A stretch of DNA of 64,000 bases from Lactiplantibacillus garii (GTDB lineage Bacteria > Bacillota > Bacilli > Lactobacillales > Lactobacillaceae), in NCBI RefSeq assembly GCF_003885105.1, contig NZ_QWZQ01000002.1:1-64000 (forward strand), read 5' to 3'. Of the stretch, positions 1 through 64,000 are shown one piece after another. Each line of letters opens with the position of its first letter. The stretch's first letter is position 1. The notes beneath the pieces are model-generated. The model ran no database searches. It worked only from the letters and a program-made list of their open reading frames with translations, and was not told the DNA's origin. A program made the translations under genes and the position numbers.

Positions 1-63
1 GTTAGTAATATTAATTTATTAAATTCAATGATAAATGGATATGATTATGAAGCTGTTCATTAA
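1..63 (+). CDS. C-terminal tail of an upstream gene (partial)
   Basis: The frame is open from the first base of the window to a TAA at 61-63 and encodes about 20 residues ending NSMINGYDYEAVH. It is AT-rich and has no recognisable motif. It is probably the 3' end of a gene lying to the left, because it stops 21 bases before the next start. It is too short to identify, and could be chance. Confidence 0.3.
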   Translation, partial: VSNINLLNSMINGYDYEAVH

Positions 64-86
64 TTCAGAACGATGGGGGAATCGTG

Positions 87-3000
87 ATGCGTTATAAAAG
101 TAGAGCAAGTTCCAAGGGGTTAGCGCTTCTTGGTGTCACCATATTTTCAGCGAGTTTAGGATGGGATTACATAACGGCCCACGCCGATACGACGCCGACT
201 GCCGATCCTAAAGCCGTAGTTAAAACCACCAACGTTGAGCCAGTCCAAACTAACGGTCAATCAAACCAGACCGTGTTAAAGACTGGAAGTCAACCCGTAG
301 CGCCTACACCTGAATCGAAACCAGCCGGCACGCCGACCGCCACTGAATCGACGTCCAAGCCAGCGACCACGGATGCCACACAACCAACGACACCGGGCGT
401 ATCAGATACGACTGCTAAGGACGCGACGCAGCCAGCCAATGGTCAAAAGGTAGCTGAGCCGGTACAGCCAAAGGCAGCGGCGGGGACGGAAACTAAGCCT
501 GTCAATCAAGGGACGAACACCACGCAACCAACCACACCCGTAACGAATCAGAACGTTAAGTCCGGTACCGCGCCGGCAGTGACACCTGATAAAACGGATG
601 GGGTGGAAACTCCGGACAATGCAACCAAGAACGTTCAACCAGTTACCACCACTAGTTTAAGCCGGCCACAACCGTTAACCCGGTCCAATTTAAAACTTAA
701 TCGAATGAGTTTAGCGGCGGTACCGGAAGCGGAACCCGTCACGGTGCCCGACGAAGCCGATGACATCGCGAGCGGGGACTTTGGGACCCACTGGGAAATC
801 AATAGTAAAGGTATTTTAAAAATACACGGGGGAACGTTGGCTGATACTAAGGGTTCTCAGCGTGTGAATAACGTGGTGCAAGGAAGTCCGTGGAAAGATC
901 ACGTTGCGGACATTAAAGGTATTGATGTTAACGTTGACGGGACCGTTTATACGGGCGCGGACGCTTCATATTTATTTAGTGGTATGGATAAGTTAGGAAA
1001 TCTGGACTTAACTAAGTTAAATACGAGTAAAACCGTAAACATGGAAAGTATGTTGGACGGTCTCAACGCAACTAGTGTTAACGTGTCCGGTTGGGACGTT
1101 TCGAACGTAACAAATGGTGACGGCTTATTTGAGAGTACGAGTGGTTTTACAAACTTAGATTTAACGAGCTGGGATGTTAGTTCATTCAAAACGATGCGGT
1201 CGATGTTTTGGGGTTCGAACTTAGCCACCGTGAATACAACTGGCTGGCAACCTAAACACGTCACGACTATGGCAAGCATGTTTGAAAAATCAAGACTTAA
1301 TCAGATCATTGGTTTGGAAGACTGGGACACGTCGTCATTAACGTCGACGCAAGAAATGTTTTATGGTGATAAATATTTAACTAAACTGGACCTTAGCCAT
1401 TGGAACGTTGCAAACTTGACTAATATTTATATTATGGTTGACGGCTCCGGCGTGCAGAGTATTGATATTAGTAATTGGAATACGCCTAAGTTAACGAGTG
1501 CTTCCTCTGCTTTTGAAAATAACATCAATATGACGACTTTTAAAGCAGATAATTGGAACGCTGAAAACGTCACGAGTTTTGAAGATATGCTGGCATATAA
1601 CACCGCACTAAAAGATGTTGGTGATACGGGAACTTGGAACGTTAAGAGTGTCCAAAATGTTGCGGCCATGTTTTTCAATTCTAAAGTTGCCAAATTAGAT
1701 CTAAGCACTTGGAACATGGATCACGTGACGAGCGCGAACGCAATGCTGAATCAGTGTCAAAATCTCTGGTACCTAAAATTAGGCCCCCATTCAACGTTAG
1801 TCGGTGGGATGTTACCGACAGTTGGTAGTAGCAGTCTTTATGACCCCAAAACGCAGCACTATTACAGCGCCGACAGTAGCAAAGTTTGGCAAACCCTGGG
1901 TGACGGTGACGTGCACTGGCCTAAGGGGAATCAGACCTATACTTCGGCACAGTTGATGGCGCTTTATCAGGATTCACAACCCCGACCACAAAACGTGGAA
2001 ACTTACGTTTGGAAACAGCAAGTCATGCAAGCTACGGCTGGGCTGCAAAATAATGCCGATAATCCGGTGGTCACCATCAAGGCGTTTGACGGTCAACCGG
2101 GACCAGCTGAATTGGACCCTAGTGGCTACTTACTGGCGGTCACCACGCCTGATAATCAGAAAATTAGTTATCAACTGGAAAAGGGCGATATTCGTTATCA
2201 AAGTGCTCAGTTGGCGCACCCGGGTCAGTACCGCGTTGAACTGACCACGCAGGCCGTTCAAAAGTTACAGCAAAAGTTTAAGGCCTATAACTGGAACTTG
2301 GATACTAAAATCACCGGAACTTACACCATCCTGCCTAAACCCGAAACGATTAATGACTTCCATTTCCAGTTTGCCGCAAACAAGACTTACGATGGTCAAA
2401 TCATGGCCAACCCAACGCTAACCTTTAAAACTTGGGATGGTAACACGATCAACGTGCCAACGATTCAGGATGATTACCGGGCCGTTCAAGATAATAAGAC
2501 GGTTGGTGTTGTTCGCGATGCTGGTCAGTACGACTTAACCTTTGCGATGTCCAACGTGATTGCACGACTCAAGCAACAGTTAGGAACGCAGGCCGCTTAC
2601 TACGACTTTACGGTGAACCCGATTGGTGATCAGACCTATTCAACCACGTACACGATTGCAAAACGGGACCTCCACGTTGACATGAAGGAGCAAAAGGAAG
2701 TTTACGCCCGTCAAATGTTTCATTATAACGTGGCGAACGTATCAGTCACTAACGGGGTCTCCAATGATAATCTAAGTTATTACAAAGTGGATGACCCGCG
2801 GATGGTTGACGCGGGGACATACCAAATTGGGTTACACTTCACTTATCCGAATAATCTTAAGAACTACAACGTGGTTGGCAATACTACCGCAAACTTAACC
2901 ATTACGCCCGCCACTTTAAACGTGACGATTCCGGATGACACCGTTACTTATAACGGCAAGGTTCAAACCATTAGCAAGAGTAAAGTGAAACTCGGTGGGA

Positions 3001-3707
3001 TTTATAGTGGCGATACTTTAGCCTTTACGGTTGCAGATAGCGCGGGCGCGGATGTTGGGGTCTACCCAATAAAAATTAGCCTAGTCAAAGATGACTTTAG
3101 TAAAAACTACCAGTTACCAGCGGACGCTGCTGGTCATTTGACCATTAAGCAGGCTCAACTTTTTGTGAAGATGCATTCGCGCACCGTGCAGTACGACGGC
3201 CGGGAGCAGACGTTACTCCCAAGCGACGTTGAGGTAACCAACAGTAATACCAATCAAATCGTGGGTGCCGACGAAGTGCCGTACACGCTGAGCAGCGGAA
3301 GGGGTGTCGGCACCCACGACATTAAAATCACCTTCACGGACCCGCAGACGGTGAAAAATTACGCCATCACGGGCACAGACCAACCTGGCACGCTGACAAT
3401 TACGCCGGCCGTTTTAACGCCGGACTTTAGCGGTGTAGCAACTAGGGTTATTGATTATGACGGGAAGACCCACACATTTGATGGTGTTAAGCTAAACGGT
3501 GTTTTGAACAACGATCCAATCAGTTTTACCGTTGACCAAACGGCGAGCGCGGACGCGGGGACGTACCAATTGGGCGTGCACTTAAACGCCAACGCCGCTA
3601 ACGATAACTACGTGTTGGCGGGCGGCAGCGACTACCTAACGATTGACCCGGTCCTAGTTAACGCCACGCTGGCAAACCAGACCGTGACGTACAACGGCAA
3701 GCAGTAA
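87..3707 (+). CDS. N-terminal part of the split surface protein (signal peptide, BspA repeats, first MBG repeats)
   Basis: About 1206 residues. ATG 87 is preferred over GTG 84 because the GGGGGA at 75-80 is then six bases upstream. Residues 1-35 form a signal peptide ending near AHA. Residues 36-225 are Thr/Pro/Ala/Lys-rich and probably span the wall. Residues about 230-600 hold BspA-type repeats of the pattern MFxxxxxLxxLDLSxWDTSxVT (DUF285, leucine-rich-like, seen in many lactobacillus adhesins). From about residue 950 MBG-like repeats begin (YNGKVQT, YDGREQT, YDGKTHT, YNGKQ-stop). No wall anchor remains on this fragment, so it would be shed into the medium if made alone. Confidence 0.7.
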   Translation: MRYKSRASSKGLALLGVTIFSASLGWDYITAHADTTPTADPKAVVKTTNVEPVQTNGQSNQTVLKTGSQPVAPTPESKPAGTPTATESTSKPATTDATQPTTPGVSDTTAKDATQPANGQKVAEPVQPKAAAGTETKPVNQGTNTTQPTTPVTNQNVKSGTAPAVTPDKTDGVETPDNATKNVQPVTTTSLSRPQPLTRSNLKLNRMSLAAVPEAEPVTVPDEADDIASGDFGTHWEINSKGILKIHGGTLADTKGSQRVNNVVQGSPWKDHVADIKGIDVNVDGTVYTGADASYLFSGMDKLGNLDLTKLNTSKTVNMESMLDGLNATSVNVSGWDVSNVTNGDGLFESTSGFTNLDLTSWDVSSFKTMRSMFWGSNLATVNTTGWQPKHVTTMASMFEKSRLNQIIGLEDWDTSSLTSTQEMFYGDKYLTKLDLSHWNVANLTNIYIMVDGSGVQSIDISNWNTPKLTSASSAFENNINMTTFKADNWNAENVTSFEDMLAYNTALKDVGDTGTWNVKSVQNVAAMFFNSKVAKLDLSTWNMDHVTSANAMLNQCQNLWYLKLGPHSTLVGGMLPTVGSSSLYDPKTQHYYSADSSKVWQTLGDGDVHWPKGNQTYTSAQLMALYQDSQPRPQNVETYVWKQQVMQATAGLQNNADNPVVTIKAFDGQPGPAELDPSGYLLAVTTPDNQKISYQLEKGDIRYQSAQLAHPGQYRVELTTQAVQKLQQKFKAYNWNLDTKITGTYTILPKPETINDFHFQFAANKTYDGQIMANPTLTFKTWDGNTINVPTIQDDYRAVQDNKTVGVVRDAGQYDLTFAMSNVIARLKQQLGTQAAYYDFTVNPIGDQTYSTTYTIAKRDLHVDMKEQKEVYARQMFHYNVANVSVTNGVSNDNLSYYKVDDPRMVDAGTYQIGLHFTYPNNLKNYNVVGNTTANLTITPATLNVTIPDDTVTYNGKVQTISKSKVKLGGIYSGDTLAFTVADSAGADVGVYPIKISLVKDDFSKNYQLPADAAGHLTIKQAQLFVKMHSRTVQYDGREQTLLPSDVEVTNSNTNQIVGADEVPYTLSSGRGVGTHDIKITFTDPQTVKNYAITGTDQPGTLTITPAVLTPDFSGVATRVIDYDGKTHTFDGVKLNGVLNNDPISFTVDQTASADAGTYQLGVHLNANAANDNYVLAGGSDYLTIDPVLVNATLANQTVTYNGKQ

Positions 3708-3722
3708 ACGCTGGCTAAAAGC

Positions 3723-6700
3723 GTGGTTAGTCTCAATGGTCACGCTTTGGACAACGTGATTGATTTTGAGACGAGCATGAGTGATAAAACGGGAATTGGG
3801 ACCTACACCATTCACCTCAAACTAGACCCTGCTAAGGCCAAAAACTACCAGTTAAACGGTGACCCGACCGGTACCCTGACGATCGTGCCCGCTAAATTAA
3901 CGGCGGTGGTCCCCGACCAAACGCTGACTTATAACGGCCGCACGCAAGCCATCGATCAAGATGCCATACAGCTGCAAGGCGTGGTTAACGGCGAGGACGT
4001 CACGTACACTCTGGCCGCTCGGGATAACGACACGACCAACGTTGGTCAGCACGCGCTGGCTTTGACGTTGGCGGACACCGAGGTTAATCACAATTACACG
4101 TTGACCAACCCGCGTACCGGCACGCTGACCATTAATAAGGCTAAATTAGCCGTTAACCTGGCGGATGAAACGGTGACCTACAACGGTGAGTTGCAAACGC
4201 TTGCCACCGATCACGTCACGTTCCTGAACCCGGTCGACGATAAAACAATTGGTTACAAACTCACGAAGAGTACTAAAACCGGCGTTGGCGATTACACGAT
4301 CCAAATCAGTTTGGACCCGGCCAGCCAGAAAAACTACGAACTGGACCCGGTCAATAGTAAGGCGACGGCGACGCTGACAATTACGCCGGTTAAGCTGCAA
4401 GCCCGAATGGATGATGCAACCGTGACTTATAACGGTCAGTCCCAGACGCTGCCGCAAACGGCGGTACGCATTACGGGCGCTATTAACAACGAGAAAATTT
4501 TATACGACTTATCACGGAGCGACGCGGGGGTCGGGGACCATCCGATTACCCTGAGCCTTGCTAAAAATGAGATTAACCAGAATTACGTTTTGGCCGGGCA
4601 GACCCAGTCCACCTTAACGATTGAAAAGGCCCGCTTAACGGTCACGATGAAGGATCGGACCGTTAGTTATAACGGGTTGCGGCAGGGCTTAACTGCCGGT
4701 GACGTGGTGGTCCAAGATCAAAATAATCAATTGTTCACGGCCTACACGCTGACCAAGTCCAACAGCGCGGACGCTGGCACGTATACGGTTAAACTGAACT
4801 TTAACGACTCTGACGCGAACTATGAGGTCGACGGCCCGACGACGGCCAAGCTGACCATTACGCCGATCACGCTGAAGGTGGCGATGGTGGACCAGCAGAC
4901 CGTTTATACTGGACAGCAACAAACCTTCGACCGTAATCAAATCGTGGTTAGCGGGGCCGTCGCGGGGGAAACGCCGGTTTACACGCTGACGAACAGTGAC
5001 AGCGCCGATGCCGGTCACTACCAGATTCATTTGACCCTGGACCCAACCGCCAAGGTCAATAAAAATTACCGCTTGTCCGACGATGACCAACAATCATTAA
5101 GCGGCGATTTATGGATTCAAAAAGCGGCCATGACCGTGATCATGAACGGCAGCACCGTGACTTATAACGGCCAGCAACAAACTTTACAGCCTAGCGACGT
5201 TCAGATTTTAGGCGCCGTGAACCCGCAAGATGCCCGGTACACGTTAACAACGAGTACGTCCAAGGACGTGGGGGCTTACCAAATTAAGTTAACGTTTGAT
5301 AATGCTGATTTAGCTAATAACTACACCATCACCGGTAACCAGAGCGCAACGCTTAAAATTACCCCGGCCGAGTTAACGGCGCGGATGTTAGCCCAAACGG
5401 CGACCTACAACGGTGAGCGGCAAACGCTGGACCGCGGCCCAATTCACATTCTGGGCAACGTTCCAACGGAGCACGTCAAGTATAATCTGACGACGAGTGA
5501 TTCGGCCGACGTTGGCGACCACTTGATCAGCCTGACACTGGATCCGACGGAAAAGAATTATTATCTAAGCCCAACTAGCGCCGTTTTAACGATTACGCCG
5601 GCGGAAGTAACCGTTTATCTAAACGATGCGAGTGCCGTTTATAACGGTAAGCAGCAGACGCTAGCGGCCAAGGACGTTACTATTACGGGACTGTTAGCTA
5701 ACGTCGATTCAACGTATCACCTGACCAAAACGGCCAAAGCGGGCGTCGGTCAATATCAAATCAGCTTGAACTTTGATAACCCGAATTACCAAGTTACGGG
5801 GAAAGCCACGGCCCAACTGACGATCACGCAGGCACCGCTGACGGTTACGTTGCCGAAAGCCCAGGAGCGGACGTACAACGGCCAGTTACAGGTTTTAGAC
5901 CCGGCGGACGTTCACATCTTAGGCAGCGTCGCGGGCGAAGCGATTGCATACACCGGTGGCAGCACTGCTCAGGCCGGCGTCGGTCATTACGACGTTGCCG
6001 TTCAGTTAGCTAAAAACGACATTAACGCGAACTACGTTTTGACGGGCCCGACTAGTACCACGATTGACGTACTGCCGGCACCGTTGACCATTAAGATGCA
6101 GGGGCAGAGTGTCGTTTATAACGGCCGGCAACGGACCCTTGAGGCCGATCACGTTCAAGTTGACGGCTTACAAGGCAGCGACGGGGGCGCTTACAGCCTT
6201 TCAAAGAGTGCCGCCGGCGTTGGTCGCTACCAGATCAACTTGACCTTTAACGACCCGGCAATGATGAAAAACTACACCATTACGGGCCCAACCAGCGCGC
6301 CGTTAACCATCACGGCGGCCCCGCTGACGGTTGCCTTAACGGACCAAACCGTAACGTATAACGGTCAGCAGCAAACCCTTAGCGGTGACGCCGTTCAGGT
6401 TACGGGTGCCGTGAATGGTGAACAGATTCGCTACGCTTTAAACAAGAGCAGCGACGCAAAAGTCGGGCAGTATCAAATTAATTTGATACTGGCGGACAAC
6501 GGCGTTAACGGTAATTACCAGCTGACCCCGGAATCGAAATTGAACGCATTACTGAATATTAAGAAGGCTAAACTATCCGTCCGGTTACGGAACGCGACGG
6601 TTAATTACAACGGTCACGAACAGAGTTTACCGGCTAGTGCCGTGGAAATTACCGGCAACGTTCCAGGCGAACAAATTCAGTACCGGCTAACCACTAGCCA

Positions 6701-9116
6701 GAGTGCTAATACTGGGCAGTATCAAATTTCGTTCAGCTTGCTGAACAACTCGGTTAATCAAAACTACGAGGTTGCTACGGCGGGGACTGCAACCGCCCGA
6801 ACGGCTCGCCGTGCCCGAATGAACGCGGAGAGTCTGGTGCTGATTCCCACCCAGGGACCCAGCGCGACGCTGACCATTAAGCCGGCGGAAATCAGCGTGA
6901 AATTACGGGACGCACAAAAACCGTACGACGGGCAAACCCAGACGCTTGACCCGCGGGACGTTATCATTAGTGGACTGCTTAACGGTGACCAGTTGGATTA
7001 CCGCCTAACGCAAAGCGCCGGCAAAACGGCTGGTCAGTACCAGATTCACTTTGAACTGACCGACGCGCTAATGAACCGGAACTACGTTTTAGCCGCTGAC
7101 AGTCAGCAGCCGAGTGCCACGCTGACGATTACTAAGGCCAAACTGGTCGTTATCAAAATGGCCAACGACACCGTGGTTTACAACGGTCAGCGCCAGACAC
7201 TTAAGCCGAGCGACGTTCAGCTCCAAGGCCTCGTTAACGGGGATCAACTGAATTACCAGTTAACGAAGAGCGCCGATGCTAAAGTTGGCCAGTACGTGAT
7301 TCGGTTAGTTTTGCCAACGGACGGCAGTGGTCAAAATTATGAGTTTGAAAATAACCCGAGCGCGTTGTTAACGATCATTCCCGCCGACGCGACGATTCAG
7401 GTCCATAACGCATTGGCTTGGTACGACGGGCAGGAACACCAACCAACGGTCAGCGTGACCGGCCTCGTCAACGACGACCAGCTAGGTTACGCCTTGTCAG
7501 CTGGTCAAACTGACGTGGGTACGCGGCAAGTGAACGCTAAACTGGACACTGCGAATGCCACTAACCAGAATTACCACGTTAAATTAATTCCCGGTACCGT
7601 AACGGTTGGACGGGTTGCCGTTCACTATTTGGACGAACAGGGTCGAACCCTGGCGCCGGCAACCACTGCCAGCCATGACGCCCAGCTCAACTACACGACT
7701 CAACCGTTAACCATTCAAGGTTACGACGTTGTGGCCGAACCAACCGGGCTACCGGCGAACGGGCGTTTAACGGGAGTGGGCGGCACCGTCAGCTACCATT
7801 ATCAGGCCAAGACGGTCCGCGCCCGGGTCACTTACCTGGACGCGACCGCTAAAACGGTCCTGGCCCACCAAGATTTAACGGGTAAGTATGGCAGTTTGAG
7901 CGCTTACCGGCCAACCGTCGCGGCTTATCAACAACAAGGGTACGTTTTGGAAACGTCGAACTACCCGGGTGACGGCAACGTCTTCACGGACTTGACCGGA
8001 ACGGCTAATTACGTGGTAGCCCTGAGTCATCAGCTGGTGGTCGTGACGCCAGCGACGCCGGGGCAACCGGGTCAACCGGTCGCGGTTTATCCACAAGTGA
8101 ATTACCCGGCCGGTACCGGTGCGGACGCGTTAACGCGGACGATCACCCAGCGGGTTCACTACGTTGATCAAAACGGGCAACCATTAGCGGCTGACCACGT
8201 GGCGACCGTGAAGTTTAACCGGACGGCCACCGTCGATTTAGTCACGAAAAAGGTAACCTATACGGACTGGCTGGCGGTCAACGGAGACCAGTTCAACGCG
8301 GTCACCACGCCAACGATTAAGGGCTATCAAGCTGTTCAGAACCAGTCACAAGTGGTTCGCGTAACGCCTGACAGTGCCGACAACGTGCAGACGGTGGTCT
8401 ACCAATTGGTGCAAACCGATACTGGCAGTCACGGTAACGGTGGTACGAACACCGGCTCAGACAACAATAATCATGGCAATGGTGATACGACTACTGGTCC
8501 AGATAGTGATGCTCACGGTAACAGTGGTGCAACCACTGGCTCGGATACCGGCAATCCTGATAATGACGGTGCGAATACTGAATCAGGCACTGGCAATCAC
8601 GGTAATGGCGGTACAACCACTGGTACGGATACCGGTAACCATGATAATGGCGGTATGAATACCGGTTCAGGCAGTAGCAATCACGGTAACGGTGGTACTA
8701 ATACTGGCACACATCCTGACAGCCAGGATCATCATGGTGCGACTGCTGGTGCTCATGGTAACGGTAGTACGGGCACTAGTTCCAATACTGGTAATCACCA
8801 TAATGGCGAGATGCCTACTGGTTCCCAAACTGGCAGTCACGGTAACGGAAAAGTTGATAACCAGCAACATGGTGGTGCAACCACTATGAAACAACAAGGG
8901 TTATTAACGAAACCGCAAGTTTTACCGGGAACCGCGGCCGTTATTGACCAGCCAACGACTACGCAACCAGCACCTAAGTCCGCGGCAACTGGGAAGTTAC
9001 CACGGACCGATGAACAAGAAAAGCAAGCGGCCAGCGTACTTGGCTGGCTCGTGATGAGTCTGAGTTTACTGGGTCTCGGTGCTAAAAAACGGGATGCACG
9101 TAAACGGAAGAATTAG
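3723..9116 (+). CDS. C-terminal part of the split surface protein (MBG repeats, MucBP, LPRTD anchor)
   Basis: 1797 codons in the same frame as the preceding fragment, starting nominally at a GTG with no convincing ribosome site, so it is probably not an independent gene. It carries about 15 MBG-like repeats of roughly 80 residues with the core TYNGxxQTL. Next come two MucBP-like segments (VHYLDEQGRTLAP, VTYLDATAKTVLAHQ) and a Mub-type segment (RVHYVDQNGQPL). A low-complexity stalk of SHGNGGTNTG units follows. The sorting signal is LPRTDEQ, a hydrophobic stretch and KKRDARKRKN. LPRTD departs from the usual LPxTG in the last position; lactobacillus sortases often accept such variants. Confidence 0.7.
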   Translation: MVSLNGHALDNVIDFETSMSDKTGIGTYTIHLKLDPAKAKNYQLNGDPTGTLTIVPAKLTAVVPDQTLTYNGRTQAIDQDAIQLQGVVNGEDVTYTLAARDNDTTNVGQHALALTLADTEVNHNYTLTNPRTGTLTINKAKLAVNLADETVTYNGELQTLATDHVTFLNPVDDKTIGYKLTKSTKTGVGDYTIQISLDPASQKNYELDPVNSKATATLTITPVKLQARMDDATVTYNGQSQTLPQTAVRITGAINNEKILYDLSRSDAGVGDHPITLSLAKNEINQNYVLAGQTQSTLTIEKARLTVTMKDRTVSYNGLRQGLTAGDVVVQDQNNQLFTAYTLTKSNSADAGTYTVKLNFNDSDANYEVDGPTTAKLTITPITLKVAMVDQQTVYTGQQQTFDRNQIVVSGAVAGETPVYTLTNSDSADAGHYQIHLTLDPTAKVNKNYRLSDDDQQSLSGDLWIQKAAMTVIMNGSTVTYNGQQQTLQPSDVQILGAVNPQDARYTLTTSTSKDVGAYQIKLTFDNADLANNYTITGNQSATLKITPAELTARMLAQTATYNGERQTLDRGPIHILGNVPTEHVKYNLTTSDSADVGDHLISLTLDPTEKNYYLSPTSAVLTITPAEVTVYLNDASAVYNGKQQTLAAKDVTITGLLANVDSTYHLTKTAKAGVGQYQISLNFDNPNYQVTGKATAQLTITQAPLTVTLPKAQERTYNGQLQVLDPADVHILGSVAGEAIAYTGGSTAQAGVGHYDVAVQLAKNDINANYVLTGPTSTTIDVLPAPLTIKMQGQSVVYNGRQRTLEADHVQVDGLQGSDGGAYSLSKSAAGVGRYQINLTFNDPAMMKNYTITGPTSAPLTITAAPLTVALTDQTVTYNGQQQTLSGDAVQVTGAVNGEQIRYALNKSSDAKVGQYQINLILADNGVNGNYQLTPESKLNALLNIKKAKLSVRLRNATVNYNGHEQSLPASAVEITGNVPGEQIQYRLTTSQSANTGQYQISFSLLNNSVNQNYEVATAGTATARTARRARMNAESLVLIPTQGPSATLTIKPAEISVKLRDAQKPYDGQTQTLDPRDVIISGLLNGDQLDYRLTQSAGKTAGQYQIHFELTDALMNRNYVLAADSQQPSATLTITKAKLVVIKMANDTVVYNGQRQTLKPSDVQLQGLVNGDQLNYQLTKSADAKVGQYVIRLVLPTDGSGQNYEFENNPSALLTIIPADATIQVHNALAWYDGQEHQPTVSVTGLVNDDQLGYALSAGQTDVGTRQVNAKLDTANATNQNYHVKLIPGTVTVGRVAVHYLDEQGRTLAPATTASHDAQLNYTTQPLTIQGYDVVAEPTGLPANGRLTGVGGTVSYHYQAKTVRARVTYLDATAKTVLAHQDLTGKYGSLSAYRPTVAAYQQQGYVLETSNYPGDGNVFTDLTGTANYVVALSHQLVVVTPATPGQPGQPVAVYPQVNYPAGTGADALTRTITQRVHYVDQNGQPLAADHVATVKFNRTATVDLVTKKVTYTDWLAVNGDQFNAVTTPTIKGYQAVQNQSQVVRVTPDSADNVQTVVYQLVQTDTGSHGNGGTNTGSDNNNHGNGDTTTGPDSDAHGNSGATTGSDTGNPDNDGANTESGTGNHGNGGTTTGTDTGNHDNGGMNTGSGSSNHGNGGTNTGTHPDSQDHHGATAGAHGNGSTGTSSNTGNHHNGEMPTGSQTGSHGNGKVDNQQHGGATTMKQQGLLTKPQVLPGTAAVIDQPTTTQPAPKSAATGKLPRTDEQEKQAASVLGWLVMSLSLLGLGAKKRDARKRKN
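8407..8875 (+). repeat. Imperfect minisatellite coding Gly/Asn/Thr/His stalk
   Basis: Repeats of about 30-36 bases with the core CACGGTAACGGTGG or CATGGTAATGGC code for HGNGGTNTGS-like units, at least ten in all. They form the wall-spanning stalk before the sorting signal. Such tracts change copy number by slippage, so length may vary between strains. Confidence 0.7.
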
Positions 9117-9132
9117 GCAATAATAGCAAGTT

Positions 9133-9168
9133 AAAACGGTAGTCGGCTTAGATCGACTACCGTTTTTT
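9133..9168 (+). terminator. Intrinsic terminator after the surface protein
   Basis: Stem AAAACGGTAGTCG / CGACTACCGTTTT around a short loop, followed by a T run. Confidence 0.85.
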
Positions 9169-9217
9169 GTGAGTGTTACGAGTTATTGTGGTGGAGCCAC
9201 AATGCTAGGGCAGTGCG

Positions 9218-10141
9218 CTATTTTAGTGGAGTGGAAGATTCTCTCGCTGGCCGGTACCCGTGGCTTTCCCGATATTCCCGCGGTGTCATGTTCACGGAAC
9301 GTTTAAAAATGGCAAAAAAGCTGCTGATGTTTTTATAACCAAGTTCGAAAGAAATTTCTTCAATCCCTTTATTGGAAAGGCCCAGCATCCGCTTAGCCAA
9401 TTCGATACGCACGAAGGCTAACTGTTCGGTAAAGCTTTTGTTAAATAACTTCCGGCAGAGACGTGAAAAGTAGTTTTTATCGTAGCCGAAGTGGGCAGCG
9501 GTTCCCCTTAGAGTCGCGTCCTGACTGTGAAGGACGAGGTAATTAAAAATCATCCCGGATTGCGTGTCGGCGCTGGCGTGGTGAATGTTACTACCCGGAA
9601 AGTCGGAATCCGTAATCGAAATGGTGGCTTCGTGATTGCGCAGTAATTCAGTCATGAGCAGGCCGACTGCCATTTCCCGTTGGTAATCAATGAAATTGTC
9701 CGTTAGATCATGGCGTTCCAGTTCCATGATCAACTCAACGTAACGGTGCTTGAGCTGCTGATTTAAATTTCGGTACACAACGTAGTGCAACTCGTGCTCA
9801 CCGCCGTTCATCAGGTCGTGGACCATCGGGTTGTCACCGACCACCACCAGGTTTAACGGACTCGGCGCGTGGAGTCGTTCGGTGAGAATGTTCAGTTTAG
9901 CCGGTGCGCCCAGATTTTCGAGGGTCACCGTTGCGGTGGAAGAAATCATGACGATGTCGTAGGGGCTGAGCGAAAGGTATTGTCCGTTCAGGCGTAATTC
10001 ACAAATTGAAAGGCTTTCAATAAAACGAATGTGAAAATGTGCACTGCTACCCCCAATAAAGAATTGGGATTCTGCTGGATAGTTGTAGAAATCGCTTTCT
10101 TTCATAGATAACGTTTGTTTTATGGTGACCGTTTGAGCCAT
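9218..10141 (-). CDS. AraC-family transcriptional regulator
   Basis: 307 residues. The C-terminal 100 residues hold two AraC-type helix-turn-helix motifs, seen in FGYDKNYFSRLCRKLF and in ELGYKNISSFFAIFKRS followed by TPREYR. The N-terminal 180 residues are beta-rich, as in cupin-type sensing domains of the family. ATG 10141 is chosen over the upstream GTG because AAGTGA lies five to six bases before it. The gene is divergent from the FAD enzyme and MFS genes at 10265-13019 and shares a 120-base intergenic region with a perfect inverted repeat. It is probably their ligand-responsive activator; the ligand is unknown, perhaps an unsaturated organic acid. Confidence 0.85.
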   Translation of the reverse strand: MAQTVTIKQTLSMKESDFYNYPAESQFFIGGSSAHFHIRFIESLSICELRLNGQYLSLSPYDIVMISSTATVTLENLGAPAKLNILTERLHAPSPLNLVVVGDNPMVHDLMNGGEHELHYVVYRNLNQQLKHRYVELIMELERHDLTDNFIDYQREMAVGLLMTELLRNHEATISITDSDFPGSNIHHASADTQSGMIFNYLVLHSQDATLRGTAAHFGYDKNYFSRLCRKLFNKSFTEQLAFVRIELAKRMLGLSNKGIEEISFELGYKNISSFFAIFKRSVNMTPREYRESHGYRPARESSTPLK

Positions 10142-10229
10142 TAAAATCACTTCACTTTTCTGAAAAGATACTTATCAGTAACTATAAAGATATTATACAC
10201 TATCTACTTGTGTATTTTTTAGCATTATA

Positions 10230-10247
10230 CTGAATTTGAAAATTCAG
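10230..10247. promoter_or_regulatory. Inverted repeat at the start of the FAD-enzyme operon
   Basis: Perfect palindrome CTGAATTT-GA-AAATTCAG overlapping the end of a possible -10 box TATACT (10226-10231). No good -35 box is seen 16-18 bases upstream, as expected for an activator-dependent promoter. It is a likely operator for the divergent AraC regulator or another factor. Confidence 0.45.
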
Positions 10248-10264
10248 ATAGGGAGTGCATGAAG

Positions 10265-11770
10265 ATGACAAAAGAAACTTTGAATACCGATATTTTAGTT
10301 GCTGGAACTGGCGGGACCGGGTTAGCCGCTGCCTACGCCGCCGTGGAAAAGGGCCTGAAAGTTTTGGTCATTGAAAAACAACCCCAAGTGGGTGGGAACA
10401 CTAAGATCTCAAGTGGCTTTTTCGCCGTTAACTCGAAGGAACAACGCGCCGCTGGGATGCATTTATCAACTAAGGAAGCAATTGCCGAATTAGCTGATTA
10501 TAACCACTACTTGTCTAACGGGGCCTTGTTGTCACACATTATAAATAACTCCGCCGGTACCTTGGAATGGCTGGAAGGTATGGGGATGGAAATCAAATTA
10601 AATCCAACCGCCAATACGACTCAATTTGCACACCGCGATAACCCGTACCGTGGCGGTTCTTACCACATGTACCAGCATAAAGACGAAAGTTATCAACGGG
10701 TTCAAAAGACGTTGGAAGACGCCGGGGTTGAATTTAAATTTAACACCACGTTGACCGACCTGCTAACGACTGACGGAAAGGTGACCGGTGCAACGGCTAC
10801 GAACGCGGCTGGCGACGAGCTCATCATTCACGCACAGGCCGTCGTCGTGGCGACTGGTGGTTATGGTGCCGATAAGGAAAAGGTTGCCAAAACGATGCAC
10901 ACGCATAATTTACGGACACTCGGGGTTCCGAACATGGGTGAAGGCATGCGGGCGATGGTCAAGGCCGGCGCGACCGACATTGACAGCCACGCGTTGATTC
11001 ACGCCGCACAGTTAGCCAAATCGAAAGTAACGCAAAAAACGTCCCAGAAGCACTTAGCCGGCTTTTCAACGAACGTTTTAACGCAATTATTATTAACGCC
11101 GCAACTCTGGGTCAACATGAAAGGCAAGCGTTTTGCCAACGAAGACGTGGTCTACGATACGGTTGAATGGGCCAACGCCGCTTGGTCGCAGGGTGGTAAG
11201 TACCTATTCATTGTGGATAAAGCCACTTTGGATAAATTTACCGCTGGGAAAAACGCCGAGGAAGTTTCTAAAGCGGGTCCCGGCGCGGCAACTGGTACGG
11301 GTGACTTCACCGCGTTAGCCGAAGAAGCCGTTCAGGGTGGTACAGCGTTTAAAGGCAACAGCTTGGAAGAATTGGCGGCCAACGCGGGCATGGATCCGGA
11401 ACGCTTCGTTCAAACGGTCGCTCAGTATAACGACGCCATCCATGCTCAGGACGATCAGGAATTTAGCAAGTCGACTAAGTCGTTAGCTTACTCGGTTGAA
11501 ACCGGACCATTCTACGCCTTTATTGCCCAGGCCGCTTACTTAGGCACGGTCGGGGGTGTCCGGGTTGATGAAAACCTCGCCGTCTTGGACGATAACTTTG
11601 AACCGATTCCGGGACTCTATACCGGTGGTGCCAACGCTGGCGGTTACTATGAAGGTCATAGTTACCCGGCCTTTGAAGGACTAGCATCCGGTTTCACCTG
11701 GACTTCGGGTCGCATTGCCGGTACGCACGCCGCGGATTACGTTCGCGCCCACGCAGTCACCGCACAATAA
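10265..11770 (+). CDS. FAD-dependent oxidoreductase of the fumarate reductase/flavocytochrome c fold
   Basis: 501 residues. The N-terminal dinucleotide fold GTGGTGLAAAYAA, then the EK at the end of the second strand and GGNTKISSGFFAVNS, are typical of the succinate dehydrogenase/fumarate reductase flavoprotein family. The C-terminal GLYTGGANAGG and GRIAG close the FAD site. It has no haem domain and no FMN-binding domain, so its electron donor is separate. By eye, the His and Arg that bind fumarate in flavocytochrome c (before GGV and in NRLGG) are replaced, so the substrate is probably another unsaturated acid or enone. ATG 10265 has GGGAG nine bases upstream; ATG 10259 is only three bases from it. 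It forms an operon with the MFS gene. Confidence 0.85.
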   Translation: MTKETLNTDILVAGTGGTGLAAAYAAVEKGLKVLVIEKQPQVGGNTKISSGFFAVNSKEQRAAGMHLSTKEAIAELADYNHYLSNGALLSHIINNSAGTLEWLEGMGMEIKLNPTANTTQFAHRDNPYRGGSYHMYQHKDESYQRVQKTLEDAGVEFKFNTTLTDLLTTDGKVTGATATNAAGDELIIHAQAVVVATGGYGADKEKVAKTMHTHNLRTLGVPNMGEGMRAMVKAGATDIDSHALIHAAQLAKSKVTQKTSQKHLAGFSTNVLTQLLLTPQLWVNMKGKRFANEDVVYDTVEWANAAWSQGGKYLFIVDKATLDKFTAGKNAEEVSKAGPGAATGTGDFTALAEEAVQGGTAFKGNSLEELAANAGMDPERFVQTVAQYNDAIHAQDDQEFSKSTKSLAYSVETGPFYAFIAQAAYLGTVGGVRVDENLAVLDDNFEPIPGLYTGGANAGGYYEGHSYPAFEGLASGFTWTSGRIAGTHAADYVRAHAVTAQ

Positions 11771-11807
11771 AATTAAGATAAAAAATTAAATCAAGGGGAT
11801 GTTCACC

Positions 11808-13019
11808 ATGGATACGTCGCATCACGTAGCGCCAATGAGTAAATCATACGTTTCAAAGACCCGTATCGGGGTCCTCGCCGTCAGTTCGATGGGGATGGCA
11901 GCGTTAGCCATCACACCATCGTACGCCGCAATCGCGAAAAACTTTGCGTTAAGCAATACCGGTGTCCAAATGTTGACGTCGTTGCCGAACCTATTTATGA
12001 TGCTGGCCGGTCTGATTATCGGGAAACTCACTGCCAGCAAGATTCCGTTAAAAACATTGACGTTGAGCGCGGTCGTCCTAGTCGTTATCGGCGGATTCTT
12101 ACCGCTCGCGTTTCACACCAGCTTTACCTTTCTACTATTCTGTTCCTGCCTAGTGGGGCTCGGACAGGGGGCCTGCACCAATTTGTCACAAGTCCTGATT
12201 TCACAAATGTTGCCGGAAAAGGAACGGCAGTCGACGATGGGCCTAACCACCACCTTTACTAATATTGGTGGGATCGTCTTCATCATGGGCGGCGGGCAGT
12301 TGGCCGCTTCCAGCGGCTGGGTCAGCAATTATTGGATCTACCTGTTCTCGCTATTAGTGTTAGTAGTCGTTTTAGCACTCGTACCGTTACATCCGGAAGC
12401 CTTAGACGGTACCGACGATGGTGAAACTAGCGGCGCAATCAAACTTAATAAGTACGTCTTTTACTGCGCAGCCTGGGGATTTGGCGTGATGCTCCTGAAT
12501 AACGTTTTAAACAATAACATTTCGTTATTCATTGCCGAACAAAAGCTGGGTGCCACGTCACAAGCCGCTTTGACTTCCACGATTTCACTGATTGGCGGGA
12601 TGCTATGTGGTTTGATCGTCGGGGTACTGGGCAAACGGTTCAAGTACTCGTCAATTGCGATTTCTTACTTACTGTACGGTGTTTCCTACCTCGTCGTTGG
12701 TTACGGTCACTCGTTAATTGCCGCGTTTATTGGCAGTTTCTTCGTGGGAGCCGCAATGAGCATTGCCATGGGGCAGTTCCCATACTTGATTTCAATTGCC
12801 GTTGGTAAAAACAGTGTGTCGATGGCGCTAGGGGTTTACGTTGCCATCTATTCAATTGGTGGTGTGGTCAGCCCGTTCGTTGTTAACCCGTTGACAAGTG
12901 CCTTGCAAGGATTGGGCATGAACGTCTTTGCCGTTAGCGGCGTCATCGCTTTGATTTTAGCGGTGGTCTGCTACGGCGTGAAGTTCCAAAAGAATTTGGT
13001 TCAAGCTTCACTTGGTTAA
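11808..13019 (+). CDS. MFS transporter
   Basis: About 403 residues with 12 predicted membrane helices and a central charged loop (near residues 200-210). It belongs to the major facilitator superfamily, with an N-half resembling sugar and organic-acid carriers. The ATG at 11799 overlaps the ribosome site AAGGGG (11793-11798), so ATG 11808 is the probable start, nine bases after it. It lies 37 bases after the FAD oxidoreductase and before a strong terminator, so the pair is one transcript. The likely job is uptake of the enzyme's substrate or export of the reduced product; this is inferred from context only. Confidence 0.85.
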   Translation: MDTSHHVAPMSKSYVSKTRIGVLAVSSMGMAALAITPSYAAIAKNFALSNTGVQMLTSLPNLFMMLAGLIIGKLTASKIPLKTLTLSAVVLVVIGGFLPLAFHTSFTFLLFCSCLVGLGQGACTNLSQVLISQMLPEKERQSTMGLTTTFTNIGGIVFIMGGGQLAASSGWVSNYWIYLFSLLVLVVVLALVPLHPEALDGTDDGETSGAIKLNKYVFYCAAWGFGVMLLNNVLNNNISLFIAEQKLGATSQAALTSTISLIGGMLCGLIVGVLGKRFKYSSIAISYLLYGVSYLVVGYGHSLIAAFIGSFFVGAAMSIAMGQFPYLISIAVGKNSVSMALGVYVAIYSIGGVVSPFVVNPLTSALQGLGMNVFAVSGVIALILAVVCYGVKFQKNLVQASLG

Positions 13020-13038
13020 AGAATCAATAAGTACTACT

Positions 13039-13083
13039 ACGGGGCCGGTAAACTGATTTTTCAGCTTACCGGCCCCGTTTTTG
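13039..13083 (+). terminator. Intrinsic terminator after the MFS gene
   Basis: Long stem ACGGGGCCGGTAA / TTACCGGCCCCGT closed by CTGATTTTTCAG, followed by TTTTT. Confidence 0.9.
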
Positions 13084-13097
13084 AGTCGTTACACATT

Positions 13098-13132
13098 AAA
13101 AGCCCGTTCACTTGGGGGAGTGAACAGGCCTT
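13098..13132 (-). terminator. Intrinsic terminator of the second FAD enzyme
   Basis: On the minus strand GGCCTGTTCACT / AGTGAACGGGC around a C-rich loop, followed by TTTT. It separates the two convergent units. Confidence 0.8.
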
Positions 13133-13159
13133 AGGTCTAGTTTGGTGTCAGCTAGGTGA

Positions 13160-14632
13160 TCAGGCTAAACTAGTAGAAGTTGAAAGGTAAGTTGCGACGT
13201 TGGCCGCGGCGTTACGACCGGAGTAAAAGTTATAGCCTGACTGGGTACCGGGCATGTTGACGGTGTAAGTATCGCCAACGAGCACACCGGAAGCGTCGTT
13301 GCCGGCGGCGTACAGCCCCTTGATTGGTAAATCGTCATCATCCAGCACGCCGTTATGGTCGTCAACTTTGAGACCGCCCATTGTGCAGAAACAGCCAACC
13401 CCAATTTCTAGCGCGTAGTAGGGGCCACTGGTTAAACCGAGAAGGAACTTAGGATCTTTGCCAAATTCGGTGTCAACACCGTTCACTGCTAACTGGTTAT
13501 AGTGGGTCACGGTGGCGGCTAAATTAGCTAAGCCCGTTTTTTGAGCCAGGGCATCAACGGAGTCGGCTTTGGTAATAAAGCTGGCATGCCGAGCCAGTGC
13601 GGCGTCCAATTCCTGTTGTAAGTCTGGTAACTTGTCATCCATGTAGGACCAAGTTCCCATTTCCTTTAACAGTCCCTGGTGAATAAAAGTATCGACGGTG
13701 TGCTGATCAAGAATCGTGAAAACGCGGTGCTGGGTGAGCAGCGCGTTGCCGGCGTGTGAAAAGTTGTCCAGTGCGGTGCGTTCGTTGACGAAGCGTTCGC
13801 CCCGTTGGTTGACCCAGAGCATGGCTTGCTGGGTTGCGGCTCCGTTAAGCTGAGTCTGCCAATTTTCGTAAGAGGGCCGGGTATCATCAAGAATTTGACC
13901 GCCAAATAGTTGGCCGGTACCTAAGTGGTATTTTTGCGCGCCGACTTCCCAAGCCATAGTCAAACCGTCACCAGTATTTTTCCCAGAGTTAACCGGAATT
14001 AACTGGTGCTGGTTTTTACTGATTGAGCGGGTCAATTTCGGATTATTCAAGTAACCGCCAGTCGCTAAAATAACGGCACCCGTTTTAATCGTGACGGTGT
14101 CGCGGCTACTAAAGTCCTGAACGATGATTCCGGTCACGCGTCCATCATTAACTTGTAAGTGTTGGGCTTCAACGGAAGTGACAACTTCGGCACCGGCCGC
14201 CTTAGCTTGCGGTTCCAGCGTGCCATGAATGACTTGTTCACCACGCCCGGTGTACATGTGCATCGTGTGGTCGCCGTCGCCAACGGGCAGGATGCCGTCA
14301 AACTTGACGCCTAGATTAAGTAGCCAGTCGATGTTTTTAGGACTCTGTTGAATAAAATGGTGCCACGTGCGGTTGTCCGCGCGGTAGTGGGTGTAGTCCA
14401 TGACTTTATTTAAAATGGCCTGACCGTCCAAATGGATATTTTCATCCCGCTGAACCTGGGAGTTAACGGCAAAGCCGCCGTCCATGTAGTTACCGCTACC
14501 ACCAGTCGTGCGTCCCTTTTCGAGTACTAACACGCTCAGCCCGCGCTGACTGGCCTCCAACGCCGCGGTGTAGCCGGACGCACCGGCGCCCACAATGACT
14601 AAATCATACCTTGCTTGTTTAGGTAATCCCAT
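13160..14632 (-). CDS. Second FAD-dependent fumarate-reductase-fold oxidoreductase
   Basis: 490 residues. FAD motif VIVGAGASGYTAALEA, then LEKGRTTGGSGNYMDGGFAVNS, and C-terminal GLYAAGNDASG and SGRNAA. It is a full-length soluble flavoprotein without haem or FMN domains. The end of the protein (GNDASGVLVGDTYTVNMPG) looks more like the ketosteroid-dehydrogenase-like branch than true fumarate reductase. The residues that bind fumarate are Cys and Asn here by my alignment. GGAGG sits eight bases before ATG 14632. It is convergent with the MFS operon and is monocistronic. A probable catabolite-repression site lies upstream. The substrate is unknown. Confidence 0.8.
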   Translation of the reverse strand: MGLPKQARYDLVIVGAGASGYTAALEASQRGLSVLVLEKGRTTGGSGNYMDGGFAVNSQVQRDENIHLDGQAILNKVMDYTHYRADNRTWHHFIQQSPKNIDWLLNLGVKFDGILPVGDGDHTMHMYTGRGEQVIHGTLEPQAKAAGAEVVTSVEAQHLQVNDGRVTGIIVQDFSSRDTVTIKTGAVILATGGYLNNPKLTRSISKNQHQLIPVNSGKNTGDGLTMAWEVGAQKYHLGTGQLFGGQILDDTRPSYENWQTQLNGAATQQAMLWVNQRGERFVNERTALDNFSHAGNALLTQHRVFTILDQHTVDTFIHQGLLKEMGTWSYMDDKLPDLQQELDAALARHASFITKADSVDALAQKTGLANLAATVTHYNQLAVNGVDTEFGKDPKFLLGLTSGPYYALEIGVGCFCTMGGLKVDDHNGVLDDDDLPIKGLYAAGNDASGVLVGDTYTVNMPGTQSGYNFYSGRNAAANVATYLSTSTSLA

Positions 14633-14722
14633 TATTAAAACCTCCGTTCAAAGTTTGACGGCACTCATGATCAAATAGTCACAAGCCAACGGAGACTGTG
14701 TGGCAGAGTGTAATACGCATTT

Positions 14723-14736
14723 AAAAAGCGCTTACA
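14723..14736 (-). promoter_or_regulatory. Candidate cre (CcpA) site
   Basis: Minus strand TGTAAGCGCTTTTT matches the TGWNANCGNTNWCA consensus except in the last two bases. It lies about 95 bases upstream of the second FAD enzyme, so CcpA control of that gene is plausible. The rest of the 350-base gap 14633-14983 shows no gene or clear RNA. Confidence 0.45.
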
Positions 14737-14983
14737 TCTTTGCGCGACTACGGTCCCTTTCAAGGATCAGTATACTAGCAATCGAACGTGGGAAAAATAT
14801 TGCAGGATATCTAAATTTACCCGGAAAGGTATCTTTTCTTGGGTGAAAATTGGCAAATAAAGACCGGGTATCTGGGAGGCTGTGTTACTTAACGTTAAAA
14901 CGAAATGGTCTTAATTTCACCATAAGCAATTTTTTGCCAGGGACCAAGTGCCGAATTAAATAAACTTTCAAGATGGCGGCCTC

Positions 14984-15514
14984 CTAATTGACGTCCATTT
15001 CCCGTACGTCGCAGTAGTCGAGAGCGTTCCAGTCACCGAGCTGGTGAATAATTTCGCCGTGGCTGATGCAGGCAATGCAGTTGTAGTTTGCGGCGTACCG
15101 CTTTAAAACGTTGGTAAAGCGGGTGCGCATTTCTTCAGCGGTATCGTAGTGGAAGGGACAGTCAGCGGGGCGAACGTGGGGGTGCTCCAAATAAGCCTGG
15201 TAAGCGGCGGCAGCTTGTTGATCGTTATCGGCCCGTTTTCCGGTATTATCCGGTTGCCACTCCCGCAGGTCAAGTTCGACTTTTAATGGCAGGTCGTTGT
15301 AACGAACGAATTCCAACGCGGTTTGCAAGGCCCGGGTATAGGGCGAAGCGAGGATCAGTTGCACGTTTTTAAATAGTGGGTCGTGGGCCCGTTTGCGGGC
15401 AATCTGGATGCCCCGGGTGGTGAGCGCACCGAGTTCACGGCCGTAACCATGTAAATTGGCAGCGGTGACTTGGTCGTAGGTGGGTTCGGAATGGCGGATT
15501 AAGTAAACTTTCAT
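14984..15514 (-). CDS. Histidine phosphatase family protein
   Basis: 176 residues. The phosphohistidine motif is LIRHSEPT at residues 5-12, where most family members have RHG. The second conserved patch SPYTRALQTA supplies the substrate Arg, and SHGEIIHQLG supplies the second His. These are features of the phosphoglycerate-mutase/acid-phosphatase superfamily. Insertions between the patches are short, so it is a compact member. The substrate cannot be deduced. The start at 15514 follows AAAGAAG. It is monocistronic, facing the FAD enzyme gene across a gap. Two other members of the family lie at 34567-35920. Confidence 0.8.
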   Translation of the reverse strand: MKVYLIRHSEPTYDQVTAANLHGYGRELGALTTRGIQIARKRAHDPLFKNVQLILASPYTRALQTALEFVRYNDLPLKVELDLREWQPDNTGKRADNDQQAAAAYQAYLEHPHVRPADCPFHYDTAEEMRTRFTNVLKRYAANYNCIACISHGEIIHQLGDWNALDYCDVREMDVN

Positions 15515-15594
15515 ATTAAAACTTCTTTCAAATTAACCTGGCGAACATTGTTAGTCGGCGTTCAGTTTATAATGGTGGTAAGGAGGGTGGTGGG

Positions 15595-15696
15595 ATGGTG
15601 AAAACTCGTAAAGTAACTTTGTGGATTGCCACGTTGACCGTTGTGATTGATATTTTGAACCTTATCTTAATTATACGCAAACGTCGTCAAGATTAA
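15595..15696 (+). CDS. 33-residue single-helix membrane peptide
   Basis: AAGGAGG (15579-15585) lies nine to ten bases before ATG 15595, and TATAAT at 15568-15573 is close upstream. The peptide has a basic start (MVKTRK), a hydrophobic helix of about 20 residues, and a basic end (IRKRRQD). It resembles many unnamed small lactobacillus membrane peptides. It could be a membrane-associated regulator or a type I toxin-like peptide; nothing in the sequence decides this. Confidence 0.5.
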   Translation: MVKTRKVTLWIATLTVVIDILNLILIIRKRRQD

Positions 15697-15771
15697 CGAA
15701 AAAATCAAAACGATATTTTCGAGATATTGATGCGGTAACGAGCCGGACATTTCGCACCGTAGGCAAACTAG

Positions 15772-15800
15772 TTGGTGATTGTGCATCCCCGTGATATATT
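15772..15800 (+). promoter_or_regulatory. Promoter of the small basic protein gene
   Basis: TTGGTG (15772-15777), 17-base spacer, TATATT (15795-15800). The expected start of transcription, near 15807, falls inside the palindrome that follows. Confidence 0.55.
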
Positions 15801-15825
15801 TAAATAGTAATAATTACTATTTAAA
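15799..15825. promoter_or_regulatory. 27-base palindrome resembling a Fur-family (Zur-like) box
   Basis: Two 13-base arms (TTTAAATAGTAAT and its complement) flank a central A. The core TAGTAAT-A-ATTACTA has the 7-1-7 layout of Fur-family operators and matches the Bacillus Zur consensus TCGTAAT-N-ATTACGA in five of seven arm positions. It overlaps the -10 end and the transcription start, an arrangement suited to repression. Confidence 0.6.
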
Positions 15826-15842
15826 GTAAAGGAGTTATGAAC

Positions 15843-15962
15843 GTGGAAAAGCAGGATTTAGCTAGTGCGCGGCGGCGCCTGAAGAGTTCCAATTTGAAGT
15901 CCCGGAAACGGGCGTTAAAAGTTTTGCACGATTACCGGCGCAACTTACAAAAAAGTAAATAA
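15843..15962 (+). CDS. Small basic protein, putative metal-homeostasis family
   Basis: 39 residues from GTG 15843 (AAAGGAG eight bases upstream); ATG 15837 is only two bases from the ribosome site. The sequence runs MEKQDLASARRRLKSSNLK and then SRKRALKVLHDYRRN. It is strongly basic and helical, without Cys or a membrane segment. From memory it matches a short lactobacillus family annotated as putative metal homeostasis protein. The Zur-like palindrome directly in front fits that. It is followed by its own terminator, so it is a monocistronic, probably metal-regulated transcript. Its biochemical role is unknown. Confidence 0.6.
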   Translation: MEKQDLASARRRLKSSNLKSRKRALKVLHDYRRNLQKSK

Positions 15963-15967
15963 CAAGC

Positions 15968-16016
15968 GACGCCCGCTAAATTCCTTGATGGAGTTTAACG
16001 GGCGTCAATTGTTTTG
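15968..16016 (+). terminator. Intrinsic terminator of the small basic protein gene
   Basis: Stem GACGCCCG..TAAATTCC / GGAGTTTA..CGGGCGTC, then AATTGTTTT. Confidence 0.75.
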
Positions 16017-16270
16017 GAAAAATCACCCTAGGATTATTGCTGGCCTGGGGGTACGATAAGGGTAAACGTAGCCGGTGGCCGCAGTAGGTATGATTTCCCG
16101 GGAAATTTAGCAATTGAGCTGTGGGTGGTTCGATGACAAACTGAAACGGGCCGGCTCAAAGTTATTAGCGCGTACGACGACCATTAGGCGGCTTAAAGTG
16201 AATTCAACCATGAGTTGATTGGCTATTTGTGCGATAACAACTAACATAAACGGTGTAGGGGGCGAATAAA

Positions 16271-17029
16271 ATGTTATTACCAGCGCTTTTGAAATTACGG
16301 CGTCACCAGCACAATTTGACGCAGGGGCAGTTAGCCGCAAAATTGTACGTAACGACACAGGCCGTTTCGAAGTGGGAAACGGGTAAGGCGGTGCCGTCAA
16401 TTGATAATTTGTTAGCTTTATCGGATCTTTACAACGTTTCATTAGATGAATTGGTCCAGGGCAGTCCGTTTTTTAAAAAGCCGTACATAGTTGGACGGCG
16501 CTTTAGCTTTCAGCGGGGCCTGGTATTAACCTTAGGGTGGCTGCTGATCAGTTTGTTCTTTACCGGATTTGGCTACCAGCCCTGGTGGTTGTTCGCGCTT
16601 GTTTTTGGGTTGGGACTAGTGGTCGTAGTACCGGTCGCGGTCAACGACTACTGGATCATTACAACGCGCGGAATTGAACTTTATTCGTATTCCGACAAAC
16701 TGGGACTAAAACTGCGGCAGTTGGTGAGCGGGCACCCGGAAAAAGTGACGTTCGATTACGCGCAGCTCCAGCGGGTAACGTTAAGGTATCAAGTTCGGCA
16801 GCGACCGTCCCCGTTTGACTTTAATCCCGATTTATTTCAGCTCGTGTTGACAACGACCGGTATGAGTCGCTCCGTTAATCTCAACGCGCAAGTGCCGGAC
16901 TACCTCCCGCAATTGATCGGGTTATTGACGCGTAAAGGCGTTTCAGTACTGGATGAACAGTCGATTTTACCCGTAATTGTTAGTGGACGATCCGTATATG
17001 AATATTTTCATGAAAAAACGCTGGGGTAA
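16271..17029 (+). CDS. XRE-family regulator with two membrane helices
   Basis: 252 residues. Residues 8-60 form a Cro/CI-type helix-turn-helix (LTQGQLAAKLYVTTQAVSKWE, then VPSIDNLLALSDLYNVSLDEL). Residues about 82-125 contain two hydrophobic helices. The C-terminal 120 residues are a cytoplasmic beta-rich domain of unknown function. HTH regulators tethered to the membrane in this way are common in Firmicutes and may sense envelope state. TAGGGGG lies upstream of ATG 16271. It is convergent with the GGDEF gene, nine bases away. No partner gene shows what it controls. Confidence 0.75.
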   Translation: MLLPALLKLRRHQHNLTQGQLAAKLYVTTQAVSKWETGKAVPSIDNLLALSDLYNVSLDELVQGSPFFKKPYIVGRRFSFQRGLVLTLGWLLISLFFTGFGYQPWWLFALVFGLGLVVVVPVAVNDYWIITTRGIELYSYSDKLGLKLRQLVSGHPEKVTFDYAQLQRVTLRYQVRQRPSPFDFNPDLFQLVLTTTGMSRSVNLNAQVPDYLPQLIGLLTRKGVSVLDEQSILPVIVSGRSVYEYFHEKTLG

Positions 17030-17037
17030 TCAGCGTT

Positions 17038-18207
17038 TTATAGTTTAGCGGGGACCCGACGCGAAGGGGGTCGACGGCTTGGAATGCGGCCGGTGCGACT
17101 CCTTAGGGGCCTCGTCAATGGTAATTTGTTTGCGCCCACACGCCGGTAAAAATCAAGCGGGTTGTGGTCTTTCATAATAACTTCGGAAGCACCGATTGAA
17201 ACGGTAACGTGTAGGGTGGTTCCATCGTAAACGATTGGCAACTGTGCCACCGTATCCAGGATCTCTTTGGCGGCCTTACCGGCAACCGCGGTGTTCAAGT
17301 TGGGCATGATCACGTTGAACTCTTCACCACCGGTGCGGTAAAGGTTGGTCCGTTCGCCGTACGACTTTAAAACGGTCGCGACGGCTGCGGCCACCTTTTC
17401 AAGTACTTGATCACCGGCCAAGTGTCCGTACGTATCGTTAGTTTGTTTAAAGTGGTCGATATCAAACATGATCATCGACAGCGGTTGGTGATGTTTCGCG
17501 CAGTGCTGAAACTGGTAGGCGATTTCACGGTCGTACGCCGCGTAGTTTTTGACGTGGGTCAGCGCGTCCCAATTCGCGGCTTGGAATAAGCGGTCCTTGA
17601 TCCGCTGGTTGCGGTCCTGAATTCGAAAGTAGCCGTACATCATCACGGCTAAAAGCAGGTAGCTAAAGAACTCCTCCGCGAAGGTTGCCCACGACAAATC
17701 AAAGCGCAACCGAACCGTTGCCCACAGCAGACCGCCGAAAATGATGGCCGTTCTAAAGTAGCGGAGAAACGGGTGTGGTGCCATGGCGACACTTTGAAAG
17801 TACGAAATAATGTAAAACGCGGCGAAGATGACCGTGTACCCCCAGGAAAGGGGCTGGTCGACGTTGCCGTTTAAGACCATGAAACCAATCCCCGCCAGCG
17901 TGACTAACCAGTACGGAATCCAAATTTGGAGGAAGTACGCGATAAAAATCAAAATTAGTAAGTTAAAGCTGGTAAACGCCCAGGAAAGGCTGCTGGCCCG
18001 CACGATCAGTTGCAGACCAAAAATGGAAATGACCGCACAAGTGATACCGACAATCGTTTGAATCTTTTTTAAATCGGTGGTGTTTTTTTGCCGAGCTTCA
18101 AGTTTAGTCGTGACCCAAGTATAAACGGACCAGTAAAGCGTAATAACGCCAAGGAAAAAGAAAATACTAGTTAAGAAGGGCGGAATAAGCCATAGCGACC
18201 AAGACAT
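17038..18207 (-). CDS. Membrane GGDEF-domain protein with a disrupted C-terminus
   Basis: 389 residues. About six membrane helices fill residues 1-200, then a GGDEF domain: DALTHVKNYAAYD, FDIDHFKQTNDTYGHLAGD, and the active-site loop GGEEF. The product of the family is cyclic di-GMP. The inhibitory RxxD site upstream of the loop is absent. After YRRV the frame gives a proline/arginine-rich tail, whereas a shifted frame reads GRKQITIDEAPKES, the expected domain end. The final helix (RADxxLYxAK) is missing, so a small out-of-frame deletion has probably occurred there. Activity is doubtful. The ribosome site is weak. Confidence 0.75.
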   Translation of the reverse strand: MSWSLWLIPPFLTSIFFFLGVITLYWSVYTWVTTKLEARQKNTTDLKKIQTIVGITCAVISIFGLQLIVRASSLSWAFTSFNLLILIFIAYFLQIWIPYWLVTLAGIGFMVLNGNVDQPLSWGYTVIFAAFYIISYFQSVAMAPHPFLRYFRTAIIFGGLLWATVRLRFDLSWATFAEEFFSYLLLAVMMYGYFRIQDRNQRIKDRLFQAANWDALTHVKNYAAYDREIAYQFQHCAKHHQPLSMIMFDIDHFKQTNDTYGHLAGDQVLEKVAAAVATVLKSYGERTNLYRTGGEEFNVIMPNLNTAVAGKAAKEILDTVAQLPIVYDGTTLHVTVSIGASEVIMKDHNPLDFYRRVGANKLPLTRPLRSRTGRIPSRRPPSRRVPAKL

Positions 18208-18287
18208 ATTAATCAGTCCTTTGTTTATATTAATAAACTTATCACCTTAACTATAAAGCAATTCAGTCCATAAAACCATCAAAATTT

Positions 18288-18305
18288 CATATAATGGATT
18301 ATATG
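18288..18305. promoter_or_regulatory. Inverted repeat upstream of the GGDEF gene
   Basis: CATATAAT-GG-ATTATATG, a perfect palindrome about 80 bases before the GGDEF start. It may be an operator or overlapping -10 boxes. Confidence 0.3.
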
Positions 18306-18374
18306 ATTTGTGAATGATTCTCGGTAAACGTTATGACCGTCAGTCAAAAATGTACCGGGTTCCTTTTCGATGTC

Positions 18375-18411
18375 AAAGGGCGGTCCGCAATTGCTTGCGT
18401 GACCGCCCTTA
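18375..18411 (-). terminator. Terminator of asnA-asnS
   Basis: Minus strand AAGGGCGGTCACGCAA / TTGCGGACCGCCCTT, a strong stem but with only a short T run. Confidence 0.6.
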
Positions 18412-18433
18412 GTGGTAGTAAGACTTATTTACT

Positions 18434-19729
18434 TTACGGGTAGAGCCGGTGTAACATCCGCGGGAACGGAATCGTTTCCCGAACGTGGTCTTGGAGTGTA
18501 ATCCACGCGAGGAAGCGTTCAAGGCCCATACCGAACCCGGAATGCGGCACGGCCCCGTACTTGCGCAGGTCGAGGTACCAGTCGTAGTTGCCGAGGTCCT
18601 GTCCGGACGCTAATAAGCGCTGTTTTAAATAGTCGTAATCGGTTGAGCGTTCGGAACCCCCGATAATTTCACCGTAACCTTCCGGCGCCAGCAAGTCGGC
18701 GGCAATTACCACGTCGTCCCGGGTCGGGTGCGCCTGCATGTAAAAGGCTTTAATGGCCTTCGGGTAGTTGAGCACGAAAACCGGCTGGTCAAAGTGTTCC
18801 GCCAAGAACGTTTCTTCCGGTGAGCCGAAATCAACGCCCCAGTCGACGTCAAAGCCGTTTTGCTGCAGCAGCGTGATGGCATCGTCGTAGGAAATTCGGG
18901 GAAACGGTAACTTAGTGTACTTTTTCAACGTGGCCACGTCGCGGTCCAGGACCGCTAATTCGTTGGTACAGTGGTCAATGACTGCTTGCACCAAGTACGC
19001 GACTAGTTGTTCCTGAACTTCCAGGCTCTCGGCTTGGTGCATCCAGGCCATTTCGGGTTCTAGTTGCCAAAACTCGGTCAGGTGCCGGCGGGTCTTGGAC
19101 TTTTCGGCCCGGAAGGTTGGTCCAAAGGTGAAAATCTTACCAAAGGCCATTGCGGCGGCTTCCCCGTACAGTTGACCAGATTGTGAGAGGTAGGCGTCTT
19201 GTCCGAAGTAGTCCGTTTGGAATAATTCGGTGGTGCCTTCCGGTGCGGACCCGGTCAGAATTGGCGCGTCAACTTTAATGAAGTCCCGGTCGTTGAAAAA
19301 TTCGTAGACCGCTCGGATGACCTCGTTGCGAATGCGCATAATGGCGTTGGGCTTGGACGACCGCAGCCACAGGTGGCGGTGATCCAACAGGAAATCAATG
19401 CCATGCTCCTTCGGCGTGATCGGGTAGTCGTGACTGGTACCGACGATTTCAAAATCGCTGATGGCTAGTTCGTATCCGAACTTGGAACGGGTGTCCGCGT
19501 GAATCGTGCCGGTAACCCAGAGGCTAGTTTCCTGTGCTAAATCAACCAGTTGCGCGAAGCGGTCTGCGCCGAGCTCCTGTTTGAGGGCGACACCTTGAAA
19601 AGTGGCGGTCCCGTCGCGCAGTTGCAAAAAGGCGATTTTTCCACTGGAGCGCTTATTGCTTAGCCACACCCCAATTTTGACCCGTTCGTCGGTATGTTTA
19701 GCCGCGTTGATAATGCTGATTTTTTCCAT
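18434..19729 (-). CDS. asnS: Asparagine--tRNA ligase
   Basis: 431 residues, the usual length. It charges tRNA-Asn with asparagine in the cytoplasm. An N-terminal OB-fold anticodon domain ([23 protein letters not shown]) is followed by a class IIb catalytic core. Motif 2 is seen as [20 protein letters not shown] and motif 3 as [10 protein letters not shown] near the C-terminus. The start ATG 19729 follows GGAGCATCA. It lies 35 bases after asnA in the same T-box-controlled transcript, so asparagine synthesis and its charging respond together to uncharged tRNA-Asn. Confidence 0.96.
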
Positions 19730-19764
19730 GACATTGATGCTCCTTTACGTTGGATTGTTAAAAA

Positions 19765-20772
19765 TTAAAGTAAGTGAATGTTGTTAGCTTCGCACTTGTC
19801 GATCATGGCTTGTGGCCAGAGGGCGGCTTGGACTTCGCCAACGTGGGCTTTGCCGAGTAGTAACATGCATAGGCGTGATTGACCGATCCCACCACCAATG
19901 GTGTAAGGAACCGAAGCGTCCAAAATCATCTTGTGGTAAGGCAGGCTTAAGCGGTCTTCGGCGTCCACGTCCTTTAACTGTTTCTTCATGGAATCGGCGT
20001 CGACCCGAATCCCCATGCTGGAAATTTCGATGGCTTGATCCAACGGTTCGTACCAGAATAAGATGTCACCGTTTAACTTCCAGTCGTCGTAGTCGGGGGC
20101 CCGGCCGTCGTGACGTTCGCCACTGTCGAGGGTCCAGCCGATTTGCATTAAGAACACGCAGCCAAGCTTTTTCGTGATCGCGTTTTCCCGTTCGCGGGGC
20201 GTCTTGTCGGGGTACATGTCTTCCAGTTCCTGAGTCGTGATGAAGTGAATTTCATCGGGTAAGTGGTAAACGGCCTGCGGGAACTTGTACCAAACTTCGT
20301 GTTCCATGTGCTTGATGACTTTAAAAATGGTTTTAACGGTACTTTCTAAGGTTTCGACGTTGCGTTCGTCCTTGGCAATGACTTTTTCCCAGTCCCACTG
20401 GTCAACGTAGGCGGAGTGGTAGTTGTCTAAGTCTTCGTCCTTACGAATGGCGTTCATGTTGGTGTAGAGGCCTTCGTGCATGCCGAAGCCGTAGCGTTTC
20501 AAAGCAACCCGTTTCCACTTGGCTAATGAATGGACAATTTCAATGGTTTCGTCGCCCATGTCTTTCATGGTGAAGGAGACCGGCTTTTCAACCCCGTTCA
20601 AGTTATCGTTCAAACCAGTTTTCTTTTCAACGAACATTGGGGCGGATAACCGGGAAAGGTTTAACTGCTTGCCAAATTCTTCTTGGAAAGTTTCACGGAT
20701 GTAACGGATGGCTTGTTGGGTTTCTTTAACGGATAATTTTGGATCGTAATCCTTTGGAATAATTAAATGCAT
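19765..20772 (-). CDS. asnA: Aspartate--ammonia ligase (asparagine synthetase A)
   Basis: 335 residues, full length. It makes asparagine from aspartate, ammonia and ATP. It has the class II tRNA-synthetase-like fold typical of Asn[16 protein letters not shown] at the N-terminus, [13 protein letters not shown] in the middle, and [15 protein letters not shown] near the C-terminus. AAAGGAG lies nine bases before ATG 20772. It is the first gene of the operon and sits just behind an Asn T-box leader. A second, glutamine-dependent asparagine-synthetase-like gene at 38932 probably has a different, cell-wall role. Confidence 0.96.
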
Positions 20773-20827
20773 AAGTCGGAGCTCCTTTAAAATTTTTTAG
20801 TTGGACGGACAGTAATTAGCAAGATAA

Positions 20828-21112
20828 AAAAAAGCCTTCCATCCCTTGAATTATCAAGGGACGAAAGGCTTCTTTCGCGGTACCACCCAAGTTGTCTGCC
20901 AGATGCAGACCAGCTTTAAAATAGAGTACTAACATACTCTACCGATGATAACGTACCGGTTAACGGCTAATCCTACTTTAACGAAGTTATTTCAGTTAGC
21001 AACTAAGAAAGTGTTATTCGGACTAATCAAGTACTGGTCGGGTTTCCACTCATCCCCGATTCACTGGCAGGTTGATTAATCGTACTCCTCTTTCCTACGT
21101 TTTTTATCTTGT
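20828..21112 (-). promoter_or_regulatory. T-box riboswitch (Asn) controlling asnA-asnS
   Basis: The minus strand holds the conserved T-box core GGGTGGTACCGCG (20876-20888). It is followed by a terminator hairpin, AGCCTTTCGTCCCTTGA / TCAAGGGATGGAAGGCT, and a T run (20828-20870). Upstream, stem I closes with GAAAG/CTTTC. The AGTA of the loop E motif faces GAATAACA, where AAC is the probable specifier codon for asparagine. This agrees with the genes behind it. Readthrough is expected when tRNA-Asn is uncharged. A possible promoter (TATAAA, 19 bases after TTTACA) lies just upstream, near 21120-21150. Confidence 0.93.
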
Positions 21113-21229
21113 GCCATTTATACTAGCACTTATTTTCGGTTTGTAAACCACTAAATTAAAATTAAATTAGTACGCACTCATAAATCCATCATTTGAATTT
21201 AACGCGAACGCTTGATTTAACGGGCTTGT

Positions 21230-22636
21230 TTAGTCGTTCAGATTATAACGTAATTTCATTTTTTCGGAACCAGCGATCACCATTTCACCAAGTAACTTGG
21301 TCTGTAACTTCATCGCGGTGTCCGCCAGTTGTTGGTTGGCGGCTTCGAGGTACGTCGTGACGTCCTGGTGGTGACTCAAATCAGCGTCGGTGTCGTTTTC
21401 AATCTTTCGGTAAGCACTCATGGCTTCTAATTCGTAGCTATTACGCATGTCAACGTAGAAGTCGTAGTCGGTATCACCAAGCAGGGCGGTCGTGCAGCTT
21501 AACCAGTACATGTCATTGAGGTTAAAGGTCCCGTTGGCGTTTTTGTAACTAGCCGGGGTGTCGTTAACGTTGGCGTAGAACGGCACCACCGTGTTGAACG
21601 TGTTGGCGCCAAAGGCTAACCAGTGAATCCCAGCAATTTCAGCGGGCACGTTGTTGCGAATTTGCAGAATGTGGACGTCGTGGTTCCGGTTGATCCCGAT
21701 TGGCCGGAACAACTTCTTGTCGGCTTCGGAGCCGCTGCCGTAAACGTCGTACTTGGTATTTTCAAAGTGGGAGCTTAAAACGAACTTAACGTCCTCGATG
21801 GAAATCTTGCGGTTAGCGTGGCAAATGAACGGTAAGTCCTGTTCCATCGGGTCCTGTTCCACGTCGGGTGTGAAGTACTTCTGGCCAAACCAAGCCCGCG
21901 GGTTATTGTAAACCGTGTCCTTAATGGTGGCACTGCCGAAGATGTGGCGTAAGTTAACGCGGTCAAAGTCGGGGTTCAAGTTGTACTTGGCAATTAAAGC
22001 TTCCAAGTCATCGGAAGCCAGCGTGTCGTCGGCGTCAAAATCGAAGTCGTCGATGTTCATCCGGTTTGGTGCGACTACGTAAGCGTCGTCCGGAATGCGT
22101 TTAGCGGCCCAGTGATGCCCACCGATCGTTTCTAACCACCAAATTTCGTCTTGGTCCGAAAAGGCGATACCGTTTGGTTCGTAGGTCCCGTATTCTTTCA
22201 GCAGGGCGCCTAAACGGGTGACCCCTTCCTTGGCACTGTGGATGTAAGGCAAGACTAAAGTACACAGGTCTTCTTCACCGATCCCGCCGGCGACTAACGG
22301 GTCAACCCCTTGAATCCGGGAATTGGTCGTAATGGTTTCGGTCGCGGACATCGCGACGTTTTCACTGTTGATCCCGGCGGCTGGCCAGGTCCCGTTAGTT
22401 AAAATTGAGTTCGGAATTGACGTGTAACGTAACGGGTTATCCGGCAATTCCACTTTAACCTTGCTAATGACGGACTGGTAGTGTTTAGGCTGGTCTTCGG
22501 GATTGACCACCACTAACCGTTCGGGATCGAGCGCTTCGTGACCGTCGTCGTTTCGTGAAATGATGGTTGAGCCGTCAATCGAAGCCTTCTTACCGACTAA
22601 GATCGTGGTGCAAGAGCCTTTAATACGTTTTTCCAT
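21230..22636 (-). CDS. pepD: C69-family dipeptidase
   Basis: 468 residues. It hydrolyses dipeptides in the cytoplasm. This is the N-terminal nucleophile (Ntn) family: the conserved start [13 protein letters not shown] supplies the catalytic Cys close to the N-terminus, and [13 protein letters not shown] follows. Length is usual for lactobacillus PepD proteins. ATG 22636 is chosen because AAGGAG lies 11 bases upstream; the GTG at 22648 overlaps it. It is single, between the exonuclease gene and the T-box promoter, with no linked transporter. Several pepD paralogs are normal in lactobacilli, so the number suffix is left off. Confidence 0.9.
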
Positions 22637-22670
22637 AAGTGTATCCACTCCTTATATGCTGTTAAAGCCA

Positions 22671-23918
22671 TTATACGCTTTCTAAGCCGGGGGTAACACC
22701 GTTAGCCGAGCTGGTCGCCACGGCCTTTTTGAGGATGTAGTTGACGCCGCTGATACTAATGCCCGTAACCGCCGCAATTTCCCGGTAAGTTTTACCGCGG
22801 GCGTGGAGTTTATGAACCAGAGCGTACTTAGCGTGCCGGTTCTGCTGTTTATCGCGCGTTGGCAGCGGTGTCTGGGGTGTCGGGGTATAAATGGGCGCGG
22901 GTTGGACAGTTTGAACGGGGGGCTGCTGGTACAAGTGATCCATTTTACGCATGACGGCCTCGGTCGTTTGAACGTCCCAAATCGCGTTATGTTGGTGTGA
23001 GTTGGTCAGGTTAAAAAGGGCGGCTAGGCCGTTTAGGGGGAGGTCGTGGTAACCGGACTTGTGGTTACCGTGGTTGATGATCGTATTCGTAAACGCCTGG
23101 GCGTCAAAGATGCTGACCGGAGTCGTCACAATTTTTTGTTCGGTTGGCGTGAGTTCCGCGTAGTGGGCCGCAATGACGCGCCGTAAGTACTTGACATCCT
23201 GCGTCTGGTCCCAGAAAACGAGCGGTAACTGGGCTTGTAAAACTTGATTGGTAAAGGCTTTAATGATGGCGAGGGGCGCGCCCTGACGCTCGTATTCTGC
23301 CAAGGTCAGGCCGGTTTCGGCCAGCCCGGTGAGCTTCTTTTCGGGGAGAAAGTTGGGATTATCAAAGTAACGGTTAAAAAAGATCGTCGATTGCCGGTGG
23401 GCGTTAAAGCTGATGGCACTCAGCTGGAAAACGTTGGTTTTGAGACCTAAGAATTTGTAGACCTGCCAGTTAATGGTGTTGGACGCACTGGTCCGGCGAA
23501 AGAGGTTGCCAAATTCACAGTCCACCACAACGTAGTGCGTCGGCATGGTCGTTAACAGCGTGATGGGCAGGAGCACTTCGGGATGGTCAAGGGGGCCCTT
23601 CGTCCCAAGCGGCTCGTTGGTGGGCAGGTGGAAGCCAAACGACTGTAAGAAGGCGTGACAACTGGGCGTGATCGCGGCGGTCGTGCAATTAACCACTTTT
23701 TTAGCGGTAATGACGAGTTCGTTACGCTGAGCGAATTTAACGTGGTAGCGTTCCTGATCGTCGCGCTGAATCGCGGTGACGTTGCCGGCAGTCGCGTATT
23801 CCTTAGCCAGGGTCAGCCGGTGGTCGGGCTGAATTTTGTAAACGGGACGGTTTAGCAAGTAAAGACTGTTGAGGTTGTTAGGGTTCTTGCGCTCTAACAT
23901 GGTCAAAACGGATGACAT
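22671..23918 (-). CDS. DEDDh 3'-5' exonuclease-like protein with C-terminal helix-turn-helix
   Basis: 415 residues. An N-terminal region of about 130 residues is unrecognised. A DnaQ-type domain follows: VVVDCEFGNLF gives the Asp and Glu of motif I, FWDQTQDVKYL motif II, and HQHNAIWDVQTTEAV the His and Asp of motif III. After a Pro/Gln/Thr-rich linker, residues about 370-405 (YREIAAVTGISISGVNYIL) form a resolvase-like helix-turn-helix. Fusion of exonuclease and HTH is unusual. ATG 23918 is chosen, eight bases after GAGGAG. A small gene lies 49 bases upstream on the same strand and may be co-transcribed. The role is unknown; DNA repair, nucleic-acid turnover or defence are possible. Confidence 0.7.
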   Translation of the reverse strand: MSSVLTMLERKNPNNLNSLYLLNRPVYKIQPDHRLTLAKEYATAGNVTAIQRDDQERYHVKFAQRNELVITAKKVVNCTTAAITPSCHAFLQSFGFHLPTNEPLGTKGPLDHPEVLLPITLLTTMPTHYVVVDCEFGNLFRRTSASNTINWQVYKFLGLKTNVFQLSAISFNAHRQSTIFFNRYFDNPNFLPEKKLTGLAETGLTLAEYERQGAPLAIIKAFTNQVLQAQLPLVFWDQTQDVKYLRRVIAAHYAELTPTEQKIVTTPVSIFDAQAFTNTIINHGNHKSGYHDLPLNGLAALFNLTNSHQHNAIWDVQTTEAVMRKMDHLYQQPPVQTVQPAPIYTPTPQTPLPTRDKQQNRHAKYALVHKLHARGKTYREIAAVTGISISGVNYILKKAVATSSANGVTPGLESV

Positions 23919-23967
23919 GTACATCACTCCTCTGGTCTGGTTACGTTTATTGTACGCAGATTGTTCG

Positions 23968-24231
23968 TTAACTTGCCAATGATTGCACCGGGGTACCGAC
24001 CATGAATTTAGTGATCACAAATTGGTGCCGGCGGTTATAGTGACCGTAGAGGGCTAGGCGGGCGTCCGGCTGTAATTGGTAAAATAGGGTGAGGGCGTGC
24101 TTGACCACGATGCAGTGGATCGGGGCGGCGTCTTCCTCAAGGGGGCGGACCCGGACGTAGAGCATTAGGGGGTCCCATTTTAGAATCTTGGATTGGTTGT
24201 CGTACTTAACCGTTAAACTTTGTTCGTGCAT
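23968..24231 (-). CDS. Hypothetical small protein
   Basis: 87 residues from ATG 24231, preceded by GAGGTG; the GTG nine bases further up overlaps that site. No family is recognised. The pattern is beta-rich (LTVKYDNQSKILKWD, LMLYVRVRPLE, ARLALYGHYNRRHQFVITKF), resembling an OB-like barrel, without membrane segments. It sits directly upstream of the exonuclease-HTH gene on the same strand, so the two may work together. Confidence 0.6.
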   Translation of the reverse strand: MHEQSLTVKYDNQSKILKWDPLMLYVRVRPLEEDAAPIHCIVVKHALTLFYQLQPDARLALYGHYNRRHQFVITKFMVGTPVQSLAS

Positions 24232-24445
24232 GTTAATCACCTCAAAATCATTATACGAACATACGTTCTGATTTGCAACTGAAAAGTGAACCGAAAAAAG
24301 TTAAGTTCGAACGGACCGTTGCCGAACCGTTTGGAACGCTAAACTTAAAAATATGAACGAATCGGTAAAGTTCTGGGGAAAAAGCTACAAAAATACGGTA
24401 ACTCTTGGTATGATAAAATCTGGACGAATGAAAGGGGACCTTGCC

Positions 24446-24646
24446 ATGGAGCGTGGACGACGCGCAACGCTAGAGGAACGAATTGCCATCGTAAAGTATA
24501 CGTTGGCCCATGAAAACAACTATCAGCAGGCAGCCGACCGGTTTAACGTCTCCTACCCGCAAGTTTATACTTGGGTACGCAAGTATCGTCAAAGCGGCAT
24601 GGAGGGCTTAGTCGATCATCGGGGCCGGCCTAAGCAGGTTAAGTAA
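24446..24646 (+). CDS. Stand-alone helix-turn-helix protein related to IS3 OrfA
   Basis: 66 residues. Nearly the whole protein is one helix-turn-helix: RATLEERIAIVKYTLAHENN, then YQQAADRFNVSYPQVYTWVRKYRQSGMEGL. This is the DNA-binding part of IS3/IS150-type transposase OrfA, but with no OrfB and no IS ends nearby. It has its own -10 box (TATGATAAAAT, near 24413), the ribosome site GAAAGGGGA and a terminator, so it looks like a domesticated regulator rather than a fresh IS scar. A longer frame reaches back to 24353, but that start has no ribosome site. Confidence 0.65.
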   Translation: MERGRRATLEERIAIVKYTLAHENNYQQAADRFNVSYPQVYTWVRKYRQSGMEGLVDHRGRPKQVK

Positions 24647-24657
24647 GCTTACATACG

Positions 24658-24692
24658 AAATCCAACTTCGCAGATTGAAGTTGGATTTTTTC
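24658..24692 (+). terminator. Intrinsic terminator of the HTH gene
   Basis: Stem AAATCCAACTTC / GAAGTTGGATTT, then TTTT. Confidence 0.85.
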
Positions 24693-24813
24693 GTTTTTTA
24701 AAGGTATTTTTTGCGGAATTAGAAGGGGAGCAACTCCGGGGAGCTTAGTTGTATCTCGTTAGAATACCCTGTAAAATGGGACCATTAGTGATAGGAAAAG
24801 GAGCTCGTGAACG

Positions 24814-26616
24814 ATGGATTTAGCGGCGGCGCAACAAGTATTAAAAACGACTTTTGGGTACGATGAATTTCGGCCCGGTCAAAAGGCGGTCATCGAACAA
24901 GTTTTAGCCGGTGAAAACACGTTGGCAATCATGCCGACCGGGGGCGGAAAGTCCCTGTGTTACCAAATTCCGGCGTTGTTGTTTACGGGATTAACGGTGG
25001 TCGTTTCACCACTGATCTCGTTAATGAAGGATCAGGTGGACGCGCTCAACGATAACGGGATCGCCGCGACCTTCATCAATAGTTCCCTGAATAATCAGGA
25101 AATTAACGAGCGCCTTCAAGAACTGCGCGCGGGCGACTACACCTTGCTGTACGTGGCACCCGAACGGCTAGATTCCGAATACTTCATTCAGGCGTTGGGG
25201 CAGTTGCCAATTGACCTGTTAGCCATTGACGAAGCCCACTGTATTTCGCAGTGGGGCCACGATTTTCGGCCGAGTTACTTGGCATTGAGTACCGCCATTG
25301 AACAGTTGCCGACCCATCCGCAGGTGCTCGCTTTAACGGCGACCGCCACGGAACAGGTGGCACAAGATATTTGCCAACAGCTTTCAATTGACCCGAACGA
25401 AGAGGTCAACACCGGCTTTGCCCGTGATAACTTGAACTTAGCGGTCGTTAAGGATCAGGATACCGACCGCTACATTTTAGACTACTTAAAAGTAAACCAG
25501 GGCGAAGCCGGGATCATTTACGCCAGTACCCGCAAGGAAGTCATGCGCTTAACCAAATTGTTACAAAAACACCACGTTAAGGCGGCCCCGTACCACGCGG
25601 GATTAGACGACGACGTCCGCCGGCAAAACCAGGAAGATTTTCTGTTTGACCGGGTGGACGTGATGGTGGCAACCAACGCTTTTGGAATGGGCATTGATAA
25701 GAGTAACGTCCGTTTCGTGATCCACGCGCAGGTTCCTGGGACCCTGGAAGCTTATTACCAGGAAGCCGGGCGCGCGGGACGGGACGGGTTGCCCAGTGAG
25801 GCCATCCTGATTTTTCGTCCGGCCGATACCCAGCTGCAACACTTCTTTATCGATGAATCCGAAATGGACGACGAGCATAAACACCGGGCCTACCGTAAAC
25901 TTCAAGTGATGACGCAGTACGCGAACACCCAGGGCTGTTTGCAACAGTTTATCTTAAAGTACTTCGGTGAAGCCTCCCAGCCCTGTGGCCGTTGCAGTAA
26001 CTGTACCGATGAACGTGAAGCCATGGACATTACTACCGACGCTCAAAAGGTGCTCTCCTGCGTGGTCCGGTTACACTCGCGGTTTGGTAAGGGCGTGGTG
26101 GCGCAGGTACTGACCGGGGCCAATAACCAGCGGATTCGCGAATCCAATTTAAGTGAACTGTCAACGTACGGTTTGATGGCGAACCAGCGCCAAAAAAGCG
26201 TCGCCGAACTGATTGATTTCTTGACGGCGGCCGGCTATTTACAAGCCGTTGGCGGCCAGTACCCCACGCTCACGGTGACCCAACTGGGAGCCGACGTTTT
26301 ACGGGGCAAGGCCACCGTGCTACGCAAAACGGCACGAACTGTACAACAGTCCGTGCCGGAAAACAGTGCGTTATTTGAACAGTTACGCACGTTGCGGCGT
26401 AACTTGGCGGAAGAGCAACAGGTGCCGCCGTTCGTGATCTTCTCGGATAAAACGTTACATTCCATGTGCGACGTGATGCCCGAAGACGATGCCGCCTTCC
26501 TCAGTGTTCGGGGAGTGGGGCAAAGTAAGCTTGAAAAATACGGTGAGGTCTTTATGGCGACCATTCGGGCCGCGGCCCACGAACCGGCAACGGCGGATTC
26601 AGCGACGGCCGACTGA
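24814..26616 (+). CDS. recQ: ATP-dependent DNA helicase RecQ
   Basis: 600 residues. It is a 3'-5' DNA helicase acting in recombination and repair. Walker A TGGGKS is at residues 42-47, and the DEAH box is in AIDEAHCISQWGHDFRPSY. Helicase motif VI is seen in YYQEAGRAGRDG. The zinc site is in CLQQFILKYFGEASQPCGRC and the Cys that follows. An HRDC domain (FEQLRTLRRNLAEEQQVPPFVIF) ends the protein. AAAGGAG lies upstream of ATG 24814. It is single and convergent with the hydrolase gene, with a ten-base gap. Confidence 0.95.
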   Translation: MDLAAAQQVLKTTFGYDEFRPGQKAVIEQVLAGENTLAIMPTGGGKSLCYQIPALLFTGLTVVVSPLISLMKDQVDALNDNGIAATFINSSLNNQEINERLQELRAGDYTLLYVAPERLDSEYFIQALGQLPIDLLAIDEAHCISQWGHDFRPSYLALSTAIEQLPTHPQVLALTATATEQVAQDICQQLSIDPNEEVNTGFARDNLNLAVVKDQDTDRYILDYLKVNQGEAGIIYASTRKEVMRLTKLLQKHHVKAAPYHAGLDDDVRRQNQEDFLFDRVDVMVATNAFGMGIDKSNVRFVIHAQVPGTLEAYYQEAGRAGRDGLPSEAILIFRPADTQLQHFFIDESEMDDEHKHRAYRKLQVMTQYANTQGCLQQFILKYFGEASQPCGRCSNCTDEREAMDITTDAQKVLSCVVRLHSRFGKGVVAQVLTGANNQRIRESNLSELSTYGLMANQRQKSVAELIDFLTAAGYLQAVGGQYPTLTVTQLGADVLRGKATVLRKTARTVQQSVPENSALFEQLRTLRRNLAEEQQVPPFVIFSDKTLHSMCDVMPEDDAAFLSVRGVGQSKLEKYGEVFMATIRAAAHEPATADSATAD

Positions 26617-26625
26617 GAATCACCG

Positions 26626-27798
26626 CTATTTAGCGGAACTGGCCGCGGTTGAGGCGTCGTCGGCCTGGTTGAGCATCCCGTAAATATCTCCCGTTAAGCG
26701 GCCAAACGACGGGATGTTGTTTTGAACGTTTGCCATCAGGACGATGTAGGTTTGACCACTGGGACTGAAACTGTTGGCGACGTTCCAGCCGCTAACGATC
26801 CCGTGACTGCTGTAACTCCCGGGGTTGCAATAAAAGCCCATCCCGTACGTTGACGAGCTTCCCGGAGTCAGCATGGCTTTGCGGGCGCGTTTAGAAATCA
26901 GCTGGTTGGTCATCAGCGCGTGGTCGAAGCGGTACATATCGTCGACCGGCATGTAAAGGTTACCGACCCCGAACAGTTGTGACAAACTGCCGATTTGGGG
27001 GATCACGTAGCGGCCGTTTTTGACCTGGTAACCGGTTGAATGGTTCGGGACCGCCTTAAAGGTTTTGTAAGTTCCGGTTCCGGTCATTCCCGCGGGCGTG
27101 AAGATGTTTTTTTGTAAATATTGCATTAAGGACTGACCACTGAGCTTTTCAACCAGGTAGGCTAAAACGGTGTAGTTGCCGTCGAGGTAGTGCCACTGTC
27201 CCGGTTGGGCGTTGATCCCCTGCTTTTTGATGTCCTTAACGAGGGCGGCGGGGGTCATCACTTTACCAGTTTCGTGGTGACCGACTAACCCTGACGTATG
27301 GTTCAGTAAGTTTTTAAGCGTGATTTTGTGACCGTTCGGAAAGTTGTTCAGGTACTTGGCGACCGGATCATTGACGTTGAGCTTGCCACGGTCCTGTAAC
27401 TGTAAAATGGCGGTCGCGACGATCGCCTTTTGGGCCGAACCGATATAGTAGGGCGTGGTCGTTTGGTTGGGAAGCTTGTGCTCCCGGTTGCGCTCCCCGT
27501 AAGCCTTGCGTAAGATCACCCGGTTATTGCGGACAACTAGCGCGGTTCCCGAAAAGTGACGTTCGGCGAGGTAGCGGTCGATGGTGGCGTTTCTGACCAC
27601 GGTCGGGGCGGCCGGCTTAGTCTTCGTTGCTTTGGGCTGCGGCTTTTTTCGGGCAACTACGGTGGTGGACGTCGCCTTGGCCGCCGGTTTGTCGGTGTTG
27701 AAACGGTCGTTGATCATGTAAAAGAGCAGGCCCAGTCCCCCCAAGGTAACTAGGCTGATAACGAGGTAGTAAAACCCCGTGTGACGTGTGAAATGCAT
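26626..27798 (-). CDS. Membrane-anchored serine hydrolase of the beta-lactamase/PBP4* family
   Basis: 390 residues. One N-terminal membrane helix (residues 10-30) is followed by a Lys/Thr-rich spacer and an extracellular class C beta-lactamase-like domain. The nucleophile motif SxxK is GSAQKA, and the conserved NHTSGL loop follows. The second motif, usually YxN, reads YLDGNY, and SHGIVSGW stands in place of the KTG region. It probably acts on peptidoglycan D-Ala peptides or esters rather than on antibiotics; related lactobacillus genes are uncharacterised. GGGGGAA precedes ATG 27798. Confidence 0.8.
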   Translation of the reverse strand: MHFTRHTGFYYLVISLVTLGGLGLLFYMINDRFNTDKPAAKATSTTVVARKKPQPKATKTKPAAPTVVRNATIDRYLAERHFSGTALVVRNNRVILRKAYGERNREHKLPNQTTTPYYIGSAQKAIVATAILQLQDRGKLNVNDPVAKYLNNFPNGHKITLKNLLNHTSGLVGHHETGKVMTPAALVKDIKKQGINAQPGQWHYLDGNYTVLAYLVEKLSGQSLMQYLQKNIFTPAGMTGTGTYKTFKAVPNHSTGYQVKNGRYVIPQIGSLSQLFGVGNLYMPVDDMYRFDHALMTNQLISKRARKAMLTPGSSSTYGMGFYCNPGSYSSHGIVSGWNVANSFSPSGQTYIVLMANVQNNIPSFGRLTGDIYGMLNQADDASTAASSAK

Positions 27799-27934
27799 CA
27801 GTGAATTCCCCCAAAATCATGGCATTGTGTATCACTACTATACCATGGCTGTACACGAATAATTGTTAAGATTTAATATAGGTAAACGGGCCGGAGAACG
27901 GCGCTGAATTTGAACTTTAGAAAGGACTCGCAGC

Positions 27935-28813
27935 ATGCAATTTGTTTGGCAACACCAGGGAACTCCGGTTTCCATGAAACGTTTTTTGACCACCCACGGG
28001 ATTAGTATGCGCCTGATCAAGGCCGTCAAGCACGGTGAGGGCCAGTTCGTGGTCAATGATCAGGTCAAAGTTGGCACCATCACGGTCAACAACGGGGACG
28101 TGGCCGGCCTGCGCTTGGCAAACGAGGCGCCCGACCCGGAGATCGCCGTGAGTCACCAGCCGTTAAACGTGGTCTTTGAGGACGCAAACTGGCTCGTCGT
28201 CAATAAACCGGCGGGACTGACCAGCGTCCCGGGACCGAGTGACCGAACGGATACGCTGGTCAACCGGGTCAAGGGCTACTTATTACAAACCGGCGCGCCC
28301 AACCAGCGTCCGCACCTGATCACCCGACTCGACCGGGATACGAGCGGTTTGGTCCTGGTTGCCAAGCACCGCGTTGCCCAAAGTATTTTAGCCGACCCGC
28401 AGCTTAACGCGACCCTGCATAAAAGTTACTTAGCCTGGGTCACTGGTCAGGTACAACCGGCTGAGGGAATTATTGATCAGCCAATTGGCCGACCAACGGA
28501 AAGTCCGCGCCGGGCCGTCATGGCAACGGGGCAGCGGGCCGTGACTAAGTACCAAGTCGAAGCGTACGCCGCGGCTGAAGACGTTAGCCGGCTGCAACTC
28601 GAACTGGTGACCGGCCGGACCCACCAGATCAGGGTCCACTTAACGAGCTTAGGCCACCCGTTGTTAGGCGACCAGCTGTACGGTGGTGACCAGCAGCTGC
28701 TGACCCGGCAGGCCCTTCACGCCGCCACGTTAGAATTTTACGACCCGTTTGAACGCCAAGTTGTCCACTTTGAAGCGCCGTTACCCAATGATTTAAGTCA
28801 ATTACCCGTTTAA
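27935..28813 (+). CDS. RluA/RluD-family pseudouridine synthase
   Basis: 292 residues. It converts uridine to pseudouridine in RNA. The catalytic motif HLITRLDRDTSGLVLVAKH supplies the Asp; ELVTGRTHQIRVHL is the C-terminal signature. The N-terminal 80 residues resemble an S4-like RNA-binding part (MKRFLTTHGISMRLIKAVK). AAAGGA lies upstream of ATG 27935. It is single, with a bidirectional terminator behind it. The target RNA site cannot be told from the sequence. Confidence 0.9.
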   Translation: MQFVWQHQGTPVSMKRFLTTHGISMRLIKAVKHGEGQFVVNDQVKVGTITVNNGDVAGLRLANEAPDPEIAVSHQPLNVVFEDANWLVVNKPAGLTSVPGPSDRTDTLVNRVKGYLLQTGAPNQRPHLITRLDRDTSGLVLVAKHRVAQSILADPQLNATLHKSYLAWVTGQVQPAEGIIDQPIGRPTESPRRAVMATGQRAVTKYQVEAYAAAEDVSRLQLELVTGRTHQIRVHLTSLGHPLLGDQLYGGDQQLLTRQALHAATLEFYDPFERQVVHFEAPLPNDLSQLPV

Positions 28814-28817
28814 ACGG

Positions 28818-28861
28818 AAAAATGCCGCTGGCTTCCCAAATCGGAAACCAGTGGCATTTTA
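28818..28861. terminator. Bidirectional terminator
   Basis: Stem AAAATGCCGCTGG / CCAGTGGCATTTT with A and T runs on either side, serving the convergent pseudouridine synthase and ArsR genes. Confidence 0.85.
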
Positions 28862-28869
28862 ATTACGGT

Positions 28870-29196
28870 CTATTGACCACCCGCCGCGCTAGTATCCGCT
28901 GCGAGCGTCGCAAACGTTGCTTGTAATTGCTTTAACGGTTCGCTCAACGTGAGAAAGTAGATGTGCTCTACCCCGTTACTGCGCATGTCGATCACGCCGG
29001 CCTCCCGCATTAAGCGCAGGTGGTGTGAAACGGCGGGCCGTGAAATGTTGACCATGGCGGTAATGTCGGTCACGTTTAAGCCGTCATCACTGTTCCCCAG
29101 AGCAATGATGATTTGGCGCCGAATCTTGTCGGCAAAAATGTTGATCAAAGTGGCGCTCTTAGCGAGTGCGACTTCGGATTGTTGATAATTAGCCAT
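28870..29196 (-). CDS. ArsR-family winged-helix regulator
   Basis: 108 residues. LNVTDITAMVNISRPAVSHH and LRLMREAGVI form the winged helix typical of ArsR/SmtB repressors. No Cys residues are present, so the metal-thiolate sites of ArsR or CadC are absent and the signal is probably not arsenite. AAAGGA precedes ATG 29196. It is divergent from the flavodoxin-like gene at 29588, and probably controls it. Confidence 0.8.
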   Translation of the reverse strand: MANYQQSEVALAKSATLINIFADKIRRQIIIALGNSDDGLNVTDITAMVNISRPAVSHHLRLMREAGVIDMRSNGVEHIYFLTLSEPLKQLQATFATLAADTSAAGGQ

Positions 29197-29587
29197 ATCT
29201 GACTGTGTCCTTTCAGCTTCGATTTAGAGTGACTAAGGGCCAGTTCCCCCATTGGTACGTACGCCGAATCGGCAGTTAGCCCCTCTAAGTGAACAACTAC
29301 GCCATCCCGGCGTTTGCTACCCCGAAAGCAGCAATTAAAACCGGCCCGTTCGTGCGTATTAGGCCGAAACGGGTTGGTCGATTTAGAGTCTGCAAGTTGT
29401 CGAACGGACTGCACAAGCTCGGTAAACTTGTACTTACGTTTATTAAAGCAAGACCGTAAATGATTGTCAATCGTTTTTATTAAAAGTAAACATCATTAGC
29501 CACTTTAATAGTTTGTGTTCGTTTTGTATACGTATTTGAACGTAAAAGTGCGGTAAAATAAAGGTATCAAATTTAGGGGTGATAGCT
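29197..29587. other. Long intergenic region between arsR-type and flavodoxin-like genes
   Basis: About 390 bases with no convincing gene. The part at 29220-29420 is G+C-rich with several short inverted repeats and contains GGCCGAAACGGGTT (29362-29375). That resembles the first half of the structured element found at 49.2 and 60.2 kb but lacks its second motif. The part at 29440-29570 is AT-rich and should hold the promoters. Confidence 0.4.
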
Positions 29588-30352
29588 GTGAAAGTTTTAG
29601 GCATTCTGGGGACGCATAATCCGGCCGGCGTCACTGGTCAAATGTTACAAGCGGTCCTAAAGGGGGCCGCGATTAGCGCGGATACTGAGTGGGTCGACCT
29701 TAACGACTACGCGTTGACGCCGGATCACGACGGATTAACTGATCCGGATTTGGATGCGTTGGAAACTAAAATGTTAGCCGCCGACGTGTGGGTGCTAGCG
29801 GCACCAACGTACTTAGGCGGTTTAGCGGGCGTCATGAAAAACTTTTTAGACTGTTTTCGCAACCGAATTGCCCGCTATAACGCGGTGGGCGAGGCGGTCC
29901 CGGACCGGTTTAAAAACAAACACTACGTCACGATTACCGATTGTTACGCTGGTGGCCTGGAAAACTACGTGACCGGGGTGACCGACGCCGCGTTTAAAAC
30001 GATGGATAAGTTTTTGACGATGGGCGGTTTGATCAAGTCCCGTGAAATCGTGGTGACCGGTACTTGGGGGATGCAGACGTTATCCGCGAAAAAGCAGGCG
30101 GAGGGTGAACGGGTTGGCGCAGCGGCCGCCCACAAAGTTGAAAGGGATGATAATACCGTGAAACGTTATATTCAGCTGTTCTTTATGATTGCCGTTATGG
30201 CCCTAATCACGATGGGCATCGAAGCCGGGGTGGGCCGGTTGTTCCCGCTGACGAATTTCTGGGCCTACTACGGCGTGTTTGTTGTGATCTTTTACGTTCT
30301 GTTGGCCAGTATTTTGCACTTTTTCACCGTGGTCAAGCACCGGCGCCGCTAA
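29588..30352 (+). CDS. Flavodoxin-like NAD(P)H-dependent oxidoreductase with a membrane hairpin tail
   Basis: 254 residues from GTG 29588, with AGGGGTG before it. Residues 1-175 have the flavodoxin-like fold of FMN reductases: VLGILGTHNPAGVTGQ binds phosphate, and VWVLAAPTYLGGLAGVMKNF is the family signature of NADPH-dependent FMN/quinone reductases. Residues about 195-254 add two membrane helices (LFFMIAVMALITMGIEAGVG and ..VFVVIFYVLLASILHFF). The tail probably fixes the enzyme to the membrane, where it could act on quinones. It is divergent from an ArsR-type regulator and monocistronic. Confidence 0.8.
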   Translation: MKVLGILGTHNPAGVTGQMLQAVLKGAAISADTEWVDLNDYALTPDHDGLTDPDLDALETKMLAADVWVLAAPTYLGGLAGVMKNFLDCFRNRIARYNAVGEAVPDRFKNKHYVTITDCYAGGLENYVTGVTDAAFKTMDKFLTMGGLIKSREIVVTGTWGMQTLSAKKQAEGERVGAAAAHKVERDDNTVKRYIQLFFMIAVMALITMGIEAGVGRLFPLTNFWAYYGVFVVIFYVLLASILHFFTVVKHRRR

Positions 30353-30375
30353 AAAGTGGTAGGATTAAATTACGG

Positions 30376-30447
30376 GCGTCCTTAGTGTAACGGATAGCAC
30401 GCGAGATTTCGGTCCTTGCGATCTCGGTTCGATTCCGAGGGGACGCA
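30376..30447 (+). tRNA. tRNA-Arg (anticodon TCG as folded)
   Basis: A 72-base cloverleaf: acceptor GCGTCCT/GGGACGC, D arm GTGT/GCAC, anticodon arm CGAGA-TTTCGGT-CCTTG, T arm CTCGG-TTCGATT-CCGAG, discriminator A. The anticodon falls at 30409-30411. The last pair of the anticodon stem is an A-C mismatch. CCA is not encoded. A terminator follows at once. Confidence 0.9.
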
Positions 30448-30457
30448 TGTTTGAACT

Positions 30458-30481
30458 AGCCGGTACGGACCGGCTTTTTTT
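30458..30481 (+). terminator. Terminator after tRNA-Arg
   Basis: AGCCGGT-ACGG-ACCGGCT and a run of seven T. Confidence 0.9.
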
Positions 30482-30493
30482 GTGCGTTAAATT

Positions 30494-30521
30494 TTGAAAT
30501 TGTGACCGGGGCCGCTATACT
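30494..30521 (+). promoter_or_regulatory. Promoter of the 48-residue membrane protein gene
   Basis: TTGAAA (30494-30499), 16-base spacer, TATACT (30516-30521), about 30 bases before the start codon. Confidence 0.55.
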
Positions 30522-30551
30522 ATGTCGCAACCTGATTAGGGGGTGCTACCG

Positions 30552-30698
30552 GTGAAGAATTGGATTTTTGGCGTGGAATTAGTTGCACTGGCAGCCTGGA
30601 TCAAGTGGGGTGCCAGTACGTGGTCTCGGGGTATTGTTGGGGTGGTTGTGATCAGCGGACTGTCACAATTGTTGCACGTTATTTTTAAAGCGCGGTAA
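30552..30698 (+). CDS. 48-residue two-helix membrane protein
   Basis: GTG start with AGGGGG eight to nine bases upstream. Two hydrophobic stretches, WIFGVELVALAAWIKWG and GIVGVVVISGLSQLLHVIF, are joined by a short turn. The ends are basic. No family is recognised. It has its own promoter and lies between tRNA-Arg and the M50-like gene. Confidence 0.55.
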   Translation: MKNWIFGVELVALAAWIKWGASTWSRGIVGVVVISGLSQLLHVIFKAR

Positions 30699-30817
30699 GT
30701 CGGTACCACCCAGTTTAATCAGTCAGTTAAGACGGTCATTTGGCACGGGAAAACCGTGACGGGTGGGCCGTTTTTGTTATAATAAAGCAACGTGAAAAAA
30801 GTTTTGGAGGGATGACA

Positions 30818-31819
30818 ATGCAGGTCGTTGGACCATTTATTGCCACGATTGGGTGGCTCGGGTTGGCGTTGATCGTTAGTGAATTGGCGGCCACCCTCAT
30901 TTACGACGTGGGCCAGTGGGTCGGCTTTCGCCTCATCGGTGCACGGGTCGTCGCCATCGTGGGTTTTCGTTACCAGCTTTGTAAGGTCGACGGCCACTGG
31001 AAATTCCAGCGCCCGTTAACGGCTTACCCACACCTCGTCGCCATGCCGGCGGCTGATCCGCGCCGCTTTAACCACGCCCTGTACTGTTTTGGCGGCGGGT
31101 TATTTAACTTACTGGCCGTCGTTTTAAGCTTAGTGACGATGTTGCAATTTACGTGGAGCTTTAACTTGTGGCTGTTTATTTTTATTATCTGGGTCTGGAC
31201 CAATACACTCAAAGTTGGCCAGCTATTACCGATGAACCTGCACGGGCGGGCCACCGCCGCGCGCGAGTTTCGCGCCGCCCGTGAATCGAACGCGGCGATG
31301 ACCGCGGCGTACGTGACCGCCTGCGCGCAAGCGTTAAAAATGCAGACCGGCAGCGTGGCCGGCTTGGACGCCAACATGATCGTGATGCCCCGCCACGGTG
31401 GTAACCAGAATTACTTGGTGGTTCGGCAGGCCTTCTTGATTTTAGAGTGGGGCTTACAGCACGGGTTAACGACCCCCGACCTCTTGGCGGGACTGAGCCG
31501 CTTGGAACCGAGTTTCAACACGCTGCCCCCGGCCGACTTGGCCCGCTACATGACGGCGACGTTGTATTGGAACCTGTACAGTGAACACCCGGCACCCCAA
31601 ATCATCGGCTGGGCGCAGGACACCGGTGTGCAACAATTACTAAAACGTTACGAACCGCTCGCCAACTTTAAGTTGCGGGCCGTTTATGAATGGCAAGTCA
31701 ACCAACAGCCGCAACGGGCCCTAGAATTGATTGCGACCGGGATGAAGTACGCCCGGCGGAGCAACGCGACCGCGGAGTTAGTTTGGTTAAAAGCCTTAAA
31801 GGTGCGCGTAGAAACTTAG
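30818..31819 (+). CDS. Polytopic membrane protein resembling a degenerate M50 peptidase
   Basis: 333 residues from ATG 30818 (GGAGG seven to nine bases upstream). Membrane helices occupy residues about 1-40 and 90-145; the rest is a cytoplasmic helical tail with TPR-like character (QQPQRALELIATGMKYARR). The arrangement, SELAATLIYDVGQWVGFRL near the start and VGQLLPMNLHGR later, resembles lactobacillus membrane proteins with site-2-protease-like topology. The HExxH zinc motif expected at the first place is not there, so peptidase activity is unlikely. The function is unknown; it may be a scaffold or an immunity-type protein. Confidence 0.6.
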   Translation: MQVVGPFIATIGWLGLALIVSELAATLIYDVGQWVGFRLIGARVVAIVGFRYQLCKVDGHWKFQRPLTAYPHLVAMPAADPRRFNHALYCFGGGLFNLLAVVLSLVTMLQFTWSFNLWLFIFIIWVWTNTLKVGQLLPMNLHGRATAAREFRAARESNAAMTAAYVTACAQALKMQTGSVAGLDANMIVMPRHGGNQNYLVVRQAFLILEWGLQHGLTTPDLLAGLSRLEPSFNTLPPADLARYMTATLYWNLYSEHPAPQIIGWAQDTGVQQLLKRYEPLANFKLRAVYEWQVNQQPQRALELIATGMKYARRSNATAELVWLKALKVRVET

Positions 31820-31907
31820 TTTCTGGTAAAGAATCGGCGTTTAACCCGTTGACCGGGTCACCAAAGTGCTAAGCTAAAGTTAGTTTAGAACGAAAAAGGG
31901 TGAAATT

Positions 31908-33020
31908 TTGAAACAGCGGATGCAACAACACTGGGGGCTTTGGCTAACGTTGGCGGTCGTTTTACTGGGCCTGATTGGGGTCGGACTGACCCGCGTAAAC
32001 GCCGGGCTTTACCGGCAAACCGTCGCGCAGGTGACCCACGTTTCGGCCGTTAGTCACACGGCGACGAGTGATGAATTTGAAAACAAGGACGTTAACGACG
32101 TTCAAATGGTAACGGTGCGAATCTTAAACCACCAGCACCGGGGGCAAACTTACCAAATTAAAAATAACTATACCCAGTCGGGCGCGATGGACCAAGCCTA
32201 CCACCGCGGCAACCAGGTCTTCGTCCGGATTCCGGCGGACCGCCACAGCACGGTCACGATTCAGGGGCTCAAACGCGACACCGCGCTGGCCTTCGTGGCC
32301 TGGTTAGCCATCGCGCTGCTGCTGCTGATCATGCGCTTTAACGGCTTAATGGCGCTTTTGAGCGTAGCCTTGAACGCGGTCCTGTTTTACGGGGCAATTC
32401 AAGTTGACCTAGCTACTAACGGCGGGCACGTTTACACGCTGTTCGGGGTGTTAGCGGTGATTTTTGCCGCGTTAACGCTCTGGTTAGTGTTGGGCTGGGG
32501 CCGGCAAATGCTGGTGACCTTTGGCGCGACGCTGGTTGGAACCGGCTTGGCGGTGATCATTAGTTTGACCGTGTTTGCGGTGACCCACGAACGCGGCGTG
32601 ACCTACGAGTCGATGCAGTACGTGACCCAGGTCCCGCGGCCGTTGTTCTTAGTGGAAACGGTCTTAGGCTCACTGGGAGCGGTCATGGACGAGTCGACCG
32701 ACATCGTGGCGTCGCTTTTTCAGTTAAAGACCGAGCGCCCGGACATCGCGGCTAATCAGGTTTTTAAATCCGGACTTCAGATTGGGCACTCCATCATGGG
32801 TCCCCTGATCAACGTGTTGTTCCTGATCTTCATGGCCGATACCTTCGCAATGACGCTGCTATACTTACGCAATGGCAATAACTGGGGCTACACCTTCACG
32901 ATGAACATGTCGCTCGGGATGGTTCAAAGCCTGATTTCCGGGATTGGCATCGTGTTGGCCATTCCGGTCGCGAGCTGGTTAGCGAGTCGCTTAATGCCCG
33001 GGGAGGTGTCAACACGATGA
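31908..33020 (+). CDS. YibE/F-family membrane protein (first of pair)
   Basis: 370 residues. One N-terminal helix is followed by an extracytoplasmic domain of about 95 residues, then seven or so membrane helices with the YibE/F signature region ESTDIVASLFQLKTERPDI and the helix before it. TTG 31908 is the likely start: AAAAAGGG lies eight bases upstream, and the next ATG (31920) is 20 bases away. The stop overlaps the next gene (ATGA), so translation is coupled. The family is widespread in Firmicutes and its function is unknown. Confidence 0.85.
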   Translation: MKQRMQQHWGLWLTLAVVLLGLIGVGLTRVNAGLYRQTVAQVTHVSAVSHTATSDEFENKDVNDVQMVTVRILNHQHRGQTYQIKNNYTQSGAMDQAYHRGNQVFVRIPADRHSTVTIQGLKRDTALAFVAWLAIALLLLIMRFNGLMALLSVALNAVLFYGAIQVDLATNGGHVYTLFGVLAVIFAALTLWLVLGWGRQMLVTFGATLVGTGLAVIISLTVFAVTHERGVTYESMQYVTQVPRPLFLVETVLGSLGAVMDESTDIVASLFQLKTERPDIAANQVFKSGLQIGHSIMGPLINVLFLIFMADTFAMTLLYLRNGNNWGYTFTMNMSLGMVQSLISGIGIVLAIPVASWLASRLMPGEVSTR

Positions 33021-33784
33021 ATACCATTACGGTTTTAGGGGCAATCCTCTTTATTTTAATGACGGTTATCGGTGGCAAAACCGGGGCGACCGCCTTTCTT
33101 AGTTTGATTTTTAACTTTGGCCTGCTGTTTTTAGCGGTCGTTTTAATTTCGTGGGGCTTTCCCGCGATGGGCGTCTCACTAGTTATCGGGACGATCATCT
33201 TAGCGTTTACGATCTTTTTTGGTGAGGATAACGAGTTGGCGGCCAAAACCGCCTACGTCGCGGCACTGATTGTGATGGTCGTTTTGATTCTCATTATTTT
33301 TCCGGTCGAACACTGGATCATGGCGCAGGGCTTCAGCCTGGAAGACAGTGAGGACCTTGAAGGCATGTCTTTGACCATCGGCGTTTCGTTCGTTGGCGTG
33401 GCGGTGACCGAGGCCATCCTCAGTACGCTGGGGGCGATTGCCGAGGCTAGCATTGCCATTGCGGCCGGTCTCAGTGAGATCATTGAGCAGCACCCGCAGG
33501 TCACGACTAAACGCCTGTACGTCGACGGCATCAGTATTGGCAAACAAATCATTGGTACGACCTTTAACACCCTGTTTTTCGGTTTCTTCGGCGGCTTTTT
33601 AGCGCTGTTTATCTGGTTTTCGGGGTTGCACTACTCGTTTGGCAGCGTCATTAATAATAAGATCTTCGTGGCGGAAGTGATCATGGTCCTGTTTTCACTG
33701 ATTGGGGTCATTTTGACGGTACCGGTCACGACCTGGGTCATGACGCTGGAGCACCGGCGCGGTCAGTCTAAGCTTAAAGATTGA
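33017..33784 (+). CDS. YibE/F-family membrane protein (second of pair)
   Basis: 255 residues, with seven or so membrane helices. It corresponds to the membrane part of YibE/F without the extracytoplasmic domain: TEAILSTLGAIAEASIAIAA and EIIEQHPQVTTKRLYVDG parallel the first protein. Pairs like this probably form a heteromeric complex. It is coupled to the preceding gene by a four-base overlap. Confidence 0.85.
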   Translation: MNTITVLGAILFILMTVIGGKTGATAFLSLIFNFGLLFLAVVLISWGFPAMGVSLVIGTIILAFTIFFGEDNELAAKTAYVAALIVMVVLILIIFPVEHWIMAQGFSLEDSEDLEGMSLTIGVSFVGVAVTEAILSTLGAIAEASIAIAAGLSEIIEQHPQVTTKRLYVDGISIGKQIIGTTFNTLFFGFFGGFLALFIWFSGLHYSFGSVINNKIFVAEVIMVLFSLIGVILTVPVTTWVMTLEHRRGQSKLKD

Positions 33785-33835
33785 CGGTCAATGGTGAAAT
33801 TTGGTACGGTGGGAAAAATTACGGGAGGTTTTGAT

Positions 33836-34402
33836 ATGCAGATTCGAAAGGCACAACCGCAAGACGGGGCTAAAATCGCGGCGCTGATCGCCATGATTTA
33901 CCGCGACATGGAAATGCCGGTGTTAAAAAACGTTAGTGAGACCGACTTGCAGGATATGTTGACGAAGCTCTATTCGTTACCGGAAAACCTGGACGGCCTG
34001 GCCCAAACCTTTGTGGCGACGTTACACGATCAGGTCGTGGGCGTGGCGTTCGGGCACCCGGCCGCAAACGAAGTGGCGGTCAACGACTTGTTAAAACGGG
34101 TCTCGGGTGAACACGCCGGCTTTGACGCGCCGCTGGAACTGGGCGGCGAGGCCCGTCCCGGTGAGTGGTACTTGAGTATGCTGGCGGTTGACCCGCAAAC
34201 TCAGGGCCACGGTGTGGGGAGTCGGTTATTAGAAGCCCTGCCGCAACTCGTGCGGGGTCTAGGCCGACAACTGAGCCTCAACGTAGACGATGGGAATCCC
34301 CGCGCGGCTAAGTTATACCACCGCCAGGGTTTTACGGTCGACGGCCAGCTGATGATTGGCGTGCACCCGTACGAACACATGGTAAAACCGCTTAAAGTTT
34401 AA
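33836..34402 (+). CDS. GNAT-family N-acetyltransferase
   Basis: 188 residues. ATG 33836 lies seven bases after GGGAGG; the frame extends further upstream, but without a ribosome site. The acetyl-CoA loop is LAVDPQTQGHGVGSRLLEAL, and the C-terminal DDGNPRAAKLYHRQGF is the usual GNAT end. It probably belongs to the YibE/F transcript or follows it closely. The substrate is unknown. Confidence 0.85.
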   Translation: MQIRKAQPQDGAKIAALIAMIYRDMEMPVLKNVSETDLQDMLTKLYSLPENLDGLAQTFVATLHDQVVGVAFGHPAANEVAVNDLLKRVSGEHAGFDAPLELGGEARPGEWYLSMLAVDPQTQGHGVGSRLLEALPQLVRGLGRQLSLNVDDGNPRAAKLYHRQGFTVDGQLMIGVHPYEHMVKPLKV

Positions 34403-34566
34403 ACAAACGATTATTCAAGCGTCGTCCGCGTTAACTCCGTTCGAGTTACCGGCCGGCGCTTTAATGTAACGACCAAAATTAGGAACTTTTGTAAGCGGAT
34501 GCTTTATCAATTTGACTAACACGGGTAAAATGGAGAAAGAATGATTGTAGGAAGGATCTTAGACCC

Positions 34567-35238
34567 ATGCAAATTTATTTTGTCCGGCACGGCCGGACCC
34601 AGTTTAACTTGGAACACCGTTTTCAGGGCGGCCGTTCCGACTCGCCGTTACTCCCGGATGGGATTGCGGGCGCTCAGGCAGCCGGCCGGTACTTAGCCGC
34701 CACCCAGTTTGCCCGGGTTTACAGTAGTCCGCAGCAACGTGCTTTAGACACTGCGAAGTACGTGGTCGCGGAAAATCAGTGGCAGCCGACCGTTACCGTC
34801 GAACCCGGCTTTCAGGAGTTTGACTTTGGCAGCTGGGACGGGCAAAAAGAAGCCGAAGTTCGGCCGCGGGCGTACGCCCAGGTGCTGTTAAATCAGCCGG
34901 GAGATTACGATCCTAAACGGGCCGGTGGCGGTGAAAGCTACGCAACCTTCGTTGCCCGGACAACCGCGGCGGTGCGTAAAGTCGTGGCCGCGGCCGGGGT
35001 CGCGAACCCGTTGCCCGTTTTAGTGGTCGCGCACGGGTTAGTGACCACCATGACCGTTAAGACCTTACTCGGCGTACCGGTGGCTAAGTTGCGGGCCCCC
35101 ATGGTCGTTAACGGGCGCACCCTCAAAACGGTGGGCAACGGCATCGTTGATAACGATAGTCTAACGGTCATTGAGACCGATGATAACCAAAACTTTACGT
35201 TAAAGAAGTGGAACGACACGCATTTTCTTGGGGACTGA
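34567..35238 (+). CDS. Histidine phosphatase family protein (tandem copy 1)
   Basis: 223 residues. Phosphohistidine motif YFVRHGRTQFNLE at residues 4-16, SSPQQRALDTA around residue 60, catalytic Glu region FDFGSWDG, and VVAHGLVTTM with the second His. This matches the PhoE/GpmB-like broad-specificity branch of the phosphoglycerate mutase superfamily. The next gene starts 13 bases later and encodes a close paralog, so they arose by tandem duplication. Confidence 0.85.
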   Translation: MQIYFVRHGRTQFNLEHRFQGGRSDSPLLPDGIAGAQAAGRYLAATQFARVYSSPQQRALDTAKYVVAENQWQPTVTVEPGFQEFDFGSWDGQKEAEVRPRAYAQVLLNQPGDYDPKRAGGGESYATFVARTTAAVRKVVAAAGVANPLPVLVVAHGLVTTMTVKTLLGVPVAKLRAPMVVNGRTLKTVGNGIVDNDSLTVIETDDNQNFTLKKWNDTHFLGD

Positions 35239-35251
35239 AGGGAGCAGCGCC

Positions 35252-35920
35252 ATGGAGATCTATTTTATTCGTCACGGCCAAACACAGTACAACCTTGAAC
35301 AGCGGTTTCAGGGGGGTGGTTGTGATTCGCCACTGCTGGCTAGCGGGGTGACCGGAGCCAAGCAGGCGGGCGCGTACTTAAAGGATACTCGCTTTGCCAA
35401 AGTCTACAGTAGTCCGCAGTTGCGGGCCCTAAACACTGCTAAGTACGTGGTGGCGCCCAACCGCTGGCAACCGGCGATTACGCTCGATTCACGTTTTAAA
35501 GAAATGGATTTTGGTCGCTGGGAAGGGCAAATCGAAAGGACTGCCGAACCGCGTGACCAGTACGATCTCTGCGTTGAGCGGCCCGAAAAGTACCAACCGG
35601 AACTGGCGGCTGGTGGGGAAAGTTACCCCGAATTTTTGGAACGGGTCACCGCGGCCGTGTACGACGCGGTCGCAACGGTCGGGTTGGACTGCCCGCTGCC
35701 ACTGCTGATCGTTTCCCACGGGTTGACCACGACATTTGGGATCAAGGCGTTAATGAACGTTCCTATCAAGGATTTACGCAAGCCGTTTGTGGTCAATGGT
35801 CAGGCGTTAAACGCGAACGGTGCCGGCATTGTTGACAACGATAGTTTGACGGTGCTGGAAACCCACGATAACCAAACGTTTACCATCAAGCGCTGGAATG
35901 AAACCAGCTATTTACATTAA
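35252..35920 (+). CDS. Histidine phosphatase family protein (tandem copy 2)
   Basis: 222 residues. ATG 35252 is chosen with AAGGGA before it. Motifs: YFIRHGQTQYNLEQRFQGG, SSPQLRALNTA, MDFGRWEG and VSHGLTTTFG, each aligned with copy 1. The C-terminus IVDNDSLTVLETHDNQTF also matches copy 1, so the duplication covers the whole gene. Both copies keep their catalytic residues, which suggests two active enzymes with different substrates. Confidence 0.85.
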   Translation: MEIYFIRHGQTQYNLEQRFQGGGCDSPLLASGVTGAKQAGAYLKDTRFAKVYSSPQLRALNTAKYVVAPNRWQPAITLDSRFKEMDFGRWEGQIERTAEPRDQYDLCVERPEKYQPELAAGGESYPEFLERVTAAVYDAVATVGLDCPLPLLIVSHGLTTTFGIKALMNVPIKDLRKPFVVNGQALNANGAGIVDNDSLTVLETHDNQTFTIKRWNETSYLH

Positions 35921-35933
35921 GAACAGTGTACGC

Positions 35934-35980
35934 AAAAGGTGCTTACCCGGAAATGAAATTTTCCGGATAAGCACCTTTTT
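35934..35980. terminator. Bidirectional terminator
   Basis: AAAAGGTGCTTACCCGGA / TCCGGATAAGCACCTTTT, between the convergent phosphatase and murE genes. Confidence 0.9.
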
Positions 35981-35982
35981 AA

Positions 35983-37464
35983 TTAATCGATAGTCGATTT
36001 TTTAGCGAGGGCCTTGGCCGCTTCTTCGTAGTCGTCGAAGTGGTGCTTGGTCCGGCCGATGATCTGGTAATCTTCGTGCCCCTTACCAGCTATTAAAACG
36101 ACGTCACCGGGTTGCGCGGCTTCAATCGCCTTGGCAATGGCCACGTGGCGGTCTTCGTAAACCGGTACCCCGGCGTCGGGCACGCCGGCGACCATGTCGT
36201 TCAAGATGGCCGTGGGGTTTTCAGTCCGCGGGTTATCGGAAGTAAAGATGGGTTTGGTGCTGCGTTGAACGGCAATTTTAGCCATTTTCGGCCGCTTGCC
36301 CTTATCACGGTCACCACCACAACCGACCACGCAGTAGATGTCCTTTTTAGCGAAGTCCTGAATAGTTTCCAGGGCGTTCAGCAGGCCGTCGGGTGTGTGG
36401 GAGTAGTCCACGATAACGCTGACACCGGTGTGGGAAGGCACGGCTTGGAAACGGCCCTTCACGCCGGTGACCTTTTCCAGCGAGGCGATGATCTGTTCTT
36501 CGGGAATCCCGCTAGCGTAAGCGGCAGCGAAGGCGGCCAGCATGTTGTACACGTTAAATTGACCAATCAGTTTCATCGTCACGTGGGTCACGTGACCAAA
36601 GACGGAGAGGTCAAACTCGGTCCCGTGGCTCTTGATCTGAACGTTTTGGGCGTTGATCATCGCGTCCGGCTTTAAGCCGAACGTCAACACGTGAGCGGCG
36701 GTGTACTGTTCAAATTCCCGGCCGACCGGGTCGTCGGTGTTTAAAACGGCGACTTTGCGGGTACCGCTCGCGCCGTACTTGTTACCGAGCTGGGCGAACA
36801 GCATGGCCTTAGCTTCCGAGTACTTTTCCATCGTTTTATGGAAATCCAAGTGGTCCTGCGTCAGGTTAGTGAACACGGCAATGTCGTAGTCAATGCCCCA
36901 AACCCGGCCAAGGACTAACGCAATCGAGGAAACTTCCATCGCCACGGTTTCGACACCGGCATCGCGCATCGCGGCCAGCGTCCGTTGGGTCGTAATGGCG
37001 TCGGGGGTCGTGTTAGCGGTTGGCAGTTTTTCGTCCTTGATCTTGCGGTACATCGTCCCAATCAAACCGGTGGCCTGTTGTTGGTCGCGGTAAATTTGTT
37101 CGATCAAGTGAGTCACGGTCGTTTTACCGTTGGTCCCGGTAACCCCGATCATCCGCATTTTTTGGCTGGGCGCGTCGTAAAAGACGTCGGCGAGGATCGC
37201 CATGGCGCGTTCCGTATTTTGAACGTAGATCACCGGAACGTTAACGTCGAGCGGTTTTTGGGCAACCAGGATTTTGGCCCCCTTGTCAACGGCTTGACCG
37301 GCTAAGTCGTGACCGTCGACGTGGTAGCCGTCCACACAGATGAACATGGCGCCCGGCTTGATTTCGCGGGTGTCCTGCGTCAGCATGGTGACGTCAAAGT
37401 CGGTGGTTAAGGCCGGCTTGACCTGTTTAAATTTTAAACTATTAATTAATACGCTTGCTTTCAT
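35983..37464 (-). CDS. murE: UDP-N-acetylmuramoyl-tripeptide synthetase MurE, mDAP-type signature
   Basis: 493 residues. It adds the third amino acid to the peptidoglycan stem peptide in the cytoplasm. N-terminal uridine-binding domain (TQDTREIKPGAMFICVDG), ATP loop VTGTNGKTT, central Mur ligase motifs (FTNLTQDHLDFH) and C-terminal Rossmann domain. The amino-acid pocket reads SDNPRTENP: DNPR is the signature of enzymes that add meso-diaminopimelate, whereas Lys-adding enzymes differ here. It sits beside lysC and asnB on the same strand, which fits mDAP synthesis and amidation. A terminator after lysC (37674-37708) suggests its own promoter in the 255-base gap. Confidence 0.92.
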   Translation of the reverse strand: MKASVLINSLKFKQVKPALTTDFDVTMLTQDTREIKPGAMFICVDGYHVDGHDLAGQAVDKGAKILVAQKPLDVNVPVIYVQNTERAMAILADVFYDAPSQKMRMIGVTGTNGKTTVTHLIEQIYRDQQQATGLIGTMYRKIKDEKLPTANTTPDAITTQRTLAAMRDAGVETVAMEVSSIALVLGRVWGIDYDIAVFTNLTQDHLDFHKTMEKYSEAKAMLFAQLGNKYGASGTRKVAVLNTDDPVGREFEQYTAAHVLTFGLKPDAMINAQNVQIKSHGTEFDLSVFGHVTHVTMKLIGQFNVYNMLAAFAAAYASGIPEEQIIASLEKVTGVKGRFQAVPSHTGVSVIVDYSHTPDGLLNALETIQDFAKKDIYCVVGCGGDRDKGKRPKMAKIAVQRSTKPIFTSDNPRTENPTAILNDMVAGVPDAGVPVYEDRHVAIAKAIEAAQPGDVVLIAGKGHEDYQIIGRTKHHFDDYEEAAKALAKKSTID

Positions 37465-37673
37465 TTTTAGTTACGTCCTTTTCAATAGAATCCGTCAATA
37501 ACTGTTACTAGAATACATGCAAATTCACGAATTGTCGAGGTGGGGCGGGGCAACTTGTGTTGAGTTCAGTTTACCCTTAACGGTCGCGGCGTGACGCTGA
37601 AAAACACGCCTCTGAAACCCTAAGCGGCTAAAAAGGGCCGTTCTTAAAGCAATTGAACTTTCATCGCTTACAT

Positions 37674-37708
37674 AAAAACGGGCAACCCGTAGCGGGCTAC
37701 CCGTTTTA
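37674..37708 (-). terminator. Terminator after lysC
   Basis: Minus strand AAAACGGGTAGCCCG / CGGGTTGCCCGTTTT. The gap 37465-37673 shows no other feature apart from what should be the murE promoter. Confidence 0.75.
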
Positions 37709-37719
37709 TGACAACGTCA

Positions 37720-38925
37720 TTATTTTTCAACGCCTAAGAACTCGTCGTGTAACGCGTTCATGGCGGGTTTTAAATCGGCTTCCTTAACTAGCACCCAAAT
37801 GGTGGTGTAGCTGTCGGTTGATTGCAAAATGTCAATGTGTTGGGCACTGAGCGCCGTTACGATCCGAGCGGTCACACCGGGCGTCCCGGTAATACCGGCC
37901 CCAACCACGGAGACCTTGGCACAGTGACTAATCGCCTGACAATCTACGTGGGCCTTGGTTAACAGGTCCTTGGCTACCGCGGCGTCACCGTCAACTAAGT
38001 TAAAGACGACCTGGTCCTGAGTAATGTTGATAAAGTCAACGCTTAACCCGTGTTGAGCCATCAACTGGAAGATCTCACTGGAACTCAGGCGCGTGGTCGG
38101 CACGGTAAACTGGGTCAAATCAGTTTGGTGCGCGATCCCGGTGACCGTCCGGTAGTGTTCGATCTGGTTACTAGTCCGGTCACAAACCAGCGTCCCGAGT
38201 TCGTCCGGTTCCTGATAAGTGGAGCGGATGCGCATGGGAACGTGGGCCTGTTCGGCAATTTCAACGGCGCGCGGGTGAATCACCTTGGCGCCTTCGTGAG
38301 CCATGTTTGCTAATTCTTCGTAGCTGATGCTCTTGATGAAGCGCGCGTGGGTCACAAGCCGCGGATCGGCGGTCATCATGCCGTTGACGTCGGTGAAAAT
38401 ATCCACCCGTTTGGCGTGCAGGACCGCACCAAGAATGGCGGCGGAAGTATCGGAACCCCCGCGACCAATCGTCGTAATGTGGCCACTCTCAGTCGCGCCT
38501 TGAAAACCGGTCACGACGACCACGTCGTTATCAACGAAGGCGTCCTTAATGGGCTTCGGGTCGACCCGGAGAATCTTGGCGTTTTGGTAATCGTCGTTCG
38601 TGACGATCCCGGCGTCGTGGCCGGTCATCGCCGTGACGTTTAGACCCTGTTCACGGGCGAGCTCGGTAAAGACCGCCGTAGAAATGGTCTCACCAACGGA
38701 AACTAACATGTCGAGTTCCCGGTCGGTCAAACGGGACTGTTCGGCCCCAACTAATCCTAATAGGGAGTCGGTGGCGTAGGGCGCGCCCTTACGACCAATC
38801 GCCGAAACCACGACGATGACTTTATCGCCCTGGTCGACCGCGTATTGAACGTGCTTTAAAGCTTGTTTACGGGCAGCCACGTCCTTTACGGAAGTGCCGC
38901 CAAATTTTTCAACGATAATTTCCAT
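37720..38925 (-). CDS. lysC: Aspartate kinase
   Basis: 401 residues. It phosphorylates aspartate, the first step to diaminopimelate, lysine, threonine and methionine. N-terminal kinase signature VEKFGGTSVKD at residues 5-15; GRGGSDTSAAILGAVL in the middle; two C-terminal ACT domains (VSVVGAGITGTPGVTARIV in the second). It is a monofunctional enzyme without a dehydrogenase part. It starts six bases after asnB, so the two are co-transcribed. Beside murE, it is probably devoted to mDAP supply for the wall. The symbol thrA has also been used for such genes in lactobacilli. Confidence 0.93.
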   Translation of the reverse strand: MEIIVEKFGGTSVKDVAARKQALKHVQYAVDQGDKVIVVVSAIGRKGAPYATDSLLGLVGAEQSRLTDRELDMLVSVGETISTAVFTELAREQGLNVTAMTGHDAGIVTNDDYQNAKILRVDPKPIKDAFVDNDVVVVTGFQGATESGHITTIGRGGSDTSAAILGAVLHAKRVDIFTDVNGMMTADPRLVTHARFIKSISYEELANMAHEGAKVIHPRAVEIAEQAHVPMRIRSTYQEPDELGTLVCDRTSNQIEHYRTVTGIAHQTDLTQFTVPTTRLSSSEIFQLMAQHGLSVDFINITQDQVVFNLVDGDAAVAKDLLTKAHVDCQAISHCAKVSVVGAGITGTPGVTARIVTALSAQHIDILQSTDSYTTIWVLVKEADLKPAMNALHDEFLGVEK

Positions 38926-38931
38926 GGGATA

Positions 38932-40830
38932 CTATTCCTCAACTGTGGCTGCGTGGGCGTTGGCTTCCGGACTATCCATTAAGTGGTCGCTTTCGACGTA
39001 GATCTTGTGCCACATCATGAACGTTAAAACGGTCCAGAGTTTCCGGGAATTATCCCGTACGCCGGCTTTGTGGTCGTCCAATAACTTCAGGAAGTAGTCC
39101 TTATTGAAGTACTGGTCGGTTTGCGAGTCGTTGATGATCTGCTTGGCCCAGTCGTACATTTCGTCTTTCAGCCAGAAGCGAATTGGTACCGGGAAGCCCA
39201 ACTTCTTACGGTGTAAAACGTGGGCGGGCACGATGTCTTCAACGGCCTTGCGTAAAATGTACTTCGTGGTGCCGTGACTGATCCGCAGGTCGGCCGGAAT
39301 TTCGGCGGCTAAGTTGTAAACTTCGCGGTCCACAAACGGGGTCCGCAGTTCCAAACTGTGTGCCATGGTCGTCCGGTCGGCGTTGTGCAACAGGTCGCCG
39401 TTTAACCAGGTGTGCATGTCAATAAACTGCATCCGGCTGATGGGATCGTAGTCGACCGATTCATCGTAGAACGGTTGGGTGATCGACTGGAACGGGTGGT
39501 TGCGGTTATAGTCTTTAATGAAGGCTTGTTTTTCCTGTTCGCCAAAAATAAAGGCGTTCCCCACGTAGCGGTTCTCGAGCGGCGTAGTCCCCCGCAACAA
39601 GAACGAGCGGCCGCGCATTCCTTCCGGCATCATGGTGGCGATCCGTTTCAACGCGCCGTTGATCGGCTTGGTGTAACGGAACGGCTTCAACGATTCCGGT
39701 TCGTGGTAAATGGTGTAGCCACCGAAGAGTTCGTCGGCGCCTTCACCGGTCAAGGCCACTTTCACGTGTTTAACGGCTTCCTTAGCCAAGAAGTACTGCG
39801 GCACGGCCGCCGGGTCAGCCAACGGATCGTCCATGCTCCAAACGAAGTGCGGGAAGGCCTTCATGAAGGCTTCCGGCGTGATCGTCATACTGAAGTTTTC
39901 CACGCCGAGTTTTTCGGCGGTTTCTTGGGCCACGTCTAGTTCGCTGTAACCTTCACGTTCAAAGCCAACCGAAATGGTTTGCAAGTTCGGGTTAAAGTTT
40001 TTGGCAATGGCCACAATAATGGAAGAATCGATCCCGCCAGACAGGAAGGAACCGACCGGCACGTCGGAACGCATGTGAATCTTGACCGAGTCGATCAGCG
40101 CGTCCTTGATCTTTTGAGCGTACTCGTCTTCGGAACGCTTGACCGGGTGGAATTCACGGTGGTAGTAACGTTCGATCCGCGGTGCGCTGCCTAATTTCTT
40201 AGTTAACGAACAACCGGGTTCGAGCATTTTAATTTGTTTAGTCAACGTTTCCGGTTCGGGGACGAACTGGAAGGTCATGTAGTCTTGCAGGGCGTTTTTA
40301 TCAAACGTCTTATCCTTTAAGATCTTGTAAATGGCCTTACTTTCGGAAGCGTAGTAAAAATCATCGCCGGAAATGGCGTAGTAAAACGGCTTGATCCCGA
40401 ATTGGTCCCGGGCCGCAAACAGGGTCTTTTCCTGTTTATCCCAAATGACAAAGGCAAACATTCCCCGTAAGTACTTCGTGGCGTTTTCCTTGTATTTGGC
40501 ATACATGCCAAGAATAACTTCGGAGTCGGAGTTGGTTTTGAATTCATAACCTTCTTGTTTTAATTGCGCCCGCAATTCAACGTAGTTATAAATTTCCCCA
40601 TTAAATGTCATCCAGTAACGTTCGTTATCGTAAGACAATGGTTGGTGCCCGCCGGCCAAGTCAATGATACTTAAACGCCGAAACCCCATGGTGATGTTGT
40701 CGTCGGCAAAGTAACCATCGTCATCGGGACCCCGGTGGACAATCATCTTTGTCATTTCGTGGATGGTCTGATCGTAAGCGGCGTTATCCGTCTTCGTCCG
40801 ATCAGTTAAGCAACCAGCAAAACCGCACAT
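38932..40830 (-). CDS. asnB: Glutamine-dependent asparagine synthase-like amidotransferase (AsnB type)
   Basis: 632 residues. The N-terminal class II amidotransferase domain begins MCGFAGC, with the catalytic Cys2; the synthase domain has the ATP loop SGGIDSS around residue 260. In Lactiplantibacillus plantarum a homologous protein, AsnB1, is known to amidate mDAP in peptidoglycan rather than to make free asparagine. The surroundings here (lysC, murE with DNPR) support the same job. AsnA at 19765 already supplies asparagine. It is the first gene of the asnB-lysC transcript. The ribosome site is weak (GAGAGATG). Confidence 0.88.
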   Translation of the reverse strand: MCGFAGCLTDRTKTDNAAYDQTIHEMTKMIVHRGPDDDGYFADDNITMGFRRLSIIDLAGGHQPLSYDNERYWMTFNGEIYNYVELRAQLKQEGYEFKTNSDSEVILGMYAKYKENATKYLRGMFAFVIWDKQEKTLFAARDQFGIKPFYYAISGDDFYYASESKAIYKILKDKTFDKNALQDYMTFQFVPEPETLTKQIKMLEPGCSLTKKLGSAPRIERYYHREFHPVKRSEDEYAQKIKDALIDSVKIHMRSDVPVGSFLSGGIDSSIIVAIAKNFNPNLQTISVGFEREGYSELDVAQETAEKLGVENFSMTITPEAFMKAFPHFVWSMDDPLADPAAVPQYFLAKEAVKHVKVALTGEGADELFGGYTIYHEPESLKPFRYTKPINGALKRIATMMPEGMRGRSFLLRGTTPLENRYVGNAFIFGEQEKQAFIKDYNRNHPFQSITQPFYDESVDYDPISRMQFIDMHTWLNGDLLHNADRTTMAHSLELRTPFVDREVYNLAAEIPADLRISHGTTKYILRKAVEDIVPAHVLHRKKLGFPVPIRFWLKDEMYDWAKQIINDSQTDQYFNKDYFLKLLDDHKAGVRDNSRKLWTVLTFMMWHKIYVESDHLMDSPEANAHAATVEE

Positions 40831-41150
40831 GTATGTTCATCTCTCAATCTTTTAAGTTTGAATGGTTAAAATAGTTATCAATAGTAGATTCGGTGGTTCG
40901 CCGTTAATTAAACCCGTTTTTAAGTGCACCGTAAAGGTTATCGAAAAATTATAACGGATTCTTAGCGAATTCATTGCGTTTAAACGACTAAACGGTGGAC
41001 TTAACGGCCGCTGAATATACTTTCATCATTATACTTGCTTTAAGGCATAAGATAAAGCCACGAGCGTTAATTTAGAGCGGTTTCACGGGAATTTAATTTT
41101 AATTAACGAGTTGGGTTTAAATTAACTTACCCAACCAATACCGGCTTTAA

Positions 41151-41189
41151 TATTACAAAATATTACAAAAAGCCCGCTTTATTACAAAA
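41151..41189. repeat. Three TATTACAAAA direct repeats upstream of the LysM gene
   Basis: Exact copies at 41151-41160, 41161-41170 and 41180-41189, ending about 30 bases before the -35 box. On the other strand each reads TTTTGTAATA. That contains TGTAAT, half of a WalR (YycF) box, but the first two copies are ten bases apart rather than the eleven of the classical box. The rest of the 513-base gap 40831-41343 is AT-rich and shows no gene. Confidence 0.6.
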
Positions 41190-41217
41190 AACGGCCGAAA
41201 TAGTAATCAAGCTGCTA

Positions 41218-41245
41218 TTGGGCTGTTACATTCAGCCGGTATACT
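41218..41245 (+). promoter_or_regulatory. Promoter of the LysM protein gene
   Basis: TTGGGC (41218-41223), 16-base spacer, TATACT (41240-41245), giving a leader of about 90 bases. Confidence 0.55.
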
Positions 41246-41343
41246 AATCCCTGTTGTTAAGTACGACAGCCCACGGGGAACATTAACGGGTGAAGTGCTG
41301 AAGGTTACTCATACAAAAATCACAGGAGTGAAGAATTTAAATT

Positions 41344-42078
41344 ATGAAGATCAAGAGTTTATTATTATCAACTGCCGCCGCAGCAAGTCTGTTTGTTTTA
41401 GGGGCAACCGCTGCAAATGCCGACACCGTCACGGTTAAAGCTGGCGACACGGTAAGTGCCCTTGCTGAAACTCATAACACGACGATTTCTGCCATTGAAT
41501 CAGCTAACTCATTAAAAAACGTTAACTTAATTTACGTTGGCCAACAGTTAGAGATCAACGGCGCAACCACGCCAACTTCAACGACTGCTGTTCAAGCACA
41601 ATCCGCAGCACCACAATCCGCAGCACCGCAATCAGCGGCTGCTAGCCAAGCGCCAGTGCAATCCGCAGCGCCACAATCAGCTGCTAGCCAAGCACCGGTC
41701 CAATCGGCCGCACCACAATCCACAGCGCCGGTTCAAAGCCAAGCACCCGCATCCGCTGCCAGTGCCGCTTCCCAAGCACCGGTTCAATCCGCTGCTAGTC
41801 AGGCACCCGCACAATCCGCCGCTCCTGCTAGCCAAGCTGCCAGCACGACGAACTCCAGCGATAGCGCCGCTAAAGCTTGGATCGCCAACAAAGAATCCGG
41901 TGGCTCATACTCAGCCCGGAATGGTCAGTACATCGGTAAGTACCAATTAAGTTCATCATACTTGAACGGTGACTACTCCGCTGCTAACCAAGAACGCGTT
42001 GCCGAAAACTACGTTTCAAGCCGTTACGGTTCATGGGCTGCAGCCCAAAGCTTCTGGCAAGCAAACGGCTGGTACTAA
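41344..42078 (+). CDS. Secreted LysM protein with lysozyme-like C-terminus (APF-like)
   Basis: 244 residues. Signal peptide to about residue 27 (ATAANADT). One LysM domain at 28-72 (VTVKAGDTVSALAETHNTTI) binds peptidoglycan. Residues 80-170 are a Gln/Ser/Ala/Pro linker built of SAAPQ and SQAPVQ units; similar AST-rich linkers are O-glycosylated in L. plantarum. The C-terminal 75 residues (AWIANKESGGSYSARNGQY, then IGKYQLSSSYL) resemble transglycosylase or aggregation-promoting-factor ends, with Glu in NKESGG as likely catalytic residue. It acts outside the cell on the wall. Upstream TTACA repeats hint at WalR control. Confidence 0.85.
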   Translation: MKIKSLLLSTAAAASLFVLGATAANADTVTVKAGDTVSALAETHNTTISAIESANSLKNVNLIYVGQQLEINGATTPTSTTAVQAQSAAPQSAAPQSAAASQAPVQSAAPQSAASQAPVQSAAPQSTAPVQSQAPASAASAASQAPVQSAASQAPAQSAAPASQAASTTNSSDSAAKAWIANKESGGSYSARNGQYIGKYQLSSSYLNGDYSAANQERVAENYVSSRYGSWAAAQSFWQANGWY

Positions 42079-42112
42079 AATTCTAGCCTAACCTAACTTA
42101 AATTTAAATTTG

Positions 42113-42147
42113 AACCACCAGTCGATTCGCGACTGGTGGTTTTTTTC
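42113..42147 (+). terminator. Terminator of the LysM gene
   Basis: AACCACCAGTCG-ATTCG-CGACTGGTGGTT and seven T. Confidence 0.92.
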
Positions 42148-42240
42148 TTCTATATATATGAAATAGTTGTCATTGGGGCTTGCCCTCGACCTACTCGAAG
42201 CCGGTATACTGGGCAGTAGCTAAAGGGGGATGATTGCATC

Positions 42241-43089
42241 ATGAAAAAATTGAGGTTGGGGTTAATTAGCTTAATCGTGCTCCTGGCCGCAGGAGTAAGT
42301 GGTTGTGGTCGGAAGCAGGTGATGGGAAAATTCGTGCATGCTAGCGCACCAACGTTCTTTTTCCACGGTGGCGGCAGTAGTTACCACGCCGAAGAACACA
42401 TGGTGGCCGCGGCTAAAAAGGCCGGCGCAACCAATACGGTTATCCGGGCGATGGTTGCTAAGGACGGGACGGTCAAACTAGTGGGTCAACTAAAAAAGGG
42501 TGCCGTTAACCCGATCGTGGAGGTTAACTACGCTGATAACCGTGAATTAAATTTTGCTAACCACGGGCAGTGGGCCAAAAACGTGGTGGTGGCCGTCCGA
42601 AAACAGTACCGCTTTACGTCCTTTAACATGGTCGGGCATTCTTTAGGAAATATTTCACTGATCTACTACTCGCTGCAAAATAGCCAAAACACTAAGTTAC
42701 CGAAACTGCGCAAACAAGTTGACATTGCGGGGCACTTTGCGGGGCTGGACTTTAAAGGCGTCCCCGCGAGCGTTAAACAGCCGGCCGGACTTAAGTTGGG
42801 CACTAATGGCAAGCCCAATAAAATGAACGCAACGTATCAGCAGATGACTAAGTTACGCCGGGTTTTACCGAATCGGCAGGTTGCCGTTTTGAACTTGTAC
42901 GGCAACGTTGGCGGCCACACCGATGGGACGGTGCCGAACGTCTCGTCGTTAGCGCTAAAGTACCTCGTGGCACCCCGAGCTCGATCTTATCAGGAAAAGG
43001 AGTTTACGGGTAAGCTGGCGCGGCACAGCAAACTCCATGAAAATCCGCAGGTGGATCAAGCGTTAATTAAATTTTTATGGCAAAAGTAA
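42241..43089 (+). CDS. DUF915 alpha/beta hydrolase lipoprotein
   Basis: 282 residues. An N-terminal lipobox VSGC at residues 19-22 follows a hydrophobic signal, so it should be a lipoprotein on the outer face of the membrane. The alpha/beta hydrolase nucleophile elbow is GHSLG in FNMVGHSLGNISLIYY, and the loop FFFHGGGSS near residue 40 forms the oxyanion part. It corresponds to the DUF915 family of lactic acid bacteria, thought to be esterases; the substrate is unknown. The likely His is in GGHTDGTVPN. It is a single gene. Confidence 0.82.
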   Translation: MKKLRLGLISLIVLLAAGVSGCGRKQVMGKFVHASAPTFFFHGGGSSYHAEEHMVAAAKKAGATNTVIRAMVAKDGTVKLVGQLKKGAVNPIVEVNYADNRELNFANHGQWAKNVVVAVRKQYRFTSFNMVGHSLGNISLIYYSLQNSQNTKLPKLRKQVDIAGHFAGLDFKGVPASVKQPAGLKLGTNGKPNKMNATYQQMTKLRRVLPNRQVAVLNLYGNVGGHTDGTVPNVSSLALKYLVAPRARSYQEKEFTGKLARHSKLHENPQVDQALIKFLWQK

Positions 43090-43182
43090 ACCAAAATTAG
43101 TGGGCCGGTGGGATGAAAGCCGGTCAGTTTGCCAGCTGGACCAAGTTCGTTAATAATGGAAAGGGCATCAAAGAAGGGTGAG

Positions 43183-44475
43183 ATGATTGTGAAAGCCAAG
43201 TTTGGCATGTGGAGTGTAATTCTACTAGGCATCAATTCGATAATCGGTTCGGGAATCTTTTTGTTACCCGGCCAAGCCGAAAGTCTGATTGGTCCCGCCA
43301 GTATTTTAGTGTTTGTGTTTGATATGTTATTAATTATCTCGATTGCGTTGTGCTACGCGGAAGACGCGACTTACTTTAAAGATAACGGTGGGCCGTACCT
43401 CTACGCTAAGGCCGCGTTCGGGGACTTCGTGGGTTACGAAGTCGGGTTCAGTGTCTGGGCCATCAGCATCATTGCGTGGGCGACGATGTCCACGGCCTTT
43501 ACGACCGCGCTGGGCGCCATTTTTCCGGTGTTGCAACAACCGTTGTGGAAGGACGTGACGATTTTTGCACTGCTGGGAACGCTCACGCTGATCAATATTT
43601 CGGGGGTCACGCTGACCAAGCTCGTCAATAACGTTGTGACGATTGCCAAACTCGTTCCGTTGGTCCTGTTCGTGGTGGTCGGGCTATTCTTTATTAACGG
43701 CGCGCACTTTACGCCGTTCGTGGTGACGACGACTAACTTTAACAGCGCCTTTGGATCGGCGGCCATCTTGATTTTTTACGCCTTTACCGGCTTTGAAGCG
43801 ATTGCAATTGCCGCGCAGGAGTTCCGGAACCCGCAACGCACGATCCCGCTGGCCATCGTGGTCGTTTTAAGCGTGGTTGCGTTACTGTACATTTTGATTC
43901 AGGTGGTTTCCATCGGGGTGTTGGGTGGCAGTTTGGCCGGTAACACCGCGCCAATTCAAGACGGCCTGGAAAAGATGGTGGGTCCCGTGGGTAAAACCAT
44001 CGTGGCGATCGGCACCATTATTTCGATTCTGGGCATCGCGACCGCTCAGTCGTTTTACTTGCCGCGAATCGGGTCGTCGATGGCTGATAACGACGTCATG
44101 CCTAAAATCGTGGGCTACCGCAATCGCCGCGGCGTACCGGCCGTTGCGATGGTGATCTCGTTTCTGATTGCCTTCCCACTAGCGATTTCCGGTACCTTTC
44201 AAACCCTGGCCGCCATTTCGGTGGTGTCCCGCTTTGCCCAGTACATCCCGACGATCCTGGCCGTCCTGGTATTTCGACGTCGGGGACTGGCCGCGGGTGG
44301 CAGCCATTTCCGGGTCCCGTTTGGACCAGTGCTACCGGTCGTTGCCGTCCTGGTCAGTCTGTGGTTGTTATCCAAGGCGTCCGGTTTTCAGCTCGTGATG
44401 GGGTTAGGCTGCCTAGTCGTTGCCGTTCCCTTCTATTTTCTTAACCGGCACTTTAATCGCGCCACCGATCGTTAA
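43183..44475 (+). CDS. APC-family amino acid permease
   Basis: About 430 residues, with 12 membrane helices. GINSIIGSGIFLLPGQ in the first helix is the APC substrate-binding signature (GSGIF). It imports or exchanges amino acids. AGAAGGG lies five bases before ATG 43183 and ten before GTG 43189; the frame extends to 43129 but without a ribosome site. The specificity cannot be told. It is monocistronic, ending in a bidirectional terminator shared with azlCD. Confidence 0.87.
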   Translation: MIVKAKFGMWSVILLGINSIIGSGIFLLPGQAESLIGPASILVFVFDMLLIISIALCYAEDATYFKDNGGPYLYAKAAFGDFVGYEVGFSVWAISIIAWATMSTAFTTALGAIFPVLQQPLWKDVTIFALLGTLTLINISGVTLTKLVNNVVTIAKLVPLVLFVVVGLFFINGAHFTPFVVTTTNFNSAFGSAAILIFYAFTGFEAIAIAAQEFRNPQRTIPLAIVVVLSVVALLYILIQVVSIGVLGGSLAGNTAPIQDGLEKMVGPVGKTIVAIGTIISILGIATAQSFYLPRIGSSMADNDVMPKIVGYRNRRGVPAVAMVISFLIAFPLAISGTFQTLAAISVVSRFAQYIPTILAVLVFRRRGLAAGGSHFRVPFGPVLPVVAVLVSLWLLSKASGFQLVMGLGCLVVAVPFYFLNRHFNRATDR

Positions 44476-44482
44476 CCAAACT

Positions 44483-44531
44483 AAAAAAGCTGATTTCAGG
44501 CATCATGACGTGCCGTGAAACCAGCTTTTTT
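44483..44531. terminator. Bidirectional terminator
   Basis: AAAAAAGCTG..TTTCA..GGCA / TGCC..TGAAA..CAGCTTTTTT, between convergent permease and azlD genes. Confidence 0.85.
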
Positions 44532-44539
44532 AGTGAAGT

Positions 44540-44866
44540 TTAGGCCCAACCGACCAACCGTAAAACGGCCATGGCGACCACGCCGGTAATGACGACGGCC
44601 AGCAGGCTCTTGGTTAAGATCCCGGCGAGAATCGCGGGCAGGGACGCGTAAACGTTGGGTAAATTGACCCCCGGCCAGTGGCCCGCGTGGTACGTCAGTA
44701 AACTTTCCACGAAAATGGCGGTCATGATGGCTACCGGGACGAACGACAGAAAGCTGATCAGCCAGCGCGGGACCGTGACGTTTTTGATCACGGCAAACGG
44801 GATGACCCGGGATAACCAGGTCACCAGACCGCACAGTAAAATGGTCACGAAAATATAAGGACTCAC
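44540..44866 (-). CDS. azlD: AzlD-family branched-chain amino acid export subunit
   Basis: 108 residues with about four membrane helices. Features of AzlD: TWLSRVIPFAV near the N-terminus and FLSFVPVAIMTAIFVESLL. It forms the small subunit of an exporter for branched-chain amino acids or their analogues. It overlaps azlC by four bases, so translation is coupled. Confidence 0.85.
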   Translation of the reverse strand: MSPYIFVTILLCGLVTWLSRVIPFAVIKNVTVPRWLISFLSFVPVAIMTAIFVESLLTYHAGHWPGVNLPNVYASLPAILAGILTKSLLAVVITGVVAMAVLRLVGWA

Positions 44867-45564
44867 TTAGGACTCACCGCCATTCCGAAACCGCAACCGA
44901 GCAAAGTGGCAATCAGCAGCGCAACGTTGCCCGGGAAAAACCGCATTAAAATATACATTGCCACGGCCACGAACAGCACCACCCATAACTGCGTTAGCAA
45001 CGGTTTACTGCGGTCGGTGATCATTTGCAAGTAGAGTAACCCGATAAACATGCCGACCACCGCAAAGTCGAGGCCGAACTGATCGGGGTCGGTGATCAGG
45101 TTACCCAGTAGGCAGCCCACCACCGTGGCGGCGGCCCACACCAGGTAGGCGACCACGTTAGCCGCGTGCAGCCAGGTTGGTCGCAATTTTTGACCGGTCT
45201 GGTTCAGCTTATTCATGCTCAGCGCGAAGGTTTCGTCCGTTAGCAGTGAGCCGAGGGCGATATTTTGGCCTAAACTATCCTTTTTAAAGTACTGGGCGAT
45301 TGACAGGCTCATGAGAATCATCCGCGAATTAATGAGAAACGTTGAGAGTACGATGGCCGAAACCGGACTGCCTGCTAACACCATGCTGATGATGATAAAT
45401 TGCGCGGAACCGGCGTAAACAATCAGGGACATCAATAGGACGGCTAACACGGAAAGGTGGCTGGTGTTAGCCACGATGACCATTGCCAGGCCCACGCCAA
45501 CGTAGCCAAAAACGGTTGGTACGACGTCTTTGAGGCCACTTTTAAAAGTTAAACTGGAATCCAT
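44863..45564 (-). CDS. azlC: AzlC-family branched-chain amino acid permease
   Basis: 233 residues with about six membrane helices. VVPTVFGYVGVGLAMVIVA at the N-terminus, YAGSAQFIIISMV with the conserved GSAQF, and INSRMILMSLSIAQYF are typical of AzlC. It is the large subunit of the AzlCD exporter. GGGGGGCGGA precedes ATG 45564. No leucine-responsive regulator is adjacent. Confidence 0.9.
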   Translation of the reverse strand: MDSSLTFKSGLKDVVPTVFGYVGVGLAMVIVANTSHLSVLAVLLMSLIVYAGSAQFIIISMVLAGSPVSAIVLSTFLINSRMILMSLSIAQYFKKDSLGQNIALGSLLTDETFALSMNKLNQTGQKLRPTWLHAANVVAYLVWAAATVVGCLLGNLITDPDQFGLDFAVVGMFIGLLYLQMITDRSKPLLTQLWVVLFVAVAMYILMRFFPGNVALLIATLLGCGFGMAVSPK

Positions 45565-45731
45565 AGGTCCGCCCCCCGACGAAAAAAATTTGATAAATTA
45601 TAGTGTACGCCTTTTGGTGAAAATAATGAAGAAGATTTTCATCGAAATTTAATCTCAGCGTCACGAAATTGTCGCTTGCATTTCAAACGGTGGGGGCGTA
45701 ACATAAGCTCATTGATTTTTTGAAAGGACAA

Positions 45732-45962
45732 ATGGTGAGCAAAATGACTCTGGAACAATTAGCAGCCCAAAGCGGGGTCGCTGCTGATAAAATCGTTACT
45801 TATACGCAGGCGGGTTTACTGCCTTGTAAAGACGCGCACGCTAACTTTAGCGCTGACGATCAATATTGGCTGGATATGGTCAATTGCTTCTTAGAAAATG
45901 GCTCCTCCGTTGAGGACTTAAAAGATTTGATGCCGCTGTGTGAACAGTGCGCGACAAACTAA
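45732..45962 (+). CDS. Small MerR-type helix-turn-helix protein
   Basis: About 76 residues. MTLEQLAAQSGVAADKIVTYTQAGLLP is the DNA-binding start of a MerR protein; QYWLDMVNCFLENGSSVEDLKDLM resembles the second half. There is no dimerising coiled coil or effector domain, and it ends in LCEQCATN with a CxxC. AAAGGA is three bases before ATG 45732 and six before GTG 45735; either may be the start. It could be a redox- or metal-sensing mini-regulator. It is divergent from azlC. Confidence 0.6.
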   Translation: MVSKMTLEQLAAQSGVAADKIVTYTQAGLLPCKDAHANFSADDQYWLDMVNCFLENGSSVEDLKDLMPLCEQCATN

Positions 45963-45977
45963 TTTAAATAACCAAAT

Positions 45978-46022
45978 GTCAAGGGGACCGGTTGAAACGC
46001 AATTTCAGCCGGTCCCCTTGAC
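45978..46022 (+). terminator. Long hairpin after the mini-MerR gene
   Basis: GTCAAGGGGACCGG..TTGAAA / TTTCA..CCGGTCCCCTTGAC, a very stable stem without a T run directly behind it. Confidence 0.5.
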
Positions 46023-46025
46023 GGT

Positions 46026-46068
46026 AAAAATGCGTTCACCAGAGTAGCCCTGGTGAACGCATTTTTTA
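46026..46068. terminator. Bidirectional terminator
   Basis: AAAAATGCGTTCACCA / TGGTGAACGCATTTTTT, serving the DUF4811 gene on the minus strand. Confidence 0.88.
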
Positions 46069-46076
46069 AAACTTAA

Positions 46077-46799
46077 CTATTTACTTTTTTTAACGGTAGC
46101 CAACATGCTTTGAATGGCGTTAGCCTGGTACTGCGCGGCTGCGGCCTTACTAATCTTAGCAATTTGGGCTTGGCTCATCGTCGGGTTCTTGACCATGGCG
46201 GCCTTGACCTGATTTTGAACGTAGACCTTGGCCCGGGCCTTGAGTGTCGCCTGTTGGGCCTTCATCAGCTTACTAAACTGTTTAGCCTGGCTGGTGCTCA
46301 GGACGACCCAGTCCTTGTTAACGTAGAAGTAGTGGGTCGTTTTGACGAGCTCCTGGTCGTTATCGGCAATGCCAAACCAGAACTTGGCGGCGTTGCTCTT
46401 ATAAGTCCAACGGGTCGTTTTGGTGACGATCCGTGGGGACCCACTAGTCGTTTTAACGTGGTTAGCGACCTTGGTATCGGCCTTGGTGTGGCTAACCTTT
46501 TTTTGACTAGCCGTGTTTTTATAAACGTAAACGCGGTGCTTGTCGGCCGTTCCCACGCTTTGGTATAACAACAGGTTCATTTGTTTGTTACCACTAGCGG
46601 AGGCCAGCGTAGTCGTTTTGGTCGTGGTCGTTTTGACCATGCCGTAATGTTGGCTGTCATTTTTAGAAATGAACACCAGTGACGCGACCAGTAAAAGACC
46701 AAAGATCGCGGTCAGAGTCAACCGTAACGCGTTGCGGTGAACGTAAACGAAGGAAAGGAACAACGCAACCGCACTAAATACTAACAGAACTAAAATCAT
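46077..46799 (-). CDS. DUF4811-family membrane protein
   Basis: 240 residues. Two N-terminal helices (residues 1-20 and 27-45) are followed by an extracytoplasmic domain rich in Thr, Lys and Ser. The protein matches a lactobacillus family that is regularly encoded next to DHA2-type MFS exporters. Here it overlaps the MFS stop codon (TAATG), so the two are translated in series. It may assist the exporter; its function is unknown. Confidence 0.8.
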   Translation of the reverse strand: MILVLLVFSAVALFLSFVYVHRNALRLTLTAIFGLLLVASLVFISKNDSQHYGMVKTTTTKTTTLASASGNKQMNLLLYQSVGTADKHRVYVYKNTASQKKVSHTKADTKVANHVKTTSGSPRIVTKTTRWTYKSNAAKFWFGIADNDQELVKTTHYFYVNKDWVVLSTSQAKQFSKLMKAQQATLKARAKVYVQNQVKAAMVKNPTMSQAQIAKISKAAAAQYQANAIQSMLATVKKSK

Positions 46800-48271
46800 T
46801 AGTCGTGCACCTCCTCAGTAACGGGTTTAATTGAGTGCTGCTTGTCCTTCATGAAGAAGGCGACGACTAACCCAATCACACAGAACGCCACGGCTACCCA
46901 GAAAGCGGCGTGATAACCGTTCAGGGTCGCGTTTAGGTAACTGTCCTTGTAGCCCAAGGGGTTGCTTTTAATCAGGCTGTGCGCCGGTTTGGCACTGTCC
47001 GTCACGTTCGATAACACGGAAGTCAAAATGGCAGTCCCAATCGAACTGGCAATTTGCCGGGTGGTGTTGTTGACGGCGGTCCCGTGACCCATTAAGGCGA
47101 CGGGTAAAGCGTTCATCCCAGCGGTCGTTGCGGGCATCATGACCATCGCAATCCCAAACATCCGTAAAGCGTATAGGAAGACGATGTAGATTGTGGCCGT
47201 ATCCCGGGTAATGAAGACGAACGGTAACGTTCCGGCGGTTAGCAGGAACATCCCCAGAATGGATAACCGGCGAGCACCGAAGCGGTCAAAGGCGCGGCCG
47301 GTGATGGGACTCATGATCCCCATCATAAGGGCCCCGGCTAAAAGCGAGAGGCCGGATTCAAAGGCGGAAAAGCCGTGAATAATTTGCAGGTAGAGTGGAA
47401 TCACCATTTCTGCCCCGACCATCGCCATGTTGGCAACGGAGCTTAAGACGGCGGCAATCGTAAACTCAGTGTGTTTAAAGACGCGTAGTTGCAAGAACGG
47501 ATTTTCCATGGTCAACTGGCGCCAAATGAACAGGGCGATAAAGATGACCCCGACAATTAACGTGGATAAAACGACCGTGGAAGTCCAACCGTTATCCCCA
47601 ACGGAAGAGAAGCCGTACAGCAGGCTCCCAAACCCGATGGTTGAAAGGACGAGGGACCAAAAATCTAATTTTGGTTTAGACGTTTCCAACACGTCGGCCA
47701 TGAAGAAGAACCCTAAAATTAACACGACGGCAACGATGGGCACGATCAAACCGAAGAGGTCCCGCCACGATAAGTTGTCAATGACCCAGCCGGAGAGGGT
47801 TGGCCCAATCGCTGGGGCTAAGCCGACAACAATCCCGGCCATCCCCATGGCAGCCCCCCGTTTGTCAGCGGGGAAGATGGTTAACATGATGGTTTGCAGT
47901 AACGGCATGGTCACGCCGACCCCGACCGCTTGAATCAGGCGGCCAGATAATAGGGTTGGAAAGTTTGGCGCGACCCAGGCGGTGATGGTCCCGATTTCGA
48001 AAATCGTCATCGCGGATAGGTAAAGCCACTTCGTTGAAAAACGGGAACTCAGCCAGGCGCTAACGGGAATCATGATCCCGTTGACGAGCATGAAGCCGGT
48101 CGTCAACCATTGGACCGTCGACGTGGTGATGTCGAAATCCTTCATTAAAGTCGGAAAGGCCGTCGTTAAGATCGTTTGGTTAAGGACGGTACAAAAGGTA
48201 CCGATAAGTAAGATTGCAATCAGCAGGCCACGTTTATACGGCTTGCCGTGCGTATCAACAGTTGTTGACAA
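46799..48271 (-). CDS. DHA2-family (EmrB/QacA-like) multidrug MFS exporter
   Basis: 490 residues with 14 membrane helices. Motif C of drug antiporters is seen in GIVVGLAPAIGPTLSGW, and LNQTILTTAFPTLMKDF is typical for the first helices of DHA2 proteins. It exports drugs or toxic compounds driven by the proton gradient. The start is TTG 48271 with AAGGG seven bases upstream. It is divergent from a MerR-type regulator, with back-to-back promoters whose -35 boxes form an inverted repeat. The regulator probably controls it. Confidence 0.88.
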   Translation of the reverse strand: MSTTVDTHGKPYKRGLLIAILLIGTFCTVLNQTILTTAFPTLMKDFDITTSTVQWLTTGFMLVNGIMIPVSAWLSSRFSTKWLYLSAMTIFEIGTITAWVAPNFPTLLSGRLIQAVGVGVTMPLLQTIMLTIFPADKRGAAMGMAGIVVGLAPAIGPTLSGWVIDNLSWRDLFGLIVPIVAVVLILGFFFMADVLETSKPKLDFWSLVLSTIGFGSLLYGFSSVGDNGWTSTVVLSTLIVGVIFIALFIWRQLTMENPFLQLRVFKHTEFTIAAVLSSVANMAMVGAEMVIPLYLQIIHGFSAFESGLSLLAGALMMGIMSPITGRAFDRFGARRLSILGMFLLTAGTLPFVFITRDTATIYIVFLYALRMFGIAMVMMPATTAGMNALPVALMGHGTAVNNTTRQIASSIGTAILTSVLSNVTDSAKPAHSLIKSNPLGYKDSYLNATLNGYHAAFWVAVAFCVIGLVVAFFMKDKQHSIKPVTEEVHD

Positions 48272-48306
48272 GTGGATCCCTTCTCTCTAAAAAATGTACG
48301 TTGTCT

Positions 48307-48335
48307 AATATAATCGGATTGGGTACTTTTGTCAA
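48307..48335 (-). promoter_or_regulatory. Promoter of the MFS-DUF4811 operon
   Basis: Minus strand TTGACA (48335-48330), 17-base spacer, TATATT (48312-48307). Confidence 0.7.
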
Positions 48336-48346
48336 CAAACTTGACA
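48330..48346. promoter_or_regulatory. Inverted repeat of two -35 boxes, probable MerR operator
   Basis: TGTCAA-CAAAC-TTGACA. Each arm is the -35 box of one of two divergent promoters, so one bound dimer could block both. Confidence 0.6.
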
Positions 48347-48368
48347 TTAATATCAAAAAATATATACT
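48341..48368 (+). promoter_or_regulatory. Promoter of the MerR-type gene
   Basis: TTGACA (48341-48346), 16-base spacer, TATACT (48363-48368). Confidence 0.7.
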
Positions 48369-48401
48369 GAATATTGAAATTATTAGAAAAGAGGTAAAAA
48401 A

Positions 48402-48854
48402 GTGGACAATCAAGACGCAGCCTTTTTCAAAAAGTTCAAGGCGCAGATTCACAAGCACCAGTTTACGATCGGCATCAGTGACCTTGCTAAGATGACCGGG
48501 GTCTCACAGACGCAACTGCGCTACTGGGAGCAAAAAAACTACATTCATAGTATTAAAATGACTGAAAAAAATACGGTGCACCGTTACACGTACGGGACGC
48601 TGATGCGGGTCCATTTTATCAAAACGATGCTGGACGAAGGTTTCACGCTGGCGGCGGCAACGCAGCGGGCGGAGGAGCACGGCTTGCAGATGGAAATGAT
48701 GCGGGTGTTCGTGATGAGCGCGTTTCAGGGAATCGAAGAGCGGGATGGTCACCACATGATCAACTTAGGGTATTTTGACGAGGACCACCGCCAAGAATTA
48801 TATTGCTATATTAAGGACAATCAGCCGCACTACCGGGTTTATCCGGTGAAATAA
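48402..48854 (+). CDS. MerR-family transcriptional regulator
   Basis: 150 residues. TIGISDLAKMTGVSQTQLRY and the WEQK after it form the MerR winged helix; FIKTMLDEGFTLAAATQRAEE leads into the dimer helix. The C-terminal part (GIEERDGHHMINLGYFDE) is short and has no metal-binding Cys. Related lactobacillus proteins accompany MFS drug exporters. GTG 48402 follows AGAGGT. It is divergent from the exporter and probably represses both genes from the shared operator. Confidence 0.85.
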   Translation: MDNQDAAFFKKFKAQIHKHQFTIGISDLAKMTGVSQTQLRYWEQKNYIHSIKMTEKNTVHRYTYGTLMRVHFIKTMLDEGFTLAAATQRAEEHGLQMEMMRVFVMSAFQGIEERDGHHMINLGYFDEDHRQELYCYIKDNQPHYRVYPVK

Positions 48855-48898
48855 GTTGGGGTGACCTGACTTCTAACTTGTGAAAACGGTTAATTAAT

Positions 48899-49105
48899 GG
48901 TAGATTTAAGACGGTAAGTGTCGGTCAGTCATTCGGGCATTCAAGTTTCCCGCTCGTCAATCGATCTTATGGCTGGATTGACCGTTGTCATGTTGGTCGT
49001 GTTTTGAAGTTTAACTTTGCAAAAGGATTTACAACGGAGCGCGAAGCAGCGCTGAGAGAAGCCCGGTATAACCGGGTAGAAATCGTGCATAAAAACAACG
49101 TGTAA
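48899..49105 (+). pseudogene. Possible gene remnant
   Basis: An open frame of 68 codons without a start ends at TAA 49103-49105. It reads like the end of a real protein: YGWIDRCHVGRVLKFNFAK and then GFTTEREAALREARYNRV. The GFTTEREAA stretch recalls AP2-type DNA-binding domains of homing endonucleases, but this is weak. No ribosome site was found, so it may be a decayed mobile gene or chance. Confidence 0.25.
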
Positions 49106-49154
49106 TTGAAACTAGTAGTAGTATTCAATCGCCCGGTGATGATACTTACCAGTG

Positions 49155-49191
49155 GGGCCCAAGTGATGCGGGAAAGCTTGGGTCCTTTGTT
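49155..49191 (+). terminator. Terminator-like hairpin
   Basis: GGGCCCAAG / CTTGGGTCC with TTTGTT behind it, ending the region of the possible gene remnant. Confidence 0.5.
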
Positions 49192-49196
49192 ATAGA

Positions 49197-49318
49197 GTGT
49201 AAAGCGAGACGGGTTGCCACTGAGCATAGCCTAGTCACGGCGTTGATTGACGAATTGTGTCAATTGACGTCGTGACGTAGCTAAGCGGAAGGGGCAGTCT
49301 CGATTTACACGTTTCGGC
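49197..49318 (-). ncRNA. Structured repeat element, copy A
   Basis: Read on the minus strand: GCCGAAACGTG (49318-49308), then a hairpin closed by GTGTAAA/TTTACAC and CGAGAC/GTCTCG. TCCGCTT (49289-49283) faces ATGCTCA (49227-49221) in an internal loop, followed by an upper stem of CTACGTCACG / CGTGACTAG type. The distance from the start of GCCGAAACG to the start of TCCGCTT is 29. Function unknown. It is part of the 646-base gap between the MerR gene and the gene at 49501. Confidence 0.6.
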
Positions 49319-49321
49319 TAC

Positions 49322-49409
49322 AAAGGTCAGGTAGTGTGATTGGTGGTTTTTCCAATCGGTCGCTAGACGTAGCAAGCGGAGAAAGCTGTCCTGATTTGCA
49401 CGTTTCGGC
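49322..49409 (-). ncRNA. Structured repeat element, copy B
   Basis: Minus strand GCCGAAACGTG (49409-49399), then 29 bases from its start TCCGCTT (49380-49374). A basal stem GCAAA..TCAGG / CCTGA..TTTGT and an apical CGATTGG / CCAAT hairpin follow. The ATGCTCA motif is not recognisable, so this copy is shorter or decayed. It lies directly before copy A in the same orientation. Confidence 0.55.
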
Positions 49410-49448
49410 CATCTAAAGTAGGTTGACTACGTTTGTGTTTGAAAGCAC

Positions 49449-49476
49449 AAAAAAAGCTTCGGCGCAGGCCGAGGCT
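49449..49476 (-). terminator. Terminator of the gene at 49501
   Basis: Minus strand AGCCTCGGC-CTGC-GCCGAAGCT and a T run. Confidence 0.88.
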
Positions 49477-49500
49477 CAATGATCAATAAATGGTGGTCAA

Positions 49501-49845
49501 TTATGAGTTAGCGATTTGTAAGAAATGGGTGGCGTACCATTCATTCCAGGCAACGGCGGGATTGCCGCTTTCGAAATACTTTTGATCAAGGTTGCTGATC
49601 AGGCCGATGTAATCGGCAAACGAGAAGCTAACGCTGTCGGCTAACCGCTGTTGCTTGGTCAGGTAGCGGCCATAGGTCAGGTGTTCGTTAATGTCGGTCA
49701 TGTAGTTGGCCACGTCATAGTTTGACATGAGTTCGAGGTTGTTAACGTCAAAAAGCGGAATGTAGAATTTAGCAAAATCTTCGACGGCTTTTTGTTGTAA
49801 CGACTCGTTAAGTTGGGTAATTGATAATTGAGCATCATTGTTCAC
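49501..49845 (-). CDS. Hypothetical protein
   Basis: 114 residues from GTG 49845, nine bases after AAGGAGG. It is acidic and mostly helical, with many aromatic residues (FAKFYIPLFDVNNLELMSNY, WNEWYATHFLQIANS). No membrane helix, Cys or known motif is seen. It has a good ribosome site and its own terminator, so it is a real gene. The neighbours give no hint of a function. Confidence 0.7.
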   Translation of the reverse strand: MNNDAQLSITQLNESLQQKAVEDFAKFYIPLFDVNNLELMSNYDVANYMTDINEHLTYGRYLTKQQRLADSVSFSFADYIGLISNLDQKYFESGNPAVAWNEWYATHFLQIANS

Positions 49846-50080
49846 GATGCGGTTCCTCCTTAGTATTGAAGCACGGTCCCAAATAAATTGCGGTAAGTGT
49901 AACCAAAATTGCTTGGTTTGCGCTACAATTTAATTATGGCACGATTAGGCGGGTTTTTCAAAAGTTTGTCGGGATTTAGTGGCCTACTAGTGGCGGGCCC
50001 GCACCAATTGTAGTAAGATAGTGGAATTAACGTTAAAGACGGATTAAAACGTCAATATTTAGTTGAGGTGAAGTATATTC

Positions 50081-50728
50081 ATGACCCCCATGAAGGAAGA
50101 TTACTTAAAAATTATTTTCGAACTTGGTGGTACGAAGAAAAAGGTGTCCAACAAGCAAATTGCACTGAGCTTAGACATCGCGGCCGGTTCCGTGACGGAA
50201 ATGGTCGGTAAATTAGTGCAGGAAGGCTTGGCTAAGCACACCCCGTATGCCGGGATCTCGCTGACTAAAAAGGGGATTCGGTACGCGGAAACCCTAGTTC
50301 GCAAGCACCGCATTTGGGAAGACTTCTTAGTTGATAAGTTGAATTACGACTTGCCCGACGTTCATTCGGAGGCCGAAGTTTTGGAACACGTGACCAGTGA
50401 ACGGTTAGTTGATTCACTGGAAGCGTTCCTCGGCAACCCGACGCATTGTCCGCACGGTGGTGCCATTCCGGATAAGGATGGTCATTACCAGGAAGATAGT
50501 CATACGAGTCTCGCCGACACGGAAGACGGTAGCGACGTGTCCATCGAACGGTTTATTGATAACCACGACCTATTGATGTACTTGCACGACATCGCGTTGC
50601 AGATTGGTCAGCAGGTAACGGTGATCAAGCACGACCCGTTTGAAGGTCCGGTCACGATCGAGGTTAAGGCGACTGGCCAACGGATTCCAGTTAGTTACAA
50701 GGCCGCACACAACGTTTTTGTTAAATAG
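50081..50728 (+). CDS. DtxR/MntR-family metal-dependent repressor
   Basis: 215 residues. N-terminal winged helix (VSNKQIALSLDIAAGSVTEM, then VGKLVQEGLAKHTPYAGISL), dimer and metal domain (RKHRIWEDFLVDKLNYD, then HSEAEVLEHV), and a C-terminal SH3-like FeoA-type domain (residues about 145-215). It represses metal-uptake genes, most often manganese, when the metal is bound. A segment CPHGG, as in DtxR/IdeR, contributes metal or structural ligands. ATG 50081 follows GAGGTG. It is monocistronic, and no transporter is adjacent. Confidence 0.9.
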   Translation: MTPMKEDYLKIIFELGGTKKKVSNKQIALSLDIAAGSVTEMVGKLVQEGLAKHTPYAGISLTKKGIRYAETLVRKHRIWEDFLVDKLNYDLPDVHSEAEVLEHVTSERLVDSLEAFLGNPTHCPHGGAIPDKDGHYQEDSHTSLADTEDGSDVSIERFIDNHDLLMYLHDIALQIGQQVTVIKHDPFEGPVTIEVKATGQRIPVSYKAAHNVFVK

Positions 50729-50741
50729 CATGTAATCTTCG

Positions 50742-50778
50742 CGTCGTCCTGAACAAAATTTTCAGGACGACGTTTGTT
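50742..50778 (+). terminator. Terminator of the DtxR-type gene
   Basis: CGTCGTCCTGA / TCAGGACGACG, followed by TTTGTT. Confidence 0.75.
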
Positions 50779-50851
50779 ATTCTGTTTTATTTATCACGGC
50801 ATAAAGAATCTCAGGAAATTCCGGGATTGGCTACCCTTTTTTAGTGCAATA

Positions 50852-50860
50852 TGCTACAAT
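50852..50860 (+). promoter_or_regulatory. Extended -10 promoter and long leader of the cold-shock gene
   Basis: TGCTACAAT. Transcription from about 50867 gives a leader of about 115 bases before the start codon, typical for csp genes, whose leaders sense temperature. AGGAGG lies before the ATG. Confidence 0.5.
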
Positions 50861-50982
50861 TATGCATGTAGCTTGGTTAGGTAATTTTGGTCAGATCGTT
50901 TCAATAAACTATCCCCATTTGCACCGAATCATGATTTACATTAATTTATACGTGCAAAACGCACTAGGAGGATTTTTTTATT

Positions 50983-51183
50983 ATGGAACATGGAACAGTT
51001 AAATGGTTTAACGCCGACAAAGGTTTTGGTTTTATTACTCGCGAAAACGGTAGCGATGTATTCGTACATTTCTCAGCTATCCAAGAAGACGGCTTCAAGT
51101 CACTTGACGAAGGCCAAGCAGTTACTTTCGACGTTGAAGAAAGCGATCGTGGCCCACAAGCAGTTAACGTTACTAAAGACTAA
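50983..51183 (+). CDS. csp: Cold-shock protein (CspA family)
   Basis: 66 residues, the full family length. RNP1 KGFGFITR and RNP2 VFVHFS are both present after the start [15 protein letters not shown]. It is an RNA chaperone that binds single-stranded nucleic acid and keeps transcripts open in the cold and in growth transitions. A strong AGGAGG ribosome site and a long leader precede it, and a perfect terminator follows. Which csp paralog of the genome it is cannot be told. Confidence 0.95.
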
Positions 51184-51201
51184 TTAACAGCTTAAACGGC
51201 T

Positions 51202-51241
51202 AAAAACGGTGGTTGGATGTAAATCCAATCACCGTTTTTTT
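51202..51241 (+). terminator. Terminator of csp
   Basis: AAAACGGTGGTTGGAT-GTAA-ATCCAATCACCGTTTT and more T. Confidence 0.92.
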
Positions 51242-51322
51242 GTGCGCATAAACGCGACTGGAAAGGATTGGTCTAGAAAATAACTGGGTTAATTTAAATT
51301 TACATAATTGTTAATTAATTTC

Positions 51323-51352
51323 TTTACTTTACTGTTCGAATGGCCCTATACT
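51323..51352 (+). promoter_or_regulatory. Probable promoter of the XrtG operon
   Basis: TTTACT (51323-51328), 18-base spacer, TATACT (51347-51352). The 302-base gap between csp and the operon is otherwise AT-rich and empty. Confidence 0.5.
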
Positions 51353-51485
51353 TAGGTTGAAATAATCGTTACCTACATTAATATTTACTACCATTAAGAA
51401 TTTAATGGCTACGGAAAATTTGTCAAGATTTGATAATTGGTTACAAGTGAAAGCTGAGTTAGTTGTTTGATGTGAGAGGGAATTT

Positions 51486-52883
51486 ATGATGAAAAAAAAG
51501 ATGGCTTTGTTATTAGGAAGTGTGGGATTACTGTTTGGGTTGACGGCTACGGGGGTGTGCGTGAATGCCCAGGCCGCGACGGTCAACTGGGACAACGTCA
51601 CTAAAACTAAGCTGGGCTGGTACTACACGACCAACGTGGCGGTGACCCAGAATAGTCACCAAGTTAGTTTTTACGTGGATACGGGGACTAACCCAGCGTG
51701 GTATAACATTCCAACGCATAATTACGATTTGACCGTTGGGAACCACCATTATTCGGTTCATTATGAGCAATCCGGGTCCACGGTCACTTTCTCTGCCATG
51801 AATACGGATACCTGGAAAGATTTAGGTACGGTGGGCAGCGGGACGCTGACCACTAAAAATGGTTTGGGTGTGTTGATTGGAAGCATTTCGTATCAGGCGC
51901 TGGGACTAGCCGCTGAGCAAACGGTTCCGGTCAGTCTGGGAAACTCTGAGCTGGGAAGTGAAGCGGTTCAGGGCGTCTTTGATGATCAAACGACCGGTAC
52001 GACGACTGGCTCCAGCACGGAAACGGATTCGACTGCGACCAGTAGCAGCTCTAGCACGGAGACGAGTTCGGCGGCAACTAGTAGTAGTTCTTCGACGGCA
52101 ACCAGTTCGGCCACAAGCAGCAGCAGTTCTTCGACGGCAACCAGTAGCAGCAGTTCGGCCACGAAAAGCAGTTCGACTACCAGTGACCCGGCAAAGCAGG
52201 CGGTCGACGGTGCCGCTAGCGACGTTGCCAGCAGCAGTTCGTCGCAAGCTAACAATAACAACGTTAATGGAAGTTTAGGCATTACCATTGACGGTGATAT
52301 GAGTGATTGGGCGGACAAGGATAAACAGGCCATGACGTCTAAGGGCGATAACGATAACGTTAAAAACGTGGCGTTGTTGACCGATGACCAGGCCATTTAC
52401 GCCTACGTGGGTATGCACCCGAAACTCGCCGGGGGCTATACCAATTTCATGCCGTCCGGTTATACGATCGACATTGGCGGTAAAACCTACTACATTACGT
52501 TTAACAACGGTACCACCGTCAACTTAGCGGTGGGTCAAAAACAAGCGGTCACCATGAACATTTATGGTGACAATCAAAGCACGAATCTGACCGGGATGGC
52601 CTACGTGACCCGCTCAAAGATCACCCAGAAGAACGGTAACGACAGTGATTACGATGGCACGGCCTACAGTGTTGAATTTAAGGTCCCGTTTGATAAACTC
52701 ACCGGCGTTTCAAAAACGAGTGGTCAAACGATCACCCTCGCTAACCAGAACTTGTGGACCGGGAGCGTTCAGTCTTCCGGTGGAAGTACGGGTCCGGTCG
52801 TTTTAGCCAGTGTCGGTTTTGTGATTGCCATCGGGTCGGTCATCGGGGTCGTTGGTTTAAAACCGAAGAAGTGGAGTCACTAA
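51486..52883 (+). CDS. Predicted Firmicu-CTERM surface protein, substrate of XrtG
   Basis: 465 residues. Signal peptide to about residue 30 (ending QAATVNW). A first domain of about 140 residues, then a Ser/Thr-rich linker (residues about 175-235) of SSSSTETSS type. A second beta-rich domain starts ITIDGDMSDWADKDK, like carbohydrate-binding modules of family 9 type. The C-terminus GSTGPVVLASVGFVIAIGSV, then a short stretch to KPKKWSH, is a glycine-flanked membrane helix with basic end, the tripartite form of exosortase signals (Firmicu-CTERM). No LPxTG is present. It starts the operon, four bases before the exosortase gene, so it is the obvious substrate. The linker could carry glycans. Confidence 0.8.
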   Translation: MMKKKMALLLGSVGLLFGLTATGVCVNAQAATVNWDNVTKTKLGWYYTTNVAVTQNSHQVSFYVDTGTNPAWYNIPTHNYDLTVGNHHYSVHYEQSGSTVTFSAMNTDTWKDLGTVGSGTLTTKNGLGVLIGSISYQALGLAAEQTVPVSLGNSELGSEAVQGVFDDQTTGTTTGSSTETDSTATSSSSSTETSSAATSSSSSTATSSATSSSSSSTATSSSSSATKSSSTTSDPAKQAVDGAASDVASSSSSQANNNNVNGSLGITIDGDMSDWADKDKQAMTSKGDNDNVKNVALLTDDQAIYAYVGMHPKLAGGYTNFMPSGYTIDIGGKTYYITFNNGTTVNLAVGQKQAVTMNIYGDNQSTNLTGMAYVTRSKITQKNGNDSDYDGTAYSVEFKVPFDKLTGVSKTSGQTITLANQNLWTGSVQSSGGSTGPVVLASVGFVIAIGSVIGVVGLKPKKWSH

Positions 52884-52887
52884 TTTT

Positions 52888-53505
52888 ATGAACGTTTATT
52901 TACTGATTGGCCTAGTGATTTGGGCGTACGTGTTATCAGTACTGAAAAGAGCTCAGTTACCCGCGTTTGCATTTATCGTGGGGAGTGCCGGGCTCTTTTT
53001 CGTCCTAATTAGCTTAGCGGATCCGTACTGGATCTGGTTTGCCACCCACGCCGTGATCAACGGGGTCCGCTGGTTTGGCGATTTGACCGGTTGGAGCAGT
53101 GTGATGACCAAGTACGGCATGGTCAGCATCCATAACGCGACTGTCCCGGTAACGATGGTGATCGACTACGAGTGCTCCGGGATTATTGAAACGGCCGCGT
53201 TTTTAAGCTTAGTCGTCTTTTTTCCAATCTTTAATCAGTACGAGCGGGTCTTCTTTTCGGTGTTTGGGGTCCTGTGGATCTACGCGGCGAACGTGATTCG
53301 CTTGGCGACGGTCATCGTGATCGTGCACTTTGGCGGGGGGCAGCTATACTTTTTAGCCCATTCGATCCTGGGCCGCCTAATTTTTTACGTTCTGGTGATT
53401 GTGTTGTATTACAACGTTTTTACTTTTTCACAAATATCACACAGTTTATACCTCAACTTTCAGGCACAGCTTAAACGATTGAGAAGAAAGGAACCCAAGT
53501 CGTGA
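52888..53505 (+). CDS. xrtG: Exosortase XrtG
   Basis: 205 residues, with about six membrane helices. The transpeptidase-like triad of exosortases is visible: Cys in DYECSGIIETAAFLS, Arg in WIYAANVIRLATVIV, and His in LYFLAHSILGRLIF. It should cleave the C-terminal signal of its target at the membrane and transfer it to an unknown acceptor. XrtG is the exosortase form found in Firmicutes such as lactobacilli and is always accompanied by the three genes that follow here. Its stop overlaps the next gene by four bases. The biochemical activity of XrtG has, to my knowledge, not been shown. Confidence 0.88.
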   Translation: MNVYLLIGLVIWAYVLSVLKRAQLPAFAFIVGSAGLFFVLISLADPYWIWFATHAVINGVRWFGDLTGWSSVMTKYGMVSIHNATVPVTMVIDYECSGIIETAAFLSLVVFFPIFNQYERVFFSVFGVLWIYAANVIRLATVIVIVHFGGGQLYFLAHSILGRLIFYVLVIVLYYNVFTFSQISHSLYLNFQAQLKRLRRKEPKS

Positions 53506-54839
53506 CTTACTGGTTAAACTTAACCCTATTCAAAATGGGATTTTGGATCACCTGGGCACTCGTCCCGATCGTTGTCGAAATTATTCCGGCGTTGGTTTCC
53601 GGAATCCGGATCTTCTTTCGCAACCTGCACCGGCCGAAATTGGAAATGCCGGATAAAATGCCAATGATCTCGGTGATCGTGCCCGTTTATAACTCGGAAG
53701 CGACCCTGTTTGCGTGCATTAAATCGATCCACGATTCCACGTATCCGAACCGCTTAACGCAGGTTATCTTGGCGGACAACGCCAGTACCGACAATAGTTT
53801 TGAGGTGTTTAACCACGCTCAAAATGAGTTTGCGGACATGAATATGCAACTGATGCACACGGAAAAGGGGAAGGCGTCGGCGTTAAACGCGGCGTTATAC
53901 GCTGCCATCGGGACTTACATCATCAACATTGACAGTGACGGGGTTCTAGAAAAGCACGCGCTAATGAACATGGTCCTCAACTTTGAAAATGATTACGAAG
54001 TGTCCGCACTAACGGGCACGATTTTGCCGCAGCACCAACTCATTGCCCGGGGAAAACGGGGACTGTTACAACATAACGAGTACTTTGAATACGCCCAGGC
54101 CTTTTTGTCCGGACGGGTGATCGAGTCCAATAGCAACCACCTGTTTACCATGTCGGGCGCCTTTTCGGCCTTTCGCAAGGAAGCGGTCCTCAACACGTTT
54201 CTATATAATACCGCGACGATCGGTGAAGATACCGACATGACGTTTCAAATCCGGGACAAATTAAAACGCAAGGTCGCCATTTGCGACAACGCGATCTTTT
54301 ACATTGAACCAATCTCCGGCCTCGGGGAGTTATACACGCAGCGTCAGCGCTGGCAACGGGGCGAAGTCGAAGTGGTCCACCAGCAAATTACGGAACTCAA
54401 GTTTGTGGATTTTTTCAAGAGCTTTCTGGTTCGCCGAATGTTGATCGACCACACCTTCCTATTCCCGCGGATGATCTGGATGTTCGCGAGTATCGCGCTG
54501 TTGTTTCTCCGTTACTCCGTGGTCATGATGGCGATGTCCTACGTCATTATTTACCTGCTGTACATTCTGGTGGGGCTACTCAACTACGTCTGCGTCTTAC
54601 AGCTGTTATGGACCTTTCCGCAGGAGCGTCAGTTTTATCGCCGGCAGTGGTGGGTCGCGCTGACCCTGCCGGTCTATAACTTGATTTGTGCGTGGATCCG
54701 TTTCGTGGGCCTGATTAATAGCATGACCCAAACGTCGAGCTGGAATTCGGTTAAATTTGGCACGGAAGCGCGCGGCGTCCGGTTCGTGTTGAAACGGGAC
54801 TTGAAAGAATTTATACGGAAATGGAAGTCGTTAAAATGA
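53502..54839 (+). CDS. XrtG-associated family 2 glycosyltransferase
   Basis: 445 residues. One N-terminal helix, a GT-A domain at about 45-290 (ISVIVPVYNSEATLFACIKS; NIDSDGVLEKHAL with the DxD; EDTDMTFQIRDK; RQRWQRGEVE with the Q/RxxRW motif), then three or four membrane helices. The layout is that of processive membrane synthases of the cellulose/hyaluronan type. GTG 53502 overlaps the exosortase stop. It belongs to the subfamily confined to XrtG loci. It may make a lipid-linked or protein-linked glycan in the same pathway. Confidence 0.87.
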   Translation: MTYWLNLTLFKMGFWITWALVPIVVEIIPALVSGIRIFFRNLHRPKLEMPDKMPMISVIVPVYNSEATLFACIKSIHDSTYPNRLTQVILADNASTDNSFEVFNHAQNEFADMNMQLMHTEKGKASALNAALYAAIGTYIINIDSDGVLEKHALMNMVLNFENDYEVSALTGTILPQHQLIARGKRGLLQHNEYFEYAQAFLSGRVIESNSNHLFTMSGAFSAFRKEAVLNTFLYNTATIGEDTDMTFQIRDKLKRKVAICDNAIFYIEPISGLGELYTQRQRWQRGEVEVVHQQITELKFVDFFKSFLVRRMLIDHTFLFPRMIWMFASIALLFLRYSVVMMAMSYVIIYLLYILVGLLNYVCVLQLLWTFPQERQFYRRQWWVALTLPVYNLICAWIRFVGLINSMTQTSSWNSVKFGTEARGVRFVLKRDLKEFIRKWKSLK

Positions 54840-55204
54840 CGGAAAAATACTATACCTACAAAATGAAATCGTACGTTAACGCCAGCCACGCCATGCGCTG
54901 GGCCGGTGGCGAGGGCAAGCAGCATAACCACACTTGGGAAATTGTTAGCGAAATGCACAGTAAATCCAATAAAATGATTGTCTTTAATCAGATTGAAAAA
55001 CAGTTAAACGGTATTTTTGACACGTTCGCGGGGCAATTTTTAAACACCCTGCCATACTTTAAAACGGTTAACCCAACCGTTGAAAACGTGACGGTCTGGT
55101 TATTTAACCTGATTTCACCGGCGTTAGAAGAACTCGGGGCCGAACTGGTCCGCCTCGAAGTCGGGGAATCCCCGACCCGCTCGTACTGTATCACGGTACG
55201 TTAG
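54836..55204 (+). CDS. XrtG-associated 6-pyruvoyltetrahydropterin synthase-like protein
   Basis: 122 residues. ATG 54836 overlaps the previous stop as ATGA and has GGAAG eight bases upstream. The PTPS/QueD zinc ligands are visible: His in NASHAMRW and HxH in KQHNHTWEI. The position of the catalytic Cys, four residues before the first His of HxH, holds Glu (EGKQHNH), as in PTPS-III-type proteins. LEVGESPTRSYCI carries the C-terminal Glu. The substrate is unknown; with no pterin or queuosine genes nearby, it is likely a repurposed member serving the XrtG pathway. Confidence 0.85.
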   Translation: MTEKYYTYKMKSYVNASHAMRWAGGEGKQHNHTWEIVSEMHSKSNKMIVFNQIEKQLNGIFDTFAGQFLNTLPYFKTVNPTVENVTVWLFNLISPALEELGAELVRLEVGESPTRSYCITVR

Positions 55205-55214
55205 GGGGACCGGT

Positions 55215-56759
55215 ATGCGAAAACGACTATTTCGGATCGGCAACTGGGCCCTGATCGCGCTCTTTAACGGGCTGTTTTTCCTGACGCTTTTTGACGCGGT
55301 GACGTCGCCCAATTTGATCTTAGGGGATAACAAGGTGACGGGCGCGGGAACCACGATGTGGACGACCGGCTGTTTGATCGCCGCCGCGGCCATTTTAATT
55401 AGCTGGCAAACGAGCTGGCGTGTTAAGCGCCTAATGAAGTGGCTCTTTAAGACCCACGCCCTGGCGACGGCGACGGTGTTATTAGCGCTAACGGTCGGCT
55501 GGCAACTGGTCTTTGTATTAGCCGTGCACCCCCCAATTGGCTTTGATGCCGGGGCGATCCACCAAGCCCTCCACGATACGACTAGCGCGGAGATTCGGGC
55601 CTACTTTAGCCTGAACTATAACAACTTGCCGATGTTACTGGCGGAAGTGCAACTGGCGAAGTGGTTTGGCACCACCTCGTGGCTGTTTTTTGACTTAGTC
55701 ACGTTGGTTTTGGTGGATTTATCGGCCCTGCTGAATTTAATTTGCATTGTTCTGGTTGAGCCGCGAAAACTAGTCGCGGGGATGAATATCCACGCAGTTT
55801 GGCTACTCCTGTTCCCCACGATCATCGTGCCGTACACCGACGCTTGGGTATTACCGCTGGTGTCACTGTACCTGCTCGGCGCCGTTGTGATGGTTAAACC
55901 CCGCTTGAACCTTGGGTGGCGGGCGTTAGGCGCGTTACTGTTCAGCGTGGGACTAGTGGGTGCCTACCGGTTGAAACCGTCGGCCATCGTTGCCATGGTG
56001 GCCCTGGTCATCGTGGGGGGATTGTTCGCCCTGCGGCCCCGGCGGTTGGCATGGCCTTCAGTCGGCCAAACCGCGCTGGTATTGTTACTGGCCGCTGGCT
56101 TAACGGCGGGGTGCTACGCAGCAACGGCCCAGTTGTTAAAACGGCAGACCTACATTCAAGTTGATCAAAGTCGGGAGATCCCGGCGATCCACTTTATTAG
56201 TATGGGTGTGTCCGGTGACGGGGGCTACAACGCTAAGGACGCGTTAAAAATGGCGGAACTGCCAAATAAACAAGCCCGGGTGGCCTATTCCAAGCGCGTC
56301 TTAATTCAGCGCTTAAAACGCCGGGGTGCTTGGGGTTACGCGCGCTTTTTAGTTGCCAAACACCGTAATAACACGGCGGACGGCACCTTTGCCTGGGTCA
56401 AGGAGGGCCATTTTATTAACGAAAACCCAATTCCCAAACGGGGTGGCTTTAGCGGCTGGTTGCGGTCGTTTGTTTATTTGTACGGGACCCGCCTCGGTGA
56501 TCTGCGGTTTATGTCCCAAGTCTGGTGGGTCGTTTGGTTAGCGCTGATTGCCTTTGCCTGGCGTGACCAGCGAACCTTTGTGCAGGCGCTCCGACTGACC
56601 ATTATCGGTGGGTTTAGCTACCTGCTGATTTTTGAAGGCGGCCGTAGCCGGTACCTGATTCAATTTTTACCCGCGTTTTTGATGCTGGCGACGTTAGTTT
56701 ACCAAGAATCGTTTAACTGGTTTTACCGTGCGCACCGGTGGTTTACCAAAGCGCCCTGA
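55215..56759 (+). CDS. XrtG-associated GT39-like integral membrane protein
   Basis: 514 residues with about 11-12 membrane helices. The loop HPPIGFDAGAIHQALHDT after the second or third helix has the acidic residue placed as in GT-C (ArnT/PMT-like) polyprenyl-phosphate sugar transferases. YRLKPSAIVAMVAL and GGRSRYLIQFLPAFLML are the other strong family-like patches. It would act on the outer face of the membrane with a lipid-linked sugar. It is ten bases after the PTPS-like gene and ends the XrtG operon. Assignment to GT-C is by pattern only. Confidence 0.82.
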   Translation: MRKRLFRIGNWALIALFNGLFFLTLFDAVTSPNLILGDNKVTGAGTTMWTTGCLIAAAAILISWQTSWRVKRLMKWLFKTHALATATVLLALTVGWQLVFVLAVHPPIGFDAGAIHQALHDTTSAEIRAYFSLNYNNLPMLLAEVQLAKWFGTTSWLFFDLVTLVLVDLSALLNLICIVLVEPRKLVAGMNIHAVWLLLFPTIIVPYTDAWVLPLVSLYLLGAVVMVKPRLNLGWRALGALLFSVGLVGAYRLKPSAIVAMVALVIVGGLFALRPRRLAWPSVGQTALVLLLAAGLTAGCYAATAQLLKRQTYIQVDQSREIPAIHFISMGVSGDGGYNAKDALKMAELPNKQARVAYSKRVLIQRLKRRGAWGYARFLVAKHRNNTADGTFAWVKEGHFINENPIPKRGGFSGWLRSFVYLYGTRLGDLRFMSQVWWVVWLALIAFAWRDQRTFVQALRLTIIGGFSYLLIFEGGRSRYLIQFLPAFLMLATLVYQESFNWFYRAHRWFTKAP

Positions 56760-56837
56760 CTGCCCGCGGATAAATAACCCTTTACTTCGAATCCTACTTT
56801 GATTAAAGTAGGATTTATTAGTGTAGGGGGCGAAAAA

Positions 56838-57581
56838 GTGACGGCCGACGAATTAATTATCGCGACCTGCTTAAAGGCGGGGAAGATCATGGTTGAAAAC
56901 GGGTCAGAAATTTCCCGGGTCGACGATACGATGATGCGCATTGCGCAAAACGCGGGGGTGATCTCCGCCAATACCTACGTGACGATCACCGGGGTCATGA
57001 TGTCGATTCAGGGGCGCAACGCCACGCAGATCATGGCGATCAATAAACGGACGATCGACTTAGAAAAGGTCGCCCAAGTTAACCAGCTTTCCCGGGAGTT
57101 TGCGGCGTCGGCCATTGACCTGCCGACCCTGCACCAGCGGCTCAACACACTGGACGCGGCGTCCCGTTCGTTTCCACTGTGGCTCCAGCTGGTTGGGGCG
57201 GCCCTGGTTAGCGGCCCGCTGATGATCATGTTCCGGCAGGAAATCGTTAACACCTGGCCGACCGTGGTCATCGGGACGCTTGGTTACCTCGTCTTTTACT
57301 TATTAAATCGTTATTTAAAAATTAAATTTTTAAGTGAACTGGTCGCGGCCCTGATCATCGGTTTTGGGGCCGAATGGGCGGTTCAAATCGGCTGGGGCAC
57401 CAACGTCAACGACATCATTATTGGCTCGTTAATGCCCCTCGTACCCGGGGTACCGCTGACTAACGCGGTCCGCGATACCTTGGCGGGCAACTTCGTGAGC
57501 GGCCCGGCGCGGGGCGTGGAAGCCCTGATCAGCGCGGCGGCCCTGGGATTCGGCATTGCCGTTGTCATCACGCTGTCTTAG
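56838..57581 (+). CDS. ThrE-type threonine/serine exporter, N-terminal half (YjjP-like)
   Basis: 247 residues from GTG 56838, with AGGGGG eight bases upstream; the frame runs back to 56799 without a ribosome site. The cytoplasmic N-terminal part (CLKAGKIMVENGSEISRVDD) and GSLMPLVPGVPLTNAVRDT in the membrane part mark the DUF1212/ThrE family. Five or so helices. It works with the next gene, ten bases downstream, as a two-part exporter of threonine, serine or a related acid. Confidence 0.87.
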   Translation: MTADELIIATCLKAGKIMVENGSEISRVDDTMMRIAQNAGVISANTYVTITGVMMSIQGRNATQIMAINKRTIDLEKVAQVNQLSREFAASAIDLPTLHQRLNTLDAASRSFPLWLQLVGAALVSGPLMIMFRQEIVNTWPTVVIGTLGYLVFYLLNRYLKIKFLSELVAALIIGFGAEWAVQIGWGTNVNDIIIGSLMPLVPGVPLTNAVRDTLAGNFVSGPARGVEALISAAALGFGIAVVITLS

Positions 57582-57590
57582 GAGGCCCCC

Positions 57591-58049
57591 ATGAACATTA
57601 TTGGACAATTAATTTTAGCGTACGTCGCGGTGCTGGGCTTTGGGCTGATCATTAACATTCCGCACCAGGCGTTAAACCTGGCCGGCTGGATCGGCACCCT
57701 GACGTGGGGGAGCTACCTGATCGTACAGGCGTTTGACGGTGGGGTGGTTTTTGGCAGTTTAATTGGGTCGGTCGGGATCGGCGTTTTAAGCAGTATGGCG
57801 GCCCGTTATAAAAAGATGCCGGCCATTATCTTTAACATTCCCAGTTTGGTGTCCTTCGTGCCGGGGAGTCAGGCGTATCAAATGGTGCGTAACTTTGCGC
57901 TCGGCAATTACCGCCAGGCGGTCGGCTTCACCCTCCAACTGGTGATGATTACCGGGGCGATTGCGCTGGGGTTCCTGTTAGCCGAGCTGTTAAACCGCTT
58001 GATCGCCTTTTGCACGTTGCGCTGGCGGCTGGCCCACCCGGACCGTTAG
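57591..58049 (+). CDS. ThrE-type exporter, C-terminal half (YjjB-like)
   Basis: 152 residues with about five membrane helices. IPSLVSFVPGSQAYQMVRNF is the conserved motif of the second ThrE half (DUF3815). AGGAGG lies before ATG 57591. In many bacteria the two halves are fused in one ThrE protein; here they are split. Confidence 0.87.
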   Translation: MNIIGQLILAYVAVLGFGLIINIPHQALNLAGWIGTLTWGSYLIVQAFDGGVVFGSLIGSVGIGVLSSMAARYKKMPAIIFNIPSLVSFVPGSQAYQMVRNFALGNYRQAVGFTLQLVMITGAIALGFLLAELLNRLIAFCTLRWRLAHPDR

Positions 58050-58095
58050 GAACCAACTGATTTTTCACACGCGTGTTTTAACCTTTAGCAAAAAT

Positions 58096-58141
58096 AAAAC
58101 CCACCCGCGACTCCCGTTAGGCTGAGTCGTGGGTGGGTTTA
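58096..58141. terminator. Bidirectional terminator
   Basis: AAAACCCACCCGCGACTC / GAGTCGTGGGTGGGTTT, between the convergent exporter and LCP genes. Confidence 0.88.
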
Positions 58142-58159
58142 ACTTTTGATGTTGGCGGG

Positions 58160-59191
58160 TTAGTTTTGGTTAGCGAACTTTTCACCGGTCGTTGCGGACT
58201 TGAGGTTCAAGGATTTCCGCAGGACGTTGGTGACCCGTTGTTTTTCGGATTGTGAAACAACTTCGAAGGATTGACCACTGATCATTTTACCAGTTCCTTG
58301 CGCGTGGTCGGAAACCACGTTCTTAGTGGCACCACGGTAGTTGGAGAAGAGGCTGGTCAAGTTACCGAATGTTAAGTCGGTCCGGGTTTGCTTAGCCAAT
58401 GATTGTAAGAAGTCTTGTTTTAATAAGTTAGAAGCACTGGTACTTTCACTCAGGATGGCGGTGATCAGTTGCCGTTGCCGTTGTTGCCGACCATAGTCAC
58501 CGAGGGGATCATCGTAACGCATCCGGGAGTACTGGAGGGCTTTATCACCGTTCATGTGGGTCTTAACGCCCTTAGTGTAGTGGTAGCCTTCGTAAGTAAA
58601 CGTCCGGATCGGAGTAATGTCGACCCCGCCAATCTCGTTAACGACTTTCTTCATTCCACCCATGTTGATCAACGCGTAGTAGTCGATCGGCACGTTCAAC
58701 CATTTTTGAATGGTGGTGATGGTCGTCCCGGCACTCCCGTAAGCGTAAGCCGCGTTCAACTTAGTGGGGAAGTCCTGTTCAAAGCCCGAAACGGCCACTT
58801 CGGAGTCTCGCGGTAAACTCATTAACGTGGTGGTCTTGGTCTTAGGGTTGATAGTGGCCAAGATGATGGTATCGGTCCGGCCCTTATAATCCCGACCGAG
58901 CGCCCCGGTATCGGTCCCTAATAATAGGATCGATACCGGCTTTTTACCGTTTAACACGGCGCTGGTATTCCGGGATTTCTTGATACCGCTACTCTTAAAG
59001 ACGGTGTTAGCCGCGTTGCGGGCGTTAAAATAGGTCCGCGCGGCGAAGGCCCCGGTCCCGACTAGCAGGACCGCGATAATAATTAAAATTGTATTACGAA
59101 CGGTATGGCTCTTTTTGGGACCTTTTCCCTTCGGACCATTGCCCTTTTGATCATCGTGATGCAATTCTGAACGACTTGGCATATCTTCCAT
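58160..59191 (-). CDS. LytR-CpsA-Psr (LCP) family protein
   Basis: 343 residues. It has a cytoplasmic Lys/Gly/Pro-rich start, one membrane helix at about 30-52 (TILIIIAVLLVGTGAFAA), and an extracellular LCP domain. Conserved parts: LLLGTDTGALGRDYKGRTDT with the pyrophosphate-binding Arg and Asp, LMSLPRDSEV, and YSRMRYDDPLGDYGRQQRQR. LCP proteins transfer teichoic acids or polysaccharides from undecaprenyl pyrophosphate to peptidoglycan. ATG 59191 is used, eight bases after GGAGG; the frame also offers TTG 59206, which overlaps that site. Single gene. Confidence 0.92.
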   Translation of the reverse strand: MEDMPSRSELHHDDQKGNGPKGKGPKKSHTVRNTILIIIAVLLVGTGAFAARTYFNARNAANTVFKSSGIKKSRNTSAVLNGKKPVSILLLGTDTGALGRDYKGRTDTIILATINPKTKTTTLMSLPRDSEVAVSGFEQDFPTKLNAAYAYGSAGTTITTIQKWLNVPIDYYALINMGGMKKVVNEIGGVDITPIRTFTYEGYHYTKGVKTHMNGDKALQYSRMRYDDPLGDYGRQQRQRQLITAILSESTSASNLLKQDFLQSLAKQTRTDLTFGNLTSLFSNYRGATKNVVSDHAQGTGKMISGQSFEVVSQSEKQRVTNVLRKSLNLKSATTGEKFANQN

Positions 59192-59414
59192 GAACTCTTC
59201 CTCCAATGGTAATGTTGCAAAACTTTACCTCAGTTTAGCATTTTTTAGGGCGAACGGGAACTGAATCCGCATAACCTTTCGTTCCTTAACCCGTAATTTC
59301 GATTTTAATCATAACTGTTTTTATAAGAAATGGTGAGGAAATTATGATTTCTTTGTTTTTTTTTAATGTTCAACCTTAAGATATTAAGGTTTCGTTCGGC
59401 GGATTACAGGATTA

Positions 59415-59423
59415 TGGTATAAT
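59415..59423 (+). promoter_or_regulatory. Extended -10 promoter of the PAP2 gene
   Basis: TGGTATAAT, with TTCGGC (59395-59400) 17 bases upstream of the -10 hexamer as a weak -35 box. Confidence 0.6.
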
Positions 59424-59460
59424 TTTAGTAATTTTAATATTAATGGGGGTTCTTGTTTTG

Positions 59461-60123
59461 ATGATCGATAAGTCGCGTCGTCGGCCGATCAAGTTTGTCA
59501 TTGGCGTTATTTTATTTGCCTACCTGAGTTATTTTATCAGTGCCGGCGCCATCGGGATCGACCTGGTGGACGCCGGGCTGACGTCGCTGGTGCAGGTTAG
59601 TAACAGCGGGTTCTTCGTTGGCTTCTACAAGGTGGTCAGCTGGATCGCTTCACCGGCAAAAGACGTTCTTTGGCTGGTGATCTTGGCCTTTCTGATGTAC
59701 GGGTTCAAGTATAAAATTCAGGCCGTTTGGTCGCTCGGGTACATGGCAGGGGCCATGCTCCTGGGGGCCGTCACTAAGCACCTGATTGCCCGGATTCGGC
59801 CGATCAACCACCTGGCTGCCGATACCGGCTACAGCTTTCCGAGTGGGCACGTACTGGGGACGTTCGTGTTGGTCAGCGTGATCATCATTTTCGTGGTGCC
59901 GGAGCTGCCAAGTTACCGGATGGCGCAAATTGTGAAATGGGCCGGTGTCGTGTGGTTGTTGCTGGTAATTTTCTCGCGTATCTACTTGTCCGCGCACTAC
60001 CCAACCGATACACTCGGGGCGGTCTTACTGGCGTGGACGTGGGCGCAAGTGATGGAATGGTTCTACGTCCTGTGGGCGCGGCACCTGTTGCAGTGGAAAT
60101 TATTCTACCGTTCTTATTTGTAA
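59461..60123 (+). CDS. PAP2-family membrane phosphatase
   Basis: 220 residues with about six membrane helices. All three PAP2 motifs are present: KHLIARIRPIN, FPSGHVLG and SRIYLSAHYPTDTLGA. It may dephosphorylate undecaprenyl pyrophosphate or phosphatidylglycerol phosphate at the membrane. TTG 59458 is eight bases after GGGGG and ATG 59461 eleven; ATG 59443 lies before that site and cannot be the start. The long non-coding region behind it holds nested structured repeats. Confidence 0.88.
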   Translation: MIDKSRRRPIKFVIGVILFAYLSYFISAGAIGIDLVDAGLTSLVQVSNSGFFVGFYKVVSWIASPAKDVLWLVILAFLMYGFKYKIQAVWSLGYMAGAMLLGAVTKHLIARIRPINHLAADTGYSFPSGHVLGTFVLVSVIIIFVVPELPSYRMAQIVKWAGVVWLLLVIFSRIYLSAHYPTDTLGAVLLAWTWAQVMEWFYVLWARHLLQWKLFYRSYL

Positions 60124-60242
60124 AGATAACTAATTTAATTAGTATATAAAAAGGTCTGGGACCAAACCGTTAAACTTCGGCCTCATTTTGCTAGTCCGTA
60201 GTGCCGAAACGTGGGCCAAAAGCCAGTTTGTTCCGCTTAACA

Positions 60243-60281
60243 AAAACAGCGGCTGTGACAAAAGTCACAGCCGCTGTTTTA
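60243..60281 (+). terminator. Perfect hairpin after the PAP2 gene
   Basis: AAAACAGCGGCTGTGAC-AAAA-GTCACAGCCGCTGTTTT, 17 perfect pairs. It may be the PAP2 terminator, lying between the arms of copy C. Confidence 0.8.
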
Positions 60282-60297
60282 TCTCCGAACAATTATT

Positions 60298-60416
60298 GTC
60301 GAAACGGGTTTCAAAAGTTAGCGGGCTCCGCTTAACCACGTATGGCAAATAATCCAAGCCCAGGATTATTCGCCATACGCCGTTAATGCTCACCAGCTAA
60401 CCGACTTTTAGCCCAC
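60298..60416 (+). ncRNA. Structured repeat element, copy D (inner)
   Basis: GTCGAAACGGG (60298-60308), TCCGCTT (60327-60333, again 29 from start to start), ATGCTCA (60386-60392). Stems: GTTAGC/GCTAAC, TTAAC/GTTAA, GTATGGC/GCCATAC, and AATAATCC/GGATTATT at the tip. It is a complete copy nested between the arms of copy C. Confidence 0.6.
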
Positions 60417-60472
60417 TCTGTTTACGGTATGCTCGCAAACTGAGCGGCTTTTGGCCCACTTTTTTTGAAAAT

Positions 60473-61276
60473 TTAATTTTCAGTTTGGTTATCACGGAGC
60501 CATTCCAAGGCTAACGTCAGCCAGTGCGCCGCGTGCGGCTGGTCGGCATCAGCCTTCCAAGCCGTTTGACTATTAGCCAGCGCCAACCCGTGGGGACCGT
60601 GTTTAAAGACGTGCAGTTCGTAGGGAACCTTGGCCTGGGCTAAGGCGGTCGCGTAGGCGAGGGAGTTAGTCGCCGGTACGATCGGATCGTCAGCCGTTAC
60701 CCAGATAAAGGTTGGCCGGTTAGTCGCGCTAACGTGTTGATCCGCCGCTAATTGCGCGGGGGTGTTAGTCCACTTGGCTAACGTTGCGGCGTCTTTGGGG
60801 AAGCCCAATTGGGGACTAATGACCGGATAGCCTAAAATGACTTGTTGCGGTTTTAAGGTGTCCGCGGCTACGCCTAATTGCGTCGCAACTTCGGTGGCCC
60901 AGTAGTCGTTATAAAGCGCGACCACGTGACCGCCAACGCTAAAGCCCACCGGGGTGAGCTGATCATCATCGACGTGCCAAGCCGCAGCTTGTTGCCGGAT
61001 CAACTGGACGGCCCGACCTAAATCGAGGACCGCTGCTAATTCTAAGGGTTGTTGGTCACCCAGGAGTGTGTATTCCAAGTAGAACGCCTGGTAGCCGTGT
61101 CCTGCAAACGCCATGGCTAAACTTTCAGCCTGACCAGTCGGGATTTGCGTATACGATCCGCCGGGAACGATTATGATTGCTGGCAGGGTCGTTTGGTGCG
61201 CGTTAGGGTCCGGCTGGTGCAAAAAGCCAGTCAGTTGGGCAGAACTGCCCGCTAATTTTTGTTGAATAACTTGCAT
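60473..61276 (-). CDS. Alpha/beta hydrolase, esterase-like
   Basis: 267 residues. ATG 61276 follows AGAGGTGATT; the frame runs further upstream without a ribosome site. The nucleophile elbow is GFSVGGHV, the oxyanion loop VPGGSY, and the likely catalytic His is in KHGPHGLALAN with Asp in TADDPIVPATN. No signal peptide, so it is cytoplasmic. It resembles the acetyl-xylan-esterase-like group of carbohydrate and small-ester hydrolases common in lactobacilli. Single gene; substrate unknown. Confidence 0.85.
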   Translation of the reverse strand: MQVIQQKLAGSSAQLTGFLHQPDPNAHQTTLPAIIIVPGGSYTQIPTGQAESLAMAFAGHGYQAFYLEYTLLGDQQPLELAAVLDLGRAVQLIRQQAAAWHVDDDQLTPVGFSVGGHVVALYNDYWATEVATQLGVAADTLKPQQVILGYPVISPQLGFPKDAATLAKWTNTPAQLAADQHVSATNRPTFIWVTADDPIVPATNSLAYATALAQAKVPYELHVFKHGPHGLALANSQTAWKADADQPHAAHWLTLALEWLRDNQTEN

Positions 61277-61337
61277 GCAATCACCTCTATTGATATGGTT
61301 AACATAACTATTATAACGCAAATCAGGTGGAACAAGA

Positions 61338-61913
61338 ATGGAAATGGTTACGGTTACAACGCGGGGCGAACGGCTCGAACTCCGGCCGTTCACGTTCGCG
61401 GACGTGACGGATTATTATGAGTTGGTTGCGAATACCGCAATCGCGGCTCCCGCTGGTTTTACACCGGCACACAGTGTGACCGAAGCGGGCTTTCTGCTCA
61501 AACAACAGTTGAAGCTGCCCGAAGTCTATGCCTTGGAACTGCCGGCCCTGCATAAGGTCGTGGGGAGTGTCGGGCTGTACGAACGGATGAACCGTTACGG
61601 CGAACCCGCCCCGCAGCAGATGGACCTAGGTTACATGCTAAACGCCAGCTTCTGGCAACGCGGGATCATGTCGGCCGCGGTCCGGTTATTACAGCGTTAC
61701 GCCTTTGAAACGTTAAAGTTAAAACGGGTCACCGCTAGCTGCCTTGCTGATAACGTTGCGTCCAAATTAATTTTGGAGCATGCGGGTTTTCGGCAGTACG
61801 ACGCGGTCCAACACCCGGATTACGCCCCCTTTGGAGCGGGGCAAACGGAATTGTTTTATGAATGCGTGGGGTTAGCGACCACGCCGGGGGATGATCAGAA
61901 TGCAACTCGCTAA
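61338..61913 (+). CDS. GNAT-family acetyltransferase (RimJ/RimL-like)
   Basis: 191 residues. RLELRPFTFADVTDYYELV at the start and GYMLNASFWQRGIMSAAVRL are typical of the RimJ/RimL branch; the end LKRVTASCLADNVASKLILE and then HAGF closes the fold. It could acetylate ribosomal-protein N-termini, an antibiotic or a metabolite. Its end overlaps the next start (61900), so it is coupled to the Rrf2 gene. AGGTGG precedes ATG 61338. Confidence 0.87.
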   Translation: MEMVTVTTRGERLELRPFTFADVTDYYELVANTAIAAPAGFTPAHSVTEAGFLLKQQLKLPEVYALELPALHKVVGSVGLYERMNRYGEPAPQQMDLGYMLNASFWQRGIMSAAVRLLQRYAFETLKLKRVTASCLADNVASKLILEHAGFRQYDAVQHPDYAPFGAGQTELFYECVGLATTPGDDQNATR

Positions 61914-62424
61914 ATCGTTTGAACAGGCCGCCTGTGTGTTAGTTTTGCTCGCGACGCAGCAACCGGATAAACCGTTAACGGCCGACGTGTTACACGACCG
62001 CATCGGGGGGTCGGCCAGCTATATTCGCAAAATCATTCGCAAATTAGTCGTTGCCGGCTTAGTCGCGTCCAGTAGCGGTAACAATGGCGGGGTCCACCTC
62101 GCCAAATCACCGGAAGAGATCTCTATCAAAGACGTCGTGTCCGCGATTGAGGGGACCCTCCACACTTTTCCCAACCTGGGGTATTTTGACCAGGTGTTTA
62201 AAGACGTGGAACCGGTGGCCGACGAGGGGACTAAGGTGGTCAACGCCATCTTTTCACAAGCCGATGACCTGTGGTTGGACTTTTTGGATCAAAAAAAGAT
62301 TGCAACCTTAATTAAGGAGCTCTTGGCGGTTAAGGAGATCCCGGTCCTAGACTGGACCAACCAATCCGAAGATAAAATGGCCCAGTTAAATACGCTCCTA
62401 ACGCGTTTACGGGCAGATAAGTGA
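61900..62424 (+). CDS. Rrf2-family transcriptional regulator
   Basis: 174 residues. ATG 61900 lies nine bases after GGGGG; ATG 61891 follows that site without a gap. The winged helix GGSASYIRKIIRKLVVAGLV and GNNGGVHLAKSPEEISIKDV mark the family. The Cys triad that binds iron-sulfur clusters in IscR and NsrR is missing, so it senses something else. The gene sits 190 bases before alsS and overlaps the GNAT gene. Confidence 0.85.
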   Translation: MQLAKSFEQAACVLVLLATQQPDKPLTADVLHDRIGGSASYIRKIIRKLVVAGLVASSSGNNGGVHLAKSPEEISIKDVVSAIEGTLHTFPNLGYFDQVFKDVEPVADEGTKVVNAIFSQADDLWLDFLDQKKIATLIKELLAVKEIPVLDWTNQSEDKMAQLNTLLTRLRADK

Positions 62425-62614
62425 TTCGGATTACAAACTTGAACGGAATTGTATGCGGTTTCCAAACCCGATTCAAGTCTGGCAAGGCTTTGAACACCTT
62501 TCAGAAAATTAAGCTTTATAAACTTTTTTCACAAGTCCCTAAAACCTATGATTACAGGGTTGTTTGTGTTATTCTAACATTACTTTTCACAAAGACGGAG
62601 GAGACGGAACAGCA

Positions 62615-64000
62615 ATGGCAGATAAAAAATACTATGGTGCGGACGCGATCGTTGATAGCCTCGTTAACCATGACGTTAAATACGTATTTGGGATCCCGGG
62701 TGCCAAAATTGACCGGGTCTTTGAACGACTTGATCACCCGGTGAACCCGAAGAGTCCTAAAATGATCGTCACGCGCCACGAACAAAACGCGGCGTTTATC
62801 GCGGCGGGGATCGGTCGGATCACCGGGAAACCGGGGGTCGTTTTGACGACTTCTGGTCCCGGTGCCAGCAATTTAGCTACTGGTCTGGTTACCGCGACGG
62901 CGGAAGGTGATCCCGTGCTGGCCATTTCTGGACAAGTGCAGCGGGCCGACCTGTTGCGCCTGACCCACCAGAGCATGAATAACGCGGCGCTGTTTAAACC
63001 CATCACTAAATACAGCGCCGAAGTCCAAGAACCCGAAAACATTTCGGAAGTAATCGCCAACGCTTACCAAGAAGCGACCGCGGCTAAGCAGGGGGCCAGC
63101 TTTGTCAGCATCCCCCAAGACGTGACCGACTCGGTTGTGCGCACCCCCGTGATCACGCCGATCCAAGCGCCTAAGTTGGGGCCGGCCAGTCCGGTCGAAA
63201 CCACGTTGTTGGCCCAAAAGATCAAGGCGGCCAAGTTGCCGGTCTTATTAGTTGGGATGCGCGCTTCCTCACCCGAAGTGACCAACGCCATCCGCAACTT
63301 AGTCACGGCCGCTAACTTGCCCGTTGTGGAAACTTTCCAAGCGGCCGGGGTGATCTCGCGTGACTTGGAAGCCCACCACTTCTTTGGCCGCGTGGGATTG
63401 TTCCGTAACCAACCCGGCGACATGTTACTGAAGAAGTCCGACCTGGTGATTGCCGTGGGTTACGACCCGATCGAATACGAACCCCGCAACTGGAACGCGG
63501 AAGGCAAGTCCCGCATCGTCGTGATCGACGACATGCGCGCCGAATTAGATCACAATTTCCAACCGGAAACCGAACTCATTGGTGACATCGCGCAGACCCT
63601 AGACTTCCTGTTACCTTACATGAAGGGGTATAACCTTAGCGCTGATTCCCAAACTTACCTGGACGACTTACAGGAACGGCTTCAAACGCGCGACTTCGTA
63701 CCGAATATTAATGAAGACTCCCACTTAAACCACCCGCTGTCCGTGATTGCGGCGTTACAAAAACGGGTGAGCGACGACATGACCGTGACGGTCGACGTGG
63801 GGAGCCACTACATTTGGATGGCCCGCCATTTCCGCAGTTACGAACCCCGGCACCTGTTATTTAGTAACGGGATGCAAACGCTCGGGGTCGCGTTACCGTG
63901 GGCGATCGCGGCGGCGTTAGTTCGGCCCAACACCCAAATCGTTTCGATTTCCGGGGACGGCGGCTTCCTATTTTCCGCCCAAGAATTGGAAACGGCGGTC
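62615..64000 (+). CDS. alsS: Acetolactate synthase, catabolic (partial, runs off the window)
   Basis: At least 462 codons, open to the right edge. ATG 62615 follows GGAGGAG by about eleven bases. It condenses two pyruvate to acetolactate, the first step to acetoin and diacetyl. Start [20 protein letters not shown], the thiamine-activating Glu in [25 protein letters not shown], and the beginning of the ThDP/Mg motif [12 protein letters not shown] at the end. There is no small-subunit gene to the left, and no ilv context, which fits the FAD-independent catabolic type. Pyruvate oxidase is a less likely alternative. Confidence 0.9.

Follow-up and report, generated by a model that had tools for sequence, protein, structure and literature searches.

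ERIC elements are ∼127 bp long and are co-transcribed with neighbouring genes, numerous REPs are situated near stop codons, and both families affect 3′-end decay or translation termination. ERIC is described as an intergenic repeat that folds as one long stem-loop, in a source that also lists as new the intergenic structured repeats Efa-1, Bhal-1 and Sta-1 of other Bacilli (PMC2267715). REPs are given a length of 20–40 bp, and the majority carry either GTAG or CGTC as a tag (PMC3733652). The bcr1–bcr3 repeats of the Bacillus cereus group are portrayed as intergenic, mostly chromosomal, mobile and often located in UTRs, with up to 130 copies of bcr1 per strain and a TTTAT motif; genes that carry bcr3 in the transcript have mRNAs of longer half-life (PMC6542083, PMC3446304).

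Both enterobacteria and the B. cereus group have gene-end hairpin repeats on record; none of the kind described here was found for Lactobacillaceae in Rfam or in the literature searched. Below we examine four copies of such a repeat in a 64-kb window (the whole stretch of DNA analysed), together with their relatives in other genomes.

Copies in the window and their relatives

The preliminary description placed four copies, A to D, in the window, and all four are present (Table 1). The exact spacing that it gave, 29 bases between the starts of two motifs, is borne out: GYCGAAACG-N20-TCCGCTT has four exact matches in the window, against a mean of 0.00 in 100 shuffles. As it also reported, a third motif, ATGCTC, occurs in A, C and D (it is absent from B), and within the window all four copies lie between long ORFs.

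The copies differ in their completeness. Copy A, preceded by the T-run of the terminator of a conserved RNA upstream, has a fold z-score of −7.75 (computed on the pattern strand, that of the motifs as written above). Copy B is a half unit rather than a full hairpin: it scores only 15.9 bits (E 0.16) with covariance model R1, and its fold z-score is only −1.81. Copies C and D form one block (fold z-score −9.58) in which D is nested in C, because the 3′ arm of C lies beyond D. The inner stem of C is replaced by D plus the terminator of D; intact C-type copies for comparison are found at L009 and L010. The terminator-like hairpin is situated behind D on the folded strand, and it recurs, as the same hairpin, next to many D-type copies of the genome.

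Table 1. Elements and neighbouring features in the 64-kb window.
Feature	Position	Strand	Basis and remarks
Copy A, full element	49194..49318	+ (folded strand)	R1 covariance-model match 49190-49324 on pattern (-) strand, 101 bits
Copy B, unit without 5′ half on folded strand, directly behind A	49322..49409	+ (folded strand)	Pattern match 49374-49409
Copy C	60203..60459 (outer arms ∼60203-60245 and 60429-60459)	- (folded strand)	Sequence, pattern match, fold
Copy D, full element nested in C	60298..60419	- (folded strand)	R1 match 60292-60423 on pattern (+) strand, 113 bits
Terminator-like hairpin beside D, GAGGCTGTGAC..GTCACAGCCTC type	60245..60281	-	Sequence; own-genome flanks
ORF, serine-hydrolase-like (read from sequence)	60473..61393	-	ORF list; 3′ end faces 5′ end of C on folded strand
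ORF, PAP2-type phosphatase (read from sequence)	59443..60123	+	ORF list; convergent neighbour
ORF, MerR-type regulator (read from sequence)	48402..48854	+	ORF list; upstream of A/B

Further copies, for which the preliminary description had proposed a covariance-model search, proved to be numerous. The genome from which the window is drawn (a draft of 158 contigs) holds 100 model matches at E≤0.001; GYCGAAACG..TCCGCTT with a gap of 18–24 matches 49 times in this genome, 46 times with a gap of exactly 20, whereas the pattern read backwards, as a control, matches 0 times. Across the family, 209 of 397 Lactobacillaceae genomes, representing 24 of 40 genera, contain the element. Copies per genome were counted in 25 genomes, chosen as positive in the 397-genome survey: the highest model count is 135 (G062), with 119 in G003 and 101 in G129. 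By exact pattern, G159 has 26 copies. The pattern hits comprise 209 distinct sequences, of which 140 are full by the expression used; the other 69 are too short or truncated, have variant motifs, or are chance hits in viral contigs.

Distant relatives elsewhere in the class were detected with a wider model, R2. Sequences of G597, G693 and G656 were used in building it, so these three match by construction, and 13 of the 16 other genomes searched with R2 gave no match. Among the R2 matches that were read, L354 folds differently, and both L354 and L355 are doubtful. A pattern search of viral contigs returned 11 stretches, one sequence (L176 and L186) also holding ATGCTC; we read them as chance matches, the CACTCT arm being missing in all 11. 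No match was found by blastn at E 0.01 in plasmids (two queries) or phages (one query), these being single divergent queries with which relatives can be missed.

A match to Rfam at threshold is also lacking; with this and the many further copies, neither of the outcomes that the preliminary description had named as refuting it was obtained. Rfam 15 gave three matches in the whole window at gathering score, none at the elements; between 48900 and 60700, searched to E 10, the best match at an element was mir-994, on the terminator hairpin of D; it scored 30.5 bits, where gathering requires 93. Four further loci (L217, L219, L277 and L322), searched to E 1, had no match at gathering. All that Rfam gave on or close to the elements were matches of microRNA, sRNA and snoRNA type below threshold. 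A literature search, with most subscription journals outside its scope, found no description of the element, and a literature search for REPs and stop codons found no such paper.

Pairing, covariation and the folded strand

A typical copy (∼122 nt) reads on the folded strand AGAGUG - P1 - bulge GGNU - P2 - GAGC - inner hairpin P3 - GCGGA - P2′ - P1′ - CACGUUUCGRC. Full copies are mostly 118–130 nt long, with AGAGTG and CGTTTCGRC as their ends. The element is a longer hairpin with internal loops, rather than the short GC-rich hairpin plus T-run of an intrinsic terminator.

Pairing was evaluated in alignment A1, which contains 60 of the 140 full copies (copies more than 82% alike, or outside 115–131 nt, were left out). 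GYCGAAACG..TCCGCTT was the query that retrieved most of the fetched copies, and the constancy of its motifs within A1 is accordingly in part a product of that selection; in A3, made of copies collected by the model, the motifs vary and pairing is kept. In A1 92.8% of 2035 cells are paired, compared with 64.1% in shuffled and 31–42% in slid alignments, 545 cells against 144 are changed on both sides, and the covariation score is 0.692 (0.167 in shuffles). For the wider set, fitted to the model, the corresponding values are 92.3% paired, 801 cells against 231, and a score of 0.836 against 0.177. Pairs with a double change hardly exceed the shuffles (28 of 34 in A1 against 25.9, with 34 of 500 shuffles reaching 28; 32 against 29.1 in the wider set), and the same holds for further pair types (90 against 82.9 and 111 against 107.2, respectively): the case for covariation therefore rests on the cells and the score.

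The two strands are not equivalent. When both were folded, 135 of 137 copies were more stable as the reverse complement of the strand previously described, the shared loops giving part of the energy gap. Mismatches, read on the pattern strand in 135 copies, are A–C in 227 cases and G–T in 28; within A1 the numbers are 82 and 33, with A–C ahead in 21 columns and G–T in four. G.U-type pairs account for 227 of 2521 pairs in the arms (∼9%), a level that would be expected of RNA. Selection on a folded strand, the core of the claim that changed bases with kept pairing reflect structure, is strongly supported; the strand given in the preliminary description has to be exchanged for its reverse complement, which folds best. 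Strand bias alone cannot separate RNA from single-stranded DNA.

Position at gene ends and turnover of sites

Gene context was taken from a simple ORF caller without annotation, and 17 of 218 copies were flagged inside an ORF. An upstream gene was called for 206 copies; relative to the folded strand it is co-directional in 156 of them and not in the other 50. Distances to stop codons refer to the 166 copies (of 218) with a recognisable 5′ end: 60 start 0–20 nt behind the stop codon of a co-directional gene, whereas 2.8% of the intergenic control positions do (a ∼13-fold excess), and 77 start within −8 to 20 nt. Because the control holds only positions outside ORFs, 0 to 20 is the fair window for this comparison. 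In the genome of the window, 12 of 30 copies start 0–20 nt behind such a stop. A T-run is found within 16 nt of 20 of the 166 copies, compared with 3% and 5% in controls.

The two subfamilies are placed differently with respect to terminators. By a strict test, 69 of 151 main-subfamily copies are followed by a terminator and 15 are preceded by one, but copies of the second subfamily (the A/B type of the window) rarely have one on either side. At the MerR site a terminator precedes the second-subfamily copies, and this subfamily may therefore lack co-transcription with the preceding sequence. The genes in front have no evident function in common: among 50 upstream proteins scanned, from 88 collected, no Pfam family occurs in more than two. 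Orthologues of these genes do without the element, and hence the genes do not need it.

Relatives of the PAP2-type and MerR-type ORFs, each matched in 21 of 21 genus genomes, served as anchors in a presence/absence test: the element occupies 10 of the 21 orthologous sites in one case and 2 of the 21 in the other, and the sites occupied differ between species. Nested copies occur in C[D], L021 and L196, and the trailing units of arrays keep the 3′ end and are without the 5′ part. Within the fetched stretches, a search for longer copies that enclose a gene between the same ends turned up only arrays and nested copies. The earlier suggestion of small RNAs or a mobile hairpin element was thus half right: this is a repeat family with species-variable sites, but many copies are placed as 3′-UTR elements of the upstream gene, on the opposite strand.

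The flanks are rich in (not G)-A-T on the 3′ side and in A on the 5′ side; no shared target-site duplicate was seen, and filled and empty sites are too diverged to give exact ends. A TA duplication, a feature of ERIC, was looked for in the flanks and not seen. The conserved terminal inverted repeats of a MITE of a DDE transposon are absent: the outer arms vary and covary, and only GTG/CAC at the base is near-constant. In integron attC sites RYYYAAC and GTTRRRY stand at the hairpin ends; one subfamily has a GCTTAAC/GTTAATG pair, inside the hairpin rather than at its ends. Efforts to recognise attC, hammerhead or group II intron motifs in the sequence gave no result.

Explanations and comparison with known repeats

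The four copies are probably members of a repeated, mobile RNA element of gene 3′ ends (3′-UTR). Lying often directly behind a stop codon, the element should be transcribed as the 3′ untranslated tail of that mRNA, a tail that in the main subfamily an intrinsic terminator would often end. A single trans-acting factor, either an RNase or a protein that binds RNA, may keep the loops and flanks near-constant, or a shared fold may do so; the hairpin may alter how translation terminates or how the 3′ end decays, an effect suggested for bcr3; and whole cassettes would be copied to new places by a putative enzyme.

It is possible, if rather unlikely, that the fold is needed as single-stranded DNA, with a host or element-encoded recombinase recognising a one-strand hairpin (as integron integrase does attC, or RAYT does REP) and the stop-codon position being a harmless insertion site. 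Such an explanation accommodates the preference for one strand, the occupancy that varies between species and the second subfamily behind a terminator at the MerR site. It sits less well with the RNA-like share of G.U-type pairs in the arms and with the excess behind co-directional stops. Furthermore, the Y1 transposase (Y1_Tnp, PF01797), found in 15 of 40 genomes searched (among them the genome of the window, G003, G012, G030 and G292), is absent from G062, G129 and G159, with the copy numbers given above, and from G024 and G082.

Independent small-RNA genes with their own promoters are improbable: the stable fold and the terminator often behind main-subfamily copies would suit them, but the many copies that start 0–20 nt behind a co-directional stop leave little space beyond the gene in which a promoter could lie. 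Still more improbable is a non-autonomous retroelement, in which RNA copied back into DNA would explain both the single favoured strand and the trailing array units that have a 3′ end without the 5′ half. In a profile search of 50 genomes RVT_1 was present in 11, including the high-copy genomes G012, G024, G030 and G186, but was not matched in the genome of the window, G003, G062, G129 or G292; mobility based on a reverse transcriptase or on Y1 is unsupported, the enzymes being missing from several high-copy genomes. Ordinary palindromes tidied by template-switch repair of the arms, with no selection on the folded strand, are very improbable: arms can change together (L118 and L146 have an upstream flank 97.6% identical, and both outer arms differ), but such repair should also remove the constant unpaired loops, and these have persisted; it predicts no strand bias, contrary to the mismatch and folding counts.

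The preferred reading, a mobile 3′-UTR element, raises a wider and quite tentative possibility: that mobile 3′-UTR RNA modules are widespread in the class, their cassettes inserting at stop codons, bringing a structured tail and often a terminator, and subjecting unrelated mRNAs, as many as a hundred or more, to a single putative RNA-binding or processing factor, such that a selfish repeat would build and rebuild a post-transcriptional network. Strong covariation, selection on one strand and a position directly behind stop codons come together in this element, across many genera of food bacteria that are tractable. If the reading is true, many unrelated genes would have the same 3′ tail, terminator annotation would be affected, and the element would offer a handle on bacterial 3′-end processing and on the spread of a structured repeat without an obvious enzyme.

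Among known repeats, the element is likened to bcr1–bcr3 by description, as an intergenic repeat with UTR position, high copy number and mobility; the hosts are different, however, and the TTTAT motif is not evident in its tabulated flanks. The likeness to ERIC, also by description, lies in an intergenic repeat with one long stem-loop, whereas in the present element the stems vary and covary, the loops are nearly constant and the host lineage differs. With REP/BIME and RAYT it has in common palindromic repeats at gene ends; but at ∼122 nt, with other ends, it is not a tagged palindrome of 20–40 bp, and several high-copy genomes are without a Y1 (RAYT-type) transposase. Efa-1, Bhal-1 and Sta-1 are similar as intergenic structured repeats in Bacilli, again by description and not by sequence. 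Our best reading is that the element would work like the ERIC, REP and bcr repeats, a likeness that does not imply belonging to any of them.

Structure and likely folded strand

Four motif copies had been reported in the window, and the pattern GYCGAAACG-N20-TCCGCTT indeed matches there exactly four times, with no match in 100 shuffles. With a gap of 18–24 it has 49 matches in the whole L. garii genome (46 with a gap of 20); read backwards it has none there.

An alignment of 60 diverse full copies (A1) yields 34 pairs with RNAalifold. Pairing holds in 92.8% of 2035 cells, compared with 64.1% when shuffled and 31–42% when slid. Cells changed on both sides number 545 against 144 in the control, and covariation scores 0.692 (0.167 in shuffles), which bears out the suggestion in the preliminary description that paired base changes signal a conserved structure. 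A double change occurs one or more times in 28 of the 34 pairs, not much more than in shuffles (25.9). A wider alignment (A3) extends to other genera and to two more families; it was fitted to the model, and a few weakly matching sequences stand at its end. It is 92.3% paired, with 801 versus 231 double-changed cells and covariation of 0.836 versus 0.177. Even a pair adjoining the near-constant loop flips from C-G to G-C in some copies (GAGC/GCGGA to GAGG/CCGGA). We regard it as all but certain that the element is genuine, repeated and structured, and that one of its strands is favoured.

That strand is the reverse complement of the one on which the fold was originally described. In the original orientation, mismatches in the arms that have Watson-Crick pairs on either side comprise 227 A-C and 28 G-T (135 copies), with A-C in excess in all five groups of copies looked at and in A1 (82 against 33; by column, more in 21, fewer in 4, tied in 9; sign test, p = 0.0009), these being counts from related copies and hence of non-independent events. 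Mean minimum free energy is −61.3 kcal/mol for the reverse complement and −46.5 kcal/mol for the original strand, the former being lower in 135 of 137 copies, a gap that stems partly from loops common to all copies. Because of the A-C excess and the lower free energy, the reverse complement is likely to be the strand that folds, as RNA or single-stranded DNA.

The long stem attributed to the window copies stands for A and for the C+D block (z = −7.75 and −9.58 against shuffles); B, being only half a unit, folds hardly better than shuffles (z = −1.81). The second arm of C is located past D, and therefore D and a terminator-like hairpin occupy the place of C's inner stem. C-type copies are intact elsewhere in the same genome (L009/L010); further nested cases occur at loci L021 and L196.

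Head-to-head pairs, with starts 31–107 bases apart, were seen in several genomes (L009/L010, L045, L055, L071, L202, L292). A different repeat, GTGAGTGAGCCAAATTTAGGCTCAGCCGTGGGATTTGG or a near version, precedes several copies on the pattern strand (L094, L096, L149, L151).

Features of the window (strand of copies A to D is the folded strand)
Feature	Position	Strand	Source
T-box leader	20854-21106	-	Rfam
tRNA	30376-30447	+	Rfam
MerR-type ORF	48402-48854
Second conserved RNA	48910-49190	+
Copy A	49194-49318	+
Copy B	49322-49409	+
cspA thermoregulator	50850-51237	+	Rfam
Presumed glycosylation cluster	51486-56759	+
PAP2-type ORF	59443-60123
Copy C	60203-60459	-
Copy D	60298-60419	-

The second conserved RNA (∼280 nt), unlisted in Rfam and without an Rfam match at threshold, runs from the MerR-type ORF to copy A and has a terminator at its end; it was aligned in 18 of 21 genus genomes (the search expression missed the other three), with a double change in 15 of 85 predicted pairs. 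A surface-protein-like ORF, then exosortase-like membrane, glycosyltransferase-like and further ORFs, make up what we take to resemble an exosortase-linked glycosylation cluster.

Distribution and turnover

The preliminary description proposed a covariance-model search, and such a model (R1, built from 60 diverse full copies) recovered further copies: 119 places at E≤10 and 100 at E≤0.001 in the same genome, and matches in 209 of 397 Lactobacillaceae genomes (24 of 40 genera). Among 25 genomes chosen as positive, copies range from 1 to at least 135. The matches listed are mainly from Lactiplantibacillus and Levilactobacillus, but also from Pediococcus, Lentilactobacillus and uncultured Lactobacillus. 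Across a class-wide sample R1 found three genomes besides L. garii; a second model, R2, built with their sequences, found 16 of 398 besides L. garii, spread over five further families, of which three are the source genomes and two depend on doubtful matches (L354, L355). Several R2-matched genomes carry tandem copies with a period of ∼123–125.

RVT_1 is present in 11 of 50 genomes (including G012, G024, G030 and G186) and was not found in L. garii, G003, G062, G129 or G292; Y1_Tnp is present in 15 of 40 (including L. garii, G003, G012, G030 and G292) and was not found in G062, G129, G159, G024 or G082. A high-copy genome that has no RVT_1 does not need it, and the same goes for Y1_Tnp. Blastn found no plasmid copies (two queries) or phage copies (one query).

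Neighbour genes of both window sites were matched in 21 of 21 genus genomes searched. R1, applied to ∼1 kb behind the neighbour gene, shows the MerR site to be occupied in 10 genomes and the PAP2 site in two (L. garii included); G273 and G352, the nearest by these two genes, have none at either. The PAP2 site of L264 (G099) holds a tandem of two full copies and a partial unit, the first beginning at the PAP2 stop codon itself. The filled orthologous pairs L008/L078 and L054/L087 carry differing sequence versions, and at L118/L146 both outer arms differ together while the inner stem is nearly the same and the upstream flank is 97.6% identical over 546 bases; these differences fit a process in which copies are duplicated or convert one another. 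In short forms the inner stem, which lies between repeats of TAACC-like bases, is missing, an outcome that we infer slippage across a hairpin would produce.

Position relative to genes

With gene context taken from a simple ORF caller, the upstream gene on the folded strand is co-directional in 156 of 206 copies for which one was called. Element starts fall 0–20 nt past a co-directional stop codon in 60 of the 166 copies whose 5′ end could be recognised (77 if overlaps of up to 8 nt are allowed), whereas only 2.8% of 536,200 intergenic positions from the same loci do so, an enrichment of about 13-fold. A T-run lies within 16 nt in 20 of these 166. In L. garii 12 of 30 copies begin in this interval, and a number of copies themselves supply the stop codon, as a TAG or TAA within the element. 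Seven distant relatives (L356, L342, L343, L346, L348, L350, L352) start within −11 to 7 nt of a co-directional stop (n = 16, some sharing a genome, two doubtful ones excluded), and the array of another, L345, begins at one.

Neighbours are convergent for 92 of 194 copies, against 148 of the 545 spacers that measure 120 nt or more, those with elements among them. By a strict test on 151 main-subfamily copies, a terminator lies behind 69 and before 15; the subfamily of window copies A and B differs, coming at the MerR site after the T-run of a terminator. The genes upstream are of mixed function: among 50 proteins there were 112 Pfam families, each in at most two. Many main-subfamily copies are likely to be 3′-UTR elements.

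Comparison with known repeats

The preliminary description did not recognise the element as a named Rfam family, and it is absent from the Rfam listing. Its novelty is that, across a whole family of bacteria, it joins loops that hardly change to stems that covary freely and to a place at stop codons. REPs close to stop codons influence translation; membership of the REPs was rejected on length, tag and enzyme. Our best guess, from placement and parallels, is that main-subfamily copies may alter mRNA fate. The closest parallels, so far as the sources' descriptions extend, are the gene-end repeats bcr1–bcr3, ERIC, Efa-1, Bhal-1 and Sta-1, with ERIC and bcr likened by description. Efa-1, Bhal-1 and Sta-1 are listed without explanation in the relevant excerpt of PMC2267715; bcr1–bcr3 are described, in excerpts of PMC3446304 and PMC6542083, as often forming parts of UTRs, and bcr3-bearing genes as having longer half-lives.
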